Origin: Halorubrum salipaludis
GTDB taxonomy: Archaea; Halobacteriota; Halobacteria; Halobacteriales; Haloferacaceae
DNA: 64,000 bases
Reading direction: 5' to 3'
Assembly: GCF_002286985.1 (NCBI RefSeq)
Contig: NZ_NSKC01000002.1
Location: 248,001-312,000 of the forward strand
Shown here: positions 1 to 64,000 of the stretch, piece after piece
Layout of the letters: every line of letters begins with the position of its first letter
Numbering within the stretch: position 1 is the first letter of the stretch
Translations under genes and position numbers: made by a program
The notes under the pieces: model-generated
The model's input: the letters and a program-made list of their open reading frames with translations, nothing else
Databases searched by the model: none
Told to the model about the DNA's origin: nothing

Positions 1-12
1 GAGGCCTGACAG

Positions 13-1968
13 ATGGCACGGTCACAGTCGAACCAGTCGACGAGCGCGCGGGACATCGTGGAACCGAGCGGCGAGGAGACGGAGTTCGTCTTCTTCAGCG
101 GGAAGGGCGGCGTCGGCAAGAGCACGGTGAGCTGTGCGACCGCGGCGTGGCTCGCCGACAACGACTACGAGACGCTCCTCGTCACGACCGACCCCGCGCC
201 GAACCTCTCGGACATCTTCGGGCAGTCGATCGGCCACGAGGTCACCGCGATCGACGGGATCGAGAACCTCTCGGCGATCGAGATCGACCCGGACACCGCC
301 GCCGAGGAGTACCGCCAAGAGACGATCGAGCCGATGCGGGAGCTGCTCGGCGACGAGGAGATCCGGACGGTCGAAGAGCAGCTCAACAGCCCCTGCGTCG
401 AGGAGATCGCCGCCTTCGACAACTTCGTCGACTTCATGGACAGCCCGGAGTACGACGCCGTCGTCTTCGACACGGCGCCGACGGGCCACACCATCCGGCT
501 GATGGAGCTCCCCTCCGACTGGAACGCCGAACTGGAGAAGGGCGGCTCGACCTGTATCGGCCCGGCCGCCTCGATGGAAGAGCGCAAGCGGGACTACGAG
601 CGCGCGATCGACACGCTGCAGGACGACGAGCGCACCTCCTTCGCGTTCGTCGGCAAGCCCGAGGACTCCTCGATCGACGAGATCGAACGCAGCGCTGGCG
701 ACCTCGCCGAGCTCGGGATCGAGTCGCAACTCCTGATCCTCAACGGCTACCTCCCCGAGTCGGTGTGTGAGGATCCCTTCTTCGAGGCCAAGCGCGCGGA
801 CGAGCGGGCGGTCATCGAGCGCGCCCGCGAGGAGTTCGACGCGGACGCGACGGCGACGTACCCGCTCCAGCCCGGCGAGATCGCCGGCCTCGACCTGCTC
901 GCCGACGTGGCCGGCGTCCTCTACGACGGCGACGAGGCGACGGTCGACATCGGCGCGGCGACCGACGTCGACGACGGGGGCCGCGGCGACGGGGCGGTCG
1001 ACTTCGACGCGACCGCGGACGCCGACGCGGTCGTCGAACAGCTGACGCCCGGCGAGGAGACGCAGTACCTCTTTTTCACCGGCAAGGGCGGCGTCGGGAA
1101 GAGCACGGTCGCCTCGACGGCGGCGACGAAGCTCGCCGAGGCGGGCCACGAGACCCTCGTCGTTACGACCGACCCGGCCGCGCACCTGGAGGACATCTTC
1201 GGCGAGCCCGTCGGTCACGAGCCGACCTCGGTCGGGCAGGACAACCTCGACGCGGCGCGGATCGACCAGGAGGAGGCCCTCGCCGAGTACCGCGAGCAGG
1301 TCCTCGATCACGTCACGGAGATGTACGAGGAGAGGGAGGACACGCAGATCGACGTCGGCGCCGCGATCGCGAACGTCGAGGAGGAGCTGGAGTCGCCCTG
1401 CGCCGAGGAGATGGCGGCCTTAGAGAAGTTCGTGAGCTACTTCGACGAGGACGGCTACGACGTCGTCGTCTTCGACACGGCACCGACGGGCCACACCCTC
1501 AGACTGCTCGAACTCCCGTCCGACTGGAAGGGGTTCATGGACCTCGGCTCGCTGACGAAGGGCGCCGCCCCCGCGAAGGGCGACCAGTACGACGAGGTCA
1601 TTGAGACGATGAAAGACCCCGAGCAGAGCACCTTCGCGTTCGTGATGTACCCCGAGTACACGCCGATGATGGAGGCGCACCGCGCGGCCGCCGATCTCAG
1701 AGATCAGGTCGGCATCGAGACCTCGCTGGTCGTCGCCAACTACCTCCTCCCCGAGGAGTACGGCGACAACGCCTTCTTCGCGAATCGCCGCGCGCAACAG
1801 GCGCAGTACTTAGCGGAGATCCGCGACCGCTTCGACGCGCCGCTCATGTTAGCCCCGCTCCGCCGAGACGAGCCGATCGGGATCGACGAGCTGAGCGCCT
1901 TCGGCGAGGAGATCACCGGGCTGGCGGACATCGCCGACGCGGACGCGCCGGAGGTGACTCCATCGTGA
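13..1968 (+). CDS. arsA: Arsenite-activated ATPase ArsA (two-domain)
   Basis: This 651-residue cytosolic ATPase should drive arsenite or antimonite export through a membrane partner not seen here. It has two homologous halves. Walker A motifs (GKGGVGKST) lie at about residues 30-38 and 357-365, and the ArsA signature DTAPTGHT lies at 153-160 and 488-495. Cysteines at about 128 (NSPC), 181 (STCIGPA) and 463 (ESPC) match the three metal-binding cysteines of E. coli ArsA, Cys113, Cys172 and Cys422, so the allosteric As(III) site looks intact. The TGA at 7-9 just before the start may be the stop of an upstream operon gene. The next gene overlaps its stop codon (GTGA), so the genes are probably co-transcribed. 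Single-domain GET3-type ATPases are an alternative, but the length and the cysteines favour ArsA. Confidence 0.95.
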   Translation: MARSQSNQSTSARDIVEPSGEETEFVFFSGKGGVGKSTVSCATAAWLADNDYETLLVTTDPAPNLSDIFGQSIGHEVTAIDGIENLSAIEIDPDTAAEEYRQETIEPMRELLGDEEIRTVEEQLNSPCVEEIAAFDNFVDFMDSPEYDAVVFDTAPTGHTIRLMELPSDWNAELEKGGSTCIGPAASMEERKRDYERAIDTLQDDERTSFAFVGKPEDSSIDEIERSAGDLAELGIESQLLILNGYLPESVCEDPFFEAKRADERAVIERAREEFDADATATYPLQPGEIAGLDLLADVAGVLYDGDEATVDIGAATDVDDGGRGDGAVDFDATADADAVVEQLTPGEETQYLFFTGKGGVGKSTVASTAATKLAEAGHETLVVTTDPAAHLEDIFGEPVGHEPTSVGQDNLDAARIDQEEALAEYREQVLDHVTEMYEEREDTQIDVGAAIANVEEELESPCAEEMAALEKFVSYFDEDGYDVVVFDTAPTGHTLRLLELPSDWKGFMDLGSLTKGAAPAKGDQYDEVIETMKDPEQSTFAFVMYPEYTPMMEAHRAAADLRDQVGIETSLVVANYLLPEEYGDNAFFANRRAQQAQYLAEIRDRFDAPLMLAPLRRDEPIGIDELSAFGEEITGLADIADADAPEVTPS

Positions 1969-2396
1969 GCGACGCCGGCTCCGGCGGCTCGGGCGGTCCC
2001 GACGACGCGACGGAGAGCGTCGCGGCGGCGCCAGCGGACGCAGACGTGGAAGCGAACGTCGAGGCGGCGCTCCGCGAGTTCCTCGACGCCCTCGGCGAGT
2101 CGGAGACGTACCGGCGGTTCGTCGCGGCCGACGAGGCGCTCCAGGAGGACGCCGACGCGATGGCGCTGCTGCGCGAGTACCAGCGGAAACAACAGCAGAT
2201 GCAACGCGGTGGCTTCGACGAGTCGGTGATGGAAGAGCTGAAAGAACTCAACTCGGAGCTGTCGAACAACGAGACGATCCAACGCCAGCAGGCCGCACAG
2301 GCTGAGCTCGTTGACCTCCTCCAGCAGACGAACGACGTCATCAGCGAGGAGATCGGTGAGGAGTTCGCGCAGTCTACCGGAGGTGGGTGCTGTTGA
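1965..2396 (+). CDS. YlbF-like helical protein with C-terminal Cys-Cys tail
   Basis: A 143-residue acidic protein whose GTG start overlaps the arsA stop. After a low-complexity N-terminus of about 25 residues it is almost all helix, with a REYQRKQQQMQR stretch and a QRQQAAQAELVDLLQQ stretch typical of the YlbF/YmcA family. It ends in STGGGCC, giving a vicinal Cys-Cys pair on a flexible glycine tail; these are its only cysteines. YlbF proteins act in complexes elsewhere, but here the operon position and the thiol pair suggest a role in arsenite handling. That role is inference. Confidence 0.75.
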   Translation: MSDAGSGGSGGPDDATESVAAAPADADVEANVEAALREFLDALGESETYRRFVAADEALQEDADAMALLREYQRKQQQMQRGGFDESVMEELKELNSELSNNETIQRQQAAQAELVDLLQQTNDVISEEIGEEFAQSTGGGCC

Positions 2397-2611
2397 GCAC
2401 CTCCGAGCAGAATCCCGATGCGGACGGAGCCACCGACGAGGAGGTCCTCGCGGCCGCCGAGGCGCTCGGCGAGGAGCTCGCCGCGGCGAAAGCGGAGTCG
2501 GCGGAGTTCGCGTTCACCACGATGGTGATGCAGTGTAACGAGGCGATCGGCGACGAGACGGGGATCGATTACGGTAGCGTCTGCGGCGCCGACGACGACG
2601 GCTGCTGTTAG
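2393..2611 (+). CDS. Small cysteine-containing protein ending in GCC, ars operon
   Basis: About 72 residues, unrecognised. The TTG at 2393 overlaps the TGA of the preceding gene (TTGA) and follows GGAGGTG at 2379-2385 with normal spacing, so I prefer it to the GTG at 2387. The protein begins with an acidic helix (EEVLAAAEALGEELAAAKAE), then has Cys at MQC and SVC and ends in DDDGCC. It therefore repeats the -GCC end of the gene before it. As(III) binding or delivery to ArsA is plausible, as done by the unrelated ArsD chaperone, but this is inference. Confidence 0.7.
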   Translation: MSTSEQNPDADGATDEEVLAAAEALGEELAAAKAESAEFAFTTMVMQCNEAIGDETGIDYGSVCGADDDGCC

Positions 2612-2695
2612 CGGAGATCGGCCGCCGGTGGTACAGATCGGCTGCCGGGAGCGGCGTTTGATAGGGGCCGAGTCCGGTCGACTACTCTCCCCGCC

Positions 2696-3151
2696 TCATT
2701 CCGCAGACGGCGTCTCTGACAGGAGCTCGTCGAACAGCGCGACGACGCGTTCGTCGATCTCGTCGCGGATCTCGCGGACCTCCTCGATCGGGCGCTCGTG
2801 CGGGTCGTCGAGCCCCCAGTCGCGGTTCTCCCCGTTCCACGTCGCCGGGCACACGTCCGAGGCCGAACAGCCCATCGTGACGACGAGGTCGACCGCCTGT
2901 AGCTCCTCGGGCGTCACCTCTCGGGGCGTCCGGTCGCCGATGTCGATGTCTACCTCCGCCATCGCCTCGACGACGATGTCGTGGACGTGATCCGCGGGCT
3001 GTGTCCCGCCGGTGACGATCTCGATCCGGTTACCTGCGCCGCGTCGGTCGCGTTCCCGCTCGGCGAACGCGGCGGCCATCTGGCTCCGTCCCGCGTTCTG
3101 GACGCAGACGAAGGCGACGCGATGGCCCGACTGTTCGCTGTGTTGAGTCAC
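2696..3151 (-). CDS. arsC: Arsenate reductase, low-molecular-weight phosphatase type
   Basis: This 151-residue cytosolic enzyme reduces As(V) to As(III), the form that ArsA-driven pumps export. The P-loop CVQNAGRSQ at about residues 16-24 is the CX5R active site of the thioredoxin-coupled ArsC family. GCSASDVC further on gives the two resolving cysteines, and GLDDPHE carries the family's catalytic Asp-Pro. The start is GTG at 3151; no ATG is better placed. It is convergent with the arsA operon. A tandem decamer lies 50-80 bases upstream. Protein tyrosine phosphatase activity is less likely, given the extra cysteines. Confidence 0.92.
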   Translation of the reverse strand: MTQHSEQSGHRVAFVCVQNAGRSQMAAAFAERERDRRGAGNRIEIVTGGTQPADHVHDIVVEAMAEVDIDIGDRTPREVTPEELQAVDLVVTMGCSASDVCPATWNGENRDWGLDDPHERPIEEVREIRDEIDERVVALFDELLSETPSAE

Positions 3152-3200
3152 GACTTGCTATGCGGGTGCCACCAGTATAGTCGTTGCTTCAGACCGCTAC

Positions 3201-3230
3201 GGAGCGCTATAGAGCGCTATAGAGCGATAT
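3201..3230. repeat. Tandem decamer upstream of arsC
   Basis: Three head-to-tail copies of AGAGCGCTAT (first copy GGAGCGCTAT, third AGAGCGATAT), each partly self-complementary. They lie 50-80 bases upstream of the arsC start and could be an operator array. The 263-base gap from 3152 to 3414 otherwise shows nothing clear. Confidence 0.6.
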
Positions 3231-3414
3231 ACACCGGGGATACACCGATATTTGAGCCCTTTCCGACGTGTTCGCCGAAACGGCGACTACCTGCGGGGTG
3301 CGCGTCGGTCGGGGCGCGGAAGCACCAAACGACACGACGCTGGACCGCACGGCGGACGCCCCGAGACGGGTGAGCGTCGGGGCGCCGACCGATCGCGTCG
3401 CCGCCGACCGTCCG

Positions 3415-3843
3415 TCACTTCACCAGGGTGGTCGGGACGGCGGTCTCCCGGGTCACGGCCTCGGCGACGCTCCCGATCAGCGCCCGCGAGAGCCCCGAGC
3501 GACCGTGCGTCCCGAGCACGACGTGATCGAAGTCCCCCTCCTCGGCGTACTCGGCGATCCGGCGCTCGGCCTCGCCCGTGAGGAAGGTGACCGCCACGTC
3601 GCGGTCGGCGGCGACCTCTCGAACGGTCTCGAACACCGACGCGGCGGTCTCGTCGCCCACGCCGTCGAGGTCGTCGAGCGCGGCGCCGACGACCTCCTCC
3701 GTGTCCGCGGGGAGCATGTCGAGGTCGGGGGCGGCGACGTGGACGACGGTCACGCGCGCGTCCGGGAACGTCTCGAGGGCGAACGCGAGCGCCTCGCTGC
3801 TCAGGGGCGAGTCGTCCATCGCGACGAGGACGGAATCGGTCAT
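3415..3843 (-). CDS. Universal stress protein, UspA family
   Basis: This 142-residue cytosolic protein has the full UspA fold: the N-terminal strand with DDSPLSSEAL, and the C-terminal nucleotide-binding loop GTHGRSGLSRALIGSVAEAV, which matches G-2x-G-9x-G-S/T. It probably binds ATP. Such proteins are abundant in haloarchaea and their targets are seldom known. It is divergent from the radical SAM gene downstream and has no obvious link to the ars genes. Confidence 0.93.
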   Translation of the reverse strand: MTDSVLVAMDDSPLSSEALAFALETFPDARVTVVHVAAPDLDMLPADTEEVVGAALDDLDGVGDETAASVFETVREVAADRDVAVTFLTGEAERRIAEYAEEGDFDHVVLGTHGRSGLSRALIGSVAEAVTRETAVPTTLVK

Positions 3844-3995
3844 ACGCGACCTTCGACCGGTGCCGGTATCAAACTGTGGGCCGTGGACCGCTCGGGGTTC
3901 GGGGACGGCCCCTCCCGGTCCGTTCCGAGCACTTCAACCGTGAACACGTTCGGGACGGGAGCCAAAGGGATGGAACGCGACGTTCAAGTAGGCCG

Positions 3996-5072
3996 ATGTT
4001 CGACGACCTCGACACGGACCGGCGGCCGCTGGTTCTCATCTGGGAGGTGACGCAGGCGTGCGGGCTCGCCTGTCGTCACTGCCGCGCCGACGCGAAACCG
4101 GCGCGTCACCCCGACGAGCTGACGACCGAGGAGGGGAAGCGGCTCCTCGACGACGCCGCGGAGTTCGGGGAGGGCCAGCTCGTCGTGCTCTCCGGCGGCG
4201 ACCCGCTCGCCAGAGACGATCTCCTGGAGCTGGTCTCGTACGGCGACGATCGGGGACTGCGCATGACGATCACCCCCAGCGGGACGGGGTCGCTGACGCC
4301 CGATCGGGTCGAGGCCCTCGCCGACGCCGGGATCCGGCGGATGGCGCTCAGCCTCGACGGCGCGTCCCGCGAGAGCCACGACCGGTTCCGGGGCGAGGAG
4401 AGCTTCGAGAGCACGCTGGAGGCGGCGGAGGCGGCGTCCGACGCTGGGCTCCCGCTCCAGATCAACACGACCGTCTGCGCGCAGACGGCCGACGAGCTCC
4501 CCGCGATCCGCGACCGGGTGCGGGAGCTCGGCGCCGTCCTCTGGAGCGTGTTCTTCCTCGTCCCCGTCGGCCGGGGGCGGATCCTCGATCCGATCCCCCC
4601 GGAGCGGGCCGAGGACGCGATGGAGTGGCTCCACGAGGTCGCCGAGTCGGAGCCGTTCGGGGTCAAGACGACCGAGGCGCCCTTCTACCGCCGCGTCGGG
4701 CTGCAGTCCGACGGGGACCAGGGGGCGATCCGGCGGCGCGGCGGGATCACCGCCGGCCGCGGGTTCGCGTTCGTGAGCCACACCGGCGAGGCGTATCCCT
4801 CCGGGTTCCTCCCGGAGTCCGCGGGCAACGTCCGCGACCGGTCGGTCGTCGACATCTACCGGAACGCGGACCTGTTCGAGTCGCTCCGCGAGCCGGACCG
4901 GCTGAAGGGGAAGTGCGGCGCCTGCGAGTTCCGACAGGTCTGCGGCGGGAGCCGCTCGCGGGCGTACGCGGCGACGGGCGACCCGCTGGAGAGCGATCCC
5001 CTCTGCCCGTACGTCCCCGACGGGTACGACGGCGAGTTACCGACCAGGCTCGGCGGGGGCGCGAGGGTCTAG
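3996..5072 (+). CDS. Radical SAM/SPASM protein
   Basis: This 358-residue enzyme has the CX3CX2C radical SAM cluster motif (ACGLACRHC) near residues 22-29, a GGDPL SAM-binding segment, and a C-terminal SPASM-type region with CGACEFRQVC and a final Cys before PYVP for auxiliary Fe-S clusters. It resembles the TIGR04053-like archaeal group and the AhbC/AhbD/NirJ haem-tailoring enzymes. I chose the ATG at 3996 because homology-like sequence begins at FDDLDTDRRPLVLIWEVT. It lies just before the corrinoid genes, so a tetrapyrrole substrate is attractive, but peptide or haem substrates are equally possible. Confidence 0.85.
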   Translation: MFDDLDTDRRPLVLIWEVTQACGLACRHCRADAKPARHPDELTTEEGKRLLDDAAEFGEGQLVVLSGGDPLARDDLLELVSYGDDRGLRMTITPSGTGSLTPDRVEALADAGIRRMALSLDGASRESHDRFRGEESFESTLEAAEAASDAGLPLQINTTVCAQTADELPAIRDRVRELGAVLWSVFFLVPVGRGRILDPIPPERAEDAMEWLHEVAESEPFGVKTTEAPFYRRVGLQSDGDQGAIRRRGGITAGRGFAFVSHTGEAYPSGFLPESAGNVRDRSVVDIYRNADLFESLREPDRLKGKCGACEFRQVCGGSRSRAYAATGDPLESDPLCPYVPDGYDGELPTRLGGGARV

Positions 5073-5513
5073 CCGCGTATACCCGAGCGCGCTATATCGA
5101 ACCGATCGCGGGGTGGTCGTGTGACCTGGCGGACGGCGGTGAATCGCGCGATCCCGGCGGGCGCTACCGGGCACATCTGTCTCGTCGCGTGCGAGGGCTT
5201 TCGCGTGAACGGACGTGCCTCGAGGGACGTATCGCGCACGAACAACGGGGCATATGCGGGACTCGCCGCCTTCGAGCGTGCCGAGATCCATCGTTTTTCC
5301 CGGCGATGCCGCCGAATCGGCGTGTTCTCACCGGCGAATATCCGGATGTCCGTGGCGGCTCTTTGCGAGGCGACGAGCGCGGGAGGACGCGTCGACAGTA
5401 CGAGTTGTGAGCGTGGGGGGCGACTCGAACGACGGTCGTGGGTAAGCTATTTATCTGAAGCTCGCTACTCGTTTAACAAGTCCGATTGGAGTAGGACAAT
5501 AAAAATTGTATTT
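5073..5513. other. Intergenic region before the CbiX paralogue
   Basis: The 441 bases hold no convincing gene. An open frame runs in from 5121 but lacks conserved sequence before the ATG at 5514. The last 60 bases are AT-rich, with a TATA-like TTTAACAA at about 5472 and the palindrome at 5496-5509. Confidence 0.6.
5496..5509. promoter_or_regulatory. Palindromic operator candidate before the CbiX paralogue
   Basis: ACAAT-AAAA-ATTGT is a perfect 5-4-5 inverted repeat lying 4-18 bases before the ATG at 5514, downstream of the TATA-like element. A near-identical 14-mer (ACAACCAAAATTGT) precedes cbiT at 16302-16315. Placement between TATA box and start suits a repressor site. Confidence 0.55.
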
Positions 5514-6263
5514 ATGCCACGAGAAACACTGCTGCTCGTCGGACGGGACCCGGTCCGCCCCGTCGCAGAACGGCACGCCGAACGGTTGCGTGACGCTGGT
5601 ATCGCCGATAGGGTCGTCACCGCCACGTACGAGCGCGAGCCGGAATCGGAGCTCGGCGAGGCGCTCGCGGACGTCCGGGGGGAACGAATCTACGCCGTTC
5701 CGCTGTGTTTCGCCCACACGTACGAGACGCTGAAAGCGGTTCCCAGAGCGCTCTCTCGGCTCGCCGGTGAGGTGCGGTACTGCGATCCGGTCGGGCGGAG
5801 CCCGGCCGTGACCGAGGCGATCCGGACCCGTGCGCGGGCGGCGAGCGACGCCGACGCGCTCGTGCTCGTCGCGTTCGGCAACAGCCGTGACGACCACGCG
5901 CGCAGGGCCGCCACGTTCCACGCGGGGCGTCTCCGCGGCGAGTTCGACGAGGTGCGAACCGCGTATCTCGTCCAGAATCCGGCGGTCGAGTGTGCCCGCT
6001 ACACGCTGGAGGGCGACCGAGCGGTCGCGTGTCCCCTGTTCGTCGCCGACTGCGAGGCGACCCGGAATCGGATTCCGGAACAGCTCGAGTTACACCGCGG
6101 CGGGATCGATTACGCCGACCCCTTCGGCGCGGACGACGCCGTTACTGACGCGATCTCCGTCGCGGTCGAGCGCGCCCGTGCGAACGCGGACATCTCGACG
6201 CCGAGTCCCGACCTCGTCGCCGACGCCGACCCCGTCGCCACGGACGGCGGTGGCCGCGACTGA
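5514..6263 (+). CDS. CbiX-like protein lacking the first catalytic His
   Basis: A 249-residue protein that resembles the chelatase CbiX, which inserts cobalt into sirohydrochlorin. The N-terminal motif LLLVGRDPVR takes the place of LLVGHGSR in the full CbiX at 22656, so Arg11 sits where the metal-binding His should be. The second His is kept (PLCFAHTYETL, about His68; compare LFAASHVKND). The second half repeats the fold (LVAFGNSRDDHAR). It may be a non-catalytic chelatase subunit or a metal or tetrapyrrole-binding protein. The ATG at 5514 has its own promoter-like upstream region with a palindrome. It is convergent with cbiE. Confidence 0.75.
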   Translation: MPRETLLLVGRDPVRPVAERHAERLRDAGIADRVVTATYEREPESELGEALADVRGERIYAVPLCFAHTYETLKAVPRALSRLAGEVRYCDPVGRSPAVTEAIRTRARAASDADALVLVAFGNSRDDHARRAATFHAGRLRGEFDEVRTAYLVQNPAVECARYTLEGDRAVACPLFVADCEATRNRIPEQLELHRGGIDYADPFGADDAVTDAISVAVERARANADISTPSPDLVADADPVATDGGGRD

Positions 6264-6325
6264 CCCGCCTCGTCGGTCCGCGGTCGTCCGGTGCTGACGC
6301 CCGCGCGCTCTCCTGTTTCTCGGCG

Positions 6326-7108
6326 CTACCGACGAACGACGAGCACCGACAGATCGGAGAACGGCGAGTCGCCCCGCCCGTCGCCGCCAGCGTGTTCGGC
6401 GAGCGCGCCGAGGGTCGTTCGGGTCACGGTCTCGTCGTCGTGAGTGAGCCGTTCGCAGACGAGCGCTTCGGCGGCCGGGTCACCGCCGTGGTCGAGCAGG
6501 TCCGCGGCGACGTCGCCCGGCATCCAGTCGAACGGACGAGGCAACACGAGCAGATGCCGGTCGCCGACGTCCCGCCGGAGACGGGCGAAGCCGTCGCTGA
6601 GGGCCCCGCTCTTGTGGAGCGTGACGAACGTCGCGTCCTCCATCGGCGTCCGCGCTCGGCTAGCCGCGATCTGTATCGACGAGATTCCCGGGACCACGCG
6701 GAGGTCGACCGACCCGTTCGTCGCGGCGTCGACCGCCCGTTCGACCTTCCCGACGAACTGGTATCCCGAGTGGTTCGGATCGCCCATCAGCACCGCCGCC
6801 CCCCGCTCGCCGTCGGCGACCCGCTCGGCGAACGCCGCCAGCGCGGCCGATTCGTCGCGGTAGCCGCACGTCAGGCAGTCCGCGTCGGTCCGGTCCTCGA
6901 CGAACTCGACGACGGTCTCGAACCCGACCACGACGTCCGCTTCCCGGAGCGCGCGCTCGGCCCTCGGGACGAGGTACTCCGGATTCCCCGGGCCGATGCC
7001 GACGGCGTGAACGGTTCTCGCCGTGTCGGCTCCCCGGTCGACTTCCGGGTGATCGGCGGCGTACGCCGCCGGGTCCGGGCCCGAGTCGAGGTCGTACGCG
7101 TCGGTCAC
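6326..7108 (-). CDS. cbiE: Cobalt-precorrin-7 C5-methyltransferase CbiE
   Basis: This 260-residue SAM-dependent enzyme methylates C5 of the corrin ring late in the anaerobic pathway. It has the tetrapyrrole methylase signatures: AVGIGPGNPEYLVPRAERAL near residue 32, the GDP loop in VLMGDPNHSGYQF, and VVPGISSIQIAASR. The N-terminal 30 residues are an acidic extension. It is last in the minus-strand set cobN-cbiC-cbiE and overlaps the end of cbiC by 4 bases. CbiT, the C15-methylase and decarboxylase often fused to CbiE in bacteria, is a separate gene at 16346. Confidence 0.92.
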   Translation of the reverse strand: MTDAYDLDSGPDPAAYAADHPEVDRGADTARTVHAVGIGPGNPEYLVPRAERALREADVVVGFETVVEFVEDRTDADCLTCGYRDESAALAAFAERVADGERGAAVLMGDPNHSGYQFVGKVERAVDAATNGSVDLRVVPGISSIQIAASRARTPMEDATFVTLHKSGALSDGFARLRRDVGDRHLLVLPRPFDWMPGDVAADLLDHGGDPAAEALVCERLTHDDETVTRTTLGALAEHAGGDGRGDSPFSDLSVLVVRR

Positions 7109-7899
7109 GGGGTGTCCTCGCGAAGCGCCTCGAGCGTGGTCCCGCCGGTCCGGACGTCGCTCGCGGCGTGGACGAGCTCGTTGGTGAGGCCGGCCGCCAG
7201 CCCGGATCCGCCGCGTCGCCCGACGTTCGTGATCGCTGGGACGCCGTACGCGTCGGCGACCTCGCGGACGCGTTTCCGGCTCTCCGCGGCCTTCACGAAG
7301 CCGACCGGCGTCGCGACGACGACCGCCGGCCGCGTCCCCTGTTCGATGCAGTCGGCGAGCGCGAGCGCGGCGGTCGGCGCGTTACCGACGACGGCGACCG
7401 CGCCGTCGTAGACGCCGCGCTCGTCGAGTTCGAGCACGCTCGCGGCGGTGCGGGTCATCCCCGTCTCCGCGGCGAGCTCCGCGCCGTTTCCGATCGCCTT
7501 CCTGACCTCGCAGTCGTGGCCGCGCCCCGTGACTCCCGATTTGACCATCGTGATGTCGGTCACGATCGGTCGCTCGTCCAGCACGGCTTCGGCGCCGGCC
7601 GCGACCGGGTCGTTCGCGAACCGCATCAGGTGCGCGAACTCCGGGTCGCCGGTGGCGTGGACGGCCTTCGCGCGCAGCCGGTCGGTCGGGGTCTCCTGCG
7701 CGACGAGTTCGTGAACCCGGTCCATGCTCGTCTCGGCGATCTCCATCGCGTCCTCGGTCGTCGCGCCGAGGTCGGCGTACGCCGCGGTCTCCCCGCGGTC
7801 GCTCGCCTCGCCGCCGTCGGTCGCCTTCCCGGGGTCGGTCGCCTCGCCGCCGTCGGTTGCTCTCCCGCGGTCGGTCGCCTCGTCGCCGTCAGTCGTCAT
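7105..7899 (-). CDS. cbiC: Cobalt-precorrin-8 methylmutase CbiC
   Basis: A 264-residue enzyme that moves the C11 methyl group to C12, forming cobyrinate. The family core is seen in SMDRVHEL, RFANDPVA, MVKSGVTGRGHDC (with the active-site His), GNAPTAALAL and VVVATPVGFVKAAESRK. The ATG at 7899 overlaps the cobN stop; a longer frame to 7920 is possible but lies within cobN. The first 35 residues are degenerate repeats of ATDGGEATD type, not part of the family fold. Confidence 0.93.
   Translation of the reverse strand: MTTDGDEATDRGRATDGGEATDPGKATDGGEASDRGETAAYADLGATTEDAMEIAETSMDRVHELVAQETPTDRLRAKAVHATGDPEFAHLMRFANDPVAAGAEAVLDERPIVTDITMVKSGVTGRGHDCEVRKAIGNGAELAAETGMTRTAASVLELDERGVYDGAVAVVGNAPTAALALADCIEQGTRPAVVVATPVGFVKAAESRKRVREVADAYGVPAITNVGRRGGSGLAAGLTNELVHAASDVRTGGTTLEALREDTP
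7798..7890. repeat. Degenerate tandem repeat in the cbiC 5' end
   Basis: About five copies of an 18-base unit close to GTCGCCTCGCCGCCGTCG encode the DRGRATDGGEATDPGKATDGGEASD stretch, broken here by composition drift. It probably expands and contracts by slippage. Confidence 0.65.
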
Positions 7900-10800
7900 C
7901 GCCGGGCACCTCCGTGGCACCGCGGGACGCGCGCTTCTCGATGTCGCCGTCGACCTCGAGGTTGCGGTCGCGAAGCTCCCCGACGACCTCCTCGTCGGCG
8001 TCCCAGAGCCCGCGGTCGACCGCCTCCAGGAGCGTGTCCGTGATCGATTCGAGCGCCCAGGGGTTGACGTCGCGCATCCAGTCGGCCCGGTCGTCGTCGA
8101 GGGCGTACTTCTCGGCGACGTCCCGCCAGAGGCGGTCGGAGACGACGCCGGTCGTCGCGTCCCAGCCGAGCGCCACGTCGACCGTCTTCGAGAGGTCGCC
8201 GGCGCCCTTGTAGCCGTGTTCCTCCATCGAGTCGAGCCAGTCCGGGTTGAGGACCCGCGCCCGCATCGCCTTTCGGACCTTCTCTTCGTTCGTGTAGACG
8301 TCGACGTTGTCGGGGTCCGAGGAGTCCCCGACGTACGACGCCGGCTCCTCGCCGGCCACCTCGGTGACGGCGGTGATGAACCCGCCGTGGAACGCGTACC
8401 AGTCCGAGGAGTCGAACTCGTCTTGCTCCATCGTGTCCTCGATCTTCACCGTGGCCTCGACGTTGCCGAGCCGGCGCTCGAACGCGTCGTGGGCCGCCGA
8501 GGCGGTGCCGCGGGAGCCGAGGGCGTAGCCGCCCCACTGGACGTACACGTCGGCGAGGTCGGCCGCGTCCTCCCAGTTCCCCTCGTCGACCGCCTTGTTC
8601 GTCCCCGCGCCGTAGCCGCCGGGCCGGGTCGTGAACACGCGGTGTTTCGCCGCCGCCTCGGGGTCGTCGTGCCCCCCGGCCGACAGCTCCTCGGTCTCCT
8701 CCTCGACGTGCTTTTTCACGTAGTTCATCTCGTGCGGCTCGTCGAGTTCGACCACCGCGTCGACGGCGTCGTGGATGACGCTCGCGGCCTGCGGGAACGC
8801 GTCTCTGAACAGCCCGGACACGCGGGTCGTGGCGTCGACGCGGGGCCGGCCGAGCTCGTCGAGCGGGATCGGCTCCACGTCGTCGATCCGCCCCGCGTCG
8901 GTCCAGACGGGCTCGACGCCCATCACCGCGAGCACCTGCGCGATCGTCTCGCCACGGGTCCGGACGGTCGGCGTCCCCCACGCGACGACGCCGATCTCCT
9001 CGGGGTACTCGCCCTCCTCTTCGCGGTGGCGGGCGAGCGTGTCCGCGGCGATCTCGCTGCCGACCTCCCACGCCGCCTTGGCGGGGACCTTCCGCGGGTC
9101 GAGCGTGTAGAAGTTCCGCCCGGTCGGGAGCAGGTCGACGCCGCCGCGGGTCGGCGCGCCGGAGCCGCCCGGCGGGACGTACTCGCCGGCGAGCGCGTCG
9201 GCCGTGCGCGGGATCTCCGCTTCGGCGCCGCGGACGCGGGGCGCGGCCTCTTCGGCGATGAACCGCAACGCCTCTCGGAGGTCGTCGTGGGCGCCCCCGC
9301 GAACCCGGGCGTCGCCGAGCGGATCGATGTCGACGATCAGCAGGTTGATCGTCGTCCCGTCGTCGGGGCCGGCGTCGGTCTCCGACTCGGGCACGTCGAA
9401 GCCGTGGTCGGCCAGCGTCCGGACGAGTTCCTTGCTCGTCTCGTACACCTCGTCGGCGGCCTCCCCGTACGTCATGCCCAGCGTCTCGTCGTACTCGCCC
9501 GGCGCGTCGAGCATCCGCTCGTAATCGACGCCGAGCACGCCGGCGACCGACTCGCGGAGGCTCGGCCCGCCCGGATTCTCCAGCCGGGTGAGCGCGACGA
9601 GGTACTCCACGAGCCGGTCGTCGACCGGCGGCTCGCCCATCGTGTGGAGCCCCAGCCGGATCTGGGTGTTCTTCACGTCGGTCAGGTAGGCGTGGATCCG
9701 CTCGACGAGCTCCTCGACGGGAACCTCGTCGCCGTCGACCTCGCCGTCCGCGAGCGTCGAGCCGGCCGCGTCCGGCCCGCGGACGTCGGCTCGCTCGTCG
9801 ACGTCGCCGGCGATCCCGAGTTCGACGGCGAGGTCGAGCTCGTCCACGCGCTCGCGGATGAGCTCTCCGAGGCGGGCGCCGTCGTCGGTGCGGACCTCGG
9901 TGCCGCCGGCCTCGCGGTAGCGGCGGGCGAGGTCCTCCAGCTCGGCCAGCTCGTCGTAGCTGCCGGCGCGACGCATGACCGGGGTTAGGTAGTCCACGAC
10001 GGCCGCGTACGAGCGGCGCTTCGCCTGCGTCCCCTCGCCGGGGTTGTTCACGATGTACGGGTACACGTTCGGCAGGTCGTCGATCAGGCCGTCCGGCGCC
10101 GATCCGGACCCGAGCCCGACCGTCTTTCCCGGCAGCCACTCCAGCGAGCCGTGCGTGCCGAGGTGGACCACGGCGTCGGCGGCGAACTCGTTGCGGAGCC
10201 ATCCGTAGAAGGCGACGTAGTCGTGCGGCGGCCACAGGTCGGAGTCGTGGTACACCTTCTCCGGATCCATCCCGAACCCGCGCGGGGGCTGGACGGTGAC
10301 GAGGACCTTCCCGAACTCGACGCCGGGGATCGCGAACGGCCGGTCGGGCGGCTCGCCCCACTCGTCGAGGACGCCGTCGCGGAACCGGTCGCTCCGCGCG
10401 TCGAACCACTCGGCGTACCGCGCGGACGACACGGTGTCGACGCTGCGGTCGCGCACGTCGCCCGGCGCGACCCACCGGTCGTCGAGGGTGAGCTGGCCGG
10501 TCAGGGCGTCGATGAGCTTCTCGCCGTCGACGACGGGAGCAGTTTTCGTCGCACCGCCGCCACCCCCCGAACCGAGGTCGTACCCGCGACTCGCGAGCTC
10601 GTCCAACAGGTTGACCGTCGATTCCGGGGAGTCGAGGCCGAACGCGGTCCCGATCCCGTCGTCGCTGGGCGGGTAGTTGTGTAACACGACGGCGACCTTC
10701 TTGTCGTCGTTCGGCGTGTGTCTGAGGTCGGCCCAGTTGACGGCGAGCCGCGCGGCGTGGTCGACGCGGTCCTCGATCGGGAAGTGCTGTTTCGGCGCGG

Positions 10801-11806
10801 AGCCGATTCCCGCGGCGTCTTCGGTCCGCTCTTTCCCCGAGACGGGGTGCGTGATCACGTTGCCGTCGAACTCCGGGAGCGCGACCGAGAGCGCGAGCTC
10901 GAAGCCCATCACGCCGGTGTCGCTCGACTCGTACCGGGAGCGCGACCGCATCGTCGTCACGGTCTGGATCACCGGGACGCCGAGCTCGTCGAGGAACACG
11001 CTCTCGGCGTCGGCGCCCTCGTCCGCCGCGTCGCGGCCGCGCTCGCTCATCGACAGCGAGAACATGAATGACGAGAGGACGGCGTCGACGACCGCGTCGC
11101 CGCGGTCGTCGGTGAAGTAGTTCTCCGCCGTCCACTTCGCGTCCTCCTGTCCGTCCTCGTCGCTGACGGGGTTACAGAACACGGGCAGCGCGTTCGCGCC
11201 GAGCGCCTCCAGCCGGCGGACCTGCGCGTCGATGTACCGGACGTTCTCGTGGGTCCAGTGCGACTCGTAGAACCAGACGCCGACGGTCGGCGCGTCGGGG
11301 TCGAACGTCGCGGTCAGTTCCTCAGCGTCCGTGCCGGGGTGGTCGGGGTGGTAGACGCCCTCCGTCGGGAGTTCGATCGGGTCGTCGATCTCGCCCGCGG
11401 CGTCGGTGGTCCCGTACTCCCGGGCAAGGAACCGAATCCCGTTCGCGATGTTGACCGCCCCGCCGTAGTCGAGGTACTCGGAAACCGTCGTTCGGTCGCC
11501 CGTCGCGACGGTGGTGTCTTCCAACGCGAACGCGTCGCCCGTCGCCTTCACGACGAGCGGGACGCCGGCGTCTCGGAGCTCCTCGACCGCGAACTCGTAC
11601 GCCGGCATGCTGTCCTGTCCGCCGTGGAGCCAGAGGACGACCGCGGCCGCGTCCCCGAGCTCGTCGACGAACGACGCCACGTCGCGCTGCTCGTCGAGGT
11701 CGCCGTCGGACCGGACCGCGAGGTCGATCCCGGTCAGCTGCTCCGCGGCCGTCTGGACCGCCCCCAACTCGTTCTCAGTCGCCGTGTAGAGGCCGATTTT
11801 TGTCAC
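7889..11806 (-). CDS. cobN: Cobaltochelatase large subunit CobN
   Basis: At 1305 residues this is the full length of the CobN/BchH/ChlH family, the large subunit of ATP-dependent chelatases that insert Co or Mg into the macrocycle. Recognisable stretches include FYESHWTHENVRYID, HNYPPSDDGIGTAFGLDSPES, LGTHGSLEWLPGKT and FHGGFITAVTE. The start is GTG at 11806, only 33 bases from the ATG of the divergent ChlI/ChlD-like ATPase that should be its motor subunit. In the anaerobic pathway CbiX inserts cobalt early, so CobN here may provide a second route or act in salvage. CobS and CobT are not present; the ChlD-like protein probably replaces them. Confidence 0.93.
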   Translation of the reverse strand: MTKIGLYTATENELGAVQTAAEQLTGIDLAVRSDGDLDEQRDVASFVDELGDAAAVVLWLHGGQDSMPAYEFAVEELRDAGVPLVVKATGDAFALEDTTVATGDRTTVSEYLDYGGAVNIANGIRFLAREYGTTDAAGEIDDPIELPTEGVYHPDHPGTDAEELTATFDPDAPTVGVWFYESHWTHENVRYIDAQVRRLEALGANALPVFCNPVSDEDGQEDAKWTAENYFTDDRGDAVVDAVLSSFMFSLSMSERGRDAADEGADAESVFLDELGVPVIQTVTTMRSRSRYESSDTGVMGFELALSVALPEFDGNVITHPVSGKERTEDAAGIGSAPKQHFPIEDRVDHAARLAVNWADLRHTPNDDKKVAVVLHNYPPSDDGIGTAFGLDSPESTVNLLDELASRGYDLGSGGGGGATKTAPVVDGEKLIDALTGQLTLDDRWVAPGDVRDRSVDTVSSARYAEWFDARSDRFRDGVLDEWGEPPDRPFAIPGVEFGKVLVTVQPPRGFGMDPEKVYHDSDLWPPHDYVAFYGWLRNEFAADAVVHLGTHGSLEWLPGKTVGLGSGSAPDGLIDDLPNVYPYIVNNPGEGTQAKRRSYAAVVDYLTPVMRRAGSYDELAELEDLARRYREAGGTEVRTDDGARLGELIRERVDELDLAVELGIAGDVDERADVRGPDAAGSTLADGEVDGDEVPVEELVERIHAYLTDVKNTQIRLGLHTMGEPPVDDRLVEYLVALTRLENPGGPSLRESVAGVLGVDYERMLDAPGEYDETLGMTYGEAADEVYETSKELVRTLADHGFDVPESETDAGPDDGTTINLLIVDIDPLGDARVRGGAHDDLREALRFIAEEAAPRVRGAEAEIPRTADALAGEYVPPGGSGAPTRGGVDLLPTGRNFYTLDPRKVPAKAAWEVGSEIAADTLARHREEEGEYPEEIGVVAWGTPTVRTRGETIAQVLAVMGVEPVWTDAGRIDDVEPIPLDELGRPRVDATTRVSGLFRDAFPQAASVIHDAVDAVVELDEPHEMNYVKKHVEEETEELSAGGHDDPEAAAKHRVFTTRPGGYGAGTNKAVDEGNWEDAADLADVYVQWGGYALGSRGTASAAHDAFERRLGNVEATVKIEDTMEQDEFDSSDWYAFHGGFITAVTEVAGEEPASYVGDSSDPDNVDVYTNEEKVRKAMRARVLNPDWLDSMEEHGYKGAGDLSKTVDVALGWDATTGVVSDRLWRDVAEKYALDDDRADWMRDVNPWALESITDTLLEAVDRGLWDADEEVVGELRDRNLEVDGDIEKRASRGATEVPGDDD

Positions 11807-11839
11807 AAGTTATTAAACCTCCTCTGCAATAACACAAGT
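11804..11839. promoter_or_regulatory. Divergent cobN / ChlD-like promoter
   Basis: Only 33 bases separate the GTG of cobN from the ATG of the ATPase gene. CACAAG occurs at each end as a direct repeat (11804-11809 and 11833-11838), and GTTATT / AATAAC form an inverted pair between them. The spacing means both transcripts are probably leaderless and share control. Confidence 0.5.
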
Positions 11840-14062
11840 ATGGTTGATTTGGGGACAAACAAAAAGGTTTCCACCCCCCTTCCGGCGGTCGTCGGCCAAG
11901 CGGATCTCAAACGGGTGCTTCTCGCGTTGGCGGTCGAACCGGGCCTCAGCGGCGCCCTCCTAAGCGGCGAAAAGGGGACCGCCAAATCGACGGCCGTCAG
12001 GGCGCTCGCGGACCTGTTGCCCGAACAGACGGTCGTCGCCGATTGCCCGTACGGCTGTCCGCCGCCGAACGAAACGGGACCCGCCGGGAACGCGACCGGA
12101 ACCGCCGCCGACCACTCCGACAGCGGTCGGTGCGCGTCGTGTCTCGGTCGCGAGGATCCGCCGGTTGAAACGAGACGAGCCCCGCTCGTGACGCTCCCGC
12201 TCGGTGCGACCCGCGACCGAGTGGTCGGGACGCTCTCCGTCGCCGACGCGCTCGACGGCGACGCCGAGTTCGACCCGGGGCTGCTCGCCCGCGCCAACCG
12301 GGGCGTCCTCTACGTCGACGAGGTCAACCTGCTTCCGGACCACCTGATCGACGTGCTGTTGGACGCCGCCGCGACGGGGACGAACCGGGTGGAGCGCGAC
12401 GGCGTCAGCGTCACGCACCCCGCCGACTTCACGCTGATCGGGACGATGAACCCGGAGGAGGGAGAGCTCCGACCCCAGCTGCGCGACCGCTTCGACCTCC
12501 GTGCCGAGGTCACCGGCAGCGACGAGATCGACGAGCGCGTCGAGATTCTGGACCGCGTCGTCGACGACGGCGGCGGCCGTGACCTCAGTGCGGAGTTCGC
12601 GTCGGAGACGGCCGCCCTCCGGGAGCGCGTTCACGAGGCCCGCGAGCGCTGCCCCGCGATCCCCGAGGAGTTCAAGCGCGACATCGCCGAGCTCTGCCGC
12701 GACGCGGACGTCGACGGCCACCGCGCCGATTTCGCCGTCGCTCGGGCCGCCCGGGCGTTCGCCGCGCTCGACGGACGTCCGAAGGTCGTCGAGTCGGACG
12801 TGGCGGACGCCGCCGAGTACGCGCTGAGCCACCGGGTACGGAGCCGCCCGTTCGAGGAGACGGTCGACCCGGAGGAGCTGGTGGACGACCACTTCGGCGA
12901 CGGCGCCGCCGAGGGCGACGGGGAACGGGAGAGCGACGGCGAATCGGAAGCCGACAGCGAACCGGAGGGCGACGGCGAACCGGAGGGCGACGGCGAATCG
13001 GAAGGCGACAGCGAACCGGAGGGCGAGACCGACCCGCGGGGAGCGGGCGACGAGACGGATAGCGGGGATTCCGGCGCGGACGGGAGCGACCCGGACGGGG
13101 GCGATCCGGATGGGGACGACCCGACCGGAACCGACCGCGATCGGTCCGGCGCTCCCGGTGCCTCCGGATCGCGAGGGTCCGACGGCAGCGAACGACCGGC
13201 GAGCGACGGGGCGACCGCCGACCGCGGCGACGAAGCGGACGGCGGCGGCGACGCCGACGGCGACGAGGAGGCCGCACCGATCCCCCTCGGCGGCGCTCGT
13301 GCGGGGGTCGCTGACGCAACGGCCCCGGCGGTTCCGTCGCCCGAGGACCGCGGTGACGCGGCGGGCGACTGCGGCGGCCGACACGCGGCGGCGCCGTCCC
13401 CGGACGGTCGCGGGCCGAGAGTGCGAGCGGAACACGCGGGGGAGTCGGCGTCCGTGGACCCGGCGGCGACCGTCCGGGCGGCCGCGCGGAGCGGCCGATC
13501 GCGACCGGCCGACACCGACCTTCGGCGGGCGGTTCGGGCCGACGACGCCCGCACGCTCACAGTGTTCGTCGCGGACGCCAGCGCGTCGATGGCCCCCGCG
13601 ATGCGCTCCGCGAAGGGCGTGGCGTTGGAACTGCTGCGCGACGCGTACGCCGAGCGGGACGAGGTCGCGCTGGTCTCGTTCGGCGGCGACGGGGCCGAGG
13701 TGCTGCTCCCGCCGACGACGAGCGTCTCGCTGGCCGCGCGTCAGCTGAAGGAGCTCCCGACGGCGGATCGGACGCCGCTCCCGGACGGACTCCGCAAGGC
13801 CGCGGCGCTCATCGAGCGGAAAGAGCCGGCCGCGGCGACCGTCGTGCTCGTCTCCGACGGCCGCGCGAACGTCGCGGAGGGCAGTCCGACGACCGCGACC
13901 CGGCAGGCGGCGAAACGGGTCGCGGAGACGGACGCGTCCGTCCTCGTCGTCGACGCGGGCGAGTCGAGGGCCGGCGTTCTGGACATCGTGTGCGAGACGA
14001 CGGACGCGAGACGGACCCCGATCGCCGCGCTCTCACCGGAATCGGTGCTCGGAGACCACTAG
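11840..14062 (+). CDS. ChlI/ChlD-like chelatase ATPase with VWA domain
   Basis: This 740-residue protein joins an AAA+ domain to a von Willebrand A domain, like magnesium chelatase D and I subunits and unlike CobS/CobT. Walker A GEKGTAKST is at about 43-51 and Walker B LYVDE at about 157-161. Cys69, 73, 98 and 101 lie in the insert between them. The VWA domain, from about residue 575, has the MIDAS motif DASAS. A very acidic linker of about 200 residues with Asp-Gly-Glu-Ser-Pro repeats joins the two. It is divergent from cobN, its likely partner, and upstream of cbtBA. I chose ATG 11840 because the frame further upstream is antisense to cobN. Confidence 0.9.
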   Translation: MVDLGTNKKVSTPLPAVVGQADLKRVLLALAVEPGLSGALLSGEKGTAKSTAVRALADLLPEQTVVADCPYGCPPPNETGPAGNATGTAADHSDSGRCASCLGREDPPVETRRAPLVTLPLGATRDRVVGTLSVADALDGDAEFDPGLLARANRGVLYVDEVNLLPDHLIDVLLDAAATGTNRVERDGVSVTHPADFTLIGTMNPEEGELRPQLRDRFDLRAEVTGSDEIDERVEILDRVVDDGGGRDLSAEFASETAALRERVHEARERCPAIPEEFKRDIAELCRDADVDGHRADFAVARAARAFAALDGRPKVVESDVADAAEYALSHRVRSRPFEETVDPEELVDDHFGDGAAEGDGERESDGESEADSEPEGDGEPEGDGESEGDSEPEGETDPRGAGDETDSGDSGADGSDPDGGDPDGDDPTGTDRDRSGAPGASGSRGSDGSERPASDGATADRGDEADGGGDADGDEEAAPIPLGGARAGVADATAPAVPSPEDRGDAAGDCGGRHAAAPSPDGRGPRVRAEHAGESASVDPAATVRAAARSGRSRPADTDLRRAVRADDARTLTVFVADASASMAPAMRSAKGVALELLRDAYAERDEVALVSFGGDGAEVLLPPTTSVSLAARQLKELPTADRTPLPDGLRKAAALIERKEPAAATVVLVSDGRANVAEGSPTTATRQAAKRVAETDASVLVVDAGESRAGVLDIVCETTDARRTPIAALSPESVLGDH
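12935..13030. repeat. Acidic-linker tandem repeat in the chelatase ATPase gene
   Basis: Imperfect 18-base copies close to GACGGCGAACCGGAGGGC encode repeating DGEPEG / DSEPEG / DGESEG units. They form part of the disordered linker between the AAA+ and VWA domains. Confidence 0.7.
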
Positions 14063-14118
14063 AATTTCCGAGGAGCGTAAGTTTTACAATCTAACTTTAC
14101 TTTCTCCAAATCGGATTT

Positions 14119-14307
14119 ATGTCGACGAACACCGACACCGTCGCCGACCGGTTCGCCGCGGCCGGGGCACAGATCGATCCATTGACCGCGCTCACCGCGC
14201 TGGCGCTCGCCGCGGCGCTGGGCTTCACGCTCCTGTTCCTACAGGAGCCGCTCGCCCACGACGCGTTACACGACTTCAGACACGGGGCCGGGATCATCTG
14301 CCACTGA
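14119..14307 (+). CDS. cbtB: Cobalt transporter subunit CbtB
   Basis: A 62-residue membrane protein with one predicted helix (LTALTALALAAALGFTLLFL) and a His-rich end (HDALHDFRHGAGIICH), as expected for the small subunit of CbtAB, a cobalt uptake system usually found beside B12 genes. The His-rich tail probably binds cobalt. An AT-rich 55-base gap with a TTACAAT element precedes it. Its TGA overlaps the cbtA ATG. Confidence 0.9.
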   Translation: MSTNTDTVADRFAAAGAQIDPLTALTALALAAALGFTLLFLQEPLAHDALHDFRHGAGIICH

Positions 14308-15029
14308 TGATCGATCGGCTCCGCTCCGGCGTCGCCGCCGGAGCGCTCGCCGGGCTGGCGTACGGGCTGTTCACGTGGGTGGTCGTCTCGCCGCTCATTC
14401 ACCACTTGGAGCACCTCGCGTCTCACGGCGGCGACCACGCGCACGACGCGGCGCCCGCCGTGAGCGAAACCGCGACGGCGGTCGTCAGCGCCGGCGGCGG
14501 CGTCCTGTGGGGCGTCCTGTTGGGGGCCGCCTTCGGCGTCGCGTATCACCTGTTCGAGCCGGCGCTCCCCGGCGGAACGCTGAAACCGTACGTCCTCGCG
14601 GGGGCCGGATTCCTGACGGTCTCGGTCGCCCCGTGGACGGTTCTCCCGCCGGCCACGCCCGGCATGGAACCGCTGTACGGGTCGTCGCTTCGCGTTCCGC
14701 TCTACCTCGGTCTGGTCGGTATCGGCGGGCTCGTCGCGGCGACGAGCGTCCTCGGGTACGCCCGCGCGAGCCGTACTCGCGGCCGCGGCACCGGGGCGTT
14801 CGTCGCGTTGCTTCCGCTGGTAGCGCTCGGGATCCTCTCGATCGCCGCTCCGCCGACGCTGACCGGCGGCGCCGCTCCGGCCGGGGTCTCGGCCGCGTTC
14901 CGGTGGCTCGTCGGCTTCTCGCAGGCGGGGCTCTGGGCGCTGATCGCCGTCGCCTTCTCGCGTTTCGACCGGCGCGTCGGTCGGCCTGACGCGAACTCAC
15001 CGACCCCGACCGCGAGGGGAATCGACTGA
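14307..15029 (+). CDS. cbtA: Cobalt transporter subunit CbtA
   Basis: A 240-residue membrane protein with five or six hydrophobic segments, beginning AGALAGLAYGLFTWVVVSPL, and a conserved periplasmic-side loop with HHLEHLASHGGDHAHD. This fits CbtA, partner of CbtB in cobalt uptake. It starts within the cbtB stop and ends within the start of the next gene, so translation is probably coupled. It belongs with the cobalt-insertion genes around it. Confidence 0.9.
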   Translation: MIDRLRSGVAAGALAGLAYGLFTWVVVSPLIHHLEHLASHGGDHAHDAAPAVSETATAVVSAGGGVLWGVLLGAAFGVAYHLFEPALPGGTLKPYVLAGAGFLTVSVAPWTVLPPATPGMEPLYGSSLRVPLYLGLVGIGGLVAATSVLGYARASRTRGRGTGAFVALLPLVALGILSIAAPPTLTGGAAPAGVSAAFRWLVGFSQAGLWALIAVAFSRFDRRVGRPDANSPTPTARGID

Positions 15030-15376
15030 TGGAGCGACGAACGGAACGGATGCGCGAGCGCGGCGTGAGCGCGACCGTCCTCGTCTGTACCAACGAACGG
15101 ACGGAGTACGCCGCCTGCGCCGCCGTCGACGGCGTCGACGTCGCCAACGCCGTCCGCGACTGGCTCCGCGAACGCGACCGCTACTGGTCGGAGGTCGCCG
15201 TCGCGGAGACGTCCTGTCTCGGGATGTGTAGCGAAGGCGGCGTCGCCGTCGTCGTCCACCCGCACGACGAGTGGTTCGCGGAGGTGACGGTGGACGACGT
15301 GCCGACGCTCATGACCGAGCTGTTCGGCGCCGCTACGGGCGACACCACCGCGGCGGAACCGACGACGACCGGCTGA
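15029..15376 (+). CDS. Thioredoxin-like 2Fe-2S ferredoxin
   Basis: A 115-residue cytosolic protein with four cysteines in the thioredoxin-like ferredoxin pattern: CTNERTEYAAC near residue 20 and SCLGMC near residue 62. A close relative forms the C-terminus of CbiX at 22656 (CTNQTC...SCFDQC). Co-translated with cbtBA, it may supply electrons to a cobalt reduction or corrin step. The GMC then EGGV ending also fits the family of ferredoxins found with cobalamin genes. Confidence 0.85.
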   Translation: MERRTERMRERGVSATVLVCTNERTEYAACAAVDGVDVANAVRDWLRERDRYWSEVAVAETSCLGMCSEGGVAVVVHPHDEWFAEVTVDDVPTLMTELFGAATGDTTAAEPTTTG

Positions 15377-15391
15377 AGGGCCCGCAGGAGG

Positions 15392-16195
15392 CTAGAACGC
15401 GTCGGAGTCGAGGACCCGGTGCGGCACGTTCCTGTCCCGGAGCTTGGAGGTGTGACGGGGGATCTCGTCGGTCACCGCGACCAGCAGGACGTCGAGGCCG
15501 AGCGTGCCCGCCTCGGCGACGCCCTCCGCGGTCCCGAACCTGATGTCCGGGTCGACGCCGCTCCGAGAGACGAGCGCGTACGCCTCCGTCCCGGCGACCG
15601 CGACGAGTCCCTCGTCCGGGACGTGCGTCGAGACCACGCTCGGGTCCAGGCGGTCGTCGTCGGTGACGGTCGGGACGGGCAGCACGGAGACGGTTCCGGT
15701 GTCGTAGTCGACGACGCCCTCGAAGTCGGCGATGCCGACGGCCTCGCCCTCCGCCGCGCTCGTGACGGTGACCGCGGTCGCGGTCCCGCCGGCGGGGTTG
15801 GCGTGGAGGACGCCGTTCCGCATCACCAGCCCGACCTCTCTCCCCTCCGCCACGTCGTCGAGCGCGACGGCGGCGTCGACCTCGACGCTGCCGAGGACGT
15901 CGGAGTTCACCCGTTCGAGGTAGGTCTCGAGGTCGTCGGTCCGGGAGATGAGCCAGTCGACCCCCTCCTTGGTCACCTCGTACCGGCCGCGGCCGCCCTT
16001 CTCGACGTAGCCCGCCTCGACTAAGTCCCGGACGTAATCGCTGACCGCCTGCGAGGTCACGCCGATCGTGTCCGCGATCTCCCCCTGGCTCACGGCCGGC
16101 TGGCGGGCCGCGATCTCGACGAGCACCTGGTAGCGCGTCGCGCTCCGCTTGTTCTCGAGGACGTCCGGCGATCCGCCGTCCGCTGAGTCTCCCAT
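15392..16195 (-). CDS. Winged-helix transcriptional regulator, candidate for the cob cluster
   Basis: This 267-residue protein has an N-terminal winged helix (residues about 15-75, SQGEIADTIGVTSQAVSDYVRDLVEAGYVEKGGRGRYEVT) of MarR/TrmB type. The remaining 190 residues are an uncharacterised sensing domain (VLPVPTVTDDDRLDPSVV). Such archaeal regulators often bind a small metabolite. It lies between the cbt and cbiT transcription units and is divergent from cbiT, so I infer control of these genes, perhaps by cobalt or a corrinoid. The ATG at 16195 begins MGDSADGG; a longer start at 16216 is possible. Confidence 0.82.
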   Translation of the reverse strand: MGDSADGGSPDVLENKRSATRYQVLVEIAARQPAVSQGEIADTIGVTSQAVSDYVRDLVEAGYVEKGGRGRYEVTKEGVDWLISRTDDLETYLERVNSDVLGSVEVDAAVALDDVAEGREVGLVMRNGVLHANPAGGTATAVTVTSAAEGEAVGIADFEGVVDYDTGTVSVLPVPTVTDDDRLDPSVVSTHVPDEGLVAVAGTEAYALVSRSGVDPDIRFGTAEGVAEAGTLGLDVLLVAVTDEIPRHTSKLRDRNVPHRVLDSDAF

Positions 16196-16300
16196 TATCG
16201 GACGTTCAGATGCCACAGATAAAGTCTTGTTGTCTATTTCACGGCGTACTTGGCTAAGTACGGCTCACAGCGCCGCTTTTGTAAAGCAGACTTTTCTTAA

Positions 16301-16321
16301 CACAACCAAAATTGTTTTGTG
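16301..16321. promoter_or_regulatory. Palindromic operator candidate before cbiT
   Basis: CACAA-N11-TTGTG is a 21-base dyad centred on AAAATTG, 25-45 bases before the cbiT ATG. It contains ACAACCAAAATTGT, nearly the same as the palindrome at 5496-5509. The position covers the expected TATA/BRE region of cbiT, so a bound protein could block it. Confidence 0.55.
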
Positions 16322-16345
16322 GCGCGGTGTAATTGTATATCGCGA

Positions 16346-16915
16346 ATGCAGGCGACAAAGCTTCCGAACGACGCGAAAGCGGGACCGACCAAGCCGGAGG
16401 TCCGTGCGGTGTTGGCGCGAAAGCTCGCGCTCGGTCCCGACGACCACTTCGTCGAGGTCGGCTCCTGTACGGGCGCGGTAACGATCGAGGCCGCTCGCCG
16501 CGCGGGGCGGGTGACGGCGCTCGAACGGAACGCGGACCGGCTCGAGACCACTCGAGCGAACCTCGCCGCGAACGAGTACGAGGCCGACGTGCGCCTCGTC
16601 AACGCCGAGGCCCCGGAGGGGCTTCCGGACGACGGTGACGTGGTCTTCCTCGGCGGATCGCGGAACTACGAGCGGGTTCTCGACGCCGCCGTCGACGCCG
16701 GCTACGATCGGATCGTCATGAACGTGTCTCGTCTCGAGGTCGCGGGAGAGGCGGCTCGGGCCTTCCGCGACCGCGACCTCCTCGACGAGGCGCTGTGCCT
16801 CCAGATGGCGACCGGCTATGACCTCGCGGGCGCGACGAGCTTCGACGCCGACAACCCCGTGTACATGCTGGTCGGCGAGCCGGGATCGGCCGGGAAACCG
16901 GGTGAGGACGAATGA
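16346..16915 (+). CDS. cbiT: Cobalt-precorrin-6B C15-methyltransferase CbiT
   Basis: A 189-residue SAM-dependent Rossmann methylase that methylates C15 and decarboxylates the C12 acetate. Seen are the substrate loop TKPEVRAVLARKLAL, motif I VEVGSCTGAVTIEAA, an acidic strand end (ALERN), and FLGGSRNYERVLDAA. ATG 16346 was chosen because the fold begins right after MQATKLPNDAKAGPTKPEV; the in-frame ATG 27 bases earlier adds only unlikely residues. It is the first gene of the long plus-strand operon through 24273. Confidence 0.92.
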   Translation: MQATKLPNDAKAGPTKPEVRAVLARKLALGPDDHFVEVGSCTGAVTIEAARRAGRVTALERNADRLETTRANLAANEYEADVRLVNAEAPEGLPDDGDVVFLGGSRNYERVLDAAVDAGYDRIVMNVSRLEVAGEAARAFRDRDLLDEALCLQMATGYDLAGATSFDADNPVYMLVGEPGSAGKPGEDE

Positions 16916-16943
16916 CGCGGGAACTCCGGACCGGAGGCCGCGA

Positions 16944-17687
16944 ATGACCCTGTACGGCGTGGGACTCGGTCCCGGCGATCCCGACCTGATCTCCGTCCGC
17001 GGCCGGGAGATCCTCGACGGCGTCGATGTCGTGTACTCTCCGGGTCGGCTCTCGCGGGCGGTCGCGACCGAACACGTCCCGGAGAGCCGGATCGGCGACC
17101 TCGATTTCCCGATGACGAGCGACGAGGAGCGGCTCCGCGAGGCGTGGAAGCAGGCCGCGGCCGAGATCGCCCCCGAAGCGCGGGCGGGCGACGCCGCGTT
17201 CGTCACGCTCGGCGACCCGAACGTGTACTCCACGTTCGGACACCTCAGACGGACGCTCGACGCGTTCCACCCCGACGTCGACGTGGAGATCGTGCCCGGG
17301 ATCAGCGCGATGACGGCGTTCGCGACCGCGCTCGACGTCGAGATCGAGGCCGGCGCCGGGCTCGCGCTCCGCGAGGCCGCCGGCGGACGCGCGCCCACCG
17401 GCCCCGACAGGATGGTCCTGTTCAAGGTGACCGACGCCCCCGAGACGGCCCGCAAGCTCCGCGAGGCGGACTACGACGTGCGGTTCGGGCGCCGGCTCTT
17501 CATGGAGGCCGGCGAGACGACCGTCACCGAAGACGCGGACGCGCTCGCGGACCGGGACTACTACACGCTCGCGTACGCGGAGCGCCGCGGCCTCGAGACC
17601 TCGAGGGCGACCGACGAGTTCGCGGTCGACGCGGACGCGAAGGGTCGCGCCTCGGCGACCGCCGACGCGGAGGCCGGCGATGACTGA
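16944..17687 (+). CDS. cbiL: Cobalt-factor II C20-methyltransferase CbiL
   Basis: A 247-residue tetrapyrrole methylase with YGVGLGPGDPDLISVRG at the N-terminus, the GDP loop in TLGDPNVYSTFGHL, and IVPGISAMTAFA. These are the CbiL pattern: Co-factor II is methylated at C20 to give Co-factor III. The ATG at 16944 follows CGGAGG closely and sits 28 bases after the cbiT stop. Its 3' end overlaps cbiF. Confidence 0.9.
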   Translation: MTLYGVGLGPGDPDLISVRGREILDGVDVVYSPGRLSRAVATEHVPESRIGDLDFPMTSDEERLREAWKQAAAEIAPEARAGDAAFVTLGDPNVYSTFGHLRRTLDAFHPDVDVEIVPGISAMTAFATALDVEIEAGAGLALREAAGGRAPTGPDRMVLFKVTDAPETARKLREADYDVRFGRRLFMEAGETTVTEDADALADRDYYTLAYAERRGLETSRATDEFAVDADAKGRASATADAEAGDD

Positions 17688-18621
17688 CGGTCCGACCGAC
17701 TCGCAGGCGGGCATCGACGCCGTCGGCGACCGGACGGGGGGCGAGCTCGACCCGCGGGTCCGCGAGCACACCGCCGGCGAGGAGCAGGAGGGGATCCCGT
17801 TCATCGGTGCCGGTCCGGGCGATCCCGGGCTCCTCACCGTGCGCGGCAAAGAGCTGGTCGACGACGCCGACCTCGTCGTCCACGCCGGGTCGCTGGTCTC
17901 CAGCGCGCTCTTAGAGGAGCACTGCGCGGACGCGGAGCTGGTGAACTCGGTGGGGAAGGACCTCGAGGAGCTGGTCCCGCTGATGCGGGACGCCCACGAG
18001 AGCGGGCGCACCGTCGTCAGACTCCACAGCGGCGACCCCGCGGTGTACGGGGCCGCCCTCGAACAGATCGACGCGCTGGAACGCGAGGGCGTTCCGGCGT
18101 ACGTCGTCCCCGGCGTCACGTCGTCGTTCGCGGCGGCGGCGACGCTGCGCACCCAGCTCACGCTGAACGGCGTCGCGAACCACGTCGCGTTCACGCGTCC
18201 GCGGGGGAAGACGCTCGACGCCGAGGACGACCACGTCGCCGAGTTCGTCGAGATGGGCGACGTGACGACCTGCATCTACCTCGGCACCCACGCGGTGAGC
18301 GACACGATGGACCGCCTGCTCGACCGGGACGGGGTGGACCCCGACACGCCGGTCGCGGTCGTCTACCACGCCTCGTGGGACGACGAGGACGTGATCACGG
18401 GAACGATCGCCGACATCGGCGAGAAGGTGGAGGCGGCCGGCTACCGCGCGTCCGCGATGGTCCTCATCGGCGAGGCCGCGACGGGCGCGGGGTACGACCG
18501 CTCGTACCTCTACGGCGACTGGGCGAACGGCGGAACGGCGGACGCGGACAACGGCGAAACGATGGACGCGGCGGACGCGGCCAGCGACACGGAGACGACC
18601 GAAACGGAGGCGGACGACTGA
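17680..18621 (+). CDS. cbiF: Cobalt-precorrin-4 C11-methyltransferase CbiF
   Basis: A 313-residue SAM methylase of the CbiF/CobM group, with FIGAGPGDPGLLTVRGKELV, RLHSGDPAVYGAALEQ, VVPGVTSSFAAAATL and YHASWDDEDVITGTIADI. It methylates C11 of cobalt-precorrin-4. It carries an acidic N-terminal extension of about 40 residues and an acidic C-terminal tail of about 30, both common haloarchaeal additions. It starts inside cbiL and its stop overlaps the cbiG start (TGATG). Confidence 0.93.
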   Translation: MTDGPTDSQAGIDAVGDRTGGELDPRVREHTAGEEQEGIPFIGAGPGDPGLLTVRGKELVDDADLVVHAGSLVSSALLEEHCADAELVNSVGKDLEELVPLMRDAHESGRTVVRLHSGDPAVYGAALEQIDALEREGVPAYVVPGVTSSFAAAATLRTQLTLNGVANHVAFTRPRGKTLDAEDDHVAEFVEMGDVTTCIYLGTHAVSDTMDRLLDRDGVDPDTPVAVVYHASWDDEDVITGTIADIGEKVEAAGYRASAMVLIGEAATGAGYDRSYLYGDWANGGTADADNGETMDAADAASDTETTETEADD

Positions 18622-19631
18622 TGAGCACCGACAGCAACGACGGGAACGCGAGTGGCACCGACGCGGCCGACGCGACCGACGACTCCGGCGGCGGCCACTG
18701 TTCGACGGCGGACTCCGACGGCGAGGTGGCGGAGGAGATCGCGGTCGTCAGCTTCGAGCGGAAGCTCGACACCGCCGCGGAGATCGTTGACGGGATCGGC
18801 GACCGCTACGAGTCGATCGACGTGATCGAGTACCACGGCGACGTGTTCGCCGAGCATTGGGGCGAGTACGACTGCTTCGTCGGGCTGATGGCGTCCGGAA
18901 TCGCCATGCGGAAGACCGCGCCGCTGCTCGACGACAAGTGGGACGACCCCGCGATCGTCGTGGTCGACGAGGCGCTCACGTGGGCGATCCCGATCACCGG
19001 AGGCCACCACGGTGCCAATCAGGTGGCGGACGACCTCGCGAGCCTGGGCGCCGTGCCCGCGATGACTACCGCCTCGGAGGCGGCGGACAAACAGGGCGTC
19101 GAGAAGCGGGCGAAGGCGCTGTCCGCACACGTCGTCAACGGCGACTCCACGGTCGCGACGAACCTCGCCGTCCTCGACGACGAGCTCGGCCCCGTCGAAC
19201 GGCTCGACGGGCCGCGGGCGGTGCTGGTCGACGACGACGTGACGGTCCTCAAGCGCAACCGCGACGACGGGATCGTGCTCGGCACGGGCTCCGTCTCCGG
19301 CGCGGACGAGGAGCGGTTCATCGAGGCCTGGGACCGTGCGCTCGCGGCGGTCGACCGCGACTGGGACGACGTCGAGTTCGTCGCCACCGCGACGCGAAAG
19401 GCCGACGAGGAGGGTCTCCTCGCCGCGGCCGCCGCGCGCGATCTCGGGGTCGTCGCGTTCGACAGGGAGACCCTGCTCGAGTTCGAGGGGCCGACGCCGT
19501 CGAAGGCGAAGGAACTCATCGGCTGGCCGGGCGTCGCCGAGGCGAGCGCGATCGCCGGCGGGGCCGACCACGATCTCGTCGCGGAGAAGACCAGCCACGA
19601 GAACGAAGTGACCGTCGCGGTGGGGCGATGA
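18621..19631 (+). CDS. cbiG: Cobalt-precorrin-5A hydrolase CbiG
   Basis: A 336-residue enzyme that opens the ring lactone and removes the two-carbon fragment as acetaldehyde. The CbiG core is recognised in [32 protein letters not shown], then [16 protein letters not shown] in the N-terminal part, and a C-terminal domain with [29 protein letters not shown] and [18 protein letters not shown]. The first 40 residues are acidic and low-complexity. Confidence 0.93.
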
Positions 19632-20581
19632 CCGGGACCGGCTCGGCGCCCGGCGGCGCGGACGACGCCCCCGACGGGATGGGAACGCTGTACGTCGTCG
19701 GCATCGGCCCCGGCCTCCCGCACGCCATGACCCAGCGGGCCCGCGACGTGATACGCCACGCCGACTGCGTCATCGCGTCGAACCTCTACCAGGAGTTCCT
19801 CCGTCAGGACGGCACGATTCCCCCCGAGTCGCGGACCGAGGACGCCGCCACGGACGGCGGAGCCGCGGTCGGCTCGGCCGACGGTGGTGCCGGCGACGAC
19901 GCCGGCTGGGCGTCCGGCAACGTCGGCACCCATCCCGACGGCGAGACCGTCGAGGTCGTTCGATCCTCGATGGGGCAGCAGATCGAGCTCGCCCGCGAGG
20001 CGTTCGAGCGCGTCAGGGCGGGACAGGACGTGGCGCACGTCTCCGGCGGCGATCCCAACGTGTACGGGAAGTCCGACCTGGTGTACCTGATGGCCGACGA
20101 GGACGACGCCGACGACGTCCCGATCGAGATCGTGCCCGGCGTGACGGCCGCGCTCGGCGGCGCCGCGATGGTCGGCGCGCCGCTCTCGAACGACTTCTGT
20201 ACGGTCTCGCTGTCCGATAAGTGGCGCGGCTGGGAAGAGATCGCGGAGAAGCTCCGCGCCGCGGCGGTGTCGGGGTTCACGATCGTCCTCTACAACTGCT
20301 GGCGCGACTACGAGCGCGCCATCGAGGTGCTCCGGGAGCACCGCACCGACGACGCCCCGGTCGCGATCGTCAACGACGCCGACCGCGGCGAGGCCGGCCG
20401 CAACCTCGACGACGAGACCTACACCCTGACGACGCTCGGAGCGGCGACCGACCACGACGACGAGGTCGGCGGGATGGGAACCTCCCTGATCGTCGGCACG
20501 CACGAGACCGAGGTCTGGGAGAACGACTACGACCGATTCCTCGTCACGCCCCGCGGCGGGCGAGACGTCGACGACTTCTGA
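19628..20581 (+). CDS. cbiH: Cobalt-factor III C17-methyltransferase CbiH, copy 1
   Basis: A 317-residue tetrapyrrole methylase with YVVGIGPGLPHAMTQRARDV, HVSGGDPNVYGKSDLV, IVPGVTAALGGAAM, and LSDKWRGWEEIAEKLRAAA. This matches CbiH, which methylates C17 and contracts the ring. An insert of about 40 residues rich in Gly, Ala and Asp (around residues 65-105) breaks the usual fold. It is followed directly by a second CbiH-like gene, so one copy may have a different specificity. Confidence 0.9.
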   Translation: MTGTGSAPGGADDAPDGMGTLYVVGIGPGLPHAMTQRARDVIRHADCVIASNLYQEFLRQDGTIPPESRTEDAATDGGAAVGSADGGAGDDAGWASGNVGTHPDGETVEVVRSSMGQQIELAREAFERVRAGQDVAHVSGGDPNVYGKSDLVYLMADEDDADDVPIEIVPGVTAALGGAAMVGAPLSNDFCTVSLSDKWRGWEEIAEKLRAAAVSGFTIVLYNCWRDYERAIEVLREHRTDDAPVAIVNDADRGEAGRNLDDETYTLTTLGAATDHDDEVGGMGTSLIVGTHETEVWENDYDRFLVTPRGGRDVDDF

Positions 20582-20583
20582 CA

Positions 20584-21660
20584 ATGAGTGACACAACCTG
20601 CGGAGCGACGGACGACCCGAACTCGAACAGCGACGGAAGCGACACCGAGACGGCGACTGACGGTGGGTGCGGTGCGGAGACGGCGACGGATAGCGGATGC
20701 GGCGCGGAGACGGACACTGGTGCGGCGACGGAGACGGCGACTGACGGCGGGGCCGCGACGGAGACTGGGAGCGGCTCGTCGTCCGCGTGCGGGGCGAGCG
20801 ACGCGTCGAGCTCCTCGTCGTGCGGCGGCTCGAAGTCGGCGACGACCGACGAGAAGGTCGGTTCGACCGCCGACGACTTTGACGCCGACCCCGGTCGGCT
20901 CGTCGCGGTCGGACTGGGGCCGGGGCAGCCGGAGGGGATGACCGGCCGCGCTCGGGCGGCATTGCTGGAGGCGGACCACATCGTCGGGTACACGACGTAC
21001 ATCGACCTTGTACCCGACGAGATCACCGACGCGGCCGACGAGCTGTACGACACGCCGATGTGCGGCGAGGTGTCTCGGACGGAGGAGGCGGTCGACCGCG
21101 CGCTCGCGGGCAACGACGTCGCCATCGTCGGCTCCGGGGATCCGAACGTGTACGCGCTCGGGGGGCTCGCGCTCGAGATCGTCGAGTCGAAGGGGGCGAC
21201 GGCGTCCGCGCTCGACTTCGAGGTCGTCCCCGGCGTCCCGGCCGCGCAGTCGTGTGCGGCCCGCGTGGGCGCGCCGCTCGTCAACGACTCGGTGTCGATC
21301 TCGCTGTCGGACCACCTCACGCCGATGGACGAGATCGAATCGCGGCTCCGCGCGGTCGCGGCCGAGGGCTTCACGGTCGCGATCTACAACCCGTGGAGCC
21401 GGAAGCGGCGCGAGAACTTCGAGCGGGCCTGCGAGATTCTCACGGAACACCGGCCGGCGGACACGCCGGTCGGGGTCGTCCACGGGGCCGGACGCGACGA
21501 CGAGCGCGTCGAGATCGTCGAGCTGGGCGAGTTGGAATCGCTCGGCGAGACGGACCTGATCGACATGACGACGACGCTGCTCGTCGGCAACGAGGAGACG
21601 TACGTCTGGGACGGCCGGATGATCACCCCGCGCGGCTACGAGAGCAAGTATGACTACTGA
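20584..21660 (+). CDS. cbiH: Cobalt-factor III C17-methyltransferase CbiH, copy 2, with Cys-rich N-terminus
   Basis: A 358-residue paralogue of the gene before it, with AVGLGPGQPEGMTGRARAALL, SGDPNVYALGGLALEI, VVPGVPAAQSCAARVGAPL and LSDHLTPMDEIESRLRAVA. The methylase begins near residue 103. The N-terminus is an unusual stretch rich in Thr, Ala, Gly, Ser and Glu with six cysteines, largely as GCGAETATD-like repeats, then SSSACGAS and SSSSCGGS. It could bind metal or an Fe-S cluster. Spaced 2 bases from copy 1. Confidence 0.9.
   Translation: MSDTTCGATDDPNSNSDGSDTETATDGGCGAETATDSGCGAETDTGAATETATDGGAATETGSGSSSACGASDASSSSSCGGSKSATTDEKVGSTADDFDADPGRLVAVGLGPGQPEGMTGRARAALLEADHIVGYTTYIDLVPDEITDAADELYDTPMCGEVSRTEEAVDRALAGNDVAIVGSGDPNVYALGGLALEIVESKGATASALDFEVVPGVPAAQSCAARVGAPLVNDSVSISLSDHLTPMDEIESRLRAVAAEGFTVAIYNPWSRKRRENFERACEILTEHRPADTPVGVVHGAGRDDERVEIVELGELESLGETDLIDMTTTLLVGNEETYVWDGRMITPRGYESKYDY
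20640..20860. repeat. Cys-rich repeat at the start of cbiH copy 2
   Basis: Imperfect units close to GGTGCGGTGCGGAGACGG encode GCGAETATD and related peptides, followed by Ser-rich Cys segments. Divergent copies suggest slippage followed by drift. Confidence 0.6.
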
Positions 21661-21949
21661 GACCGCGGCCGACGAGACGACGGACGCCGCCGAGCCCACG
21701 TACCGCGTCTCCGTGGACCTGACCGCCTGTGACGGCGTCTTCGCCTGTCTCGTCCGCGACGACCGGTTCGTCGAGGCCGACGAGGGGCTGGTCGGGTTCG
21801 ACCGGGCCGACGCGGTCGCGCCGATCGAACGCGCCGCAGACGAGGTCGCGGCCACGTTCTCCGACGGGCGTCTCGACGAGGCGCGCTCCGCCGCGGCGGC
21901 CTGTCCGCTGGACGCGATCACCGTCGAGGAGCGGGAGGGCGACGCGTGA
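21650..21949 (+). CDS. Ferredoxin-like protein with incomplete cluster motif
   Basis: A 99-residue acidic protein with ACDGVFAC near residue 28 and AACPLDAI near 86. A 4Fe-4S ferredoxin has CXXCXXC and a distant CP; here the middle Cys is replaced by Val (CXXVXXC). Such sites can hold a 3Fe-4S or a 4Fe-4S cluster with another ligand. It overlaps cbiH copy 2 by 11 bases and the next gene at its stop. Redox supply to a corrin-ring step is the natural inference. Confidence 0.8.
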   Translation: MTTETAADETTDAAEPTYRVSVDLTACDGVFACLVRDDRFVEADEGLVGFDRADAVAPIERAADEVAATFSDGRLDEARSAAAACPLDAITVEEREGDA

Positions 21950-22659
21950 GCGCTCCCGACTCGACGCCGGACGACCTGCTCGCTCGACACCCGGAGACAG
22001 CCTACTTCTGGGGTCACGTCGCGGGCGGCGGCCGGGTGACCGACCGGAGCGTCGAGGTGACCGTCACCGACGAGGACGCGGCGCGGCGCCTGTCCGCGAT
22101 CGCCGGCGGGGGCACCGTCGACCACCGGATCGCCGAACGCGAGTTCGCGCACGACACGTCGGTGACCCGGCAGTCGGACGAGTACACGGTGCAGATCGTC
22201 GATCCGACGCTGGCCGCGAACGCCGCCGCGGCGTTCGGTCTGCCCGTGGGGTCGGACCCCGGCGGCTACCGGTTCGACGCGTTCCGTGCCCACCGACGGG
22301 CGCTGCTCCGAGGGCTGTTCGAGGCGTGCGGCGTCGTCTGCTTCCGCGAGTCGAGCGCCGCCGTCGGCGTCTCGTTCGTCCACGACGACGCCCGGCTGCT
22401 GGCGCGGATCCGAACGGCGCTCGACGCGGAGGGGTTCGACGCCGAGGAACCGCAGCCGTCGGCGTCGGGTGGCCACTGGTTCGGCGTCGCCGACCCCGAC
22501 ACGGCCGCCTTCGGCGAGTGGGTGTACGAGGGGGCCGACGAATCCGGGCTGTACGCGGCCGACCGCCGACGCAAGACGCTTCGGAGCGTCGAACGGGCCA
22601 CGGGGGTCGCGGTCGGAAGCCTCATTGGGCCCCGTGAAACGGAGGAGGCGAAGCCGTGA
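21946..22659 (+). CDS. Degenerate LAGLIDADG-fold protein in cobalamin operon
   Basis: A 237-residue protein of no known role. Two repeats can be read. The first runs from YFWGHVAGGGRVTD and the second from RALLRGLFEACGVVCF; both match the helix, glycine turn and following strands of LAGLIDADG homing endonucleases (compare LLGLLEGDGS and FLRGLFDADGSV). A basic LYAADRRRKTL end is also typical. The catalytic acidic residues are gone (AGGG and EACG). So it looks domesticated and non-cutting, perhaps nucleic-acid binding like WhiA. It overlaps both neighbours (GTGA starts) inside the operon. I give no function. Confidence 0.75.
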   Translation: MSAPDSTPDDLLARHPETAYFWGHVAGGGRVTDRSVEVTVTDEDAARRLSAIAGGGTVDHRIAEREFAHDTSVTRQSDEYTVQIVDPTLAANAAAAFGLPVGSDPGGYRFDAFRAHRRALLRGLFEACGVVCFRESSAAVGVSFVHDDARLLARIRTALDAEGFDAEEPQPSASGGHWFGVADPDTAAFGEWVYEGADESGLYAADRRRKTLRSVERATGVAVGSLIGPRETEEAKP

Positions 22660-23873
22660 GCCGAGCGGCGGACGCCGTCGGGATCGGCGACGACGAGACG
22701 GCGCTCCTCGTCGGGCACGGCTCTCGCCGCGAGCAGTCGAACGAGGCGGTCCGAACGCTCGCGGCCGGGCTGGAGGACCGACTCGGCGTCCCGACCGACG
22801 CCGCGTTCCTCGAACTGGCGGAGCCGTCGATCCCCGACGCGATCGAGACGCTCGCGCACGGCGCGGCGCGGGTCACGTTGGTGCCGCTCTCGCTGTTCGC
22901 GGCCAGCCACGTCAAAAACGATCTGCCGCTCGCGGTGAAGCGCGCCCGAAGCGAGCACCCCGGCGTCAGGTTCCACGCCGGCGGACACCTCGGCATCCAC
23001 CCCGCGATACTCGACCTCCTCGACGACCGGGCGCGGGCCGTGGAGACGGAGTTGGGCGTCGACCGCGAGGACGACGACGTCGCCGTCGTCCTCTGTGCCC
23101 GCGGCTCCTCGGACCCGGACTCGAACGCGGACGTGCACAAGCTCGCCAGACTGCTGTACGAGGGACGATCGTTCGACCGGGTCGAAGCCGGGTTCATCGG
23201 CGTCACCGAGCCGCTCCTCGACGACGCGCTGCACGACGTCGCGAAGACGCGACCGGACGCGATCGTCGTGTTACCGTACATGCTCGGCGACGGCGTCCTG
23301 ACCGGGCGGATACGGGACGGGGCCGACGAGTTCGACGCGGAGTACCCGTACGTCGACGCCGCGGCCGGCGACCCGCTCGGGACCGACACCCGGCTGTTGG
23401 ACGTCCTCTCGGACCGGTGGCAGGAAGCGCGCACCGACTCGGTCGACATGTCGTGTGACACGTGTAAGTACAAGGTCGAACTCGACGGCTACGAGGAAGA
23501 CGAGGGCGGCGCGCGGGCGATGCTCCGCGCGCTGACCCACCAGCGGGCACACGAGGACCGAGACGACGTCGCCGACGAACCGCACGCCCACGACGCGCCG
23601 GAGACGCACCTCGCCGTCTGTACGAACCAGACCTGCGCGGCGAGCGGCTCTCCGGCCGTCCTGGAAACCCTGCGGCAGGCCGCCCGGGACGCGGACGCCG
23701 ACGTTCACGTCACCCGGTCGTCGTGCTTCGACCAGTGCGGCGACGGCCCGATCGTCGCGCAGTACCCCGACGGCGTCTGGTACGGGGGCTGCGGCGACGG
23801 GGACGCGGATCGGATCGTCTCCGCCGTCGAGCGGGACCGAATCGTCAGCGACCTCGTTCACCAAACGCTGTGA
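22656..23873 (+). CDS. cbiX: Sirohydrochlorin cobaltochelatase CbiX with ferredoxin domain
   Basis: A 405-residue protein of long CbiX type. It inserts cobalt into sirohydrochlorin, the first committed step. Two chelatase repeats: the first has LLVGHGSR (His21) and PLSLFAASHVKND (His85); the second starts VVLCARGSS. The C-terminal 110 residues are a thioredoxin-like 2Fe-2S domain (CTNQTC and SCFDQC), and CDTC sits in the linker with a His-rich HQRAHEDRDD-type segment. GTG start at 22656 overlaps the previous stop. Confidence 0.92.
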   Translation: MSRAADAVGIGDDETALLVGHGSRREQSNEAVRTLAAGLEDRLGVPTDAAFLELAEPSIPDAIETLAHGAARVTLVPLSLFAASHVKNDLPLAVKRARSEHPGVRFHAGGHLGIHPAILDLLDDRARAVETELGVDREDDDVAVVLCARGSSDPDSNADVHKLARLLYEGRSFDRVEAGFIGVTEPLLDDALHDVAKTRPDAIVVLPYMLGDGVLTGRIRDGADEFDAEYPYVDAAAGDPLGTDTRLLDVLSDRWQEARTDSVDMSCDTCKYKVELDGYEEDEGGARAMLRALTHQRAHEDRDDVADEPHAHDAPETHLAVCTNQTCAASGSPAVLETLRQAARDADADVHVTRSSCFDQCGDGPIVAQYPDGVWYGGCGDGDADRIVSAVERDRIVSDLVHQTL

Positions 23874-23895
23874 GACGCACCTACCACGATACACA

Positions 23896-24273
23896 ATGAG
23901 CTGTGATGAGATCGAAGCCCTACGACTCGGCCTGATGAACACGCTCGGAACCGCGGACGACGCGGTCCGACGCCACGCGGAACAGGAGCTCGGCGACGCC
24001 CTTGACGGCGACACGCCGATCGCCGCCCTCGCGGCGGCGGAGTCCGTGACCGAGCTCCGACGGCACCTCGACGCCGCGCTCGTCGATTTGGAGGAGGAAG
24101 TCGCCGCCCTCGACGCGGACGACCCGGAGTACGGGTACGCTCGCGGGCGGCTCGTGGCGGTCCGGGACGCCGAGCGATCGCTGGCCCGGTTCGCCGACGT
24201 CGGCGAGTCGTTCCTCGACGACCTCGGCGACGCACACCACACGCTACACGAGGTGTTCCCGGTCGAGGAGTGA
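23896..24273 (+). CDS. DUF3209-like protein
   Basis: A 125-residue acidic, mostly helical protein, 22 bases after cbiX, beginning MSCDEIEALRLGLMNTLGT. It matches my memory of the DUF3209 family, which is known chiefly from archaea and sits beside cobalamin genes. No catalytic motif is visible; the only Cys is at position 3. It may be a small accessory subunit of CbiX. It is the last gene of the operon. Confidence 0.78.
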   Translation: MSCDEIEALRLGLMNTLGTADDAVRRHAEQELGDALDGDTPIAALAAAESVTELRRHLDAALVDLEEEVAALDADDPEYGYARGRLVAVRDAERSLARFADVGESFLDDLGDAHHTLHEVFPVEE

Positions 24274-24698
24274 CCGATCGCCGCACCGCCGACGTGACGG
24301 CGGTGAGTCTGTCAGAAAGCCCGTGGGCTCACGTTCTCCACCAGAACCTCGTCCCGAGAGCCGGACCGGTTCGCGAAGGGGTAACGCGATTCTACACATT
24401 CGCCATCCTCCGAACTGCATGGTGGCGCCGACTCACATCACGAGAAGTGATGGAATCTTCTGCGGTAAGCGGGGGCATTTTATAAGGACGCCGCCGCTGT
24501 CTGGGGAATCCTCACCATCACGAAAACGGATGGGCGCCGATTTGCGGAGCGAATCGCACGACTGCGAGGGGCCGTTTTTTGAGACCAACTGGTCGCCAGA
24601 AATCCGGCGATTTTGAGAAGCGCGAATCGGCCGAATTGAGAGCCGTAGAGGGCTCTAGAGGTGGATTTTATTTTACTCCAACCCGACTTAATTTCGGA
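24274..24698. other. Intergenic region before tRNA-Arg
   Basis: The 425 bases contain no supported gene and are less G+C-rich than the genes around them. TTTTATAAGG at about 24478 looks TATA-like. CGGATGGGCGC at 24527-24537 repeats the 11 bases at 24695-24705, which include the 3' edge of the tRNA gene. Confidence 0.55.
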
Positions 24699-24773
24699 TG
24701 GGCGCTGCAGGATTTGAACCCGCGGCAACTTGGTCCGAAGCCAAGCACTCTATCCAGACTGAGCTAAGCGCCC
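24699..24773 (-). tRNA. tRNA-Arg (anticodon TCG)
   Basis: The 75-base minus-strand sequence folds as a full cloverleaf. The acceptor is GGGCGCT / AGCGCCC with discriminator A. The anticodon arm is CTTGG / CCAAG around the loop CTTCGGA, giving anticodon TCG for CGA codons. The T arm is GCGGG / CCTGC with TTCAAAT. There is no intron and no encoded CCA. Confidence 0.95.
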
Positions 24774-24987
24774 GTACGCATCGCTACTTCGGTGAGGATG
24801 TTAAGTCCCGCGATTCGAAATCGCTTCGGACTGGCTGGCGTCGACCGAGGGAGCGCTGACGCCACGGCCGATCAAAAAGAATATTATCGGGACCCGGCAT
24901 GGTTTCCGTAGTAGATGTGTCTTGGTCGTACGGCGTCACCGCCGAACGAGTGGCCCGAGTCGGTTCCGTCGTCGCTGAGGTACGCCC

Positions 24988-25590
24988 ATGTATGACCTGA
25001 GGCCACACTTCGACGAGGAGGTCGAACCAGGGACGAACCTCCTTCTCACCGGGCCGCCGCTCACCGGCAAGCGGTCGCTGATGATGGATCTCTTGGCCGC
25101 CGGGACCGAGCGCGGCGACGGCGCGATCGTCGTCACCACGAAGGACGGCGCCGAGCGCGTCCTGAAAGACTACGCGAAGCGGACCCCCTACGAGGGGAAA
25201 CCCGTGGCGGTCGTCGACTGCGTCACCCGCCAGCAGGGCGTCAACGACGCCCCGGAGTCGGACCGGATCAAGTACGCCTCCTCGCCCGTGGACATGACGG
25301 GAATCGGGATCAAGCTCTCCGAGTTCCTCCAGGCATTCGGCGACCGCGGCATCGAGGAGAACCGCGTGATGGTGCACTCGCTGTCGACGCTGCTGATGTA
25401 CTCGGACCTCCAGACCGTGTTCCGATTTCTCCACGTGTTCACCGGTCGGATCCAGAGCGTGAACGGGCTCGGCCTGTTCAGCATCGACTCGACCTCGCAC
25501 GACGAGCAGGCGATGAACACCCTCAAGCAGCTCTTCGACGGCGTCATCACCGTCCCCGAGGACGGCGAACCGGAGATCCGGCTGCCCTGA
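24988..25590 (+). CDS. RAD55/KaiC-like RecA-superfamily ATPase
   Basis: A 200-residue protein with the RecA-like order: Walker A-like GPPLTGKRS at about residues 23-31, a hydrophobic strand with DCVTRQQG, and Walker B-like RVMVHSLSTLL. The Walker A residue after GK is Arg, where Ser or Thr normally sits, so ATPase activity may be weak or absent. It is the short single-domain form common in haloarchaea, where it is named RAD55 family. No operon partner is clear. Confidence 0.8.
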   Translation: MYDLRPHFDEEVEPGTNLLLTGPPLTGKRSLMMDLLAAGTERGDGAIVVTTKDGAERVLKDYAKRTPYEGKPVAVVDCVTRQQGVNDAPESDRIKYASSPVDMTGIGIKLSEFLQAFGDRGIEENRVMVHSLSTLLMYSDLQTVFRFLHVFTGRIQSVNGLGLFSIDSTSHDEQAMNTLKQLFDGVITVPEDGEPEIRLP

Positions 25591-25652
25591 GCGACGGGGA
25601 GCCGCTGAGCACCGGGGAGTCTTTTAATCCGCGCGACCGCGTACCCGCGAGC

Positions 25653-26072
25653 ATGCCAATCACCGACGATGAGGGACTGGATCGATTGCTTGACGCCGAC
25701 ACGATCGCCGTGATCGGCTGCTCGACGACGCCGGGGAAGGCGGCCCACGACGTGCCGGCGTACCTCCAGCGCAACGGGTACCGCGTGGTCCCGGTGAACC
25801 CCTTCGCCGACGAGGTGCTCGGCGAGCGGGCCTACGACGCGCTGGCCGACGTCGAGGCCGAGGTGGGCCTCGTGGACGTGTTCCGGCCGAGCGAGGAGGT
25901 GCCGGGGGTGCTCGACGACGTGCGCGAGCGACACGCGGAGCGCGGCGACGCGGGCGCGGTATGGCTCCAGCTCGGGATCAGTCACGACGAGGCGGCCGCG
26001 GAGGCGGAGTCAGACGGGATCGAGGTCGTTCAAGATCGCTGTATCAAGGTCGAACACGGCCGGTTGCGATAA
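25653..26072 (+). CDS. CoA-binding domain protein
   Basis: A 139-residue single-domain Rossmann protein with TIAVIGCSTTPGKAAHDVPAYLQ, the KG-N-like loop YRVVPVNPFADEVLGERAY, VDVFRPSEEVP and the closing QDRCIKVEH of the CoA-binding (YccU) family. A TATA-like TTTTAAT lies about 28 bases before the ATG, so the transcript is probably near-leaderless. Function beyond CoA or nucleotide binding is unknown. Confidence 0.9.
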   Translation: MPITDDEGLDRLLDADTIAVIGCSTTPGKAAHDVPAYLQRNGYRVVPVNPFADEVLGERAYDALADVEAEVGLVDVFRPSEEVPGVLDDVRERHAERGDAGAVWLQLGISHDEAAAEAESDGIEVVQDRCIKVEHGRLR

Positions 26073-26136
26073 CTGAACTTCGTTCACACGTCGGACCAGG
26101 TAATTTGGACAGAGTTCGGGCTGTGATCCGTAACGC

Positions 26137-26988
26137 TTACTCACAAACCTCGGTCTCTTCGGTGAACTTTCGTTCGACGGTCACGCTCACATCTGCGGGA
26201 ACCACATCCTGTGATACAGCCTCAAATTCCCATCGCCAGTTGCCCGACGTTAGCGTTGCCGTGTTCTCCCATCGGAAGTAATATTCGCCATCGTCGGGTG
26301 CCGTAAATTCGTCGTCGATCACTGCGGCGACGGCTTCTTCTTCGAGGATGTCTCGATTCTCATTTTCAATGACGAGCTTCGGCCGCGCACCGTCGCCTAG
26401 CTGTCGAATAAAGTAATCGACAGAGTCTCCTTGATTGAGGGTAATCCATCCGGAATAGTACTCGCCGGCCGAGAGCGTGTCCGTATCTGACCAGATCTCA
26501 GTCCGTTGCTCGTTCGTTACGGTTCCGACATTGGTCATGATGAGTCGGCCATCACCACTCGTACTAAATCCAACTTCATTGGAGAATTCGGTTACGGTGC
26601 CCTCAAACTCGGAGCCGCCGATCGGCGACTCAATAGTCAGATCGATCTCTTGTTGATTCCTCGAATCGATATCGAACGCGATACGATCTTCTTCTTCGAT
26701 TGCAAAGCTACTTTCCACGGTTGAGCCTTCCGAAGGTAGTTCGTACGATCGATCGATCAGCAGTTCCTGACTAGATTCTTCGATCGTTTCACACGTTTCC
26801 TCATCATCCGCGACGGATGTTTGTTCAGTGTCTGTTCCACTCGCTGAGTCTGAACTCTCATCGGACGTTGACGACTCTGGTTGAGTGTCGGGATCGTCTG
26901 ATTCGTCGGAACCTGACTGTCCTGTACACCCGGTAAGGCTGGTTGCTCCAACTGTACCGACGATTGCGAGATACGTTCTTCGTTCCAT
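26137..26988 (-). CDS. Predicted Tat lipoprotein of lower G+C
   Basis: A 283-residue secreted protein. The N-terminus MERRTYLAIVGTVGATSLTGC has a twin Arg, a hydrophobic core and a lipobox with Cys21. A Ser/Asp/Glu-rich linker of about 40 residues follows. The rest looks like beta-sandwich: repeated short strands, and FTAPDDGEYYFRWENTATL, which resembles GOLD or PPC-type domains. A terminal Cys lies near the end. Codon choice is clearly less G+C-biased than in flanking genes, suggesting acquisition. Product unknown; substrate binding or adhesion is possible. Confidence 0.8.
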   Translation of the reverse strand: MERRTYLAIVGTVGATSLTGCTGQSGSDESDDPDTQPESSTSDESSDSASGTDTEQTSVADDEETCETIEESSQELLIDRSYELPSEGSTVESSFAIEEEDRIAFDIDSRNQQEIDLTIESPIGGSEFEGTVTEFSNEVGFSTSGDGRLIMTNVGTVTNEQRTEIWSDTDTLSAGEYYSGWITLNQGDSVDYFIRQLGDGARPKLVIENENRDILEEEAVAAVIDDEFTAPDDGEYYFRWENTATLTSGNWRWEFEAVSQDVVPADVSVTVERKFTEETEVCE

Positions 26989-27095
26989 ACCAAAATTCGA
27001 ATTGCCCTCGTATTTAAAACATGTCTCTCTAGTTTCAAATCAGATAATGTTGATTTCTGATGCGTGCCCCTTACTCTGATCTCCCCAAAGAATGT

Positions 27096-28076
27096 TCAGT
27101 TTTCCCACTCCTCGAAGCTGCGATAGACGCCCTTCGAGAGGTATCGCTCCGAGGAGTCGGGGAACACGGTGGCGACCGTCTCGTGCGGCGCGTCGATCTC
27201 GCCGTCTCGGATCGCCCGCGCGACCCGCTTGGCCGCGATCGCGTTCGCGGCCGCGGAGGAGGCGACGAGCTGTCCCTCCTCGGCGGCGAGCCGCCCCATC
27301 TCCTCGTGGACGGCGCGGTCGGGGATCGACTGGATGTCGTCGACGAGGTCCGGGTCGAACAGCTCGTTCCGCTCGATGTCGTGGGTCCCGATCCCCTCGG
27401 TCTTGTACTCCTCGTGGGCAACGTCCTCGCCGAGGAACTCGCGGTACGCGGAGCCGGCGGGCTCGACGGCGACAACGTGGGTGTCGGGGTGTCGCTCGCG
27501 GAAGTAGCGGGCCATGCCCATCAGCGTCCCGCCGGTGCCGCAGCCGGCGACGACGGCGCCGACCTCCCCGTCGAGCGCGTCGCCGATCTCGGGGGCGGTC
27601 GTCGCGTAGTGCGCCTCGGCGTTGAGCGGGTTCGAGAACTGCTGGGGGACGACCGCGTCGTCGAGCTCCTCGGCGATCTCGTGGGCGCGGTCGATGGCGA
27701 ACCCCATCCCGTCCTCGCTCGGCGTGTTGACCACCTCGGCGCCGAGCGCGCGCATGAGCTGCTGTTTCTCCACCGAGAACCGCTCGGGGACGACGAACAC
27801 CGCGTTCAGCCCCAGCTGCTTGGCCGCGACCGCCAGCCCGATCCCGGTGTTGCCCGCCGTCGGCTCGACCACGGTGCCGCCCTTCCCCACGTCGCCGCGC
27901 TCGAGCATGCGTTCGAGCATGTACTTCCCGATGCGGTCCTTGATGCTCGCACCGGGGTTGAACGACTCCAGCTTCGCGTACACCGGCACCTCGTCGGGCG
28001 AGTCGTGCACCCGGACGAGCGGCGTCTCCCCGATCGTCTCCAACACCGACGACAGGGGCTCCCGATGGGTCGTCAT
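27096..28076 (-). CDS. PLP-dependent cysteine synthase family protein
   Basis: A 326-residue fold-type II PLP enzyme. The lysine that binds PLP is in [11 protein letters not shown], the Asn loop is [14 protein letters not shown], and the phosphate-binding loop is [10 protein letters not shown]. These are standard for O-acetylserine or O-phosphoserine sulfhydrylase and cystathionine beta-synthase. The chain has no CBS domains. I chose ATG 28076 ([10 protein letters not shown]) over the longer frame to 28115. It is divergent from thrS. Confidence 0.88.
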
Positions 28077-28214
28077 ATTCCCGCAATCGTTGCCGGCCCT
28101 TTTGCGTGTTTCCATGCCCGGCGCGGGTGCCCCGTCTCGTCGGCGACGGCGTGCGTTGCCGGGAACGGAGCGGGATCGAACAAACTTATGCCCCTCGTCC
28201 GGTTCCGAAGACGT

Positions 28215-30167
28215 ATGAGCGAGACCGACGGGCAGGCGGACGTGACGGTCGTCCTTCCGGACGGATCAGAGCTGGACGTTCCGGCGGGGGCGACAGTCGA
28301 GGACGTCGCCTTCGAGATCGGTCCCGGGCTCGGTCGCGACACGGTCGCGGGGAAGATCGACGGCGAGCTCGTCGAGAAGCAGGCGACGGTCCACGACGGC
28401 GCGCGGATCGAGATCGTCACCGACCAGTCCGACGAGTACCTCACGGTGCTGCGCCACTCCGCGGCCCACGTCTTCGCCCAGGCCCTCCAGCGGCTCCACC
28501 CGGAGGCGACCCTGACCATCGGCCCCCCAACCGACGAGGGGTTCTACTACGACGTGACCGGCGTGGACCTCGACGAGGAGGACTTAGCCGCCATCGAAGA
28601 CGAGATGGACGACATCATCGCGGCCGACTACGACATCGAGCGCGAGGTCCGGTCCCGCGAGGAGGCCAAGGAGATCTACGCCGACAACGAGTACAAACGC
28701 CAAATCCTCGACGACGAGGCCGACGAGGAGGAGGTCACCTTCTACGTGCAGGACGGCTGGCGGGACCTCTGTCAGGGCCCCCACGTCGAGTCGACGGGCG
28801 AGATCGGTGCGGTGACGCTGCTGAACATCTCCTCGTCGTACTGGCGCGGCGACGAGGACAACGACACGCTCACGCGCGTGAACGGGACGGCGTTCGCCTC
28901 CGAGGCCGACCTCGAGGACTTCCTCGAACGACGCGAGGAGGCCAAGGAGCGCGACCACCGGAAGATCGGGCGGGAGATGGACCTCTTCTCGATCCCGGAC
29001 CACTCGCCGGGTGCCGCCCACTACCACCCGAACGGGATGCGGATCCGCCGGGAGCTGGAGGAGTACATCCGGACCAAAAACGACGAGCTGGGGTACGAGG
29101 AGGTGTGGACCCCGGAGCTCAACAAGGCCGAGCTGTGGAAGCCGACCGGCCACTACGACGCGTTCAAAGAGCAGGGCGAGATGTTCGCGTGGGAGCAGGA
29201 CGAGACGGAGTACGGCCTGAAGCCGATGAACTGCGCGAACCACGCGCACATCTTCGCCGACTCGCAGCACTCTTACCGCGACCTCCCGCTGCGGTTCTCC
29301 GAGTTCGGGACCGTCTACCGCAACGAGCAGTCCGGCGAGCTCTCCGGCCTGCTCCGCGTGCGCGGGCTCACGCAGGACGACGGGCACGCGTTCGTTCGCC
29401 CGGACCAGATCGAAGAGGAGATCCGCCAGACGCTGAGCGTCATCGAGGACATCTACTCGCAGTTCGGCCTGGAGATCATCTACAAGCTGGAGACGAAGGG
29501 CGACAACTCGGTCGGCAGCGACGAGATCTGGGAGCAGGCGACCGACGCGCTCCGCGGCGCCCTCGAGAGCGAGGGACTGGAGTACGACTTAGAGGCCGGT
29601 GAGGCCGCCTTCTACGGACCGAAGATCGGGCTCGACGCCCGTGACGCGATCGGCCGCGAGTGGACGATCGGCACGGTGCAGGCCGACTTCAACATCCCCC
29701 AGCGGCTCGACCTGACGTACGTCGGCGAGGACAACGAGGAGCACCACCCCGTGATGATCCACCGCGCGCTGCTCGGGAGCTTCGAGCGCTTCATGGGCGT
29801 GATGATCGAGCACTTCAAGGGGAACTTCCCGCTGTGGCTCGCGCCGACGCAGGTCCGCGTGCTCCCCGTCTCCGACGACACCCTCGGCTACGCCCACCGG
29901 GTGAAGAACGCGCTCGACGACGCCGGCCTCCGCGTCGAGGTCGAGGACCGCGACTGGACGGTCGGGCGCAAGATCCGGCAGGCCCACGACGACCGCCTCC
30001 CGTACATGGTGATCGTCGGGGGCGACGAGGAGGAGGTGGGGACCGTCTCGGTCCGCGACCGCTTCGAGAACGAGGCGAGCGGCGTCGAGCTCGACGCGTT
30101 CGTCGACCACCTCGTCGACGAGCGCGACGAGAAGCGGACGGAGCCGGACTTCGTCGACGCGGAGTGA
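28215..30167 (+). CDS. thrS: Threonyl-tRNA synthetase, bacterial type
   Basis: A 650-residue class II synthetase. In order: a TGS domain (residues about 8-68), the second additional editing domain with HSAAH (His81, His85) and CQGPHVE, the class II core with motif 2 FRNE-like [18 protein letters not shown], and the C-terminal anticodon domain. Most archaea use a different ThrRS with a D-Tyr deacylase-like editing domain; this one has the bacterial architecture. The ATG at 28215 agrees with the TGS start. Confidence 0.96.
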
Positions 30168-30243
30168 ACTCGCGGAGCCGGGCGTCCCGGCCCGCCTCTC
30201 GGGTTTCGTCGTACTTTTGCCGTTGGTCCGGGTAGGGTCTCGC

Positions 30244-31407
30244 ATGAGTGACGCATCCGCGCTGACCGAGCGAGAGGACGCCCCCGACGTAGGTGAGCTG
30301 ACGCCGCCGGACCGGACGCTGATGGGCCCCGGTCCGAGCGACGTTCACCCGCGCGTGCTCCAGGCGATGAGCACGCCGCTTGTCGGCCACCTCGACCCCT
30401 CGTTCGTCGAGATCATGGACGAGGTCCAGGAGCTGCTGCGGTACACGTTCCGGACGGACAACAAGTGGACGATCCCGGTGTCGGGGACCGGGTCGGCGTC
30501 CATGGAGGCGGCGATCGGCAACCTCGTCGAGCCGGGCGACACGATGTTAGTTCCGACGAACGGCTACTTCGGCGGGCGGATGAAGTCGATGGCCGAGCGC
30601 GCGGGCGGCGAGGTCGTCGAGGTGGAGGCGCCGTGGGGCGAGCCCCTCGACCCGGTCGACGTGGAGCGCGCGTTCGACGAACACCAGCCGGACGTGTTCG
30701 GCTTCGTTCACGCGGAGACCTCGACCGGGGTCCTCCAGCCGAACGTCCCCGAGCTGACCGGCATCGCGCACGACCACGACGCGCTCGTGATCGCCGACTC
30801 CGTCACGTCGCTCGGTGGCGTCGAACTGCGCGTCGACGAGTGGGGGATCGACGCGGCCTACTCCGGGCCGCAGAAGTGCCTCTCGTGCCCGCCGGGCGCG
30901 AGCCCGCTCACGCTCAGCGACCGCGCGATGGACAAGGTGCTCGACCGCGACGAGCAGCCCCGCTCGTGGTACCTCGACCTCTCCCTCCTTGAGGGGTACT
31001 GGGGCGACGACCGCTCGTATCACCACACCGCGCCGATCACGAACGTGTACGCGCTCCGCGAGGCGCTCCGCCTCGTCGCCGAGGAGGGGATCGAAGCGCG
31101 GTGGGCGCGCCACCGGGAGGTCGCCGGCGAGCTGAAGGCGGGCCTCCAGGAGCTGGGCTTAGAGATGAACGCGCCCGACGAGTACTGGCTTCCCAGCCTG
31201 AACGCCGTTCGGGTGCCCGACGGGATCGACGACGGCGCCGTCATCGACCACCTCCTCGCGGAGTACGACCTGGAGATCGCGTCCGGGCTCGGCGACCTGG
31301 AGGGCGACATCTGGCGGATCGGCTGTATGGGCCACTCCGCCCGCCGGAAGAACGTCGAGTACGTCCTCGCGGCGCTGGAGGACGCGCTGGCGGAACAGGG
31401 GTTCTGA
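30244..31407 (+). CDS. Alanine-glyoxylate type aminotransferase
   Basis: A 387-residue class V PLP aminotransferase. It contains GPGPSDVHPRVL, the PLP pocket SGTGSASMEAA, ADSVTSLGG with the cofactor Asp, and the lysine loop YSGPQKCLSCPPG. It belongs with serine-pyruvate / alanine-glyoxylate transaminases; the real donor and acceptor cannot be read from sequence. It follows thrS by 76 bases, with its own ATG at 30244. Confidence 0.88.
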   Translation: MSDASALTEREDAPDVGELTPPDRTLMGPGPSDVHPRVLQAMSTPLVGHLDPSFVEIMDEVQELLRYTFRTDNKWTIPVSGTGSASMEAAIGNLVEPGDTMLVPTNGYFGGRMKSMAERAGGEVVEVEAPWGEPLDPVDVERAFDEHQPDVFGFVHAETSTGVLQPNVPELTGIAHDHDALVIADSVTSLGGVELRVDEWGIDAAYSGPQKCLSCPPGASPLTLSDRAMDKVLDRDEQPRSWYLDLSLLEGYWGDDRSYHHTAPITNVYALREALRLVAEEGIEARWARHREVAGELKAGLQELGLEMNAPDEYWLPSLNAVRVPDGIDDGAVIDHLLAEYDLEIASGLGDLEGDIWRIGCMGHSARRKNVEYVLAALEDALAEQGF

Positions 31408-31497
31408 GCGGTCGAAAGCGGCGCGGGACCGTCCGGCCCCACCCCCGACCGCCTGCCGAGTGATTTATCAGTGAGCGTCTCTCCCCTCGGTAGGGGT

Positions 31498-32607
31498 ATG
31501 AACGATCTACGAACCGGACTGAGCTACGGGGACGTGCTGCTCGTCCCGCAGCGCTCGCCCGTCGACAGCCGGAGCGACGTGGACCTCTCGACGCGGCTCA
31601 CGCCGGGCGTCGAACTGGAGACGCCGCTCGTCTCGGCGGCGATGGACACCGTCACGGAAGCGGAGCTGGCGATTGAGCTCTCCCGCGTCGGCGGGATCGG
31701 GGTCCTCCACCGATTCCTCACCGTCGACGAGCAGGCGACGCAGGTCGAAGCCGTGGCCGCGGCGGGCGAGCAGGTGGCCGCCGCGGTCGGCATTAACGAG
31801 GACTACATGGGCCGGAGCGCCGCGCTCGTCGACGCCGGCGTCGACGCGCTCGTCGTCGACGTGGCGCACGGCCACCTCGAACGGGCCCTCGCGGCGGTCG
31901 AGGAGATCGCCGAGGCGTTCCCGGAGACGGGTCTCGTCGCCGGCAACGTCGCGACGCCCGCGGGCGTCGAGGACCTGGCGGCCGCCGGTGCCGACTGCGT
32001 GAAGGTCGGGATCGGCCCGGGGTCGCACTGCACGACGCGGAAGGTCGCCGGGGCCGGCGTGCCGCAGCTGACCGCGGTCGACGACTGCGCGACGGCGGCG
32101 GAGGACCTCGACGTGACGATCTGCGCCGACGGCGGGATCCGCACCTCCGGCGACGCGGCGAAGGCGCTGATGGCAGGTGCCGACACCGTGATGCTCGGGA
32201 GCCTCTTCGCCGGCACGGAGGAGGCGCCCGGCGCGGTCGTCGAGGTCGACGGGACGCGGTACAAGCGGTCCCGGGGGATGGCGACCACCGCCGCCGCCGA
32301 GGACCGCGACGACAAGGGGGCGGACGTGGGCGCCGACGAGGGCGTCGAGGCGCTGACGCCGTACAAGGGACCGGTCGCGACGGTGGCCGAGGAGTTCTGT
32401 CAGGGGATCCGGTCGGGGCTCTCGTACTGCGGCGGCCACACGATCGAGCGCGCCCGCGACCGGGCCGAGTTCGTGCGCGTCGCGCCCGGCGCGAAGGAGC
32501 GTGAGGGGTTCCACACCGACGACGACTGGGAGGGGATCAGCGTGGACAGCGAGACGAAGCGCGTCGCCGACTCAGCCGGCGGGTCGGCGGCCGAGAGCGA
32601 CGACTGA
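31498..32607 (+). CDS. IMP dehydrogenase / GMP reductase family protein without CBS domains
   Basis: A 369-residue (beta/alpha)8 enzyme. FDDVLL-like SYGDVLLVPQRS, the substrate loop SAAMDTVTE, the catalytic loop GIGPGSHCTTRKVAGAGVPQL with its Cys, and DGGIRTSGDAAKAL are in place. The Bateman (CBS) insert of typical IMPDH is missing, as in GMP reductases and in the short archaeal group. It could oxidise IMP or reduce GMP; context does not decide. The C-terminal 25 residues are an acidic tail. Confidence 0.88.
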   Translation: MNDLRTGLSYGDVLLVPQRSPVDSRSDVDLSTRLTPGVELETPLVSAAMDTVTEAELAIELSRVGGIGVLHRFLTVDEQATQVEAVAAAGEQVAAAVGINEDYMGRSAALVDAGVDALVVDVAHGHLERALAAVEEIAEAFPETGLVAGNVATPAGVEDLAAAGADCVKVGIGPGSHCTTRKVAGAGVPQLTAVDDCATAAEDLDVTICADGGIRTSGDAAKALMAGADTVMLGSLFAGTEEAPGAVVEVDGTRYKRSRGMATTAAAEDRDDKGADVGADEGVEALTPYKGPVATVAEEFCQGIRSGLSYCGGHTIERARDRAEFVRVAPGAKEREGFHTDDDWEGISVDSETKRVADSAGGSAAESDD

Positions 32608-32701
32608 CCGGCCGTTTCGGTGTCGGAGCGCGCAGATACACCGTGTGATTGTGTGACTAACTCGCGTGCGGTTTTTCACGGTGACGCGGGTCGTTCGAAC
32701 C

Positions 32702-33421
32702 ATGACCGACGCGTTCGGACGCGCGATCCGGGACCACCACCGCGGCGACCGGACCGGACCCCTCCGACAGGGCGACGGCGAGGAGACGCGCGACCACCCG
32801 ATCGAGGCGTTCTACTTCGACGAGTTCGACCCGGAGAGCGACCCGGGCTCGTGGCTGGCGTCGCGGCTGGACGGGCCGCTCGTCGACCTCGGCGCCGGCG
32901 CGGGCCGGCACGCGCTGGCGTTTCAACAGCGGTTCGAGACGGTCGCGGTCGAGCCCAGCCCGGCGCTCGTCGAGACGATGCGCGACCGCGGCGTCGCGGA
33001 CGCCCGCGAGGGCGACATGTTCGCGCTCCGGGACGCGTTCGAGCGGGACCGGTTCGCGTCGGCGCTCGCGATCGGCACGCAGGCCGGACTGGCCGGATCG
33101 ATGCGGGGGCTCTCGGCGTTCCTCGGCGACCTCGCGTTCGTGACGACGCCCGGCGCGACCGCGGTGGTCGACTGCTACGCCCCGGCTCACCCCGAGGCCG
33201 CGGCCCTCCTCGGCTACCGCGAGGACCCGACGCCGGGGCTCGCGCACCGAGTCATGTGGTTCGCGTACGAGGGCGAGCGGGACCCGACGCTTCAGTTCCG
33301 GCTGTTCTCTCCGGACCGGCTCCGCGAGGCGGCCGTCGGGACCGGGTGGGAGATCGAGGCGATCGACCACGAGGGGACCGGGGAGGGGCCACATTACCGG
33401 GCGGCGCTCCGGAAGCGGTAG
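32702..33421 (+). CDS. Class I SAM-dependent methyltransferase
   Basis: A 239-residue Rossmann protein. Motif I is LVDLGAGAGRHALAF at about residues 61-75, followed by the acidic VAVEPSPALV for the SAM ribose. The substrate is unknown; no small-molecule or RNA-specific motif is clear. The ATG at 32702 starts MTDAFGRAI, which fits an acidic haloarchaeal N-terminus; the earlier in-frame ATG at 32666 would add RFFTVTRVVRT and is less likely. Confidence 0.85.
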   Translation: MTDAFGRAIRDHHRGDRTGPLRQGDGEETRDHPIEAFYFDEFDPESDPGSWLASRLDGPLVDLGAGAGRHALAFQQRFETVAVEPSPALVETMRDRGVADAREGDMFALRDAFERDRFASALAIGTQAGLAGSMRGLSAFLGDLAFVTTPGATAVVDCYAPAHPEAAALLGYREDPTPGLAHRVMWFAYEGERDPTLQFRLFSPDRLREAAVGTGWEIEAIDHEGTGEGPHYRAALRKR

Positions 33422-33461
33422 GGTGATCCCGCGGCGGAGACGAGGGGAGGGGTAACGCGCC

Positions 33462-34784
33462 CTACCACGCCGTCAGCGCCGCGCGCCCGTGGTCGTGCGC
33501 GAGGATCGCGAGGAACGCGAGGACGCCGGTGATCGCGAACGCGCCGCCGACGTAGAAGACGGAGGCCATGCTCACCTCGACCATCAGCCAGCCGGCGATG
33601 AGGGGGCCGGCGACGGAGCCCGGCCGCCAGACGAGCTCGCGGATGCCGAAGCTGGAGGCGACGCCGCCGTCGTCGGTGCCCTCGTCGGCGAACAGCGCCA
33701 TGCTCGCGGGCTCGCGGAAGGAGTCGGCAACCCCGAGGAGTCCCGAGAAGGCGACAAGCGGGAGGTACGCGGCCGGGAGCGTTCCGAGCAGCGGCAGCGT
33801 CACGTCGGTTCCGACCGCGGTCCCGATCGCGGTCGAGAACGGAATGGCGACCGCGATCAGCCCGTAGGCGCCGCCGCCGGCGAAGACGAACAGGGACCGA
33901 CCGTAGGCGTCCGAGAGCCGGCCGGTGAACAGCTGGCCGACCATGTTCGTCGCCTTCTCGGCGGTGACGGTGACCGCGATGGCGATGCCGGCCACGCCGA
34001 GGCCGCCGGCGGCCATCTCCGTGCCCGCGTAGATCGGAATCCACGTCCGCACCATCGTCACGGCGAAGGCGTACTGGGCACGGAAGCTCGTCATCGTGAG
34101 GATCCGTCGGTTCACGGCCAGGTCCGAGAACGGGAACCCCTCGACGCGGGTGTCGTCGTCGTCGAGGACGAGCCACGTGACGACCCAGGCCGCGACCATC
34201 AGCAGCGCGATGATCGTGAAGATGGGACCGAAGCCGAGCGCGTCGTATATCGCGCCGGCCGACAGCGAGCCGACGATCGACGCGGCGAAGGAGGCGGCGT
34301 TCGCCTTGCCGATCTTGTCGGCCCGCGTGCCCACGTCCGCGATCTGGCCGACCAGCGACAGCGTCATCAGCCCGGCGCCGGTGACCACGAGCCCCTGTAG
34401 GGCGCGGACCAGGATGAACGAGGCCGAGGAGTCGACGAGCGGGAAGAGGGCGTAGACGCCGGCGCCGACGCCGAGCACGCCGAGCAGGACCCGCCGCTTG
34501 TCGAAGCGGTCGCCGGCCCACGCCAGGGGGACGACGGCGACGGTCTGTGCGAGGGTGAACCCGGTGGTGTACATCCCGATGATGAATCCGGCCGAGACGG
34601 TGACGCCGAGCACCGTCGTCGCCTGCGGGTCGAGCGTGTTGATGTACGGGCCCAACAGGGTGACGAGCGTGATGAAGCCGAACCCCTCCGCGAACCGGGT
34701 CAGATAGAGCGCCCAGAACTGCGATCGTCTCGTCCCGTTGCCGGCGTCCGCGTTGCTTCCGTTGCCGGCGTCCGCGTTGGTCAC
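33462..34784 (-). CDS. MFS transporter
   Basis: A 440-residue membrane protein with about twelve hydrophobic segments. It carries the MFS inter-helix motif in WAGDRFDKRRVLLG (between helices 2 and 3) and a repeat of it in GRLSDAYGRSLFV (helices 8-9). The substrate is unknown. The start is GTG at 34784. The N-terminus NADAGNGSNADAGNGT is a tandem octapeptide duplicate. It is convergent with the methyltransferase gene. Confidence 0.9.
   Translation of the reverse strand: MTNADAGNGSNADAGNGTRRSQFWALYLTRFAEGFGFITLVTLLGPYINTLDPQATTVLGVTVSAGFIIGMYTTGFTLAQTVAVVPLAWAGDRFDKRRVLLGVLGVGAGVYALFPLVDSSASFILVRALQGLVVTGAGLMTLSLVGQIADVGTRADKIGKANAASFAASIVGSLSAGAIYDALGFGPIFTIIALLMVAAWVVTWLVLDDDDTRVEGFPFSDLAVNRRILTMTSFRAQYAFAVTMVRTWIPIYAGTEMAAGGLGVAGIAIAVTVTAEKATNMVGQLFTGRLSDAYGRSLFVFAGGGAYGLIAVAIPFSTAIGTAVGTDVTLPLLGTLPAAYLPLVAFSGLLGVADSFREPASMALFADEGTDDGGVASSFGIRELVWRPGSVAGPLIAGWLMVEVSMASVFYVGGAFAITGVLAFLAILAHDHGRAALTAW
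34742..34777. repeat. Tandem 24-base repeat at the MFS gene 5' end
   Basis: CCGGCGTCCGCGTT occurs twice, 24 bases apart, and encodes NADAGNG twice at the protein N-terminus. Simple slippage duplication. Confidence 0.55.
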
Positions 34785-34871
34785 ACCGGATCGGTGCCCA
34801 CCGCTTCAAAAGGGGTTTCGGTTCGAAGCGTCCTCAGGGCTCGGACCCGCGGAGCGGCCGGCGTCGGAGTT

Positions 34872-35012
34872 ATGTCGCGCGCGAGTGAATCCGGACGCAT
34901 GGGTGATCAGGCCTGCGACCGCCGGTTCTGCCCGGAGTGCGATCTCGCGGTGTCGTGCGCGAAAGAGGTATGTCCCGAGTGCGGGGCGCGGATCGAAGGC
35001 GTCGACGCCTGA
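34872..35012 (+). CDS. Small zinc-ribbon protein
   Basis: A 46-residue protein (or 37 residues from ATG 34899). It has two Cys pairs, FCPEC and VCPEC with CGARIEG-type ending, plus Cys at CDRR and SCAK, so a zinc ribbon is likely. Its function is unknown. Haloarchaea encode many small zinc-finger proteins of this size. Confidence 0.6.
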   Translation: MSRASESGRMGDQACDRRFCPECDLAVSCAKEVCPECGARIEGVDA

Positions 35013-35133
35013 GCCGGGAGGCCGTCGAGGCTTGTCCCCGGAGGCATGGACGCCTGAGCCGTGGGGACACGTCGGGACGCGGTTCGGAGCCGTCGGAGGC
35101 CGACCCTCGTCCTCGGCGTCCTCGCTTTTCGTC

Positions 35134-38100
35134 TCACTCCGCGGACGGGAGCACGAGCGTCACGGCCGTCCCCTCGCCGTCGACCCCGGGGCCGAACCGG
35201 ATCTCGCCGCCGTACGCCTCCACGACCCACGCGACGATCCACAGGCCGACGCCGGTGTTGTGCCTGAGCTGCGTCACTTCTCGCTCGCCGGTGATCACCT
35301 CGCGGACCGTCGCCGGGATCCCCGGGCCGTCGTCGGCGACCGTCACCCGCGTAACTCCGGCGTCCGGGTCGCGGTCGGCGGTCACCTCGACCCGCGGCGC
35401 GTCGCCGGCGTGGTCGACCGCGTTCTCGACGAGATGATCGAGCGCCGTCGCGAAGCGGCCGTCGCCGCGGACGGCGATCCCGTCGGGGACTCTCGTCCGG
35501 ATATCGGCGTTCGGTGCCCGCTCCGCGTGTCTCTCGACGACCTCGTCGGCCACGGGGCGGACGGCGATCGGGTCCGGGTCCGTGACGTACCCCTCCTCGA
35601 CCACGCGCCGGATCGTCGCGGCGCCCTCGGCGACGTCGACCAGTCGCTTGCCGGTCGCCTCGATCCGCCGGGCGTGGTCGCGGATCGTCTCGTCGGCGGT
35701 TTGCGCGGCGATCTCGCCGGCGAAGCCGAACACGACGTTCAGCTCGTTCCGGAGGTTGTGCCGGAGGATCCGGTTGACGATCCGCACGTACTGCTCGCGG
35801 CGCTTCCGGTCGGTGATGTCGGTGTAGATGCCGAACGCGCGCCGCGTCCCGCTCGCCTCGTAGGTGAAGCCGCGGAAGAGGAACTCCCGCGGGCCGTCGA
35901 CGGTCCGTCGCCGGATCTCCTCGGTGACGAAGCCGCGCTCGCGAAGCAGCGCGTCGAGCGATTCGGCGCCGAGCCCGCCGCGGCTCTCGTCGCCGCCCAG
36001 CCGCTCCTCGTCGATGTCGAGGGCGTCGATCGTCCGCCCCCGGAGGGCGGTCCCGTCGGCGCCGAACCGGTCCTCGAACGCCGGGTTGAGCCCGTCGATC
36101 ACCGTCTCGTCGTCGTCGAGGACGACCTCGATCACCGGGTCCGGGATCCGGTCGAACAGCCGCTGGAAGCGGTCGCGCTCCGCGGACAGCTCCGTCCGAG
36201 TCCGGCGGAGGTCGGTGACGTCCGACAGCGACGCGACGACGCCGTTCGTGCGCCCCGACAGGGCGGACAGCCGCAGCTCGCCGTGTCTCGCGCGCGACTC
36301 CCCCTCGCGTCGGAGCGTCAGGTCGACCGTCCGCGTCGCGTCGTCCCGGCGCTCGCCGTCGACCGCCGGGCCAGACAGCGACGCGATCGCGTCGCCGAGC
36401 CGCTCCCCGTCCGGCCCGGAGACGAGCCCGTCGAGCCGCCGTCCCGCGATGCCGGGGCCGTCCGCCGTGCGGGGGTCTCCCGGGTCGCGACCTCGCCGTT
36501 CGCGGTCTCGCGAGCCGATCCCGAACCACGCCGCGAACGACGCGGTCGCGTACGTGACGACGCCGTCGTCGTCGAGGACGCACACCATGTCGTCGACGTT
36601 CTTCAGGGCGTCCTCGTAGGTGTGAAGCCGCCGGCGGCGCTCGTTGGCGTCCATGGTGGCGACCGCGTTCGTCGCCAGCAGCTCGAGGACGGTGACGTCG
36701 CTCTCGTCGAAGGCGTGCGACTCGACGGACCCGACGATGAACACGCCGTGACTCCCGAGCGGGACGGCGACGAACGAGCGCATCCCGTGGTACTCCCGGT
36801 CGTCGTCTCCCGCCGACAGATCGTCTCTCGCCGGTCCCTCACCCCCCGCCGCGAGGTCGTCGCACACCCGGGTCTCTCCCCGCTCGAACACCCGTCCGGT
36901 GATCCCCTCGCCGGGGGGACGCGGCCCGCGGGAGGCGGCGAACTGCTCGCCGACCCCGTCGCTCGTGACGGCGAGCCGGAGCAGCCCGGCGTCGGGGTCG
37001 AACAGGCGCACGCCGCTTATCTGGTGGTCGAGGACCTCGTCGGCGGCCTCGACCAGCCGCCCCGCGACCCCCTCGGCGTCCCCCTCGCGCTGGATCCGCT
37101 CGACGGTGCCGAGGAGGCGTTCGAGCGTTCGCTCGCGGCGCTTCCGCTCCGAGGCGTCCGCGAAGAACACCGACAGCCCGTCCGGCGACGGGTACGCGGT
37201 CACCTCGGTCCACAGGTCCAGCGGCTCGTAATGCGCATCGAAGGAGACCGACTCCTGGGTCGCCATCGCCCGGCGGTAGCGCCCCTCGTACTCCGCTCCG
37301 AGCGCCGCCGGGAACTCCGTCCAGACGTCCTCGCCGATCAGCGCGTCGGGATCGCGGTCGAGCAGCGCGGCCGCCTTCCCGTTGACGTAGGTGAACCGCC
37401 AGTCGGCGTCGAGCGCGAAGAACGCGTCGTCGATGCGCTCTAAGGTGTTCTCGAACCGCTCGACCGCGGCCTCGCGTTCCTCGAGCGCCCTCTGCCGTTC
37501 GAGCGCCCGACCGAGCCACGCCGCGAGCAGCTCGACGAACGTCCGCTCCGACTCGTCGAACGGTCGGTCGCGACGCTCCGGGTCGAGGAAACACAGCGAC
37601 CCGAACACCTCGCCGTCGACGACGACGCGCCCGCCGACGTAGCTGCCGAACCCGAAGCGCTCGTAGGCCGGATCGCTGCCCAGCCCGGCGGCCTCGGGGT
37701 CGGTGAACGCGACCACGCCCTCACCGCCGCCGTCGTCCGTATCGCCTCCGGCTCCGCGGTCGCCCCGTATCGTCCGCCGGCAGTACGTCAGCTCCAGCGG
37801 GATCGATCCGTCGTCGTCGAGGGCGGTCGCCGAGAGCGACTCCAGGAGTCCCGCCCCGTCGCGGTACTGCCGGAGCCGGAGCCGGTCGCCGTCGACCCGG
37901 GAGGAGTAACCGATCGACAGTCCGAGGTGGTCGCGGCCGAGGTCCAGCAGCGCGTCGACCTTCTCCTCGAGGTCGGTTCCGCGGTCCGAGACGATCCGGA
38001 CGAACGGCTCGAGGAACCCGTCGCCGCGGTCGGCGGTCTGGGAGCGCTCCCTTCGATCGGCGGCCCCAACCCGGTCCGCGAGGGTCTCGCCGTCGGCCGC

Positions 38101-38472
38101 GAGCCGCCGGCCGGAGACGTATTCCACGCCCAGGCGGCTCGCGTCGATCGCGGCGTCGGGATCGTCGCGGACGGAGTACGCGAGGATCCGCGCGTTCGGA
38201 TAGCGCTCGCGGATCGTCTCGATCCTCACGGGCGCAGTTGCACGGCCGGCGCCGTGAGCCTCGCTGCCGTCGGAGGCGTCGCTTCCGCCGCGGTCGCTCT
38301 CGGCTCCGCCGTCCGACTCGGCGGCGCCTCGCAGGCGAACGATGACGACGGGCGGATCAGCGTCGACCCCTCGCTCGGCCGGCTCCCGGATCGTCTGCGT
38401 CCCCTCGGGGAGCGCCCCCCACGCGGCGTCCACCGGCTCGCCGACGTGAACTGACGGTTCCTCAGGTGTCAT
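35134..38472 (-). CDS. Multi-PAS/GAF sensor histidine kinase
   Basis: A 1112-residue cytosolic sensor with no membrane segment. In rough order: a degenerate receiver-like region (RILAYSVRDDPDAAIDASRLGVEYV, 70-120), GAF (about 160-320), PAS (340-465; FFALDADWRFTYVN), GAF (470-620; SFVAVPLGSHGVFIVG), PAS (625-760), PAS (765-890; NPAFEDRFG), then the dimerisation helix with RHNLRNELNV and the ATPase with DDGPGIP and VGLWIV. There is no receiver or HTH partner next to it. Start ATG 38472. Signal unknown; redox, light or gas are usual for such proteins. Confidence 0.9.
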   Translation of the reverse strand: MTPEEPSVHVGEPVDAAWGALPEGTQTIREPAERGVDADPPVVIVRLRGAAESDGGAESDRGGSDASDGSEAHGAGRATAPVRIETIRERYPNARILAYSVRDDPDAAIDASRLGVEYVSGRRLAADGETLADRVGAADRRERSQTADRGDGFLEPFVRIVSDRGTDLEEKVDALLDLGRDHLGLSIGYSSRVDGDRLRLRQYRDGAGLLESLSATALDDDGSIPLELTYCRRTIRGDRGAGGDTDDGGGEGVVAFTDPEAAGLGSDPAYERFGFGSYVGGRVVVDGEVFGSLCFLDPERRDRPFDESERTFVELLAAWLGRALERQRALEEREAAVERFENTLERIDDAFFALDADWRFTYVNGKAAALLDRDPDALIGEDVWTEFPAALGAEYEGRYRRAMATQESVSFDAHYEPLDLWTEVTAYPSPDGLSVFFADASERKRRERTLERLLGTVERIQREGDAEGVAGRLVEAADEVLDHQISGVRLFDPDAGLLRLAVTSDGVGEQFAASRGPRPPGEGITGRVFERGETRVCDDLAAGGEGPARDDLSAGDDDREYHGMRSFVAVPLGSHGVFIVGSVESHAFDESDVTVLELLATNAVATMDANERRRRLHTYEDALKNVDDMVCVLDDDGVVTYATASFAAWFGIGSRDRERRGRDPGDPRTADGPGIAGRRLDGLVSGPDGERLGDAIASLSGPAVDGERRDDATRTVDLTLRREGESRARHGELRLSALSGRTNGVVASLSDVTDLRRTRTELSAERDRFQRLFDRIPDPVIEVVLDDDETVIDGLNPAFEDRFGADGTALRGRTIDALDIDEERLGGDESRGGLGAESLDALLRERGFVTEEIRRRTVDGPREFLFRGFTYEASGTRRAFGIYTDITDRKRREQYVRIVNRILRHNLRNELNVVFGFAGEIAAQTADETIRDHARRIEATGKRLVDVAEGAATIRRVVEEGYVTDPDPIAVRPVADEVVERHAERAPNADIRTRVPDGIAVRGDGRFATALDHLVENAVDHAGDAPRVEVTADRDPDAGVTRVTVADDGPGIPATVREVITGEREVTQLRHNTGVGLWIVAWVVEAYGGEIRFGPGVDGEGTAVTLVLPSAE

Positions 38473-38882
38473 ACCCCTCGCCCGCGGATCGGTGCGCACG
38501 AGCGGTCGGCCGTCCGCGGAGCGTCCTCCGCACCGGACGCACCGGTCGCCGCCGGCACCCGTTCGGTCCTGTCACTCACGCGACTACGACCGCCGTTATA
38601 ATAACCGTTCGCTCGAATTCTCAGGGCAGACAAACTCGATTTTGAGATGCGAGGAGACGGGATATATTACCGAACAAACATATCTGCTATCGGTTCCGGA
38701 TCGATCCGATTGCCGTCACGCGATTTACGCGACTCGGGATTTGTCGGTACAGGAGCGGGCCGGGCGCGATTGTGAACGACGAGAAGACGATCGCTCGCTA
38801 CGCTCGCGCTGCGACTTCTCTACTTCAAATCGCTTCCGTCAGGTTCCGTCACCGCATCGCTGTCGCTCTGCGGTTTGGAACA
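38473..38882. other. Intergenic region with a tRNA-Lys end repeat
   Basis: The 410 bases hold no supported gene. GGGCCGGGCGCGATT at 38757-38771 is an exact copy of the first 15 bases of the tRNA-Lys 3' end at 38884-38898, followed by TGAAC after one extra base. The stretch at 38660-38700 is AT-rich. Confidence 0.6.
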
Positions 38883-38956
38883 CGGGCCGGGCGCGATTTG
38901 AACACGCGACCGACGGATTAAGAGTCCGTCGCTCTCCCTAACTGAGCTACCGGCCC
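38883..38956 (-). tRNA. tRNA-Lys (anticodon CTT)
   Basis: A 74-base minus-strand cloverleaf. Acceptor GGGCCGG / CCGGCCC with discriminator G; anticodon arm ACGGA / TCCGT around the loop CTCTTAA, anticodon CTT for AAG codons; T loop TTCAAAT. No intron, no encoded CCA. A 15-base copy of its 3' end lies 127 bases away in the same orientation. Confidence 0.95.
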
Positions 38957-39116
38957 TCATCCAACCGTATCCCCGTCGACGTAAAAGGCCTTTTCATTCG
39001 CCGGCGCGGGTCGCGTCTTCCGGTCAAAAATTCGACCGAAGAAGCCGGGATAACCGGATGGTGTAGTCGCGCCCATGGGAAACCGTTATCAACGCCCGTT
39101 GTGTATCACATGTCGT

Positions 39117-40175
39117 ATGTCAGACAACCCAATCAGCGAACGGATCGACCGGCGGACGCTCCTCCGCGGGGCGGCCGCGGCCGGCGTCGTCGGCATCGCC
39201 GGCTGTTCGGATAACGGTGGCGACGGCTCCGACGGATCCGACGGCGAAGACGGCAGCGACGGAATGGACGGCGACGACGGCTCCGACGGATCCGACGGCG
39301 AAGACGGCGGGAGCAACGACGTCATCCGCTGGCACGCCGGCGGCACGGGCGGGACCTACTTCCCGCTGTCCGGCGAGTTCGAGGGGATCATCGAGGACAA
39401 CACCGACTACCCGGTCGAGGTCTCCTCGACGGGCGCGTCGGTCGAGAACGTCGGCAGCCTCGGAAACGGCGACGCCGACTTCGCGCTCATCCAGAACGAC
39501 GTCGCCTACTTCGCCCGCAACGGCGAGGGGCTCGACGCGTTCGACGGTTCTCCGGTCGAAAACCTCCGCGGCGTCGCGACGCTGTACCCGGAGACGATCC
39601 ACGTCCTCCTCAACCCCGAGTCGGACGTGAGCTCGCTGTCCGACCTCGAGGGCATGCGCGTCAACACCGGCGACCTCGGCAGCGGGACGCAGGTGAACGC
39701 GCTCCAGATCCTCGAGTCGGCGGCCGGCCTCACGACCGACGACTTCGACGAGCAGAACACCGACTTCACGCAGGCGGCCAACCAGCTCCGCGACGGCGAC
39801 GTCGACGCGGCGTTCGTCGTCGGCGGGTGGCCCGTCGGCGCGGTCGAAGAGCTCGCGACGACCACGGACGTTGAGATCCTCAACATGTCCGACGAGGAGC
39901 GGCAGGCGGCCCGCGACGACGCCTCGTGGTTCGCGGACGACACGATCCCCGGCGGCACCTACGAGGGCATCGACGAGGACGTCGACACCGTCTCCGTGCA
40001 GGCGATGATCGCGACGCGGTCCGAGTACTCCGCCGACGCGGTCGAGGCGGTCACCGAGGCCATCTTCGAGAACCTCGGCGAGCTGTCGATCAAGACGGAC
40101 TTCATCAGCGCCGACTCCGCGCAGGACGGGATGTCGATCGAGCTGCACGAGGGCGCGGCCCGCTACTTCGAGTAA
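39117..40175 (+). CDS. TAXI-type TRAP transporter solute-binding lipoprotein
   Basis: A 352-residue secreted binding protein. The signal is Tat type with RRTLLRGAAAAGVVGIAGC, so it is probably lipidated at Cys29 and held on the outside of the membrane. A Gly/Asp/Ser-rich tether follows. The mature domain shows the TAXI features WHAGGTGGTYFPLSGEFEGI, STGASVENV, NTGDLGSGTQVNALQIL and AAFVVGGWP. It delivers a carboxylate-like ligand to the fused permease two genes on. Start ATG 39117. Confidence 0.93.
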   Translation: MSDNPISERIDRRTLLRGAAAAGVVGIAGCSDNGGDGSDGSDGEDGSDGMDGDDGSDGSDGEDGGSNDVIRWHAGGTGGTYFPLSGEFEGIIEDNTDYPVEVSSTGASVENVGSLGNGDADFALIQNDVAYFARNGEGLDAFDGSPVENLRGVATLYPETIHVLLNPESDVSSLSDLEGMRVNTGDLGSGTQVNALQILESAAGLTTDDFDEQNTDFTQAANQLRDGDVDAAFVVGGWPVGAVEELATTTDVEILNMSDEERQAARDDASWFADDTIPGGTYEGIDEDVDTVSVQAMIATRSEYSADAVEAVTEAIFENLGELSIKTDFISADSAQDGMSIELHEGAARYFE

Positions 40176-40176
40176 C

Positions 40177-40698
40177 GTGGCGCTCCGGTCGCGACTCCCG
40201 TCGGGTCGGCGCGGAACCGCCCTGGCCGCGGTCGCCCTCGTGGCGGTCCTCGCGGCCACCACGGGGGCGGCGTTCGCCGTGGGGGCGGTCGACACCGTCG
40301 CCGGCGGCCCGACGCTGGTCGTGACCGACGAGCGCGGCACCGAGCTGGTGACGGCCCCGGTCTCCGACGAGACCGAGATCGTCATCGAGTATACGCACAG
40401 CGTCGAGAAGACGACCGTCCGCGACGTGTACGCCCCGAGAGACGGTGAGCTGGTGATGACTCGAATGGAGTTCAGCTCGTTCGGGGCCGGGCTCCCGTCG
40501 CAGGCGGACGTGACGGAGCGCGACGGCCGGTACGTCTTTGAGCCCCCGTCCGAATCGTACGCGACGCTGCACCTCAAGACGGGCACCGTCGCCGATCACG
40601 ACCTGATCGTCGGCGACGAGCGGTACGACATCGCGGGGATGACCGACGGCGGCGCGGTCGATCTGACGGTCGAGCGGCGGGTGGCGCCGGGGCTGTAG
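40177..40698 (+). CDS. DUF1850 protein of the TRAP cluster
   Basis: A 173-residue exported or membrane-anchored protein. It has one N-terminal hydrophobic segment (TALAAVALVAVLAATTGAAFAVG) and the core pattern IVIEYTHSVEKTTVRDVY and MEFSSFGAGLPS, which I recognise as DUF1850. This family is often located between TAXI binding proteins and TRAP permeases. The GTG start lies 1 base after the previous stop, so it is co-translated. Role unknown. Confidence 0.85.
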   Translation: MALRSRLPSGRRGTALAAVALVAVLAATTGAAFAVGAVDTVAGGPTLVVTDERGTELVTAPVSDETEIVIEYTHSVEKTTVRDVYAPRDGELVMTRMEFSSFGAGLPSQADVTERDGRYVFEPPSESYATLHLKTGTVADHDLIVGDERYDIAGMTDGGAVDLTVERRVAPGL

Positions 40699-40762
40699 CC
40701 GTCGTCGCACCCGCCGGGCGCGGAGACCGAGGCGAGACAGGACACGAGAGGGTGACACAACT

Positions 40763-43471
40763 GTGACGACGAACACATCAGACGGGATCGAACCGGACGC
40801 GGAAGGAACCGAAGCGGCCGACCAGGTATTCGAGGAGATCGACAACCGACGCTCGCTGACGGGCGTCGCGCTGGTCGCCGTCGCGCTCGTCGGGATCGCC
40901 TTCTCGGCGTACCAGCTGTGGCTCGGCGCCAGGGGGTTCGTCTTCGAGTTCACGATCCCGGGGCTCACCACGGTGCGGCTCGGCTCGCTCTCCTCGCTGC
41001 AGGTGCGCGCGATCCACGTCAACTTCGCGCTCGTGATGGCGTTCCTCCTCTTCCCGGGATCGACAGGCAACGGGGCGATCACGGGGCGGCTCGCCGCGCT
41101 CCCCTCGATCGCACGGGACCGGTTTGGCGACTCGCCGGTGACGAGAGCCGCCGAGGGGATCCGCCGAGGGATCTGGTGGCTGTTCGTCGACGAGGAGTCG
41201 ACTCGGATCGCGCCGTCGGACCTCGCGTTGGTCCTCCTGTCGACGTTCCCGACCGCCTACTACCTCACCCAGTACGACGAGATCACGGACATCATCCGGG
41301 TCCGGGGACTCGCCGGCGCCGGCACGCTCGGCGAGGTCGTCCCGTGGCTCTCGGCCGCGGAGGTCGGCTTCCTCGCCGAGTACAGCCTCGCGTACCTGAT
41401 GGGCGTGCTCGCCATCCTGCTCGTGTTGGAGGCGACGCGACGGGCGCTCGGCCTGCTGCTCACGCTGCTCGTGAGCCTCTTCCTCCTGTACGCCAAGTAC
41501 GGGTACCTCCTGCCGCGCGACCTGCCGGTGGCGCAGACGTTCGCCACCTCCGAGCTGCGGTGGAACCAGATCGTCCAGAACCTCTGGTACACGGTCGAGG
41601 GGATCTTGGGCGTCCCCGTCGGCGTCTCCGTGCGGTTCATCTACATCTTCATCCTGTTCGGGGCGTTCCTAGAGATGTCCGGCGCCGGGAAGTGGTTCAT
41701 CGACCTCGCGTACTCGATCACGGGCACCCGGAAGGGCGGTCCGGCGAAGGCGAGTGTCGTCGCCTCCGGGTTCATGGGGATGCTCTCCGGCTCCTCAGTC
41801 GCGAACACGGTGACCACCGGGGCGCTGACGATCCCCCTGATGAAACGCTCCGGCTACTCGCCTGAGTTCTCCGGCGCGGTGGAGTCGTCCGTCTCCTCCG
41901 GCGGGCAGATCCTCCCGCCGGTGATGGGAGCGGCCGCGTTCCTCATCGTCGAGTACACGGGGACGCCGTTCCGCGACGTGGTCATCGCCGCGACGCTGCC
42001 GGCCATCGCCTTCTTCTTCGGGATGTGGGTGATGGTCCACTTCGAGGCCGCCAAACACGGGATCGGCGGGCTGAGCCGGTCCGATCTGCTCGATCTGGGA
42101 CCGCACATGCGGCGCGGGTGGTTCTACCTCGTCCCGCTCGGGCTCCTCCTGTACTACCTCGTGATCGCCCGGCTCTCCGTGGGCCGCGCCGGGTGGCTCA
42201 CGATCATCGCGACCGTGGCGCTCATCTCGATGGTCGCCGCCTACAACGAGCGGACGGGTCCGTACCTCGTCGGCGCCGTCGCGGCCGGCTACGCCCTGTT
42301 CGCCATCTCGCTGGCCTCGCTCGGGGTGACGCCGATCGAGCTGGCGTACGGCGCCGACGCCGCCGAGTACGGCGTGACGGGAGCCCTCGGCGAGGCGCTC
42401 TCCTCCCTGCCGACGATCATCACGGCGATCAGCGTCGCCTTCCTCCTCGCCGACCCGCGCGGGGACGCGCCCCTGCTCGACCTCGACGACGACGTGGTCG
42501 ACGCGGCGACCTGGTTCGACGATCGGACCGGCTTCGAGGTCGCATCGTCGCGGGCGGGACAGTTCGGATCGTTCGTGCTGAAGGCGATGGACTCCGGCGC
42601 GAAGACCGCGACCATCGTGGTCGTCGCGGTCGCCGCCGCCGGGATCATCCCCGGCGTCATCGGGATCACCGGGCTCGGCGGGAGCCTCCGTGCGCTCATC
42701 ATCAGCGTGAGCGGCGGGTCGCTCGTCCTCCTGTTGATCCTCGCCGGACTCGCGGCCGTGATCGTCGGCATGGGAATGCCAACGACGGTGATGTACATCA
42801 TCATCGTCGTGCTGCTCGGTCCCGTCCTCCCCGAGTTCGGGATCGCGATCTTGGCGGTCCACCTGTTCGTCCTCTACCTCGGGCTGATGGCCGACGTGAC
42901 CCCGCCCGTGATGGTCGCCGCGTACGCGGCGGCCGGCATCGCGAAGTCCGACCCCTTCGAGACCGGGAAACAGGCGTTCCTCCTCTCGCTGAACAAGATC
43001 CTCGTTCCGTTCGCGTTCGTGTTCTCCCCCGGGATCCTGCTGCTCCGCACGACCGACGGGCAGGGATCGATCCTGACCGGTGCCGACGTCTCCGACCTCG
43101 GCTTCTTCCTACCGGAGGTCGTTGCGCCGGTCGTCGCGGTGTTCGCCGGCGTGTACGCGCTCGGCGTCGCGATCATCGGCTACTACCACACGGACGTGCG
43201 GGCCGGGGCGCGCGTCTCGCTCATCGCGGCCGCGGTGTTGCTGTCGGTCCCCGGCATGGTGCTGTTGCCGGCCAGCGCCGCGTTCGGGCTCGTCGGGATC
43301 GACGTCGCGCTGTACTCGGTCACCAACGAGCTCGTCGCCCGCGGCGTCGGCGGCGCGCTGCTCGTGGTCGGCCTCGTCCGCAACCGCCGGCGGGCGGGCG
43401 GCGAGGAGGGAGACGACGCCGGGTCGGACCGGCGCGAGCGGCCGGACTCTCAGACGGCGGCCTCGCAGTAG
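40763..43471 (+). CDS. TRAP transporter fused permease (DctQ-DctM type)
   Basis: A 902-residue polytopic membrane protein with about 18 hydrophobic segments. The small (DctQ-like) part comes first, then the large (DctM-like) part with GFMGMLSGSSVANTVTTGALTIPLMKR split across the signature, and later GMGMPTTVMYII and the PPVMVAAYAAAGIAK segment. It imports the ligand of the upstream TAXI protein, driven by an ion gradient, probably sodium. GTG start. The C-terminus is a charged cytosolic tail. Confidence 0.92.
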   Translation: MTTNTSDGIEPDAEGTEAADQVFEEIDNRRSLTGVALVAVALVGIAFSAYQLWLGARGFVFEFTIPGLTTVRLGSLSSLQVRAIHVNFALVMAFLLFPGSTGNGAITGRLAALPSIARDRFGDSPVTRAAEGIRRGIWWLFVDEESTRIAPSDLALVLLSTFPTAYYLTQYDEITDIIRVRGLAGAGTLGEVVPWLSAAEVGFLAEYSLAYLMGVLAILLVLEATRRALGLLLTLLVSLFLLYAKYGYLLPRDLPVAQTFATSELRWNQIVQNLWYTVEGILGVPVGVSVRFIYIFILFGAFLEMSGAGKWFIDLAYSITGTRKGGPAKASVVASGFMGMLSGSSVANTVTTGALTIPLMKRSGYSPEFSGAVESSVSSGGQILPPVMGAAAFLIVEYTGTPFRDVVIAATLPAIAFFFGMWVMVHFEAAKHGIGGLSRSDLLDLGPHMRRGWFYLVPLGLLLYYLVIARLSVGRAGWLTIIATVALISMVAAYNERTGPYLVGAVAAGYALFAISLASLGVTPIELAYGADAAEYGVTGALGEALSSLPTIITAISVAFLLADPRGDAPLLDLDDDVVDAATWFDDRTGFEVASSRAGQFGSFVLKAMDSGAKTATIVVVAVAAAGIIPGVIGITGLGGSLRALIISVSGGSLVLLLILAGLAAVIVGMGMPTTVMYIIIVVLLGPVLPEFGIAILAVHLFVLYLGLMADVTPPVMVAAYAAAGIAKSDPFETGKQAFLLSLNKILVPFAFVFSPGILLLRTTDGQGSILTGADVSDLGFFLPEVVAPVVAVFAGVYALGVAIIGYYHTDVRAGARVSLIAAAVLLSVPGMVLLPASAAFGLVGIDVALYSVTNELVARGVGGALLVVGLVRNRRRAGGEEGDDAGSDRRERPDSQTAASQ

Positions 43472-43531
43472 GTCCGGGCCCCCGCGCGGAGAGCGCACTC
43501 GTTAAGTGTCGTCCCGCGGAAATCACGGGCA

Positions 43532-44995
43532 ATGAGTAGTGGGGCATCCGGATCGGCGCGAACGCGATACGCCATCCTCGGCTGTGGGAGCGTCGGGCAC
43601 GCCGTCGCGGAGGACCTGACCGGCCGCGGCAAGGACGTGCTCATCCTCGACCGCGACGAGAGCCGCGTCGAGGCGCTCCGCGACCAGGACCTCAACGCCC
43701 GCGTGCAGGACATCGCCGACCCGGACGTGATCGAGGCGCTCGACGACCGGGACATCGTGTTAATCTTAGCGAGCGACGTCGAGGCCAACAAGGCGGCCGT
43801 CTCGGCGGTGCGCGACACCGGCGGCGACCACTACGTCGTCGTCCGCGCCTCGGACCCCGTCAGCGAGGACGAGCTGCGCGAGCGCGGCGCCGACGTGGTG
43901 ATCAACCCCTCGACGGTGATCGCCGACAGCGCGCTCCAGTCGCTCGAGACCGGCGAGCTGGAGTACATGGCGCGCCAGCTCGCGGAGATAATCGAGGGCG
44001 GCGACGGGCGGATGGCAATCTTGACCCACGACAACCCGGAGCCGGACTCAATCGCGTCGGCGACCGCGCTCCAGGCCATTGCCGGCGCGTTCGGCGTCGA
44101 CGCCGATATCCTCTACACCGGCGACGTGGGCCACCAGGAGAACCGGGCGTTCGTCAACCTTCTCGGGATCGACCTGGTGGCGCGCTCGGAGGCGCCCGAC
44201 CTCTCGGAGTACGGGACGGTCGCCGCGGTCGACCTGGCGAAGTCCGCCGAGGACGGCTTCGACTTCGACGTCGACATCGACATCTACCTCGACCACCTGG
44301 AGGCGGAGGTCCCCTTCGACGCCCGGTTCGTCGACGTGCGGACCAACGTCTCCTCGACGTCGACGATCCTCACGAAGTACCTCCAGGAGTTCGACCAGTC
44401 GCCGACGGAGGCGGTCGCGACCGCGCTCCTCTACGGGATCCGCGCCGAGACGCTCGACTTCAAGCGGGACACGACGCCCGCGGACCTGACGGCGGCCGCC
44501 TACCTCCACCCGTTCGCGAACCACGACACGCTCGAGCAGGTGGAGTCGCCGTCGATGAGCCCCGAGACGCTGGACGTGCTCGCAGAGGCGATCCAGAACC
44601 GCGAGGTGCAGGGGAGCCACCTGTTCTCGACGGCGGGGTTCATCAGGGACCGCGAGGCGCTCGCCCAGGCGGCCCAACACCTCCTCAACCTGGAGGGGAT
44701 CACGACGACGGCCGTGTTGGGGATCGCCGACGACACCATCTACCTCGCGGCGCGCTCGAAGGACATCCGGCTGAACATCGGCAACGTCCTCGACGAGGCG
44801 TTCTCCGAGATGGGCGACGCCGCGGGCCACTCGACGCAGGGATCGTTAGAGATCCCGCTCGGCATCTTCACCGGGATCCAGTCGAGCGGCGACAACCGCG
44901 ACACGCTGCTCCACCTCACCGAGGAGGCCGTCCGCCGGAAGCTGTTCGACGCGCTCGGCGTCGAGGGCGGCGGCGAGGGCGGCAACGGGTCGTGA
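43532..44995 (+). CDS. TrkA-N/DHH phosphoesterase-like fusion protein
   Basis: A 487-residue two-part protein. Residues 10-150 form a Rossmann TrkA-N (RCK) domain with ILGCGSVGHAVAEDL, a likely nucleotide sensor. Residues 160-480 resemble the DHH/DHHA1 phosphoesterases: THDNPEPDSIASATAL carries motif I, AAVDLAKS motif II, and YLDHLEAEV stands where DHH motif III belongs, with Leu for the second His. Such proteins in other archaea may act on cyclic di-AMP or nucleotides. Activity here is uncertain because of the altered motif. Confidence 0.82.
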   Translation: MSSGASGSARTRYAILGCGSVGHAVAEDLTGRGKDVLILDRDESRVEALRDQDLNARVQDIADPDVIEALDDRDIVLILASDVEANKAAVSAVRDTGGDHYVVVRASDPVSEDELRERGADVVINPSTVIADSALQSLETGELEYMARQLAEIIEGGDGRMAILTHDNPEPDSIASATALQAIAGAFGVDADILYTGDVGHQENRAFVNLLGIDLVARSEAPDLSEYGTVAAVDLAKSAEDGFDFDVDIDIYLDHLEAEVPFDARFVDVRTNVSSTSTILTKYLQEFDQSPTEAVATALLYGIRAETLDFKRDTTPADLTAAAYLHPFANHDTLEQVESPSMSPETLDVLAEAIQNREVQGSHLFSTAGFIRDREALAQAAQHLLNLEGITTTAVLGIADDTIYLAARSKDIRLNIGNVLDEAFSEMGDAAGHSTQGSLEIPLGIFTGIQSSGDNRDTLLHLTEEAVRRKLFDALGVEGGGEGGNGS

Positions 44996-45057
44996 TCGGA
45001 TCGCCGGAGCGATTTTCTTCCCCCGGGCCGTAATCGGAGCCAACAGGGACTCCAAGC

Positions 45058-45276
45058 ATGTACGTCCCCGAGGACCCCCCGGAGACCTGTCCCGCCTGCG
45101 GCGACCCGTACGCGTCGGTGTCGCGACACGACGACGGGTTCGTCGTCAACTTACTCGACAACGAGCGGTACCGACGCGTGTGTTTCCACCCGGTCGACCC
45201 GGACGCCGACCCGGGGGCCGCGTTCGACTGCTTCCACCACACGCACCGACAAGCCGGGAGCTCCGCGGGGGAGTGA
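45058..45276 (+). CDS. Small CPxCG-type zinc-binding protein
   Basis: A 72-residue protein with CPACGDPY near residue 11, then VCFHPVD and FDCFHHTH. The pattern of four cysteines and nearby His residues suggests a zinc site. No recognisable family beyond haloarchaeal small zinc-finger proteins. It lies 62 bases after the DHH protein in the same direction. Confidence 0.7.
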   Translation: MYVPEDPPETCPACGDPYASVSRHDDGFVVNLLDNERYRRVCFHPVDPDADPGAAFDCFHHTHRQAGSSAGE

Positions 45277-45330
45277 CGGGGGAGAAAATCGGCATCGAAG
45301 GCCGAGCGCCCGGCGATCGATGACGCCGCG

Positions 45331-46305
45331 TTAGAACTCGTCGCCCTCGGTGATCGAGGTGTACGAGCCGATCAGCGCGCCGGAGAGGTCCACGTTCTCC
45401 AGGGTGACGCCCTCGTCGAGCACGGAGTTTCGGATCTTCGAGTCCGTGATCGTCGCGTCCGGGAAGACGACGGTGCGTTCGAGCGTTGAGTCGGTGACGG
45501 TCGCGCCCGACATGACGTGGACCACGTCGCCGAGCTCGGAGTTCTCGACGGTGGCGTCGTCGGCGACGAGCGTGCCGCCCTCCAGGGCGTACTCCACCGC
45601 GTCGAGGTAGCTGGCGGCGGTGCCGATGTCGAACCACGCGCCGTCGAAGGTGAACGCGTGGACCGCGCCGCGCTCTTGGAGCCACTGGAGGAACCAGCCC
45701 GGCTCGTCGGGGTTGTTCCCGTCTTCCAGGTACGTCGAGAGGTCCGGCAGCGTCTCGGCGGGGAACGCGTAGCAGGCGATGGAGACGAGCGTGCTCTTCG
45801 GATCGTCGGGCTTCTCTTGGAAGTTCACGACCTCGTCGCCGTCGAGCTCGACGAGCCCGTACGACTTGGCTCGCTCGCGGTCCTCGACGTCGTAGGCGGC
45901 CAGCGTCGGCGTCCCCTTCGACTCGAAGAAGTCGGCGAACTCGCCCAGATCGAAGCTGATCATGTTGTCGCCGGCGACGACGATCAGGTCGTCGTCGACG
46001 CCCTCGCGCTCGACGAGCTGGGCGAGCGCCCCGACGACGCCGAACTTCTCGTCCTCCTCGACGGTCTCCTCGACCGAGAGGGTCGGCTTCTCGAACGGGC
46101 TGTCGGCGATGTACTCCGCGAACGTGTCGGCGAAGCGCTCGTTCGTCGAGACGAACACCTCGTCGACGCGGTCGTCGGCCTCGAGGTCCTCGAAGATCTC
46201 GTCGATGACGGTGTTCTCGCCGACCGGCAGGAACATCTTCGGCCGGGTCTCGGTGATCGGCCAGAGCCTGGTCGCATACCCCCCAGCGAGTACGACTGCT
46301 TTCAT
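45331..46305 (-). CDS. Sugar-1-phosphate nucleotidyltransferase
   Basis: A 324-residue enzyme that activates a sugar 1-phosphate with an NTP for surface glycan or N-glycan building. The N-terminal pyrophosphorylase domain has VLAGGYATRLWPITETRPKMFLPVG, with the signature GG-X-TRL, and VVAGDNMISF with metal-binding Asp. The C-terminal third is left-handed beta-helix (short V/L-rich strands after TLVADDATVEN). Halophile homologues act in the Agl pathway. The exact sugar and nucleotide are not readable. Confidence 0.88.
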   Translation of the reverse strand: MKAVVLAGGYATRLWPITETRPKMFLPVGENTVIDEIFEDLEADDRVDEVFVSTNERFADTFAEYIADSPFEKPTLSVEETVEEDEKFGVVGALAQLVEREGVDDDLIVVAGDNMISFDLGEFADFFESKGTPTLAAYDVEDRERAKSYGLVELDGDEVVNFQEKPDDPKSTLVSIACYAFPAETLPDLSTYLEDGNNPDEPGWFLQWLQERGAVHAFTFDGAWFDIGTAASYLDAVEYALEGGTLVADDATVENSELGDVVHVMSGATVTDSTLERTVVFPDATITDSKIRNSVLDEGVTLENVDLSGALIGSYTSITEGDEF

Positions 46306-46409
46306 ACGGGTCTCGTCTCACCCCGGTGCCATACTTCTTGTGCTCCTGTCAACGGTCGAAAACCGGAGTGAAGTGGCGATCGCGACGATCGCTGGCGGGG
46401 GGCGCGACC

Positions 46410-46706
46410 CTACTCGCTCAGCCGGTCGGTGTCGATGGTGACGCCGGGCGGCGTGACGATCAGGAAGCCGCGGAAGTGCATCAGCTCGCCGCCCATGTCC
46501 TTGACCTCGCGCGCGAACCCCGCGGCCAGCTCGTTGAGGTCGCCGTCGACGGACAACACGAGGGTGTTCCCGTAGTCGACGCTGCGGACCCACTCGTCGG
46601 GGTCGGTCGTCCCGTCAAGGACGCCGAGGACGACGTCGCCGGCGGCCGCGAACGCCTCGTCCATCTGCTCTTCGGCGTCGCGTAGATCGAGGTCCCAGTC
46701 GCTCAT
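46410..46706 (-). CDS. DUF5779-like small protein
   Basis: A 98-residue acidic haloarchaeal protein beginning MSDWDLDLRDAEEQMDEAF, with a likely mixed alpha/beta core (VVLGVLDG, GNTLVLSVDGD, HFRGFLIVTPPG). I assign it from memory to DUF5779. No active site is visible, and no operon partner is evident. Confidence 0.7.
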   Translation of the reverse strand: MSDWDLDLRDAEEQMDEAFAAAGDVVLGVLDGTTDPDEWVRSVDYGNTLVLSVDGDLNELAAGFAREVKDMGGELMHFRGFLIVTPPGVTIDTDRLSE

Positions 46707-46870
46707 ACCTCAGGGTCGCGAGGCGGCGGCAAAAACGTTCGGACGCGTTCACGTCACCCCCGGCGGCCCGGCGGCACGAGAGCCGGGCCGGCCCGCCGCG
46801 GAACTCCCCTTCGCCGCCCGCCGGTTTCCCCTCTCGGTGCGGTTAAGTGCGCTCCGACCGGATCGGCGGT

Positions 46871-47602
46871 ATGGAACACACGCGACGGTCCCTGCTCGCG
46901 GGGGCCGCGGCGGCCGGCGTCGTCGGCGCGGCCGGCTGTCTCGGCGGCGGAAGCGGCGGCGGTGGCGGCGGAACCGGCGACGGAAGCAGCGACGGGGGCA
47001 GCGACGGCGATGACGGCCTCGACCTCGGCGGCGTCGACCTCGATCCCGGCCAGTACGACTGCGACCTGACCGAGCCGGAGGGCCCGGACCTCGGCTACCG
47101 GCCGACCCTCGGCGACCCCGACGCCGACGTGGTCGTGCAGGCGTTCGAAGACTTCACGTGTCCGCACTGCGCGACCTACAAGCTGGAGGAGTTCCCGACG
47201 GTCCGCGAAGAGTACGTCGATCCCGGCGAGGTCCGGTACGAGCAGTGGGACTTCCCGATCCCCGTCGACGAGCGGTGGGCGGTCCCCGTCGCCAGCGCGG
47301 CCCGCGGGGTCGGCGACCGGGAGGGAGACGAGGCGTACTTCGAGTTCTCGTCGGCCGTCTACGAATCGCAGGGGAGCTACAGCGGAGAGGCGATCGGCGC
47401 CGCCGCGGAGACCGCCGGCGCGGACCCCTGCGCGGCCATCGCCGACGCGCGGTTCGCGGCGTACGGGGAGGCCTCCGCGAGCGACCGGAGCGAGGGGGTG
47501 TCGATGGGGCTCAGGGGGACGCCGACGATCTTCGTGAACGGCGAGGCGGTCGACGGGGCCGACGCGGACGCCATCGCGGCGGCGATCGAGTCGGCGCTGT
47601 AG
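46871..47602 (+). CDS. DsbA/thioredoxin-fold Tat lipoprotein
   Basis: A 243-residue exported thiol oxidoreductase. The signal has twin Arg (RRSLLAGAAAAGVVGAAGC) with a lipobox, followed by a Gly/Ser/Asp tether. The thioredoxin-like domain has DFTCPHCATYK with the CXXC pair CPHC near residue 97, and the cis-Pro segment RGTPTIFVNG near 215. So it probably forms or isomerises disulphides on the cell surface. ATG 46871 chosen from the signal. Confidence 0.92.
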   Translation: MEHTRRSLLAGAAAAGVVGAAGCLGGGSGGGGGGTGDGSSDGGSDGDDGLDLGGVDLDPGQYDCDLTEPEGPDLGYRPTLGDPDADVVVQAFEDFTCPHCATYKLEEFPTVREEYVDPGEVRYEQWDFPIPVDERWAVPVASAARGVGDREGDEAYFEFSSAVYESQGSYSGEAIGAAAETAGADPCAAIADARFAAYGEASASDRSEGVSMGLRGTPTIFVNGEAVDGADADAIAAAIESAL

Positions 47603-47677
47603 GCGGGCACACGCCGCGTCAGTCGCGGTTCGGCCCGAGCGTCGGCCTTTTGAGCGTCCGGCGCGTTTTATAAGTAG

Positions 47678-48919
47678 ATGACGGGGGACGACCGCGGCGA
47701 CCGGCGGCGGCTGGGCGCCGTCGTGCTCGCCGTGCTGATCTCGCAGGTGCTCCTGTACCCGGGAGTGCCGGGCCTCGTGGTCGCGCTCGGCGCCCCCGCC
47801 GGCATCGACGCCGGGATGTGGTTCCTCGTCGCGGAGTTCGGCGCGTTCGTCTCCTTCGCGGTCGTCTGGGGCGCCGCCAGCGACGCGCTCGGGCGGCGGG
47901 CGCCGCTGATCGTCGCCGGCGCCGTCGGCGGCGCGGCCTCGTACGTCGCGCTCGCCGCGGTCCCCGAGCTCGGGTTCGGCTTCCGGGCGGCGCTCGCGGT
48001 CCGAGTCGTCGGCGGCGCGCTCACCATCGGCGCCTTCTCGCTGGCGATCACCTCGCTGATGGATCTGGAGGGCGGCAACGGCCGCAACATGGGGACCGCC
48101 GGCGTCGCGATCGGGCTCGGCGCGGCGGTCGGATCGGTCGTGGGCGGGACGCTCGCCGACATAAACGCCTTCTACCCCGTCTACGCCGGCGCCGCGGTGC
48201 TGGCGGGGTCGGGACTGATCGCGGCCACCGTCGACGACCGGGTCGTCGCCGGAGGGGAACGCCCCGAAGACGACGTGGGCTTCCGCGACGTGCTCGCCCG
48301 GGCGCGGACGACCCGGGGACTCATGGTCCCGCTCGCGTTCGGCTTCGTCGACCGACTCACGGCCGGCTTCTTCGCCCTGGTCGGCGTCTACTACTTCCAG
48401 GACCCCGAGACGTTCGGCCTCTCCGCCGGGGCGGCGGGCGCGACGCTCGCGCTGTTCTTCGTCCCCTTCGCGGTGTTACAGGCCCCGTTCGGCTCGCTGT
48501 CGGACCGGGTCGGGCGCTTCCTCCCGGTCGTGTTCGGCTCGGTCGCGTACGGGATCGTGACGATCGGTGTCGGCGCGGCGCCGATCTATCCCCTCGCGGC
48601 CGCGCTCATGGTGTTCGTCGGCGTCTGCGGCGCGCTGATGGCGCCGGCGACGATGGCGCTCGTCACGGATCTGGTCGAGCCGGAAGCCCGCGGCGCGGCG
48701 ATGGGGCTGTTCAACGTGTTCGGCTCGCTCGGCTTCCTCGCCGGCTTCCTCATCGGCGGGAGCGCGACCGACGCGTTCGGCTACACGCCGGCGTTCCTCG
48801 CGGTCGGCGGCCTCGAACTCGCCATCGCGCTGGCGCTGTTCCCGGCCGTCAAAGCGATCGCGCCCGGCGGTGGCCTCCTCGGGCTCGGCGGCGGGACCGG
48901 CCGGTCGCCGTCGGAGTGA
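47678..48919 (+). CDS. MFS transporter
   Basis: A 413-residue membrane protein with about twelve helices. Inter-helix motifs are visible as GAASDALGRRAPLIV and GSLSDRVGRFLPVV. Substrate unknown; similarity is to multidrug or metabolite efflux carriers. A short intergenic stretch with TTTTATAAG about 9 bases before ATG may hold the promoter, with the transcript near-leaderless. Confidence 0.9.
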   Translation: MTGDDRGDRRRLGAVVLAVLISQVLLYPGVPGLVVALGAPAGIDAGMWFLVAEFGAFVSFAVVWGAASDALGRRAPLIVAGAVGGAASYVALAAVPELGFGFRAALAVRVVGGALTIGAFSLAITSLMDLEGGNGRNMGTAGVAIGLGAAVGSVVGGTLADINAFYPVYAGAAVLAGSGLIAATVDDRVVAGGERPEDDVGFRDVLARARTTRGLMVPLAFGFVDRLTAGFFALVGVYYFQDPETFGLSAGAAGATLALFFVPFAVLQAPFGSLSDRVGRFLPVVFGSVAYGIVTIGVGAAPIYPLAAALMVFVGVCGALMAPATMALVTDLVEPEARGAAMGLFNVFGSLGFLAGFLIGGSATDAFGYTPAFLAVGGLELAIALALFPAVKAIAPGGGLLGLGGGTGRSPSE

Positions 48920-49004
48920 GCCCGATCGCGAGCGGAACGAGGGCCGTGCCACCCGGCCGAGTCGAGTCCTTTTAAGGCGCTCGCCCCCTCCGTACGGACG
49001 ACAG

Positions 49005-49778
49005 ATGGACCTCCTCGTGGTGGGCGCCGGCGAGATCGGCCGCTGGATCGCCGACACGGTGTCGGCCGACGAGTCGCCGGTCGACGCGACCGTCTCCTTC
49101 GCCGACAGGGACCCCGACGTGGCCGCCGACGCGGCCGCGCCGCGCGGCGCGGAGACGGTCCCGACCGACGGCGACACCGCCCACGACGCGGTGTGTCTCG
49201 CGGTGCCGATGTCGGCCGTCCCCGCCGCCGTCGAGGCGTACGCCCCCCGCGCGGAGCGGGCGATCCTCGACGTCTCCGGGGAGATGACCGACGCGGTCGC
49301 GGCGATGCGCGAGCACGCCCCGGGGCTCGAACGCGCGAGCTACCACCCGCTGTTCGCCCCGCCGCGCGTCCCCGGCAACGTCGCCGCGGTCGTCGACGAG
49401 GGCGGCCCGGTCGTCGAGGGGATCGCGGCGGCGATCGAGGCCGGCGGCAACGAGGTGTTCGAGACGACGCCCGCGGAGCACGACGACGCGATGGAGACGG
49501 TGCAGGCCGGCGCGCACGCGGCCGTGCTCGCGTGGCGGCTCGCGGGCGACGACGTGCGCGAGGAGTTCCACACCCCGGTCTCCGCCGCGCTCGACGACAT
49601 CGCCGACACCGTCACCGAGGGGTCGCCCGCGGTGTACGCCGAGATACAGCGCGCCTTCGACGGGGCCGACGACGTTGCCGCGGCGGCCCGCGAGATCGCC
49701 GACGCCGACCCGGAGGCGTTCGCCGACCTGTACGAGGCGGCCCGCGGCGACCGCGAGGAACGCGAGCGACACGAGTGA
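49005..49778 (+). CDS. tyrA: Prephenate dehydrogenase TyrA
   Basis: A 257-residue NAD(P)-dependent enzyme that oxidatively decarboxylates prephenate to hydroxyphenylpyruvate for tyrosine. The N-terminal Rossmann motif VVGAGEIGRWIA is at residues 5-16, with LAVPMSAVP and the substrate loop YHPLFAPPR. It is the short archaeal form without chorismate mutase or ACT domains. ATG 49005; TATA-like TTTTAAGG lies about 35 bases upstream. Confidence 0.88.
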   Translation: MDLLVVGAGEIGRWIADTVSADESPVDATVSFADRDPDVAADAAAPRGAETVPTDGDTAHDAVCLAVPMSAVPAAVEAYAPRAERAILDVSGEMTDAVAAMREHAPGLERASYHPLFAPPRVPGNVAAVVDEGGPVVEGIAAAIEAGGNEVFETTPAEHDDAMETVQAGAHAAVLAWRLAGDDVREEFHTPVSAALDDIADTVTEGSPAVYAEIQRAFDGADDVAAAAREIADADPEAFADLYEAARGDREERERHE

Positions 49779-49804
49779 GCAGAGGCCGAGCGACACGAGT
49801 GAGC
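49763..49804. repeat. Tandem duplication at the tyrA 3' end
   Basis: CGAGCGACACGAGTGAGC occurs twice at a 24-base period (49763-49780 and 49787-49804). The first copy contains the tyrA stop; the second lies in the gap before the next gene. Confidence 0.7.
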
Positions 49805-49826
49805 CGACCGACCACCCAGTGATTTC

Positions 49827-51293
49827 ATGATAGACAGAGCAGCCGTCCGGAACAACGCCAACTACCTGCGCAACGTCAGACCGATCGACCCCGAGGAGAT
49901 CGCGGAGTACATCGAGGGCGGCGCCCACCCCGCGGTCGTCCGCGAGACGCTCCGCGAGGAGGCGTTCGACCTCCGACTCCGCGAGCGCGAGGACGGCGCG
50001 TTCGAGCCGGTCCCCGACGAGCCCGTCGCGGCGCCCGGCTGGGCGCCGACGGCGTTCCCCGAGGAGTACTCGTTCGCCCTCGAAGACCTGCTCGTCCGCG
50101 AGTTCGGCGCGAACTGGCACCGCGGGGAGTCCGGCGCGGAGCTGCGCGAGGCCGTGCGCCGGCTGAAGGACGACTACCTCTACGGCAACGATGTGGCGTA
50201 CGACCGCGTCGCGGCGCTCGGCTACGCGATCTACCACCTGCCGGCCTACTACGCGACGATCGGCTACGTCCTCGACGACCTCGTCGAGAACGGGCTGCTC
50301 GACCGGACTCTCCGCGTCCTCGACGTGGGCGCGGGCGTCGGCGGCCCCGCCTTAGGACTCCACGACTACCTCCCCGACGACGCCGTCGTCGACTACCACG
50401 CCGTCGAACCGAGCGCGGCCGCCGACGTGCTCGACCACGTGCTCGGCGAGACCGGCCGGAACTTCCGGCCGACGATCCACGAGGCGACGGCCGAGTCGTT
50501 CCTCGGGACCGACGGCGGCGGCGGACCGGAGGGCGGGGACGCGGCGGCGCGCGACGCAGTCCCCGAGGAGTTCGATCTGGTCGTGTTCGGGAACGTCCTC
50601 TCGGAGCTCGACGACCCGGTGGCGGTCGTCGAGGCCGCGCTCGGCCGGCTCGCGGACGACGGGAGCGTCGTCGCGTTCGCGCCCGCCGACCGCAACACCG
50701 CCATGGGGCTCCGGGACGTGGAGCGCGCGGTCGCGACCCCCGAGAGCGGGGTGTCGGCGTACGCGCCCGCGCTCCGGCTCTGGCCGAACGCGACGCCCTC
50801 GGACGGCGGGTGGTCGTTCGACGTGGCCGACGACCTCGAGGTCCCGCCGTTCCAGCGCCGACTCGACGAGGCGGCCGAGCGCGGCTCCGGCGACGAGCCG
50901 GGCGAGTTCGTCAACGTCGACGTGCAGTTCGCGTACGCAATCTTGCGCCCCGACGGAAAACGGCGGGTGGACGTTCAGGCGACCGCCGACCGCTGTGCGC
51001 GCATGGCCGACTCCGAGGACCACGTTACCGACCGCGTGAACTACCTCGCCGTGAAGCTGAGCCACGACCTGAGCGACGGCGACAACGCCCTCTACCGCGT
51101 CGGCGACGGCTCGCAGGCGGTCGACCACTACCTCGTCTGCACGCGAGAGACCGTCCTCAACGACGACCTTCGGGCGGCCGACTACGGTTCCGTGGTCTTC
51201 GTCGAGAACGGGCTCGTGCTCTGGAACGACGACGAGGGGGCGTACAACGTGGTCGTCGACGACGAGACGGTCGTCGACTTGGTCGCGCCCTGA
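49827..51293 (+). CDS. Rsm22-like SAM methyltransferase
   Basis: A 488-residue protein. Residues 80-190 lead into a Rossmann domain with VLDVGAGVGGPALGL as motif I, then YHAVEPSAAA and VVFGNVLSELDDP. Length and order fit the small ribosomal subunit Rsm22 family, known as mitochondrial assembly factors and archaeal relatives. The C-terminal 160 residues show beta-rich features (RVNYLAVKLSHDLSD, VVFVENGLVLWNDD). It may methylate or help assemble the small ribosomal subunit. Start ATG 49827. Confidence 0.8.
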   Translation: MIDRAAVRNNANYLRNVRPIDPEEIAEYIEGGAHPAVVRETLREEAFDLRLREREDGAFEPVPDEPVAAPGWAPTAFPEEYSFALEDLLVREFGANWHRGESGAELREAVRRLKDDYLYGNDVAYDRVAALGYAIYHLPAYYATIGYVLDDLVENGLLDRTLRVLDVGAGVGGPALGLHDYLPDDAVVDYHAVEPSAAADVLDHVLGETGRNFRPTIHEATAESFLGTDGGGGPEGGDAAARDAVPEEFDLVVFGNVLSELDDPVAVVEAALGRLADDGSVVAFAPADRNTAMGLRDVERAVATPESGVSAYAPALRLWPNATPSDGGWSFDVADDLEVPPFQRRLDEAAERGSGDEPGEFVNVDVQFAYAILRPDGKRRVDVQATADRCARMADSEDHVTDRVNYLAVKLSHDLSDGDNALYRVGDGSQAVDHYLVCTRETVLNDDLRAADYGSVVFVENGLVLWNDDEGAYNVVVDDETVVDLVAP

Positions 51294-51336
51294 CCGGGCC
51301 GCGGCCCTCCGATCGCGGAGGAGCCTCGAACCGGGG

Positions 51337-51594
51337 TCACGGTCGACTGCTCGCGGTCAACCCGTTTCCGCCGACCTCGTCGCGGACGACGAGGTAAAGC
51401 GTCCAGACCACGACGCCGCCCAGAAGCGCGGCGATCGTCCACGCGAGCACGTGGCCGCTGTTTCGCTCCACCGCGTCGAGATAGATGATCAGGGAGGCGC
51501 ACACCGCCGCGACGGCCGCCACCGCGGCGAGGAGGAGGACGACGATCAGTTCCGCGCCGCCGGGAACGCCGACTTGGAGGACGGAGGGCATCAC
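51337..51594 (-). CDS. Small two-helix membrane protein
   Basis: An 85-residue protein with two predicted transmembrane segments (ELIVVLLLAAVAAVAAVCASLIIYL and VLAWTIAALLGGVVVWTLYLVV, the first split here) joined by a short charged loop. It looks like PLDc_N-type membrane proteins of unknown function. No partners are apparent. Confidence 0.7.
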   Translation of the reverse strand: MMPSVLQVGVPGGAELIVVLLLAAVAAVAAVCASLIIYLDAVERNSGHVLAWTIAALLGGVVVWTLYLVVRDEVGGNGLTASSRP

Positions 51595-51652
51595 TCCTCG
51601 TTTACCTAACAGAAATATAAAGATTACCTCCAGCGGACACGTTGTGGGGCCA

Positions 51653-52396
51653 TCACCCCACCGGCTCGATCAGCTCCGGCGCGTCGACGCCCGGCGAGTT
51701 CACGCGCGTCGAGACCGAATACGCCGTCATCTCGTCGGCCAGATACGGGTCGAGCAGCGCGGCGGCCTCGTCGGGGTCGCCCCGGAGCCACGTCTCCTCT
51801 TCGCTCGGATCGAGGATCACCGCCATCCGGTGATGGAGGTCGTCGACGAGCGCGTTCGGCTCGGTCGTGACGATCGTGAACGTCTCTACGGGCCCGGCGT
51901 CGCCGTCCTCGCCGCCTTCGCCCGCGCCGCCGCCGAACGCGCTGAGCCCCGTCTGCGTCGTCTCCGGCTCGGGCGGCTCCCACCGCTCGTAGAGCCCCGC
52001 CATCGCGAACGGGCGGTCGTCCTCGAAGGCGACGCGGTAGGGGGTCTTCCCGGCGCCGCTGCCGGCGTCTCTATCGTCGCCTCGCCGTCCCCCCTCGACC
52101 CACTCGTAGAACCCGTCCGCGGGGACGAGACACCGCCGCCGCTCGAAGGCGTCGGCGAAGCTCCGCTTCTCGCGGACCGTCTCCGCGCGGGCATTGATGA
52201 GGTCGAACGACTCGTCGGCCCACGAGGGCGTGAGTCCCCACTCCATCCGCGTCGCGGCTGTCGGGTCCTCGTCGGCGATCACCGGGAGGTCCTGTCCGGG
52301 CGCGCAGTTGTAGCTCGGCTCGTGGTCGCCGAAATCGGCGTCGAACCGGGACTCGAGGTCGGCGGTGGAAGTGAAGAGGGTGTAACGGCCACACAT
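51653..52396 (-). CDS. SRAP / HMCES family protein (YedK-like)
   Basis: A 247-residue protein with the essential N-terminal MCGRYTLF, whose Cys2 becomes the first residue after Met removal and forms the crosslink to abasic sites in ssDNA. SYNCAPGQDLPVI, LINARAETV, CLVPADGFYEW and HHRMAVIL follow, as in the family. ATG 52396 is fixed by MCGRYT. It protects abasic sites in single-stranded DNA, and such genes are often SOS-linked in bacteria. A Gly/Glu-rich insert lies at about 150-190. Confidence 0.92.
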   Translation of the reverse strand: MCGRYTLFTSTADLESRFDADFGDHEPSYNCAPGQDLPVIADEDPTAATRMEWGLTPSWADESFDLINARAETVREKRSFADAFERRRCLVPADGFYEWVEGGRRGDDRDAGSGAGKTPYRVAFEDDRPFAMAGLYERWEPPEPETTQTGLSAFGGGAGEGGEDGDAGPVETFTIVTTEPNALVDDLHHRMAVILDPSEEETWLRGDPDEAAALLDPYLADEMTAYSVSTRVNSPGVDAPELIEPVG

Positions 52397-52424
52397 CGAT
52401 GGCGGCGATTGGCGCGGGAGACAC

Positions 52425-53156
52425 TTAACTCCGCGACGGTCTGGCCGCATCTCCGAGCACGTCCCACCGGTCCGCGATGATCCCGTCGACGCCGGCGTCG
52501 AGGAGCCGCTCGGCGTCGGCGCGGTCGGTGACCGTCCACGCGTTCACGCCCAGACCCGCCTCGTTCGCGGCCGCCACGAACCCCGGCTCGGTCGCGAGGT
52601 CGATTTCGGGATGGATCGCGACGCAGTCCAACGCGACCGCGCGGTCGATCACCCGCTTCACGCGCTCGACCGTGCGGCCGCCGTCGACATCTGCGTCGGC
52701 GACGAGCAGTGCCAAGTCCGCGTCGGGATCGAGCTCCCGCAGTGACTCCAAGACCCCCGGCCGGAACGACGAGAACCACACCTCTGCGTCCGCGCTGCGG
52801 GCGACGGCGAGGGCGTCGGCGGCGACGCCCGACTCCTTGATCTCGACGTTGACGGCGGTCCCGGCCGGGGCGGCGGCGAGCGCGTCGGCGAGCAGCGGGA
52901 TCGGCTCCCCGGAGTCGAGCACGGTCAGCTCCCGGAGGTCGGACCACGCCGCGTCCGAGACAAGTCCGGTCCCCGCGGTCAGCCGATCGAGCTCCGCGTC
53001 GTGGAAGACGACGAGCTCCCCGGTCGCGCACCGGCGAACGTCGATCTCGACGGCGTCGACGTGCGGCGCGGCTCGCTCTATCGCGGCGACGGTGTTCTCC
53101 GGGTATTGGCCGGCGCAGCCGCGATGGCCGATCAGCGCCGCCGGTGGTCGCGTCAT
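52425..53156 (-). CDS. Glycerophosphodiester phosphodiesterase
   Basis: A 243-residue TIM-barrel enzyme. IGHRGCAGQYPENTVAAIERA near the N-terminus carries the catalytic His, then VEIDVRRCATGELVVFHDAELDRLT with the metal ligands and second His, and VNVEIKES. It hydrolyses glycerophosphodiesters to glycerol phosphate and an alcohol. ATG 53156 was chosen from the start of the barrel; the open frame to 53441 is antisense to the next gene. Confidence 0.92.
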   Translation of the reverse strand: MTRPPAALIGHRGCAGQYPENTVAAIERAAPHVDAVEIDVRRCATGELVVFHDAELDRLTAGTGLVSDAAWSDLRELTVLDSGEPIPLLADALAAAPAGTAVNVEIKESGVAADALAVARSADAEVWFSSFRPGVLESLRELDPDADLALLVADADVDGGRTVERVKRVIDRAVALDCVAIHPEIDLATEPGFVAAANEAGLGVNAWTVTDRADAERLLDAGVDGIIADRWDVLGDAARPSRS

Positions 53157-53283
53157 CGCCTCCTCGTCGGCGGCGGAGCGAGTTAACGGATCCCCTCGTG
53201 ACGGGGCGTGGTACGCCAGCCGGACGGCGCCGCGCGGCCGCGCACCCGCCGACTTTTTAGCCGCGCGTCGCCCGGAGACGGAC

Positions 53284-54048
53284 ATGCGCATCGAGAACAG
53301 CTTCATCCCGGTCGAGGGGGTCGGCGAGACGACCGAGCGGCGCCTCTGGGAGCGCGGCGTCACCACGTGGGAGGCGTTCGATCCCGCGGTCGATGTCGCC
53401 GGCGTCGGATCGACCACCGCCGACCGGATCGAGTCGTTCATCGCCGAGTCGCTGACGCGGCTCGACGACGGCGACGCCGCCTACTTCGACCGCGCCTTCC
53501 CGAGCGGGGAGCGCTGGCGGCTCTACGAGAACTTCCGCGAGGAGACCTGCTTCTTCGACATCGAGACGACCGGCCTCGACGAGCACCGCGACCAGGTGAC
53601 GACGGTGAGCTTCCACCAAGACGGCGAGACGACGACGCTCGTCGCCGGCGAGGACCTGACCGCGCGGCGGCTCCGCGAACGGTTCGCCGACGCGAGTCTG
53701 CTCGCGACGTTCAACGGGGCCCGCTTCGACGTGCCGTTCCTGGAGACCGCCTTCGATATCGAGATCGACACGCCGCACCTCGATCTCATGTACCCCTGCA
53801 AGCGGATCGGGCTCTCCGGCGGGCTAAAACCGATCGAGAAGGAGATCGGGATCGAGCGGGATCGCCCGGACATTTCGGGCCGCGACGCCGTCCGGCTCTG
53901 GCGGGAGTACGAGCGCGGCGACGACGACGCGCTCGATCGGCTCGTCTCGTACAACCGCGAGGACACGGAGAACCTCCGGACCCTCGCGGACGTCGTCGCC
54001 GAGACGCTCCACGAGGACGTGTTCGTCGGCGGGACCGTCGAAGGATAG
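53284..54048 (+). CDS. RNase H-like 3'-5' exonuclease (YprB type)
   Basis: A 254-residue nuclease. The first 60 residues look like a helix-hairpin-helix region (VEGVGETTERRLWERGVTTWEAF, then VAGVGSTTADRI). The catalytic domain begins CFFDIETTGLDE, with the DXE of the DnaQ superfamily, has LLATFNGARFDVPFLE, and ends SYNREDTENLRTLADV with the last acidic metal ligand. It probably acts on DNA or RNA ends. Start ATG 53284 follows a short AT-containing gap. Confidence 0.88.
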   Translation: MRIENSFIPVEGVGETTERRLWERGVTTWEAFDPAVDVAGVGSTTADRIESFIAESLTRLDDGDAAYFDRAFPSGERWRLYENFREETCFFDIETTGLDEHRDQVTTVSFHQDGETTTLVAGEDLTARRLRERFADASLLATFNGARFDVPFLETAFDIEIDTPHLDLMYPCKRIGLSGGLKPIEKEIGIERDRPDISGRDAVRLWREYERGDDDALDRLVSYNREDTENLRTLADVVAETLHEDVFVGGTVEG

Positions 54049-54080
54049 CGGCTGTCGCCCCGATAGCGGGCCTCTCGCGG

Positions 54081-55367
54081 CTACGTCGCTTCCGCGTCGG
54101 CGTCGATGTCTTCGGTGTCGGAATCGGCCTCCGCAGCGTCCGCGTCGTCGGAATCGGCCTCCTCGGTATCGGACGGATCCGCATCTGACTCCGCGGGATC
54201 GGCACCTTCCCCGTCGGCCGCCGGCTCGGGAGCTGTCGCGTCCTCCTCGTCCGTTTCGTCCCCCGACTCGGAGTCCGTGGTCTCGGAGTCCGTGGTCTCG
54301 GAGTCGGTCCGCTCATCGTCAGACCTCTCCGCGTCAGATTCCGGGTCGCTCGCGGCGTCGTCGGCCGATTCCTCGTCCTCGTCTTCCTCGGCGCTCTCAC
54401 CCTCCTCAGCTTGGCCCGTTTCTTCGTCCGTGTCGTCGTCTTCGTCCGCCTCTTCGTCGGCGCCGTCGCCTTCGTTCGACTCTCCCGCCCCTTCGTCCCC
54501 ACGGTCGCCTTCGTTCGATTCGTCCCTCTCGGTCTCCTGGACGAGTTTCATCTCGCCGCGGGCGCGGAGGGTCCCGTCGATCTGGGCGCCGTCGTGCACG
54601 ACGAGGTCGCCGGCGGAGACGTCGCCGAGGACCCGCGCGCCGGCCTCGACCGTGACGGTTCCGCCGCGGGTGGTCACGTCGCCGTGGATCGTCGTGTCCG
54701 CGCCAACCGTGATCTCCTCGCGAGCGCGGAGGGAGCCGAACACCTCGTTCCGTTCGCCGACGCGGATCGACTCCGCGCGGAGGTTGCCGTGGAGCCGGCA
54801 GTCGTCGCCGACCGTCGCGGGCGTCGAGACGCGCCACGCGTCGTCGGAGATCTCGGCGCCCCGCGGAATCAGTAGGGGGTCGCGAACCTCCTCGCCGTCC
54901 GCGAGCGCCTCCGCGAGGTCGTCGGCCGCGTCGGTCTCGCCGAGCCGCAAGAGCTGAGAGAGGACGATGAAGTAGAAGACGAGGGTGGGGACGGGGTTCC
55001 GGATGACGATCCAGCCGTTCGCCTCGAACCCCTCCTCGATCGTCACGTCGTCGCCGATGTCGAGGTCGCCGGAGACCATCAGCCGGCCGGTGATGTGCAC
55101 GCGCTCGCCGAGGTACGCGTCCTCGCCGACGAGGACGTTGCCGTCGACGGAACACCACGTGTCGAGCCGGCAGTCGCCTTCGGCCTCGATGTCGTTCTCG
55201 ACGCTCACGCGCTCGCCCAGGGCGACGTTGCGCCCGCGGAGCCCGAACTCCACGGTCGACTGGCCGCCCACGAGCACGTCGCCGTCGGTGACGAGGTCGT
55301 GCTCCTCGACGGTCGTCCCGGACGGGACGGCGAGCTCCTCTACCGGACCGCCTCCCCTCAGCGACAC
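54081..55367 (-). CDS. Bactofilin-like polymer-forming protein with acidic tail
   Basis: A 428-residue protein. Residues 1-270 form repeating short beta strands of bactofilin type (VTDGDVLVGGQSTVEF, ENDIEAEGDCRLD, VSGDLDIGDDVTIEEG, RGGTVTVEAGARVLGDVSAGDLVVHDGA). A hydrophobic WIVIRNPVPTLVFYFIVL segment splits them and may touch the membrane. The last 155 residues are almost all Asp, Glu, Ser, Thr and Ala. The GTG start at 55367 begins VSLRGGG; a TTTATA box lies about 27 bases before it, so the transcript is probably leaderless. Confidence 0.82.
   Translation of the reverse strand: MSLRGGGPVEELAVPSGTTVEEHDLVTDGDVLVGGQSTVEFGLRGRNVALGERVSVENDIEAEGDCRLDTWCSVDGNVLVGEDAYLGERVHITGRLMVSGDLDIGDDVTIEEGFEANGWIVIRNPVPTLVFYFIVLSQLLRLGETDAADDLAEALADGEEVRDPLLIPRGAEISDDAWRVSTPATVGDDCRLHGNLRAESIRVGERNEVFGSLRAREEITVGADTTIHGDVTTRGGTVTVEAGARVLGDVSAGDLVVHDGAQIDGTLRARGEMKLVQETERDESNEGDRGDEGAGESNEGDGADEEADEDDDTDEETGQAEEGESAEEDEDEESADDAASDPESDAERSDDERTDSETTDSETTDSESGDETDEEDATAPEPAADGEGADPAESDADPSDTEEADSDDADAAEADSDTEDIDADAEAT
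54256..54312. repeat. Tandem repeat in the bactofilin-like acidic tail
   Basis: The 15-base unit GAGTCCGTGGTCTCG occurs nearly perfectly three times and encodes SETTD repeats (TDSETTDSETTDSES) of the C-terminal tail. Confidence 0.65.
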
Positions 55368-55543
55368 ACCGGGAACACTCCCTCCGCCCGTATAAACCGT
55401 GTGGGGTCGTCCGACGGGCGTCGGACGACTCCGGACGCTCCGTGGCCGCCGCGCCCGCACCGCTCCGCACGCTCCGTGTGCGGGGCGTTGCCGAACCGTC
55501 CCGGTGTCACTACCCTTTTCAGGCCGGCGTGGAAGGCTCAGAC

Positions 55544-55726
55544 ATGGGATTCGGATCGTACGACGAGAGCGAGCAGAAGGACCAGGACGTGGACACCGAC
55601 GACGACGGCGCCGTGAACGTCCACGAGAACGACCACGACGGCGAGGTCTCCATCGAGGGCGGCGCGTCGACCGACGATCTGGTCGGGCGCCTCTCGGAGA
55701 TGAAAGACGACGCGGACGACGAGTAA
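55544..55726 (+). CDS. DUF5786-like small acidic protein
   Basis: A 60-residue very acidic protein, beginning MGFGSYDESEQKDQD and containing a histidine-bearing VNVHENDHDGEVSIEGG stretch. I assign it from memory to haloarchaeal DUF5786. No structure or function can be read. It is divergent from the bactofilin-like gene. Confidence 0.75.
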   Translation: MGFGSYDESEQKDQDVDTDDDGAVNVHENDHDGEVSIEGGASTDDLVGRLSEMKDDADDE

Positions 55727-55827
55727 CCCCCTGCGCAACGCGAGAACCGTCTTCGAGTCGGATCGCCGCCGTATCGCATCCCCGCCGTGTCACGCCCCTT
55801 TTATCCGGTCGCGACCTACCGACTTCC

Positions 55828-56025
55828 ATGAGCACCGACCTGACGTTCACCGACGACGGCGTCGACGTCGTCTACGAGGGTACCGAGTTCGAGCTCGACA
55901 AGGACCTGATCGAAGAGGCGACCGGAAAGGGGTACCGCGACGTCACCGACCACGAGGTCTTACAGATCGTCGCGGAAGAGCCCGACCTCGACGGCGAACC
56001 CGTGCGGATCGGCGACGTGCTGTAG
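55828..56025 (+). CDS. DUF5800-like small protein
   Basis: A 65-residue acidic protein, MSTDLTFTDDGVDVVYEG onwards, with a predicted beta hairpin then helices (KDLIEEATGK, DHEVLQIVAEE). I recall it as DUF5800. TTTTATCC lies 27 bases before the ATG as a TATA-like element, so the transcript is probably leaderless. Function unknown. Confidence 0.75.
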   Translation: MSTDLTFTDDGVDVVYEGTEFELDKDLIEEATGKGYRDVTDHEVLQIVAEEPDLDGEPVRIGDVL

Positions 56026-56113
56026 GCCGCCCCGGGGGCTGTTGGCGATCCGACCGGTGTGCGATCCGGTGACGATGCGGTACGATTTTACGATCCGACG
56101 GGGTTGACCGAGT

Positions 56114-57289
56114 ATGAACCCGAGCGACGCCGTCTCCGCGCTTGTCGGCTCGAAGCTCAAGATCGCGCTCCTCGGACTGCTCGTCGTCGGCGGGGCCGTC
56201 GGCGGGGCGTTCGCCCTCGGGATACTCGGCGTGCCGAGCGTCGCCGCCGTCGATAACACGTTCGGCGACGTGACGAACGAGACCACGGAGATCGAGACGG
56301 ATCTGGTCGTTTCGAACCCCAATCCCGTCGGCGTCGGCCTCGACGGCGTCTCGGTGAACTACACGGTCTCGATGAACGACATCGAGATGGCGCAGGGCGG
56401 CCGAGAGGGCGTTCGCGTCGGCACCGGAAACTCAACGCTGGCGCTGGAAACGCAGCTGCGGAACGACGGGATTCCGCCGTGGTGGGTGAGCCACGTCCGC
56501 AACGGCGAGCGCACGACGCTCGACATCGACGCGACGGCGACCTCGGACCGCCTCGGACGGGGCGTCGACTTCTCGCGGAGCCGCGAGATCGAGACGGACC
56601 TCCTCGGCGCGTTCAACTCCGACGAGACGCGGCCGGTGAACGCCGACAGCCCGCTGGCGAGCGACCCCGTCCTCTACGTCAACGAGACGCGCGGCGAGTG
56701 GGGGAGCGTCAGCGAGTCGGAGACGCCGATCGACATGGCGTTTACCGTGTACAACCCGAACTTCGAGCCGTACGCGGTCACCGAGATCGGCTACGACATC
56801 ACGATGAACGGGGTGGAGATGGGCTCGGGCCAGACCGAGGAGGGGTACGTGATCCCCTCCGAGAGCACCGAGACGATCGAGTTCACCACCGCGCTCCAGA
56901 ACCGCCACCTCGACGACTGGTGGGTCACCCACCTCGACGAGGACGTTCGCGGCCACCAGGTGACGGGCCTCCGGATCGAGTTCTACGCCGTGATCGAGTT
57001 CCCGGGCGGCGAGGAGGCCACCGTTCCCCTCGACTCGCTCACCTACGAGGAGACCATCGAGACGGACATCTTCGGCGAGGGCGAGGACGTGCGAGACGGG
57101 AGCGACTCGTCGGACGACGGCTCCGACTCCGGGGACGACGGCGACGAAACCGACGATACGTCCGACGGCGGCGACGAAACCGACGACGGCGACGGGAGCA
57201 CCGAAAACGAGACCGACGACGGGTCGGGCGACGGAACGGAAAACGAGACCGACGACGGCGACGATGACGACGGCGTGTTGCCGCTGTGA
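56114..57289 (+). CDS. LEA type 2 (WHy domain) membrane-anchored protein
   Basis: A 391-residue protein with an N-terminal helix (LKIALLGLLVVGGAVGGAFALG) as anchor and an extracellular part. Two WHy-type beta domains can be read (VSNPNPVGVGLDGVSVNYTVSMND near 65-85, and VYNPNFEPYAVTEIGYDITMNG near 215-235). The last 70 residues are Asp/Gly/Thr repeats. Such proteins resemble LEA14 desiccation proteins; the role in haloarchaea is unknown. Confidence 0.82.
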   Translation: MNPSDAVSALVGSKLKIALLGLLVVGGAVGGAFALGILGVPSVAAVDNTFGDVTNETTEIETDLVVSNPNPVGVGLDGVSVNYTVSMNDIEMAQGGREGVRVGTGNSTLALETQLRNDGIPPWWVSHVRNGERTTLDIDATATSDRLGRGVDFSRSREIETDLLGAFNSDETRPVNADSPLASDPVLYVNETRGEWGSVSESETPIDMAFTVYNPNFEPYAVTEIGYDITMNGVEMGSGQTEEGYVIPSESTETIEFTTALQNRHLDDWWVTHLDEDVRGHQVTGLRIEFYAVIEFPGGEEATVPLDSLTYEETIETDIFGEGEDVRDGSDSSDDGSDSGDDGDETDDTSDGGDETDDGDGSTENETDDGSGDGTENETDDGDDDDGVLPL

Positions 57290-57334
57290 GCCGGTTCGGT
57301 ACCGATTGACGGCGACACCGGCGACGCGCGTGAC

Positions 57335-57588
57335 TCATTTCGGCACGTCGGCGTCGTGGACGCTGTCACCCTCGCAGAAGACGCGGTCGATCTCGACCGA
57401 GCCGTCGACGATCCGCGCGTCGAGCTGCCAGTCGTACTGGTCCGCGGCCGCGATCTCGACGCGGAGTTCGCGCCGACGCTGGCGACCGCGAGCGCGTGAT
57501 CGGGGCCGCGAATCCCCTCCGCGTCGAGCTCGATGTCGAACTCCTTCGTCTGTGCGCTGCCGCTGTGGACCGGTTGCTTCGGGGCCAT
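57335..57588 (-). pseudogene. Frameshifted small conserved gene
   Basis: The first part, MAPKQPVHSGSAQTKEF to about ALAVAS, reads in one frame from the ATG at 57588. From about 57475 the other frame carries RELRVEIAAADQYDWQLD and continues to a stop at 57335 with CEGDSVHDADVPK. The two parts together make a sensible protein of about 84 residues. A one-base gain or loss near 57470-57480 breaks it. It could be a real pseudogene or a sequencing error. The family is not recognised. Confidence 0.65.
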
Positions 57589-57923
57589 ACTGGCGGCTGG
57601 TCGTCTGGAGGGGTTTAGCCTGACCCGCGGGGTTCCGGCCGGTTCCGGACGGTCGTGAGCCGCGAACCGTCCGCGAGGTAGACCGTTCCAGATGTTTCCA
57701 GATGGTTGACCTCGACGAGGGACCCCGCTTCGGCTCCCGCGCTACCCGATGTCGCCCGTCCCCGGGCTCTTGCTCACAAAGACGCCGGCACATCACGAGA
57801 TACGTCCACGAACCATGCGTTCCGAACGCGTGGTGTCCGTCGCTATTGACCCCACAACGCGACGAGATGACTGGTAACGAAACCGTGTCGCACCCACCGA
57901 GTACGCAGTGAAAGCCCACCGCG
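57589..57923. other. Intergenic region before the histidine kinase 3' end
   Basis: The 335 bases hold no convincing gene; open frames here have no acidic haloarchaeal composition. No strong repeat or hairpin stands out. Confidence 0.5.
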
Positions 57924-59870
57924 TCACATAGAGGGTGATGCCGGTTCAGAGACTCCCACCGGTTGCGGATGTTCAGCCGATACACCGCGTATCTCGAAGC
58001 GTGTGCCTCCAGCGTCGCTCTCCCTGACCGAGACATCCCAGCCGTGGGCGTCGGTAATACGCTTAATAATCGTTAGACCCATACCCGTCCCGCCGTCGGT
58101 CGAGTATCCGGCCTCGAACACGGACTCCCGCTCATCGGCGGGAATACCCGGACCATCGTCCGCGACGTAGAACCCCCCGCCGTCTTCGAGTCCTCCGACC
58201 TCGATTCGAACGGAGCCCGATCCGTGCTCCACAGCGTTACGAAAGAGGTTCTCGAAGACGTGTCGCAGGCGCTCGTCGTCGGCCCGGATAGTCAAGTCGG
58301 TCCTCACATTGAGGGTAGCGTTACCGCTCTCGACGGTCTCCCAGCTTTCCGCTGCGACCGACTGGATCTCGACATCTGAGACTTCTTCGACGATCTTGCC
58401 TTGGCTGGCAAGCGTCAGGGTATCTTCGATGATCGCCTCCATTCGGTCCAGCGAACGCTCGATAGACTCGATCGTGTCCGTTTCACCGCTATGGTCGTCT
58501 TCTAACATGGAGACCCGACCTTTGGCCACCTGAAGCGGGTTTTGTAGGTCGTGGCTGACGATGGAAGCGAACTCCTCCAGCCGAGAGTTTTCGCGCTGGA
58601 GATTCTGCTGGGCGCGTTCGCGTTCGAGTTCGTACCCGATCCACTGAGCGAGGACCTTTACGGCAGATCGCTGAGATTCGAGGATGGGATCATCGCGTGA
58701 TTCCGTGTCGGCGAAACAGAGCGTTCCCCAGACCTCCCCGTCGACCATTACCTTCGCACCGAGGTAACACCGGAGACCGAACCGCTGATAGGCGGGATCG
58801 TCTTCCCATCCCTCTTCCGGTGCATCTCGAAAGACGACCGGCCCGTCGGCCTCGACGGTCTTCCGGCAGTAGGTCCGCTCCAGCGGGTCGGTCTCTCCCT
58901 GCTGGATGAGGTCGTGATCTCCGGTCGCGGCCCGGATCTCCTGGGTTCCCTCATCGATCCGAGTGAGATAGCCGATGGAGTAGCCGAAGTACTCTGCACC
59001 GATTTCGAGCGTGCGGTCGATCCGCTCTCCGAGCGAGTGGTCTTGGTCGGTGGTCACGTCATAGAGCCGCGTAAGAGCGGTCGCGGTCCGTTCGAGTTGG
59101 ATTTCGAGCTGACTACGCTCGGTCACATCGCGCTGGATGCTGACGAACTCCTTGACCTCCCCGTCATCGGTGATTGGGGCGATCGTCTGGTGAGCACAGT
59201 AGTGTTCACCGTCCTTGCGTTCGTTGATAATCTCTTCCTCCCAGGTCTCACCAGAGAGGATGGTGTCCCACAGTCGCTCGTAGTACTGATCGCTTTGCTC
59301 ACCCGAATTGAGGATGTCCGGTGTCCTGCCGAGTACTTCTTCCGTTGAGTACCCGGTCACTCGCTCGAAAGCCGGGTTCACGTATCTGATGGTACCGTCG
59401 GTACTGGTTATCAGGATCGCGTCGGCAGCGTGTTCCAGCGCCTGTTCGGCCCGTTCGAGGCGATTCAAGGCCTTCCGGCCGCGGTAGCTCGCGACGGCGT
59501 TTTCGATACGGTTTGCGAGCAATTCGTACTGTTCGGTGCCGGTCCGCTTGCGGAGATAATCGGTCACGCCAGCCGAGATCGCCTCGCTTGCGATCTTCTC
59601 AGATCCTTCTCCGGTAAACAGAATAAACGGAAGAGTCGGATACCGCTCACGAACGGCCTCGAAAAGCTCCAATCCGTTCATTTCGTCCATCTTGTAATCG
59701 CTGACTACGCAGTTGATCGGCTCCTCCGCTAACACGTCGAGGGCCACCTCTGGACGCTGTACCGTCCGCACCTCAAGATCCGGTTCTTCGAGGGCGTCTT
59801 CGAGGTAGTCGCTAGTCAGATTCAGGATGCCTTTGTTGTCGTCGACGTGTAACACTGTAATAGTCGTCAT
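57924..59870 (-). CDS. Hybrid receiver-PAS-GAF histidine kinase
   Basis: A 648-residue cytosolic protein. Receiver domain 1-120, with phospho-acceptor Asp58 in CVVSDYKMDEMNG; PAS about 135-250 (VNPAFERVTGYS); GAF about 265-415 (GAKVMVDGEVWGTLCF); dimerisation helix with the phospho-His at about 440 (VSHDLQNPLQ); ATPase from about 530 (NLFRNAVEHG, DDGPGIP, GTGMGLTII). The receiver comes first, so it may take a signal from another kinase. The base composition is less G+C-rich than usual here. Start ATG 59870. Confidence 0.9.
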   Translation of the reverse strand: MTTITVLHVDDNKGILNLTSDYLEDALEEPDLEVRTVQRPEVALDVLAEEPINCVVSDYKMDEMNGLELFEAVRERYPTLPFILFTGEGSEKIASEAISAGVTDYLRKRTGTEQYELLANRIENAVASYRGRKALNRLERAEQALEHAADAILITSTDGTIRYVNPAFERVTGYSTEEVLGRTPDILNSGEQSDQYYERLWDTILSGETWEEEIINERKDGEHYCAHQTIAPITDDGEVKEFVSIQRDVTERSQLEIQLERTATALTRLYDVTTDQDHSLGERIDRTLEIGAEYFGYSIGYLTRIDEGTQEIRAATGDHDLIQQGETDPLERTYCRKTVEADGPVVFRDAPEEGWEDDPAYQRFGLRCYLGAKVMVDGEVWGTLCFADTESRDDPILESQRSAVKVLAQWIGYELERERAQQNLQRENSRLEEFASIVSHDLQNPLQVAKGRVSMLEDDHSGETDTIESIERSLDRMEAIIEDTLTLASQGKIVEEVSDVEIQSVAAESWETVESGNATLNVRTDLTIRADDERLRHVFENLFRNAVEHGSGSVRIEVGGLEDGGGFYVADDGPGIPADERESVFEAGYSTDGGTGMGLTIIKRITDAHGWDVSVRESDAGGTRFEIRGVSAEHPQPVGVSEPASPSM

Positions 59871-60069
59871 CCTGTCTGAGTTCGTATGTCTCTTGACCGT
59901 ATATGATGACGCACAGATTCTAAGTGTCTGAAAAGAGCTGGATCGAATAGCAATATACCTCAGCCGCGACAAGAGTCCACTACTGTGGGTTTACTACCTG
60001 AGTTGTGTACTGTTCTGGATAACGGTCAGTTCAGAACCATATTGCTGCACCTCCTAAACTACCAGTAGA

Positions 60070-60632
60070 TCAACAAAAACTCCCACAATAACTCGACGAA
60101 TATCCCGAATCAGAGCTGTTCCGGACGCGGTCCGATCCGGCAACCCCAACGAAGTAGTACCGCTTCGACCCGCCGCGATACTCGACGTCGACGAGGGTGT
60201 AGTGCTCCAGCTTCGGCAGGTGGTTCTCGCGGAGATACCGCAGCGCCGTGATCGCCCGGCGCGCGTCACCTTCGAAGCGGCGCGCGGTGCGTGCGAGTAC
60301 GTCTTCGTCGACGGCATCGGCGCCGAGCGCGTCACGGGCGCGGCGGGAGAGGATCTCCGTGATCGTGTCCTCGCCGGTGGCGTCAATCGCACGCGGTAGG
60401 CGACGCTGATCCGTGAGGTGGTGCGCTCGTCGAGGTCGGCGAGGAGATCGACCTCGCGGTTCGCGATGCCGATCCACGAGAGCCCGCTGATCTCGTGGAG
60501 ATCGGAGAGTACCTGCGCCTCGCGCAGCTGGTCGTCCTCGTCGGCGAGCTCGTCGGGAAGGTTCCCGTTCTCCTCGGCGACTCGGAGCTGGTTCGCGACG
60601 GAACTCGCGTGACCGAGATCGTCGTCGCTCAC
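60070..60632 (-). pseudogene. Orc1/Cdc6-like ATPase remnant with frameshift
   Basis: The upstream frame from ATG 60632 carries HEISGLSWIGIANREVDLLADLDERTTSRI, broken here for length, which resembles the sensor-1 region of archaeal Orc1/Cdc6 initiators. Near 60385-60393 the reading shifts: the second frame carries TGEDTITEILSRRARDALG and GDARRAITALRYL, matching the lid and sensor-2 region, then a short winged-helix-like end (YRGGSKRYYFVG). Walker A and B are missing. So it is a truncated, frameshifted replication-initiator relic. It starts within the end of the small zinc protein upstream. Confidence 0.65.
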
Positions 60633-60856
60633 GCGGACGCACCCCCGTCGGTGTCGACGCCCGTGTCGTCGGGCGTGTACTTGTGCCCGCCGTCAGCGGT
60701 CCCGATCGTGAACTGGTCGGGCCGGTTCGGACATCTGACCAGGTGACCGTACTCGAGCTCGCCGTTGATACTCCGGGTGCAGCGCGCGCCGCAGGTGTCA
60801 CAGAAGCACTCGCGGTCCTTCTCGGCGGTGAACGAACCGGAGTGACCGAGGCTCAC
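60629..60856 (-). CDS. Small zinc-finger protein next to the Orc1/Cdc6 remnant
   Basis: A 75-residue protein with CFCDTCGARC near residue 17 and RCPNRPDQF near 41, giving a zinc-finger-like set of cysteines. Its stop overlaps the start of the Cdc6 remnant, so the pair once formed an operon. Proteins of this type are frequent in haloarchaeal plasmids and proviruses. DNA or RNA binding is possible. Confidence 0.65.
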   Translation of the reverse strand: MSLGHSGSFTAEKDRECFCDTCGARCTRSINGELEYGHLVRCPNRPDQFTIGTADGGHKYTPDDTGVDTDGGASA

Positions 60857-60937
60857 GCACCGACACCCCCGTCGACGGAGGTGTTTTTAGTCGAATAGAT
60901 ACCTCTCGGTAGCGATAAGATAGAGTCAAGATAGGAA

Positions 60938-61112
60938 TGGGGCCGGAGGGATTTGAACCCCCGATCGACTGATATCTCCGGTGCGCCTCGGAACTCCAGA
61001 GGGTCGTCAACACGACCGATGATCAGTCGGCCGCTCGGTATATCAGTCTGGAGTGTCGTCCCGGGCGCAAGCCTCTGGAGTCAGTCGCCATGCCTGGCTT
61101 GGCCACAGCCCC
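60938..61112 (-). tRNA. tRNA-Trp (anticodon CCA) with intron
   Basis: A 175-base gene on the minus strand. Exon 1 (61112-61075) has acceptor GGGGCTG, D arm and anticodon CCA. Exon 2 (60973-60938) has TCAGT to close the anticodon stem, the T arm (TTCAAAT) and CGGCCCC plus discriminator A. The intron, about 101 bases (61074-60974), splits the gene after anticodon-loop position 37. Haloarchaeal tRNA-Trp introns are known to act as box C/D guides for methylation of C34 and U39 in the same tRNA. Confidence 0.95.
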
Positions 61113-61251
61113 GCGCTATCTCGTAAGCGTTGGTTGCCGAAACGCGGATAAAGGGGTTTCGATCGCGAGCGATCGGGCGACGGGACGGCCGAGCGCGACG
61201 GAGCGAAACGGAGCGAAACGAGACGAGAGCGCGCGCGACGACGCCGCGGGG

Positions 61252-61479
61252 TCACTCCTCCCGGTCGTCTGCGCTCCAGTCGCACTCCTGGCACTTGTAG
61301 CCGGTGACGAACTCGGTGACGCTCGGCATGTAGCCGACGGAGATGACGTCGCCGCCGCATTCCGGACAGTCGCGGTCGGCGTCCGCGATCGATTCGGCCT
61401 CGAGGATAGACTCGCCCTCGACCAGCTCCGCGAGCTTCTCGGGCGTCACCATCCGCCCCTGCACGACGCGATTGGACAT
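61252..61479 (-). CDS. DUF5795-like zinc-ribbon protein
   Basis: A 75-residue protein with two Cys pairs, DCPECGGD and KCQECDWS, so a zinc ribbon. From memory it matches DUF5795 of haloarchaea. It lies downstream of the DUF5794-like membrane protein in the same direction, a pairing seen elsewhere. Function unknown. Confidence 0.8.
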   Translation of the reverse strand: MSNRVVQGRMVTPEKLAELVEGESILEAESIADADRDCPECGGDVISVGYMPSVTEFVTGYKCQECDWSADDREE

Positions 61480-61575
61480 ACCCGCCGTTCGCCGTCGAGC
61501 ACCTAAACCCCGGCGACACGCGGGGCGCGGAACCGTTCCCGTCGACCGCGTCCGGCTCTCGGAGTCAGTCGACGC

Positions 61576-62589
61576 CTACAGCCACGGCGCGCGCGAGTCG
61601 TCGTCCGCGAAGGGGTCCGTGCCGTCCCCGTCGTCGCTCGCGGTCGAGGGGTCGCCGCCGTTGGCGATCACCGCCACGTCGTCGTCGACGATGGGACCGG
61701 GTGCGGTCGGCGCGTCGAGCGGGGGTTCGGTCGGGTCAACGCGACCCTCGTCGGAGGCGTCGCCGTCGGCGGCCTCGTCCGCGCCGTCGGCGGCGGTCTC
61801 GGCGGCGTCGTCGGGGTCGTCGGGGGCATCGCCGGCGGAACCGTCCGCCGGCCCGGCGTTCGGGTCGTAAGCGAACAGGGTCGTCACGGCCAGCACCGCC
61901 AGCGCGATGGGCGCCTCGGTCTGCATGAGATCGAAGGGGCCGAGCAGGATCGGCAGCGCGAGCACGCCCAGCGCGACGGCGGAGCCGAACCGGAAGCGGT
62001 CGATGTCCACGCGGCCGCGGAGGTGCGGCGACAGCAGCGCGATCGCCAGCGCGAACGCGACGCCGACGCCGGCCGCCGCGGCGCCGTTGAGCACGTACTC
62101 CGGAGAGGTCCGGAGCACGAACCCGGACGGCTCGAAGCTGGCGACGAGCCCGAGCGAGATGATGACGCCGGGGCTCGGCAGGTACTCGCCGATCTCCGAG
62201 CTCGCGGTCTTGGCGGCGATCGTGAGGATCACCAGCCCGGCGAAGCGCTCGAAGACCGGGAGGTTCAGGAATCCCCTGAACGTGGGCGCGAAGGCGGCCT
62301 CCAGCGCCGCGAGGGGGATGATGATCGCACCGATAAGCAGCACGGAGCCGGCCATCTGCCGGCGGCTGCCGTCCATCTCCGCGAGGATCACCGCGGCGGT
62401 CGCTGAGCCGCCGAAGATGAGGATCCCCGTCTCGATCACGCCCGTCGCGGTCGTCAGGACGCCGGCGACGACTAAGGCGGGGAAGATCCCGTCGACGAGC
62501 GGCAGCACCATCACCGTCGCGAGCAGCTTCGTCGCGCTCCCGACCTGCTGTTCCAGTCGGAGGGCGATCGGGTGACGTGAGACGCTCAT
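61576..62589 (-). CDS. DUF5794-like multi-pass membrane protein
   Basis: A 337-residue membrane protein with about seven hydrophobic segments in residues 15-230 (KLLATVMVLPLVDGIFPALVV, VILAEMD, AGSVLLIGAIIIPLAALEAAF, SAVALGVLALPILLGPF), then a cytosolic acidic tail of about 100 residues. I recall it as DUF5794 of haloarchaea. No transport or catalytic motif is readable. Confidence 0.8.
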   Translation of the reverse strand: MSVSRHPIALRLEQQVGSATKLLATVMVLPLVDGIFPALVVAGVLTTATGVIETGILIFGGSATAAVILAEMDGSRRQMAGSVLLIGAIIIPLAALEAAFAPTFRGFLNLPVFERFAGLVILTIAAKTASSEIGEYLPSPGVIISLGLVASFEPSGFVLRTSPEYVLNGAAAAGVGVAFALAIALLSPHLRGRVDIDRFRFGSAVALGVLALPILLGPFDLMQTEAPIALAVLAVTTLFAYDPNAGPADGSAGDAPDDPDDAAETAADGADEAADGDASDEGRVDPTEPPLDAPTAPGPIVDDDVAVIANGGDPSTASDDGDGTDPFADDDSRAPWL

Positions 62590-62889
62590 TCAGGGGCGAT
62601 GACCCTGACCGACGGGTACACGGTAGGAAGCGGACGACCCGCGATAGCCGAGGGCCCGGCGTACGGAGTCGAATCCGCGAGCGGCCCGACGAGCCCATGT
62701 AAAGCGTTTGCGCGGATTGCCGGCTGTAAAGCGGGCGCCGAGGTTGAGAATCGGCTGGCCGGCGATGCGCGCGTTCACGGGACTGTCGGAGTCCATACTT
62801 CATATATCTATTTCGGTTGCGTTAAAGGTTGTGTGAGACGTGCCCGCACGGAACGAGAGATCGATGTGCGATATCTGTGTAAGTCTTCG
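62590..62889. other. Intergenic region before the small ORF
   Basis: The 300 bases show no convincing gene. TGTAAAGCG occurs twice (about 62698 and 62726). TTCATATATC at about 62806 is TATA-like and could serve the small ORF that follows. Confidence 0.5.
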
Positions 62890-63057
62890 ATGCGTCGACG
62901 CAACGGCGACGCGACTGACGATTCATCGGAGGTTACGCCGATCGAGGCGACCGATACGTGTACGATCGTTTCACGAGTCGGTGCGTGGACCACGAACGAC
63001 GATCCCGACGCATATAATCGGGGAATAGCTGCCAAATCGATCGACGCTCTTCTGTAG
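62890..63057 (+). CDS. Possible small hypothetical protein
   Basis: A 55-residue frame from ATG 62890: MRRRNGDATDDSSEVTPIEA, then CTIVSRVGAWTTNDDP. The CTIV and WTT spacing weakly recalls short haloarchaeal DUF7511-type proteins, but I cannot confirm this. It ends about 78 bases before the transposase, so the 3' end may have been cut by the insertion. The TATA-like element about 80 bases upstream supports transcription. Confidence 0.35.
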   Translation: MRRRNGDATDDSSEVTPIEATDTCTIVSRVGAWTTNDDPDAYNRGIAAKSIDALL

Positions 63058-63105
63058 GAGATTGTTGATACTGCTGAGCTGTTGCTGTCGAGTCGAAGAG
63101 GACAA

Positions 63106-63127
63106 GGACACCGCGTCAGCGGTGTCC
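63106..63127. promoter_or_regulatory. Hairpin just before the transposase start
   Basis: Perfect 9-base arms GGACACCGC and GCGGTGTCC around a 4-base loop, ending 7 bases before the ATG at 63135. It could limit translation of readthrough RNA, a known safeguard in insertion sequences. Confidence 0.6.
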
Positions 63128-63134
63128 GACACGA

Positions 63135-64000
63135 ATGATTCCGCTCGATGTGTTTGGGTCGGAATCGGTCGCAGCGGACCTGCTCCAACAGGTTCGCTGG
63201 CGTGACGGTGTTTCCTGTCCTCGCTGCCGTTCTGACCGAACGGTCAGAAACGGCAGCTATGGGCACTTTCAGCGGTATCTCTGTAAGGATTGCGGCCGCA
63301 CATTCAACGACAAAACCGGCACGATCTTTGCTCATTCGAAGATCGCACTCCGCAAATGGCTGTTTTCGATCTACGCCTTTTTGCGGTTTAATACGAGTCT
63401 CAGGCAGTTACAGTGCGAAATTGAAGTTACCTACAAAACGATCCACAGGCGTGTCGAGCGCTTCGCCGAAGCGCTCGACGCGCCGTCACTCGATCTCCGT
63501 GGCCCGGTCGAAATCGACGAGTTCTACGTCTCTTCTGGCCTGAAAGGCCGCGAGCGCGACCGCTGGTCGCGCTCTCGCGGCCTCTCCCGACGCGGGCGCG
63601 GGACGTATGAACAGGACAAACCGCCGGTGTTCGTCCTCGTGGATCGTGGCACTGGCCAACGCTATCTTGTGCCGGCGAAATCCGCAGACGAATCGACGAT
63701 CCGGCTCCTGCTGGCTGACCGCCAGCAGGAGCCTCTCACCGTCTATACAGACGGATTTTGCGCGTACGATCCTCTTGAGGAAGACGAGAAATTCGACCGC
63801 GAATACGTCGTTCACGGAAACGGTGAGTACGCCGACGACGCGATCCATGTGAACACCTGCGAGAGCCACGCGTCGCTGGCGCGACGGTGGCTCTCACCGC
63901 ATCGAGGTATCTCAAAAAATTGTCTCACACAGTATTTCCGAGCGTTCCAACTCAGACGAAAACTCTATCGCAAACCCGGACGAGAAGCGCTTAAACACGC
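63135..64000 (+). CDS. IS1595-family transposase, partial at window end
   Basis: At least 288 residues read without a stop to the end of the window. The N-terminal zinc-ribbon has CPRC and CKDCGRTFN, then ALRKWLFSIYAFLRFNTSLRQL, and the DDE-like domain has VEIDEFYV (D), VYTDGFCAYD (D) and HVNTCESHASLARRWL (E), typical of the IS1595 superfamily (ISH4-like haloarchaeal group). No disrupted frame is seen, so the element may be active. The left end of the IS lies between 63058 and 63105, but I cannot place its terminal repeat. Confidence 0.9.
   Translation, partial: MIPLDVFGSESVAADLLQQVRWRDGVSCPRCRSDRTVRNGSYGHFQRYLCKDCGRTFNDKTGTIFAHSKIALRKWLFSIYAFLRFNTSLRQLQCEIEVTYKTIHRRVERFAEALDAPSLDLRGPVEIDEFYVSSGLKGRERDRWSRSRGLSRRGRGTYEQDKPPVFVLVDRGTGQRYLVPAKSADESTIRLLLADRQQEPLTVYTDGFCAYDPLEEDEKFDREYVVHGNGEYADDAIHVNTCESHASLARRWLSPHRGISKNCLTQYFRAFQLRRKLYRKPGREALKH

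Follow-up and report, generated by a model that had tools for sequence, protein, structure and literature searches.

The bacterial cobalamin (adenosylcobalamin) riboswitch has as its targets the cbi/cob genes, the genes for B12 and cobalt uptake and those for B12-independent ribonucleotide reductase (RNR), and PocR, CarH/LitR and AerR are bacterial protein regulators linked to B12. The archaeal vitamin regulators of the RbkR/ThiR type consist of a helix-turn-helix (HTH) fused to a C-terminal sensor that is homologous to riboflavin kinase or ThiN. MarR family repressors are small winged-helix dimers whose ligand pocket lies between the domains; they are encoded divergently from the regulated operon and bind a palindromic site over its promoter. 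In Halobacterium salinarum, cob/cbi are controlled by TrmB and an unknown second regulator, which was modelled as an activator and for which VNG0156C, VNG1899G and VNG1179C were named as candidates; little evidence for riboswitches was found in Halobacterium (Todor et al. 2013, PMC3794607). Haloferax cobalamin-cluster genes without assignment have been listed, and in that part of the paper the regulator described here is not among them (Pfeiffer 2021, PMC8305020). The literature searched contained no archaeal B12 transcription regulator, no mention of DUF7839 and no naming of this protein as a B12 regulator.

The gene in question, here called REG, lies in a window of 64,000 nucleotides (the whole stretch of DNA analysed) from Halorubrum salipaludis, contig NZ_NSKC01000002.1, where it is surrounded by a complete cobalamin cluster (Table 1). 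The gene map agrees with the original prediction, in which REG is divergent from cbiT (16346, + strand) and has the cbt unit (cbtB-cbtA-small protein, 14119-15376, + strand) on one side and the cbiT unit on the other. The cbiX gene of the cbiT unit (22656-23873, 405 aa) contains two CbiX stretches, an apparent tandem duplication, and a tRNA gene (24699-24773, - strand) flanks the cluster. A search of positions 3000-28000 with the Rfam covariance model of the cobalamin riboswitch (RF00174) gave no match, even at E 5, and riboswitch control of the cluster was rejected on this basis.

Table 1. Features of the REG locus and of the surrounding cobalamin cluster (window coordinates)
Feature	Position	Strand	Remarks
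CbiX-like (PRK02395-type) protein	5514..6263	+	249 aa; ATG re-read at 5514 (automatic gene call, 5808), abutting operator O3
Tetrapyrrole methylase (cbiE-like)	6326..7108	-	PF00590
cbiC	7105..7899	-	PF02570
cobN	7889..11806	-	PF02514
chlID-type cobaltochelatase subunit	12221..14062	+	True start upstream of 12221
cbtB and cbtA (cobalt uptake)	14119..15029	+	PF09489, PF09490
Small protein of cbt unit	15050..15376	+	No Pfam match; probably [2Fe-2S] thioredoxin-like
REG	15392..16195	-	267 aa; MarR-type winged helix, small beta barrel and DUF7839
Winged-helix DNA-binding part	15926..16150	-	Residues about 16-90; MarR_2 over cut-off, invariant residues
Small beta-barrel subdomain	15710..15883	-	Residues about 105-162; AlphaFold2 model of C-terminal part
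DUF7839 domain (PF25211)	15413..15709	-	Residues 163-261; putative sensor
His248 codon	15452..15454	-	Conserved in 62/64 clade-B proteins; Val in clade A
cbiT-cbiL-cbiF-cbiG-cbiH-cbiH2-ferredoxin-unknown-cbiX-DUF3209 unit	16346..24273	+	Divergent from REG
Candidate operator O1	16298..16319		cbiT promoter; 26 bp before cbiT ATG, 102 bp before REG ATG
Candidate operator O2	11830..11851		cobN/chlID divergent region; 2 mismatches; 23 bp before cobN start
Candidate operator O3	5492..5513		2 mismatches; directly 5' of CbiX-like gene ATG

By domain profile and predicted fold, REG is a MarR-type winged-helix regulator. Residues 20-66 match the Pfam model MarR_2 (9e-10, 39.0 bits against a cut-off of 27), the predicted winged helix aligns with MarR/PadR structures at a VIA-align Z of about 12-13, and the recognition helix reads VTSQAVSDY. 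The C-terminal domain matches PF25211 (2.7e-29, 101.8 bits against a gathering score of 27), a family which Pfam describes as 'function unknown' and which occurs in 155 of the 197 genomes sampled from the phylum. The earlier description of a winged-helix protein with an uncharacterised C-terminal domain is thus borne out, MarR_2 and DUF7839 both lying over the Pfam cut-offs. The frame is intact in other species with identities of up to 95%, close relatives being those of Halorubrum, and homologues are annotated in public records merely as 'MarR family transcriptional regulator'. Membership of the NikR, DtxR or ArsR families was rejected since the family profiles were not over cut-off: the metalloregulator models matched the HTH alone, below cut-off, with 18.9 bits for the ArsR-type NF033788 (cut-off 55) and weak HTH matches only for the DtxR-type models. 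None of the domains recognised in the Pfam search of REG is a corrinoid/B12-binding domain.

REG shares with the MarR family the winged helix, the divergent position and the palindromic site over the promoter, but a beta barrel and DUF7839 follow its winged helix, and its architecture is not that of a small dimer with the ligand pocket between domains. Like the RbkR/ThiR-type regulators, REG fuses an HTH to a putative C-terminal sensor and is tied to a candidate vitamin regulon, and RbkR (3cta, 5trd) is among its sequence and fold matches, through the HTH; in DUF7839, however, the likeness to an enzyme family, the tetrapyrrole methylases, is one of predicted fold, and profile comparison found no homology in sequence. 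The candidate regulon is similar in its target set to bacterial cobalamin riboswitch regulons, although it would be served by a protein and a DNA operator, with no Rfam match in the cluster. PocR, CarH/LitR and AerR are protein regulators tied to B12, as proposed for REG, but their domains are unrelated to those of REG, in which no B12-binding domain was detected.

A strictly conserved block in the REG-cbiT intergenic regions, compared across genera, gave the consensus of a candidate operator, the 22-bp palindrome TAA-N-ACAA-N6-TTGT-N-TTA. The palindrome at 16301-16321 that had been pointed out beside REG is real, and the 22-mer 16298-16319 (O1, TAACACAACCAAAATTGTTTTG) describes it best; this 22-mer has one mismatch to the consensus built from other genera. 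When up to three mismatches were allowed, three sites were found in the window against 0.01 expected from shuffles. The sites are restricted to cbiT, cobN/chlID and the CbiX-like gene, so that every recognised transcription unit of the cluster has one; O1 is homologous to the sites from which the consensus was built, and O2 and O3 are independent of them. The palindrome (at most two mismatches) was present upstream of REG in 32 of 32 cbiT-linked loci and ended 24-26 bp 5' of the cbiT ATG in 31, the exception probably reflecting a misread start codon. Its information content across these loci was 1.78 bits per column, compared with 0.46 and 0.78 in the flanks. Since many haloarchaeal transcripts are leaderless, the TATA/BRE elements are expected at this very distance from the cbiT start. 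Some cbiT promoters (e.g. L072, L077 and L102) also carry a conserved AGTTGT, which follows the main half-site at about 21 bp, and weak palindrome copies are present at about 20 bp in the opposite direction and across the REG promoter; this pattern suggests tandem sites two helical turns apart. The inverted repeat 16212-16233/16302-16323 was considered as an operator pair and rejected, as its left arm overlaps the likely REG BRE/TATA and is a weak site at best.

Of 243 genomes of the order, 108 contain the palindrome with at most one mismatch; the reversed pattern, taken as control, occurs in 25 of them. About 35 of the 42 best-match loci adjoin B12 or RNR genes, compared with 1 of 25 control loci (Fisher 6e-11, kinship between genomes not corrected for), and the sole positive control locus is a cbiT operator in shifted register. 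The genes at these roughly 35 loci are cbiT, cobN-type cluster genes, a CbiX-like gene or class I nrdA, or else nrdR together with nrdA/nrdB; allowing up to two mismatches brings in cbiH, cbiM and a further BtuF-like gene. NrdA, NrdR, CbiM and PduO were over their NCBIfam cut-offs; the BtuF-like protein was over the cut-off for TIGR04281 and under that for BtuF. NrdA at the palindrome-linked loci belongs to class I, the class of RNR that needs no B12. In the genome of H. salipaludis itself, a site with three mismatches precedes the gene of a BtuF-like PGF-CTERM protein; the total count at this threshold was not above control (24 vs 28), so the evidence from this genome lies in the position of the site, not in the number of sites. 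Its weak matches in C12:565-569 kb (a glycan region of 42% GC), C21 and C22 were taken as chance. Genomes without CbiG carry sites before the BtuF-like gene (G020) or nrdA (G005, G014, G018 and G054), and in G005 a site also precedes REG itself, downstream of PduO. The operator is common to genes of B12 synthesis, B12 uptake and B12-independent isozymes, and REG is its putative reader.

Among 80 loci from the genome collection, the divergent REG/cbiT pair recurs in Halobacterium, Halorientalis, Halogeometricum, Salinibaculum, Halococcus, Halopenitus, Halosimplex, Haloarcula, Halorussus, Haladaptatus and others; in two Halobacterium genomes (L072 and L096), REG is divergent from cbiT with the palindrome present. 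At REG loci without adjoining cbi, the neighbours include cbiA (L061, L057), a cobT-like gene with cbiA and cobA (L083), cobA (L075, L097, L107), nrdA (L076), a PduO adenosyltransferase gene (L198) and, by weak similarity, nrdB (L224, L278). Genes unconnected with B12 also occur as neighbours, among them those for EamA, glycerate kinase and malic enzyme. REG was found in 46 of 46 near-complete relatives and CbiG in 18 of 46. The palindrome lies upstream of REG copies without cbiT at L034, L078, L080, L198 and L224, and palindromes beside REG are often decayed where cbi has been lost. In Halorubrum species with no cbi beside REG (L036, L037 and L039), a decayed operator has kept its spacing to REG, as though the site served cbiT.

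In a quick tree of 89 proteins, with SH-aLRT as the only measure of support, all B12- or RNR-linked cases fell into clade B (66 rows, SH-aLRT 99), and the members of its sister, clade A (14 rows, SH-aLRT 99), lay mostly beside the archaeosortase gene artA and/or a metallophosphoesterase gene. Most genomes have either clade A or clade B, both occurring in two of those examined, and the recognition helix VTSQAVS[DE]Y is common to the two clades. Several lineages with clade A alone (G053 and 12 relatives, G045, G055, G040 and G043) keep palindromes at cbiT and cobN, some of them weaker, and in G044, which also keeps them, the REG homologue is basal. The 13 G053-type genomes, all of one genus, have up to four strong palindromes in the cbi cluster and, as their only homologue, a clade-A gene beside a metallophosphoesterase gene. 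No palindrome was found at clade-A REG loci, so in these lineages the site would be read either by another factor or by a clade-A protein in trans. This is the main difficulty for REG as the reader. The common recognition helix argues for clade A, which we favour as the reader of the cbi-cluster operators in trans. Inspection by eye and blast against a limited set revealed no gene for a regulator within the G318 cbi cluster.

Clade-A regulators divergent from artA and metallophosphoesterase genes occur in several haloarchaeal families (L267, L268, L270, L271, L274, L283 and L284), and we know of no function for this pairing. Methanogen homologues, which are about 33-40% identical to REG, have no B12 neighbours and lie beside HypF, helicase or phosphoesterase genes, and no palindrome was found in their REG loci. 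For most of the methanogen DUF7839 regulators (L138-L147, L150, L156 and L157), the preceding gene is another conserved, small and regulator-like one, and HypF, a helicase or a phosphoesterase is encoded nearby. The family is therefore wider than the haloarchaeal B12 regulator originally envisaged.

Since the winged helix filled the Foldseek and VIA results for the whole protein, the C-terminal part was modelled alone by AlphaFold2 (pLDDT 92.9). In this predicted model, the fold of DUF7839 resembles the N-terminal domain of tetrapyrrole methylases: the best Foldseek match was 3hh1_B (E 2.8e-3, TM 0.42), and VIA-align gave 3hh1_C (Z 9.0, 93 residues, rmsd 2.9), followed by CysG, SUMT, NirE and CbiL (Z about 8-9). 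REG gave no Pfam match to PF00590, and hhalign of DUF7839 with the methylases of the window gave probabilities of about 2% or less; sequence homology to these enzymes was rejected on these grounds. Given that the resemblance is one of predicted fold, with no detectable sequence homology, it is a lead rather than a family membership. His248 might, as a guess, contact the ligand; were the two clades to sense one and the same molecule, the Val found at this position in clade A would be surprising. No conserved Cys/His cluster was found in the REG family. The original prediction had named B12 and cobalt together; sites before class I RNR and BtuF-like genes in genomes without CbiG, which lack de novo synthesis, and the retention of REG after loss of the cbi genes favour a corrinoid rather than cobalt as the signal.

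The case for REG as the best candidate for a B12 repressor is strengthened by its conserved divergent arrangement with cbiT, by the operator and the regulon, and by the phylogeny. We consider it probable that REG is a winged-helix factor that acts on the palindrome and represses B12 genes upon corrinoid sufficiency. REG, presumably as a dimer, would bind TAA-N-ACAA-N6-TTGT-N-TTA and keep TBP/TFB away from the promoter, a mode of repression inferred from the location of the site over the expected TATA/BRE. DUF7839 would most likely sense a corrinoid or a late corrin intermediate. With enough B12, corrin synthesis (the cbiT unit, cobN and the CbiX-like gene), cobalt uptake (cbtBA through chlID, and cbiM elsewhere), B12 uptake (the BtuF-like protein) and, in species having it, the B12-independent class I RNR would be switched off. 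A more far-reaching version, which is conceivable although we hold it with considerable doubt, is that DUF7839 is a corrinoid sensor with the fold of a corrin-pathway methylase, placed on a winged helix as the archaeal protein counterpart of the cobalamin riboswitch across Halobacteria, controlling B12 synthesis, uptake and B12-independent RNR, with clades A (in trans) and B (in the cbi cluster) replacing each other on the same operators.

That the palindrome is read throughout haloarchaea by another transcription factor, REG being a mere neighbour of cbiT or having a different target, appears unlikely but is a serious rival. Such a factor would account for the palindromes kept at cbiT and cobN where the sole homologue is a clade-A gene at an unrelated locus, and for the clade-A loci without palindrome, but it leaves aside the palindromes upstream of REG copies without cbiT, the nearly universal single-copy presence of REG, the mutual replacement of the clades in all but two genomes and their common recognition helix; nor was a rival regulator gene recognised in the G318 cluster by the limited search described above. 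At the other extreme, a local housekeeping regulator that has no B12 role and lies beside cbiT by chance is very improbable: the neighbours of clade A and of the methanogen homologues would suit it, whereas the statistics of the operator and the B12 genes that recur beside members of one clade speak against it.

REG could also read the operator as proposed and respond differently. Sensing of cobalt or another metal, in the manner of NikR or DtxR-type regulators, is equally as unlikely as an unrelated reader; the cobalt transport genes in the regulon (cbtBA by operon, cbiM directly) and the conserved, clade-specific His248 speak for it, but the sites that stand at BtuF-like and class I RNR genes where CbiG is absent fit B12 sufficiency better, a conserved Cys/His cluster was not found, and the metalloregulator profiles extend to the HTH alone, below cut-off. 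Activation of the cbi genes by REG, as the second regulator of the H. salinarum feed-forward model, seems less likely still, if not quite as improbable as the housekeeping role. The second regulator was indeed taken to be activating (Todor et al. 2013, PMC3794607), but release of a repressor can yield the same expression curve, and the position of the palindrome before the cbiT start fits occlusion.

Judged from its genomic context, REG is very likely to be the B12 gene switch that was missing in haloarchaea, which appear to lack a bacterial-type RNA switch. For haloarchaeal B12 control, the analysis puts forward a specific protein as candidate, together with a 22-bp site, a list of targets and a residue that may contact the ligand, so that the proposed switch is testable in genetically tractable haloarchaea. 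If true, it would provide the first function for DUF7839.
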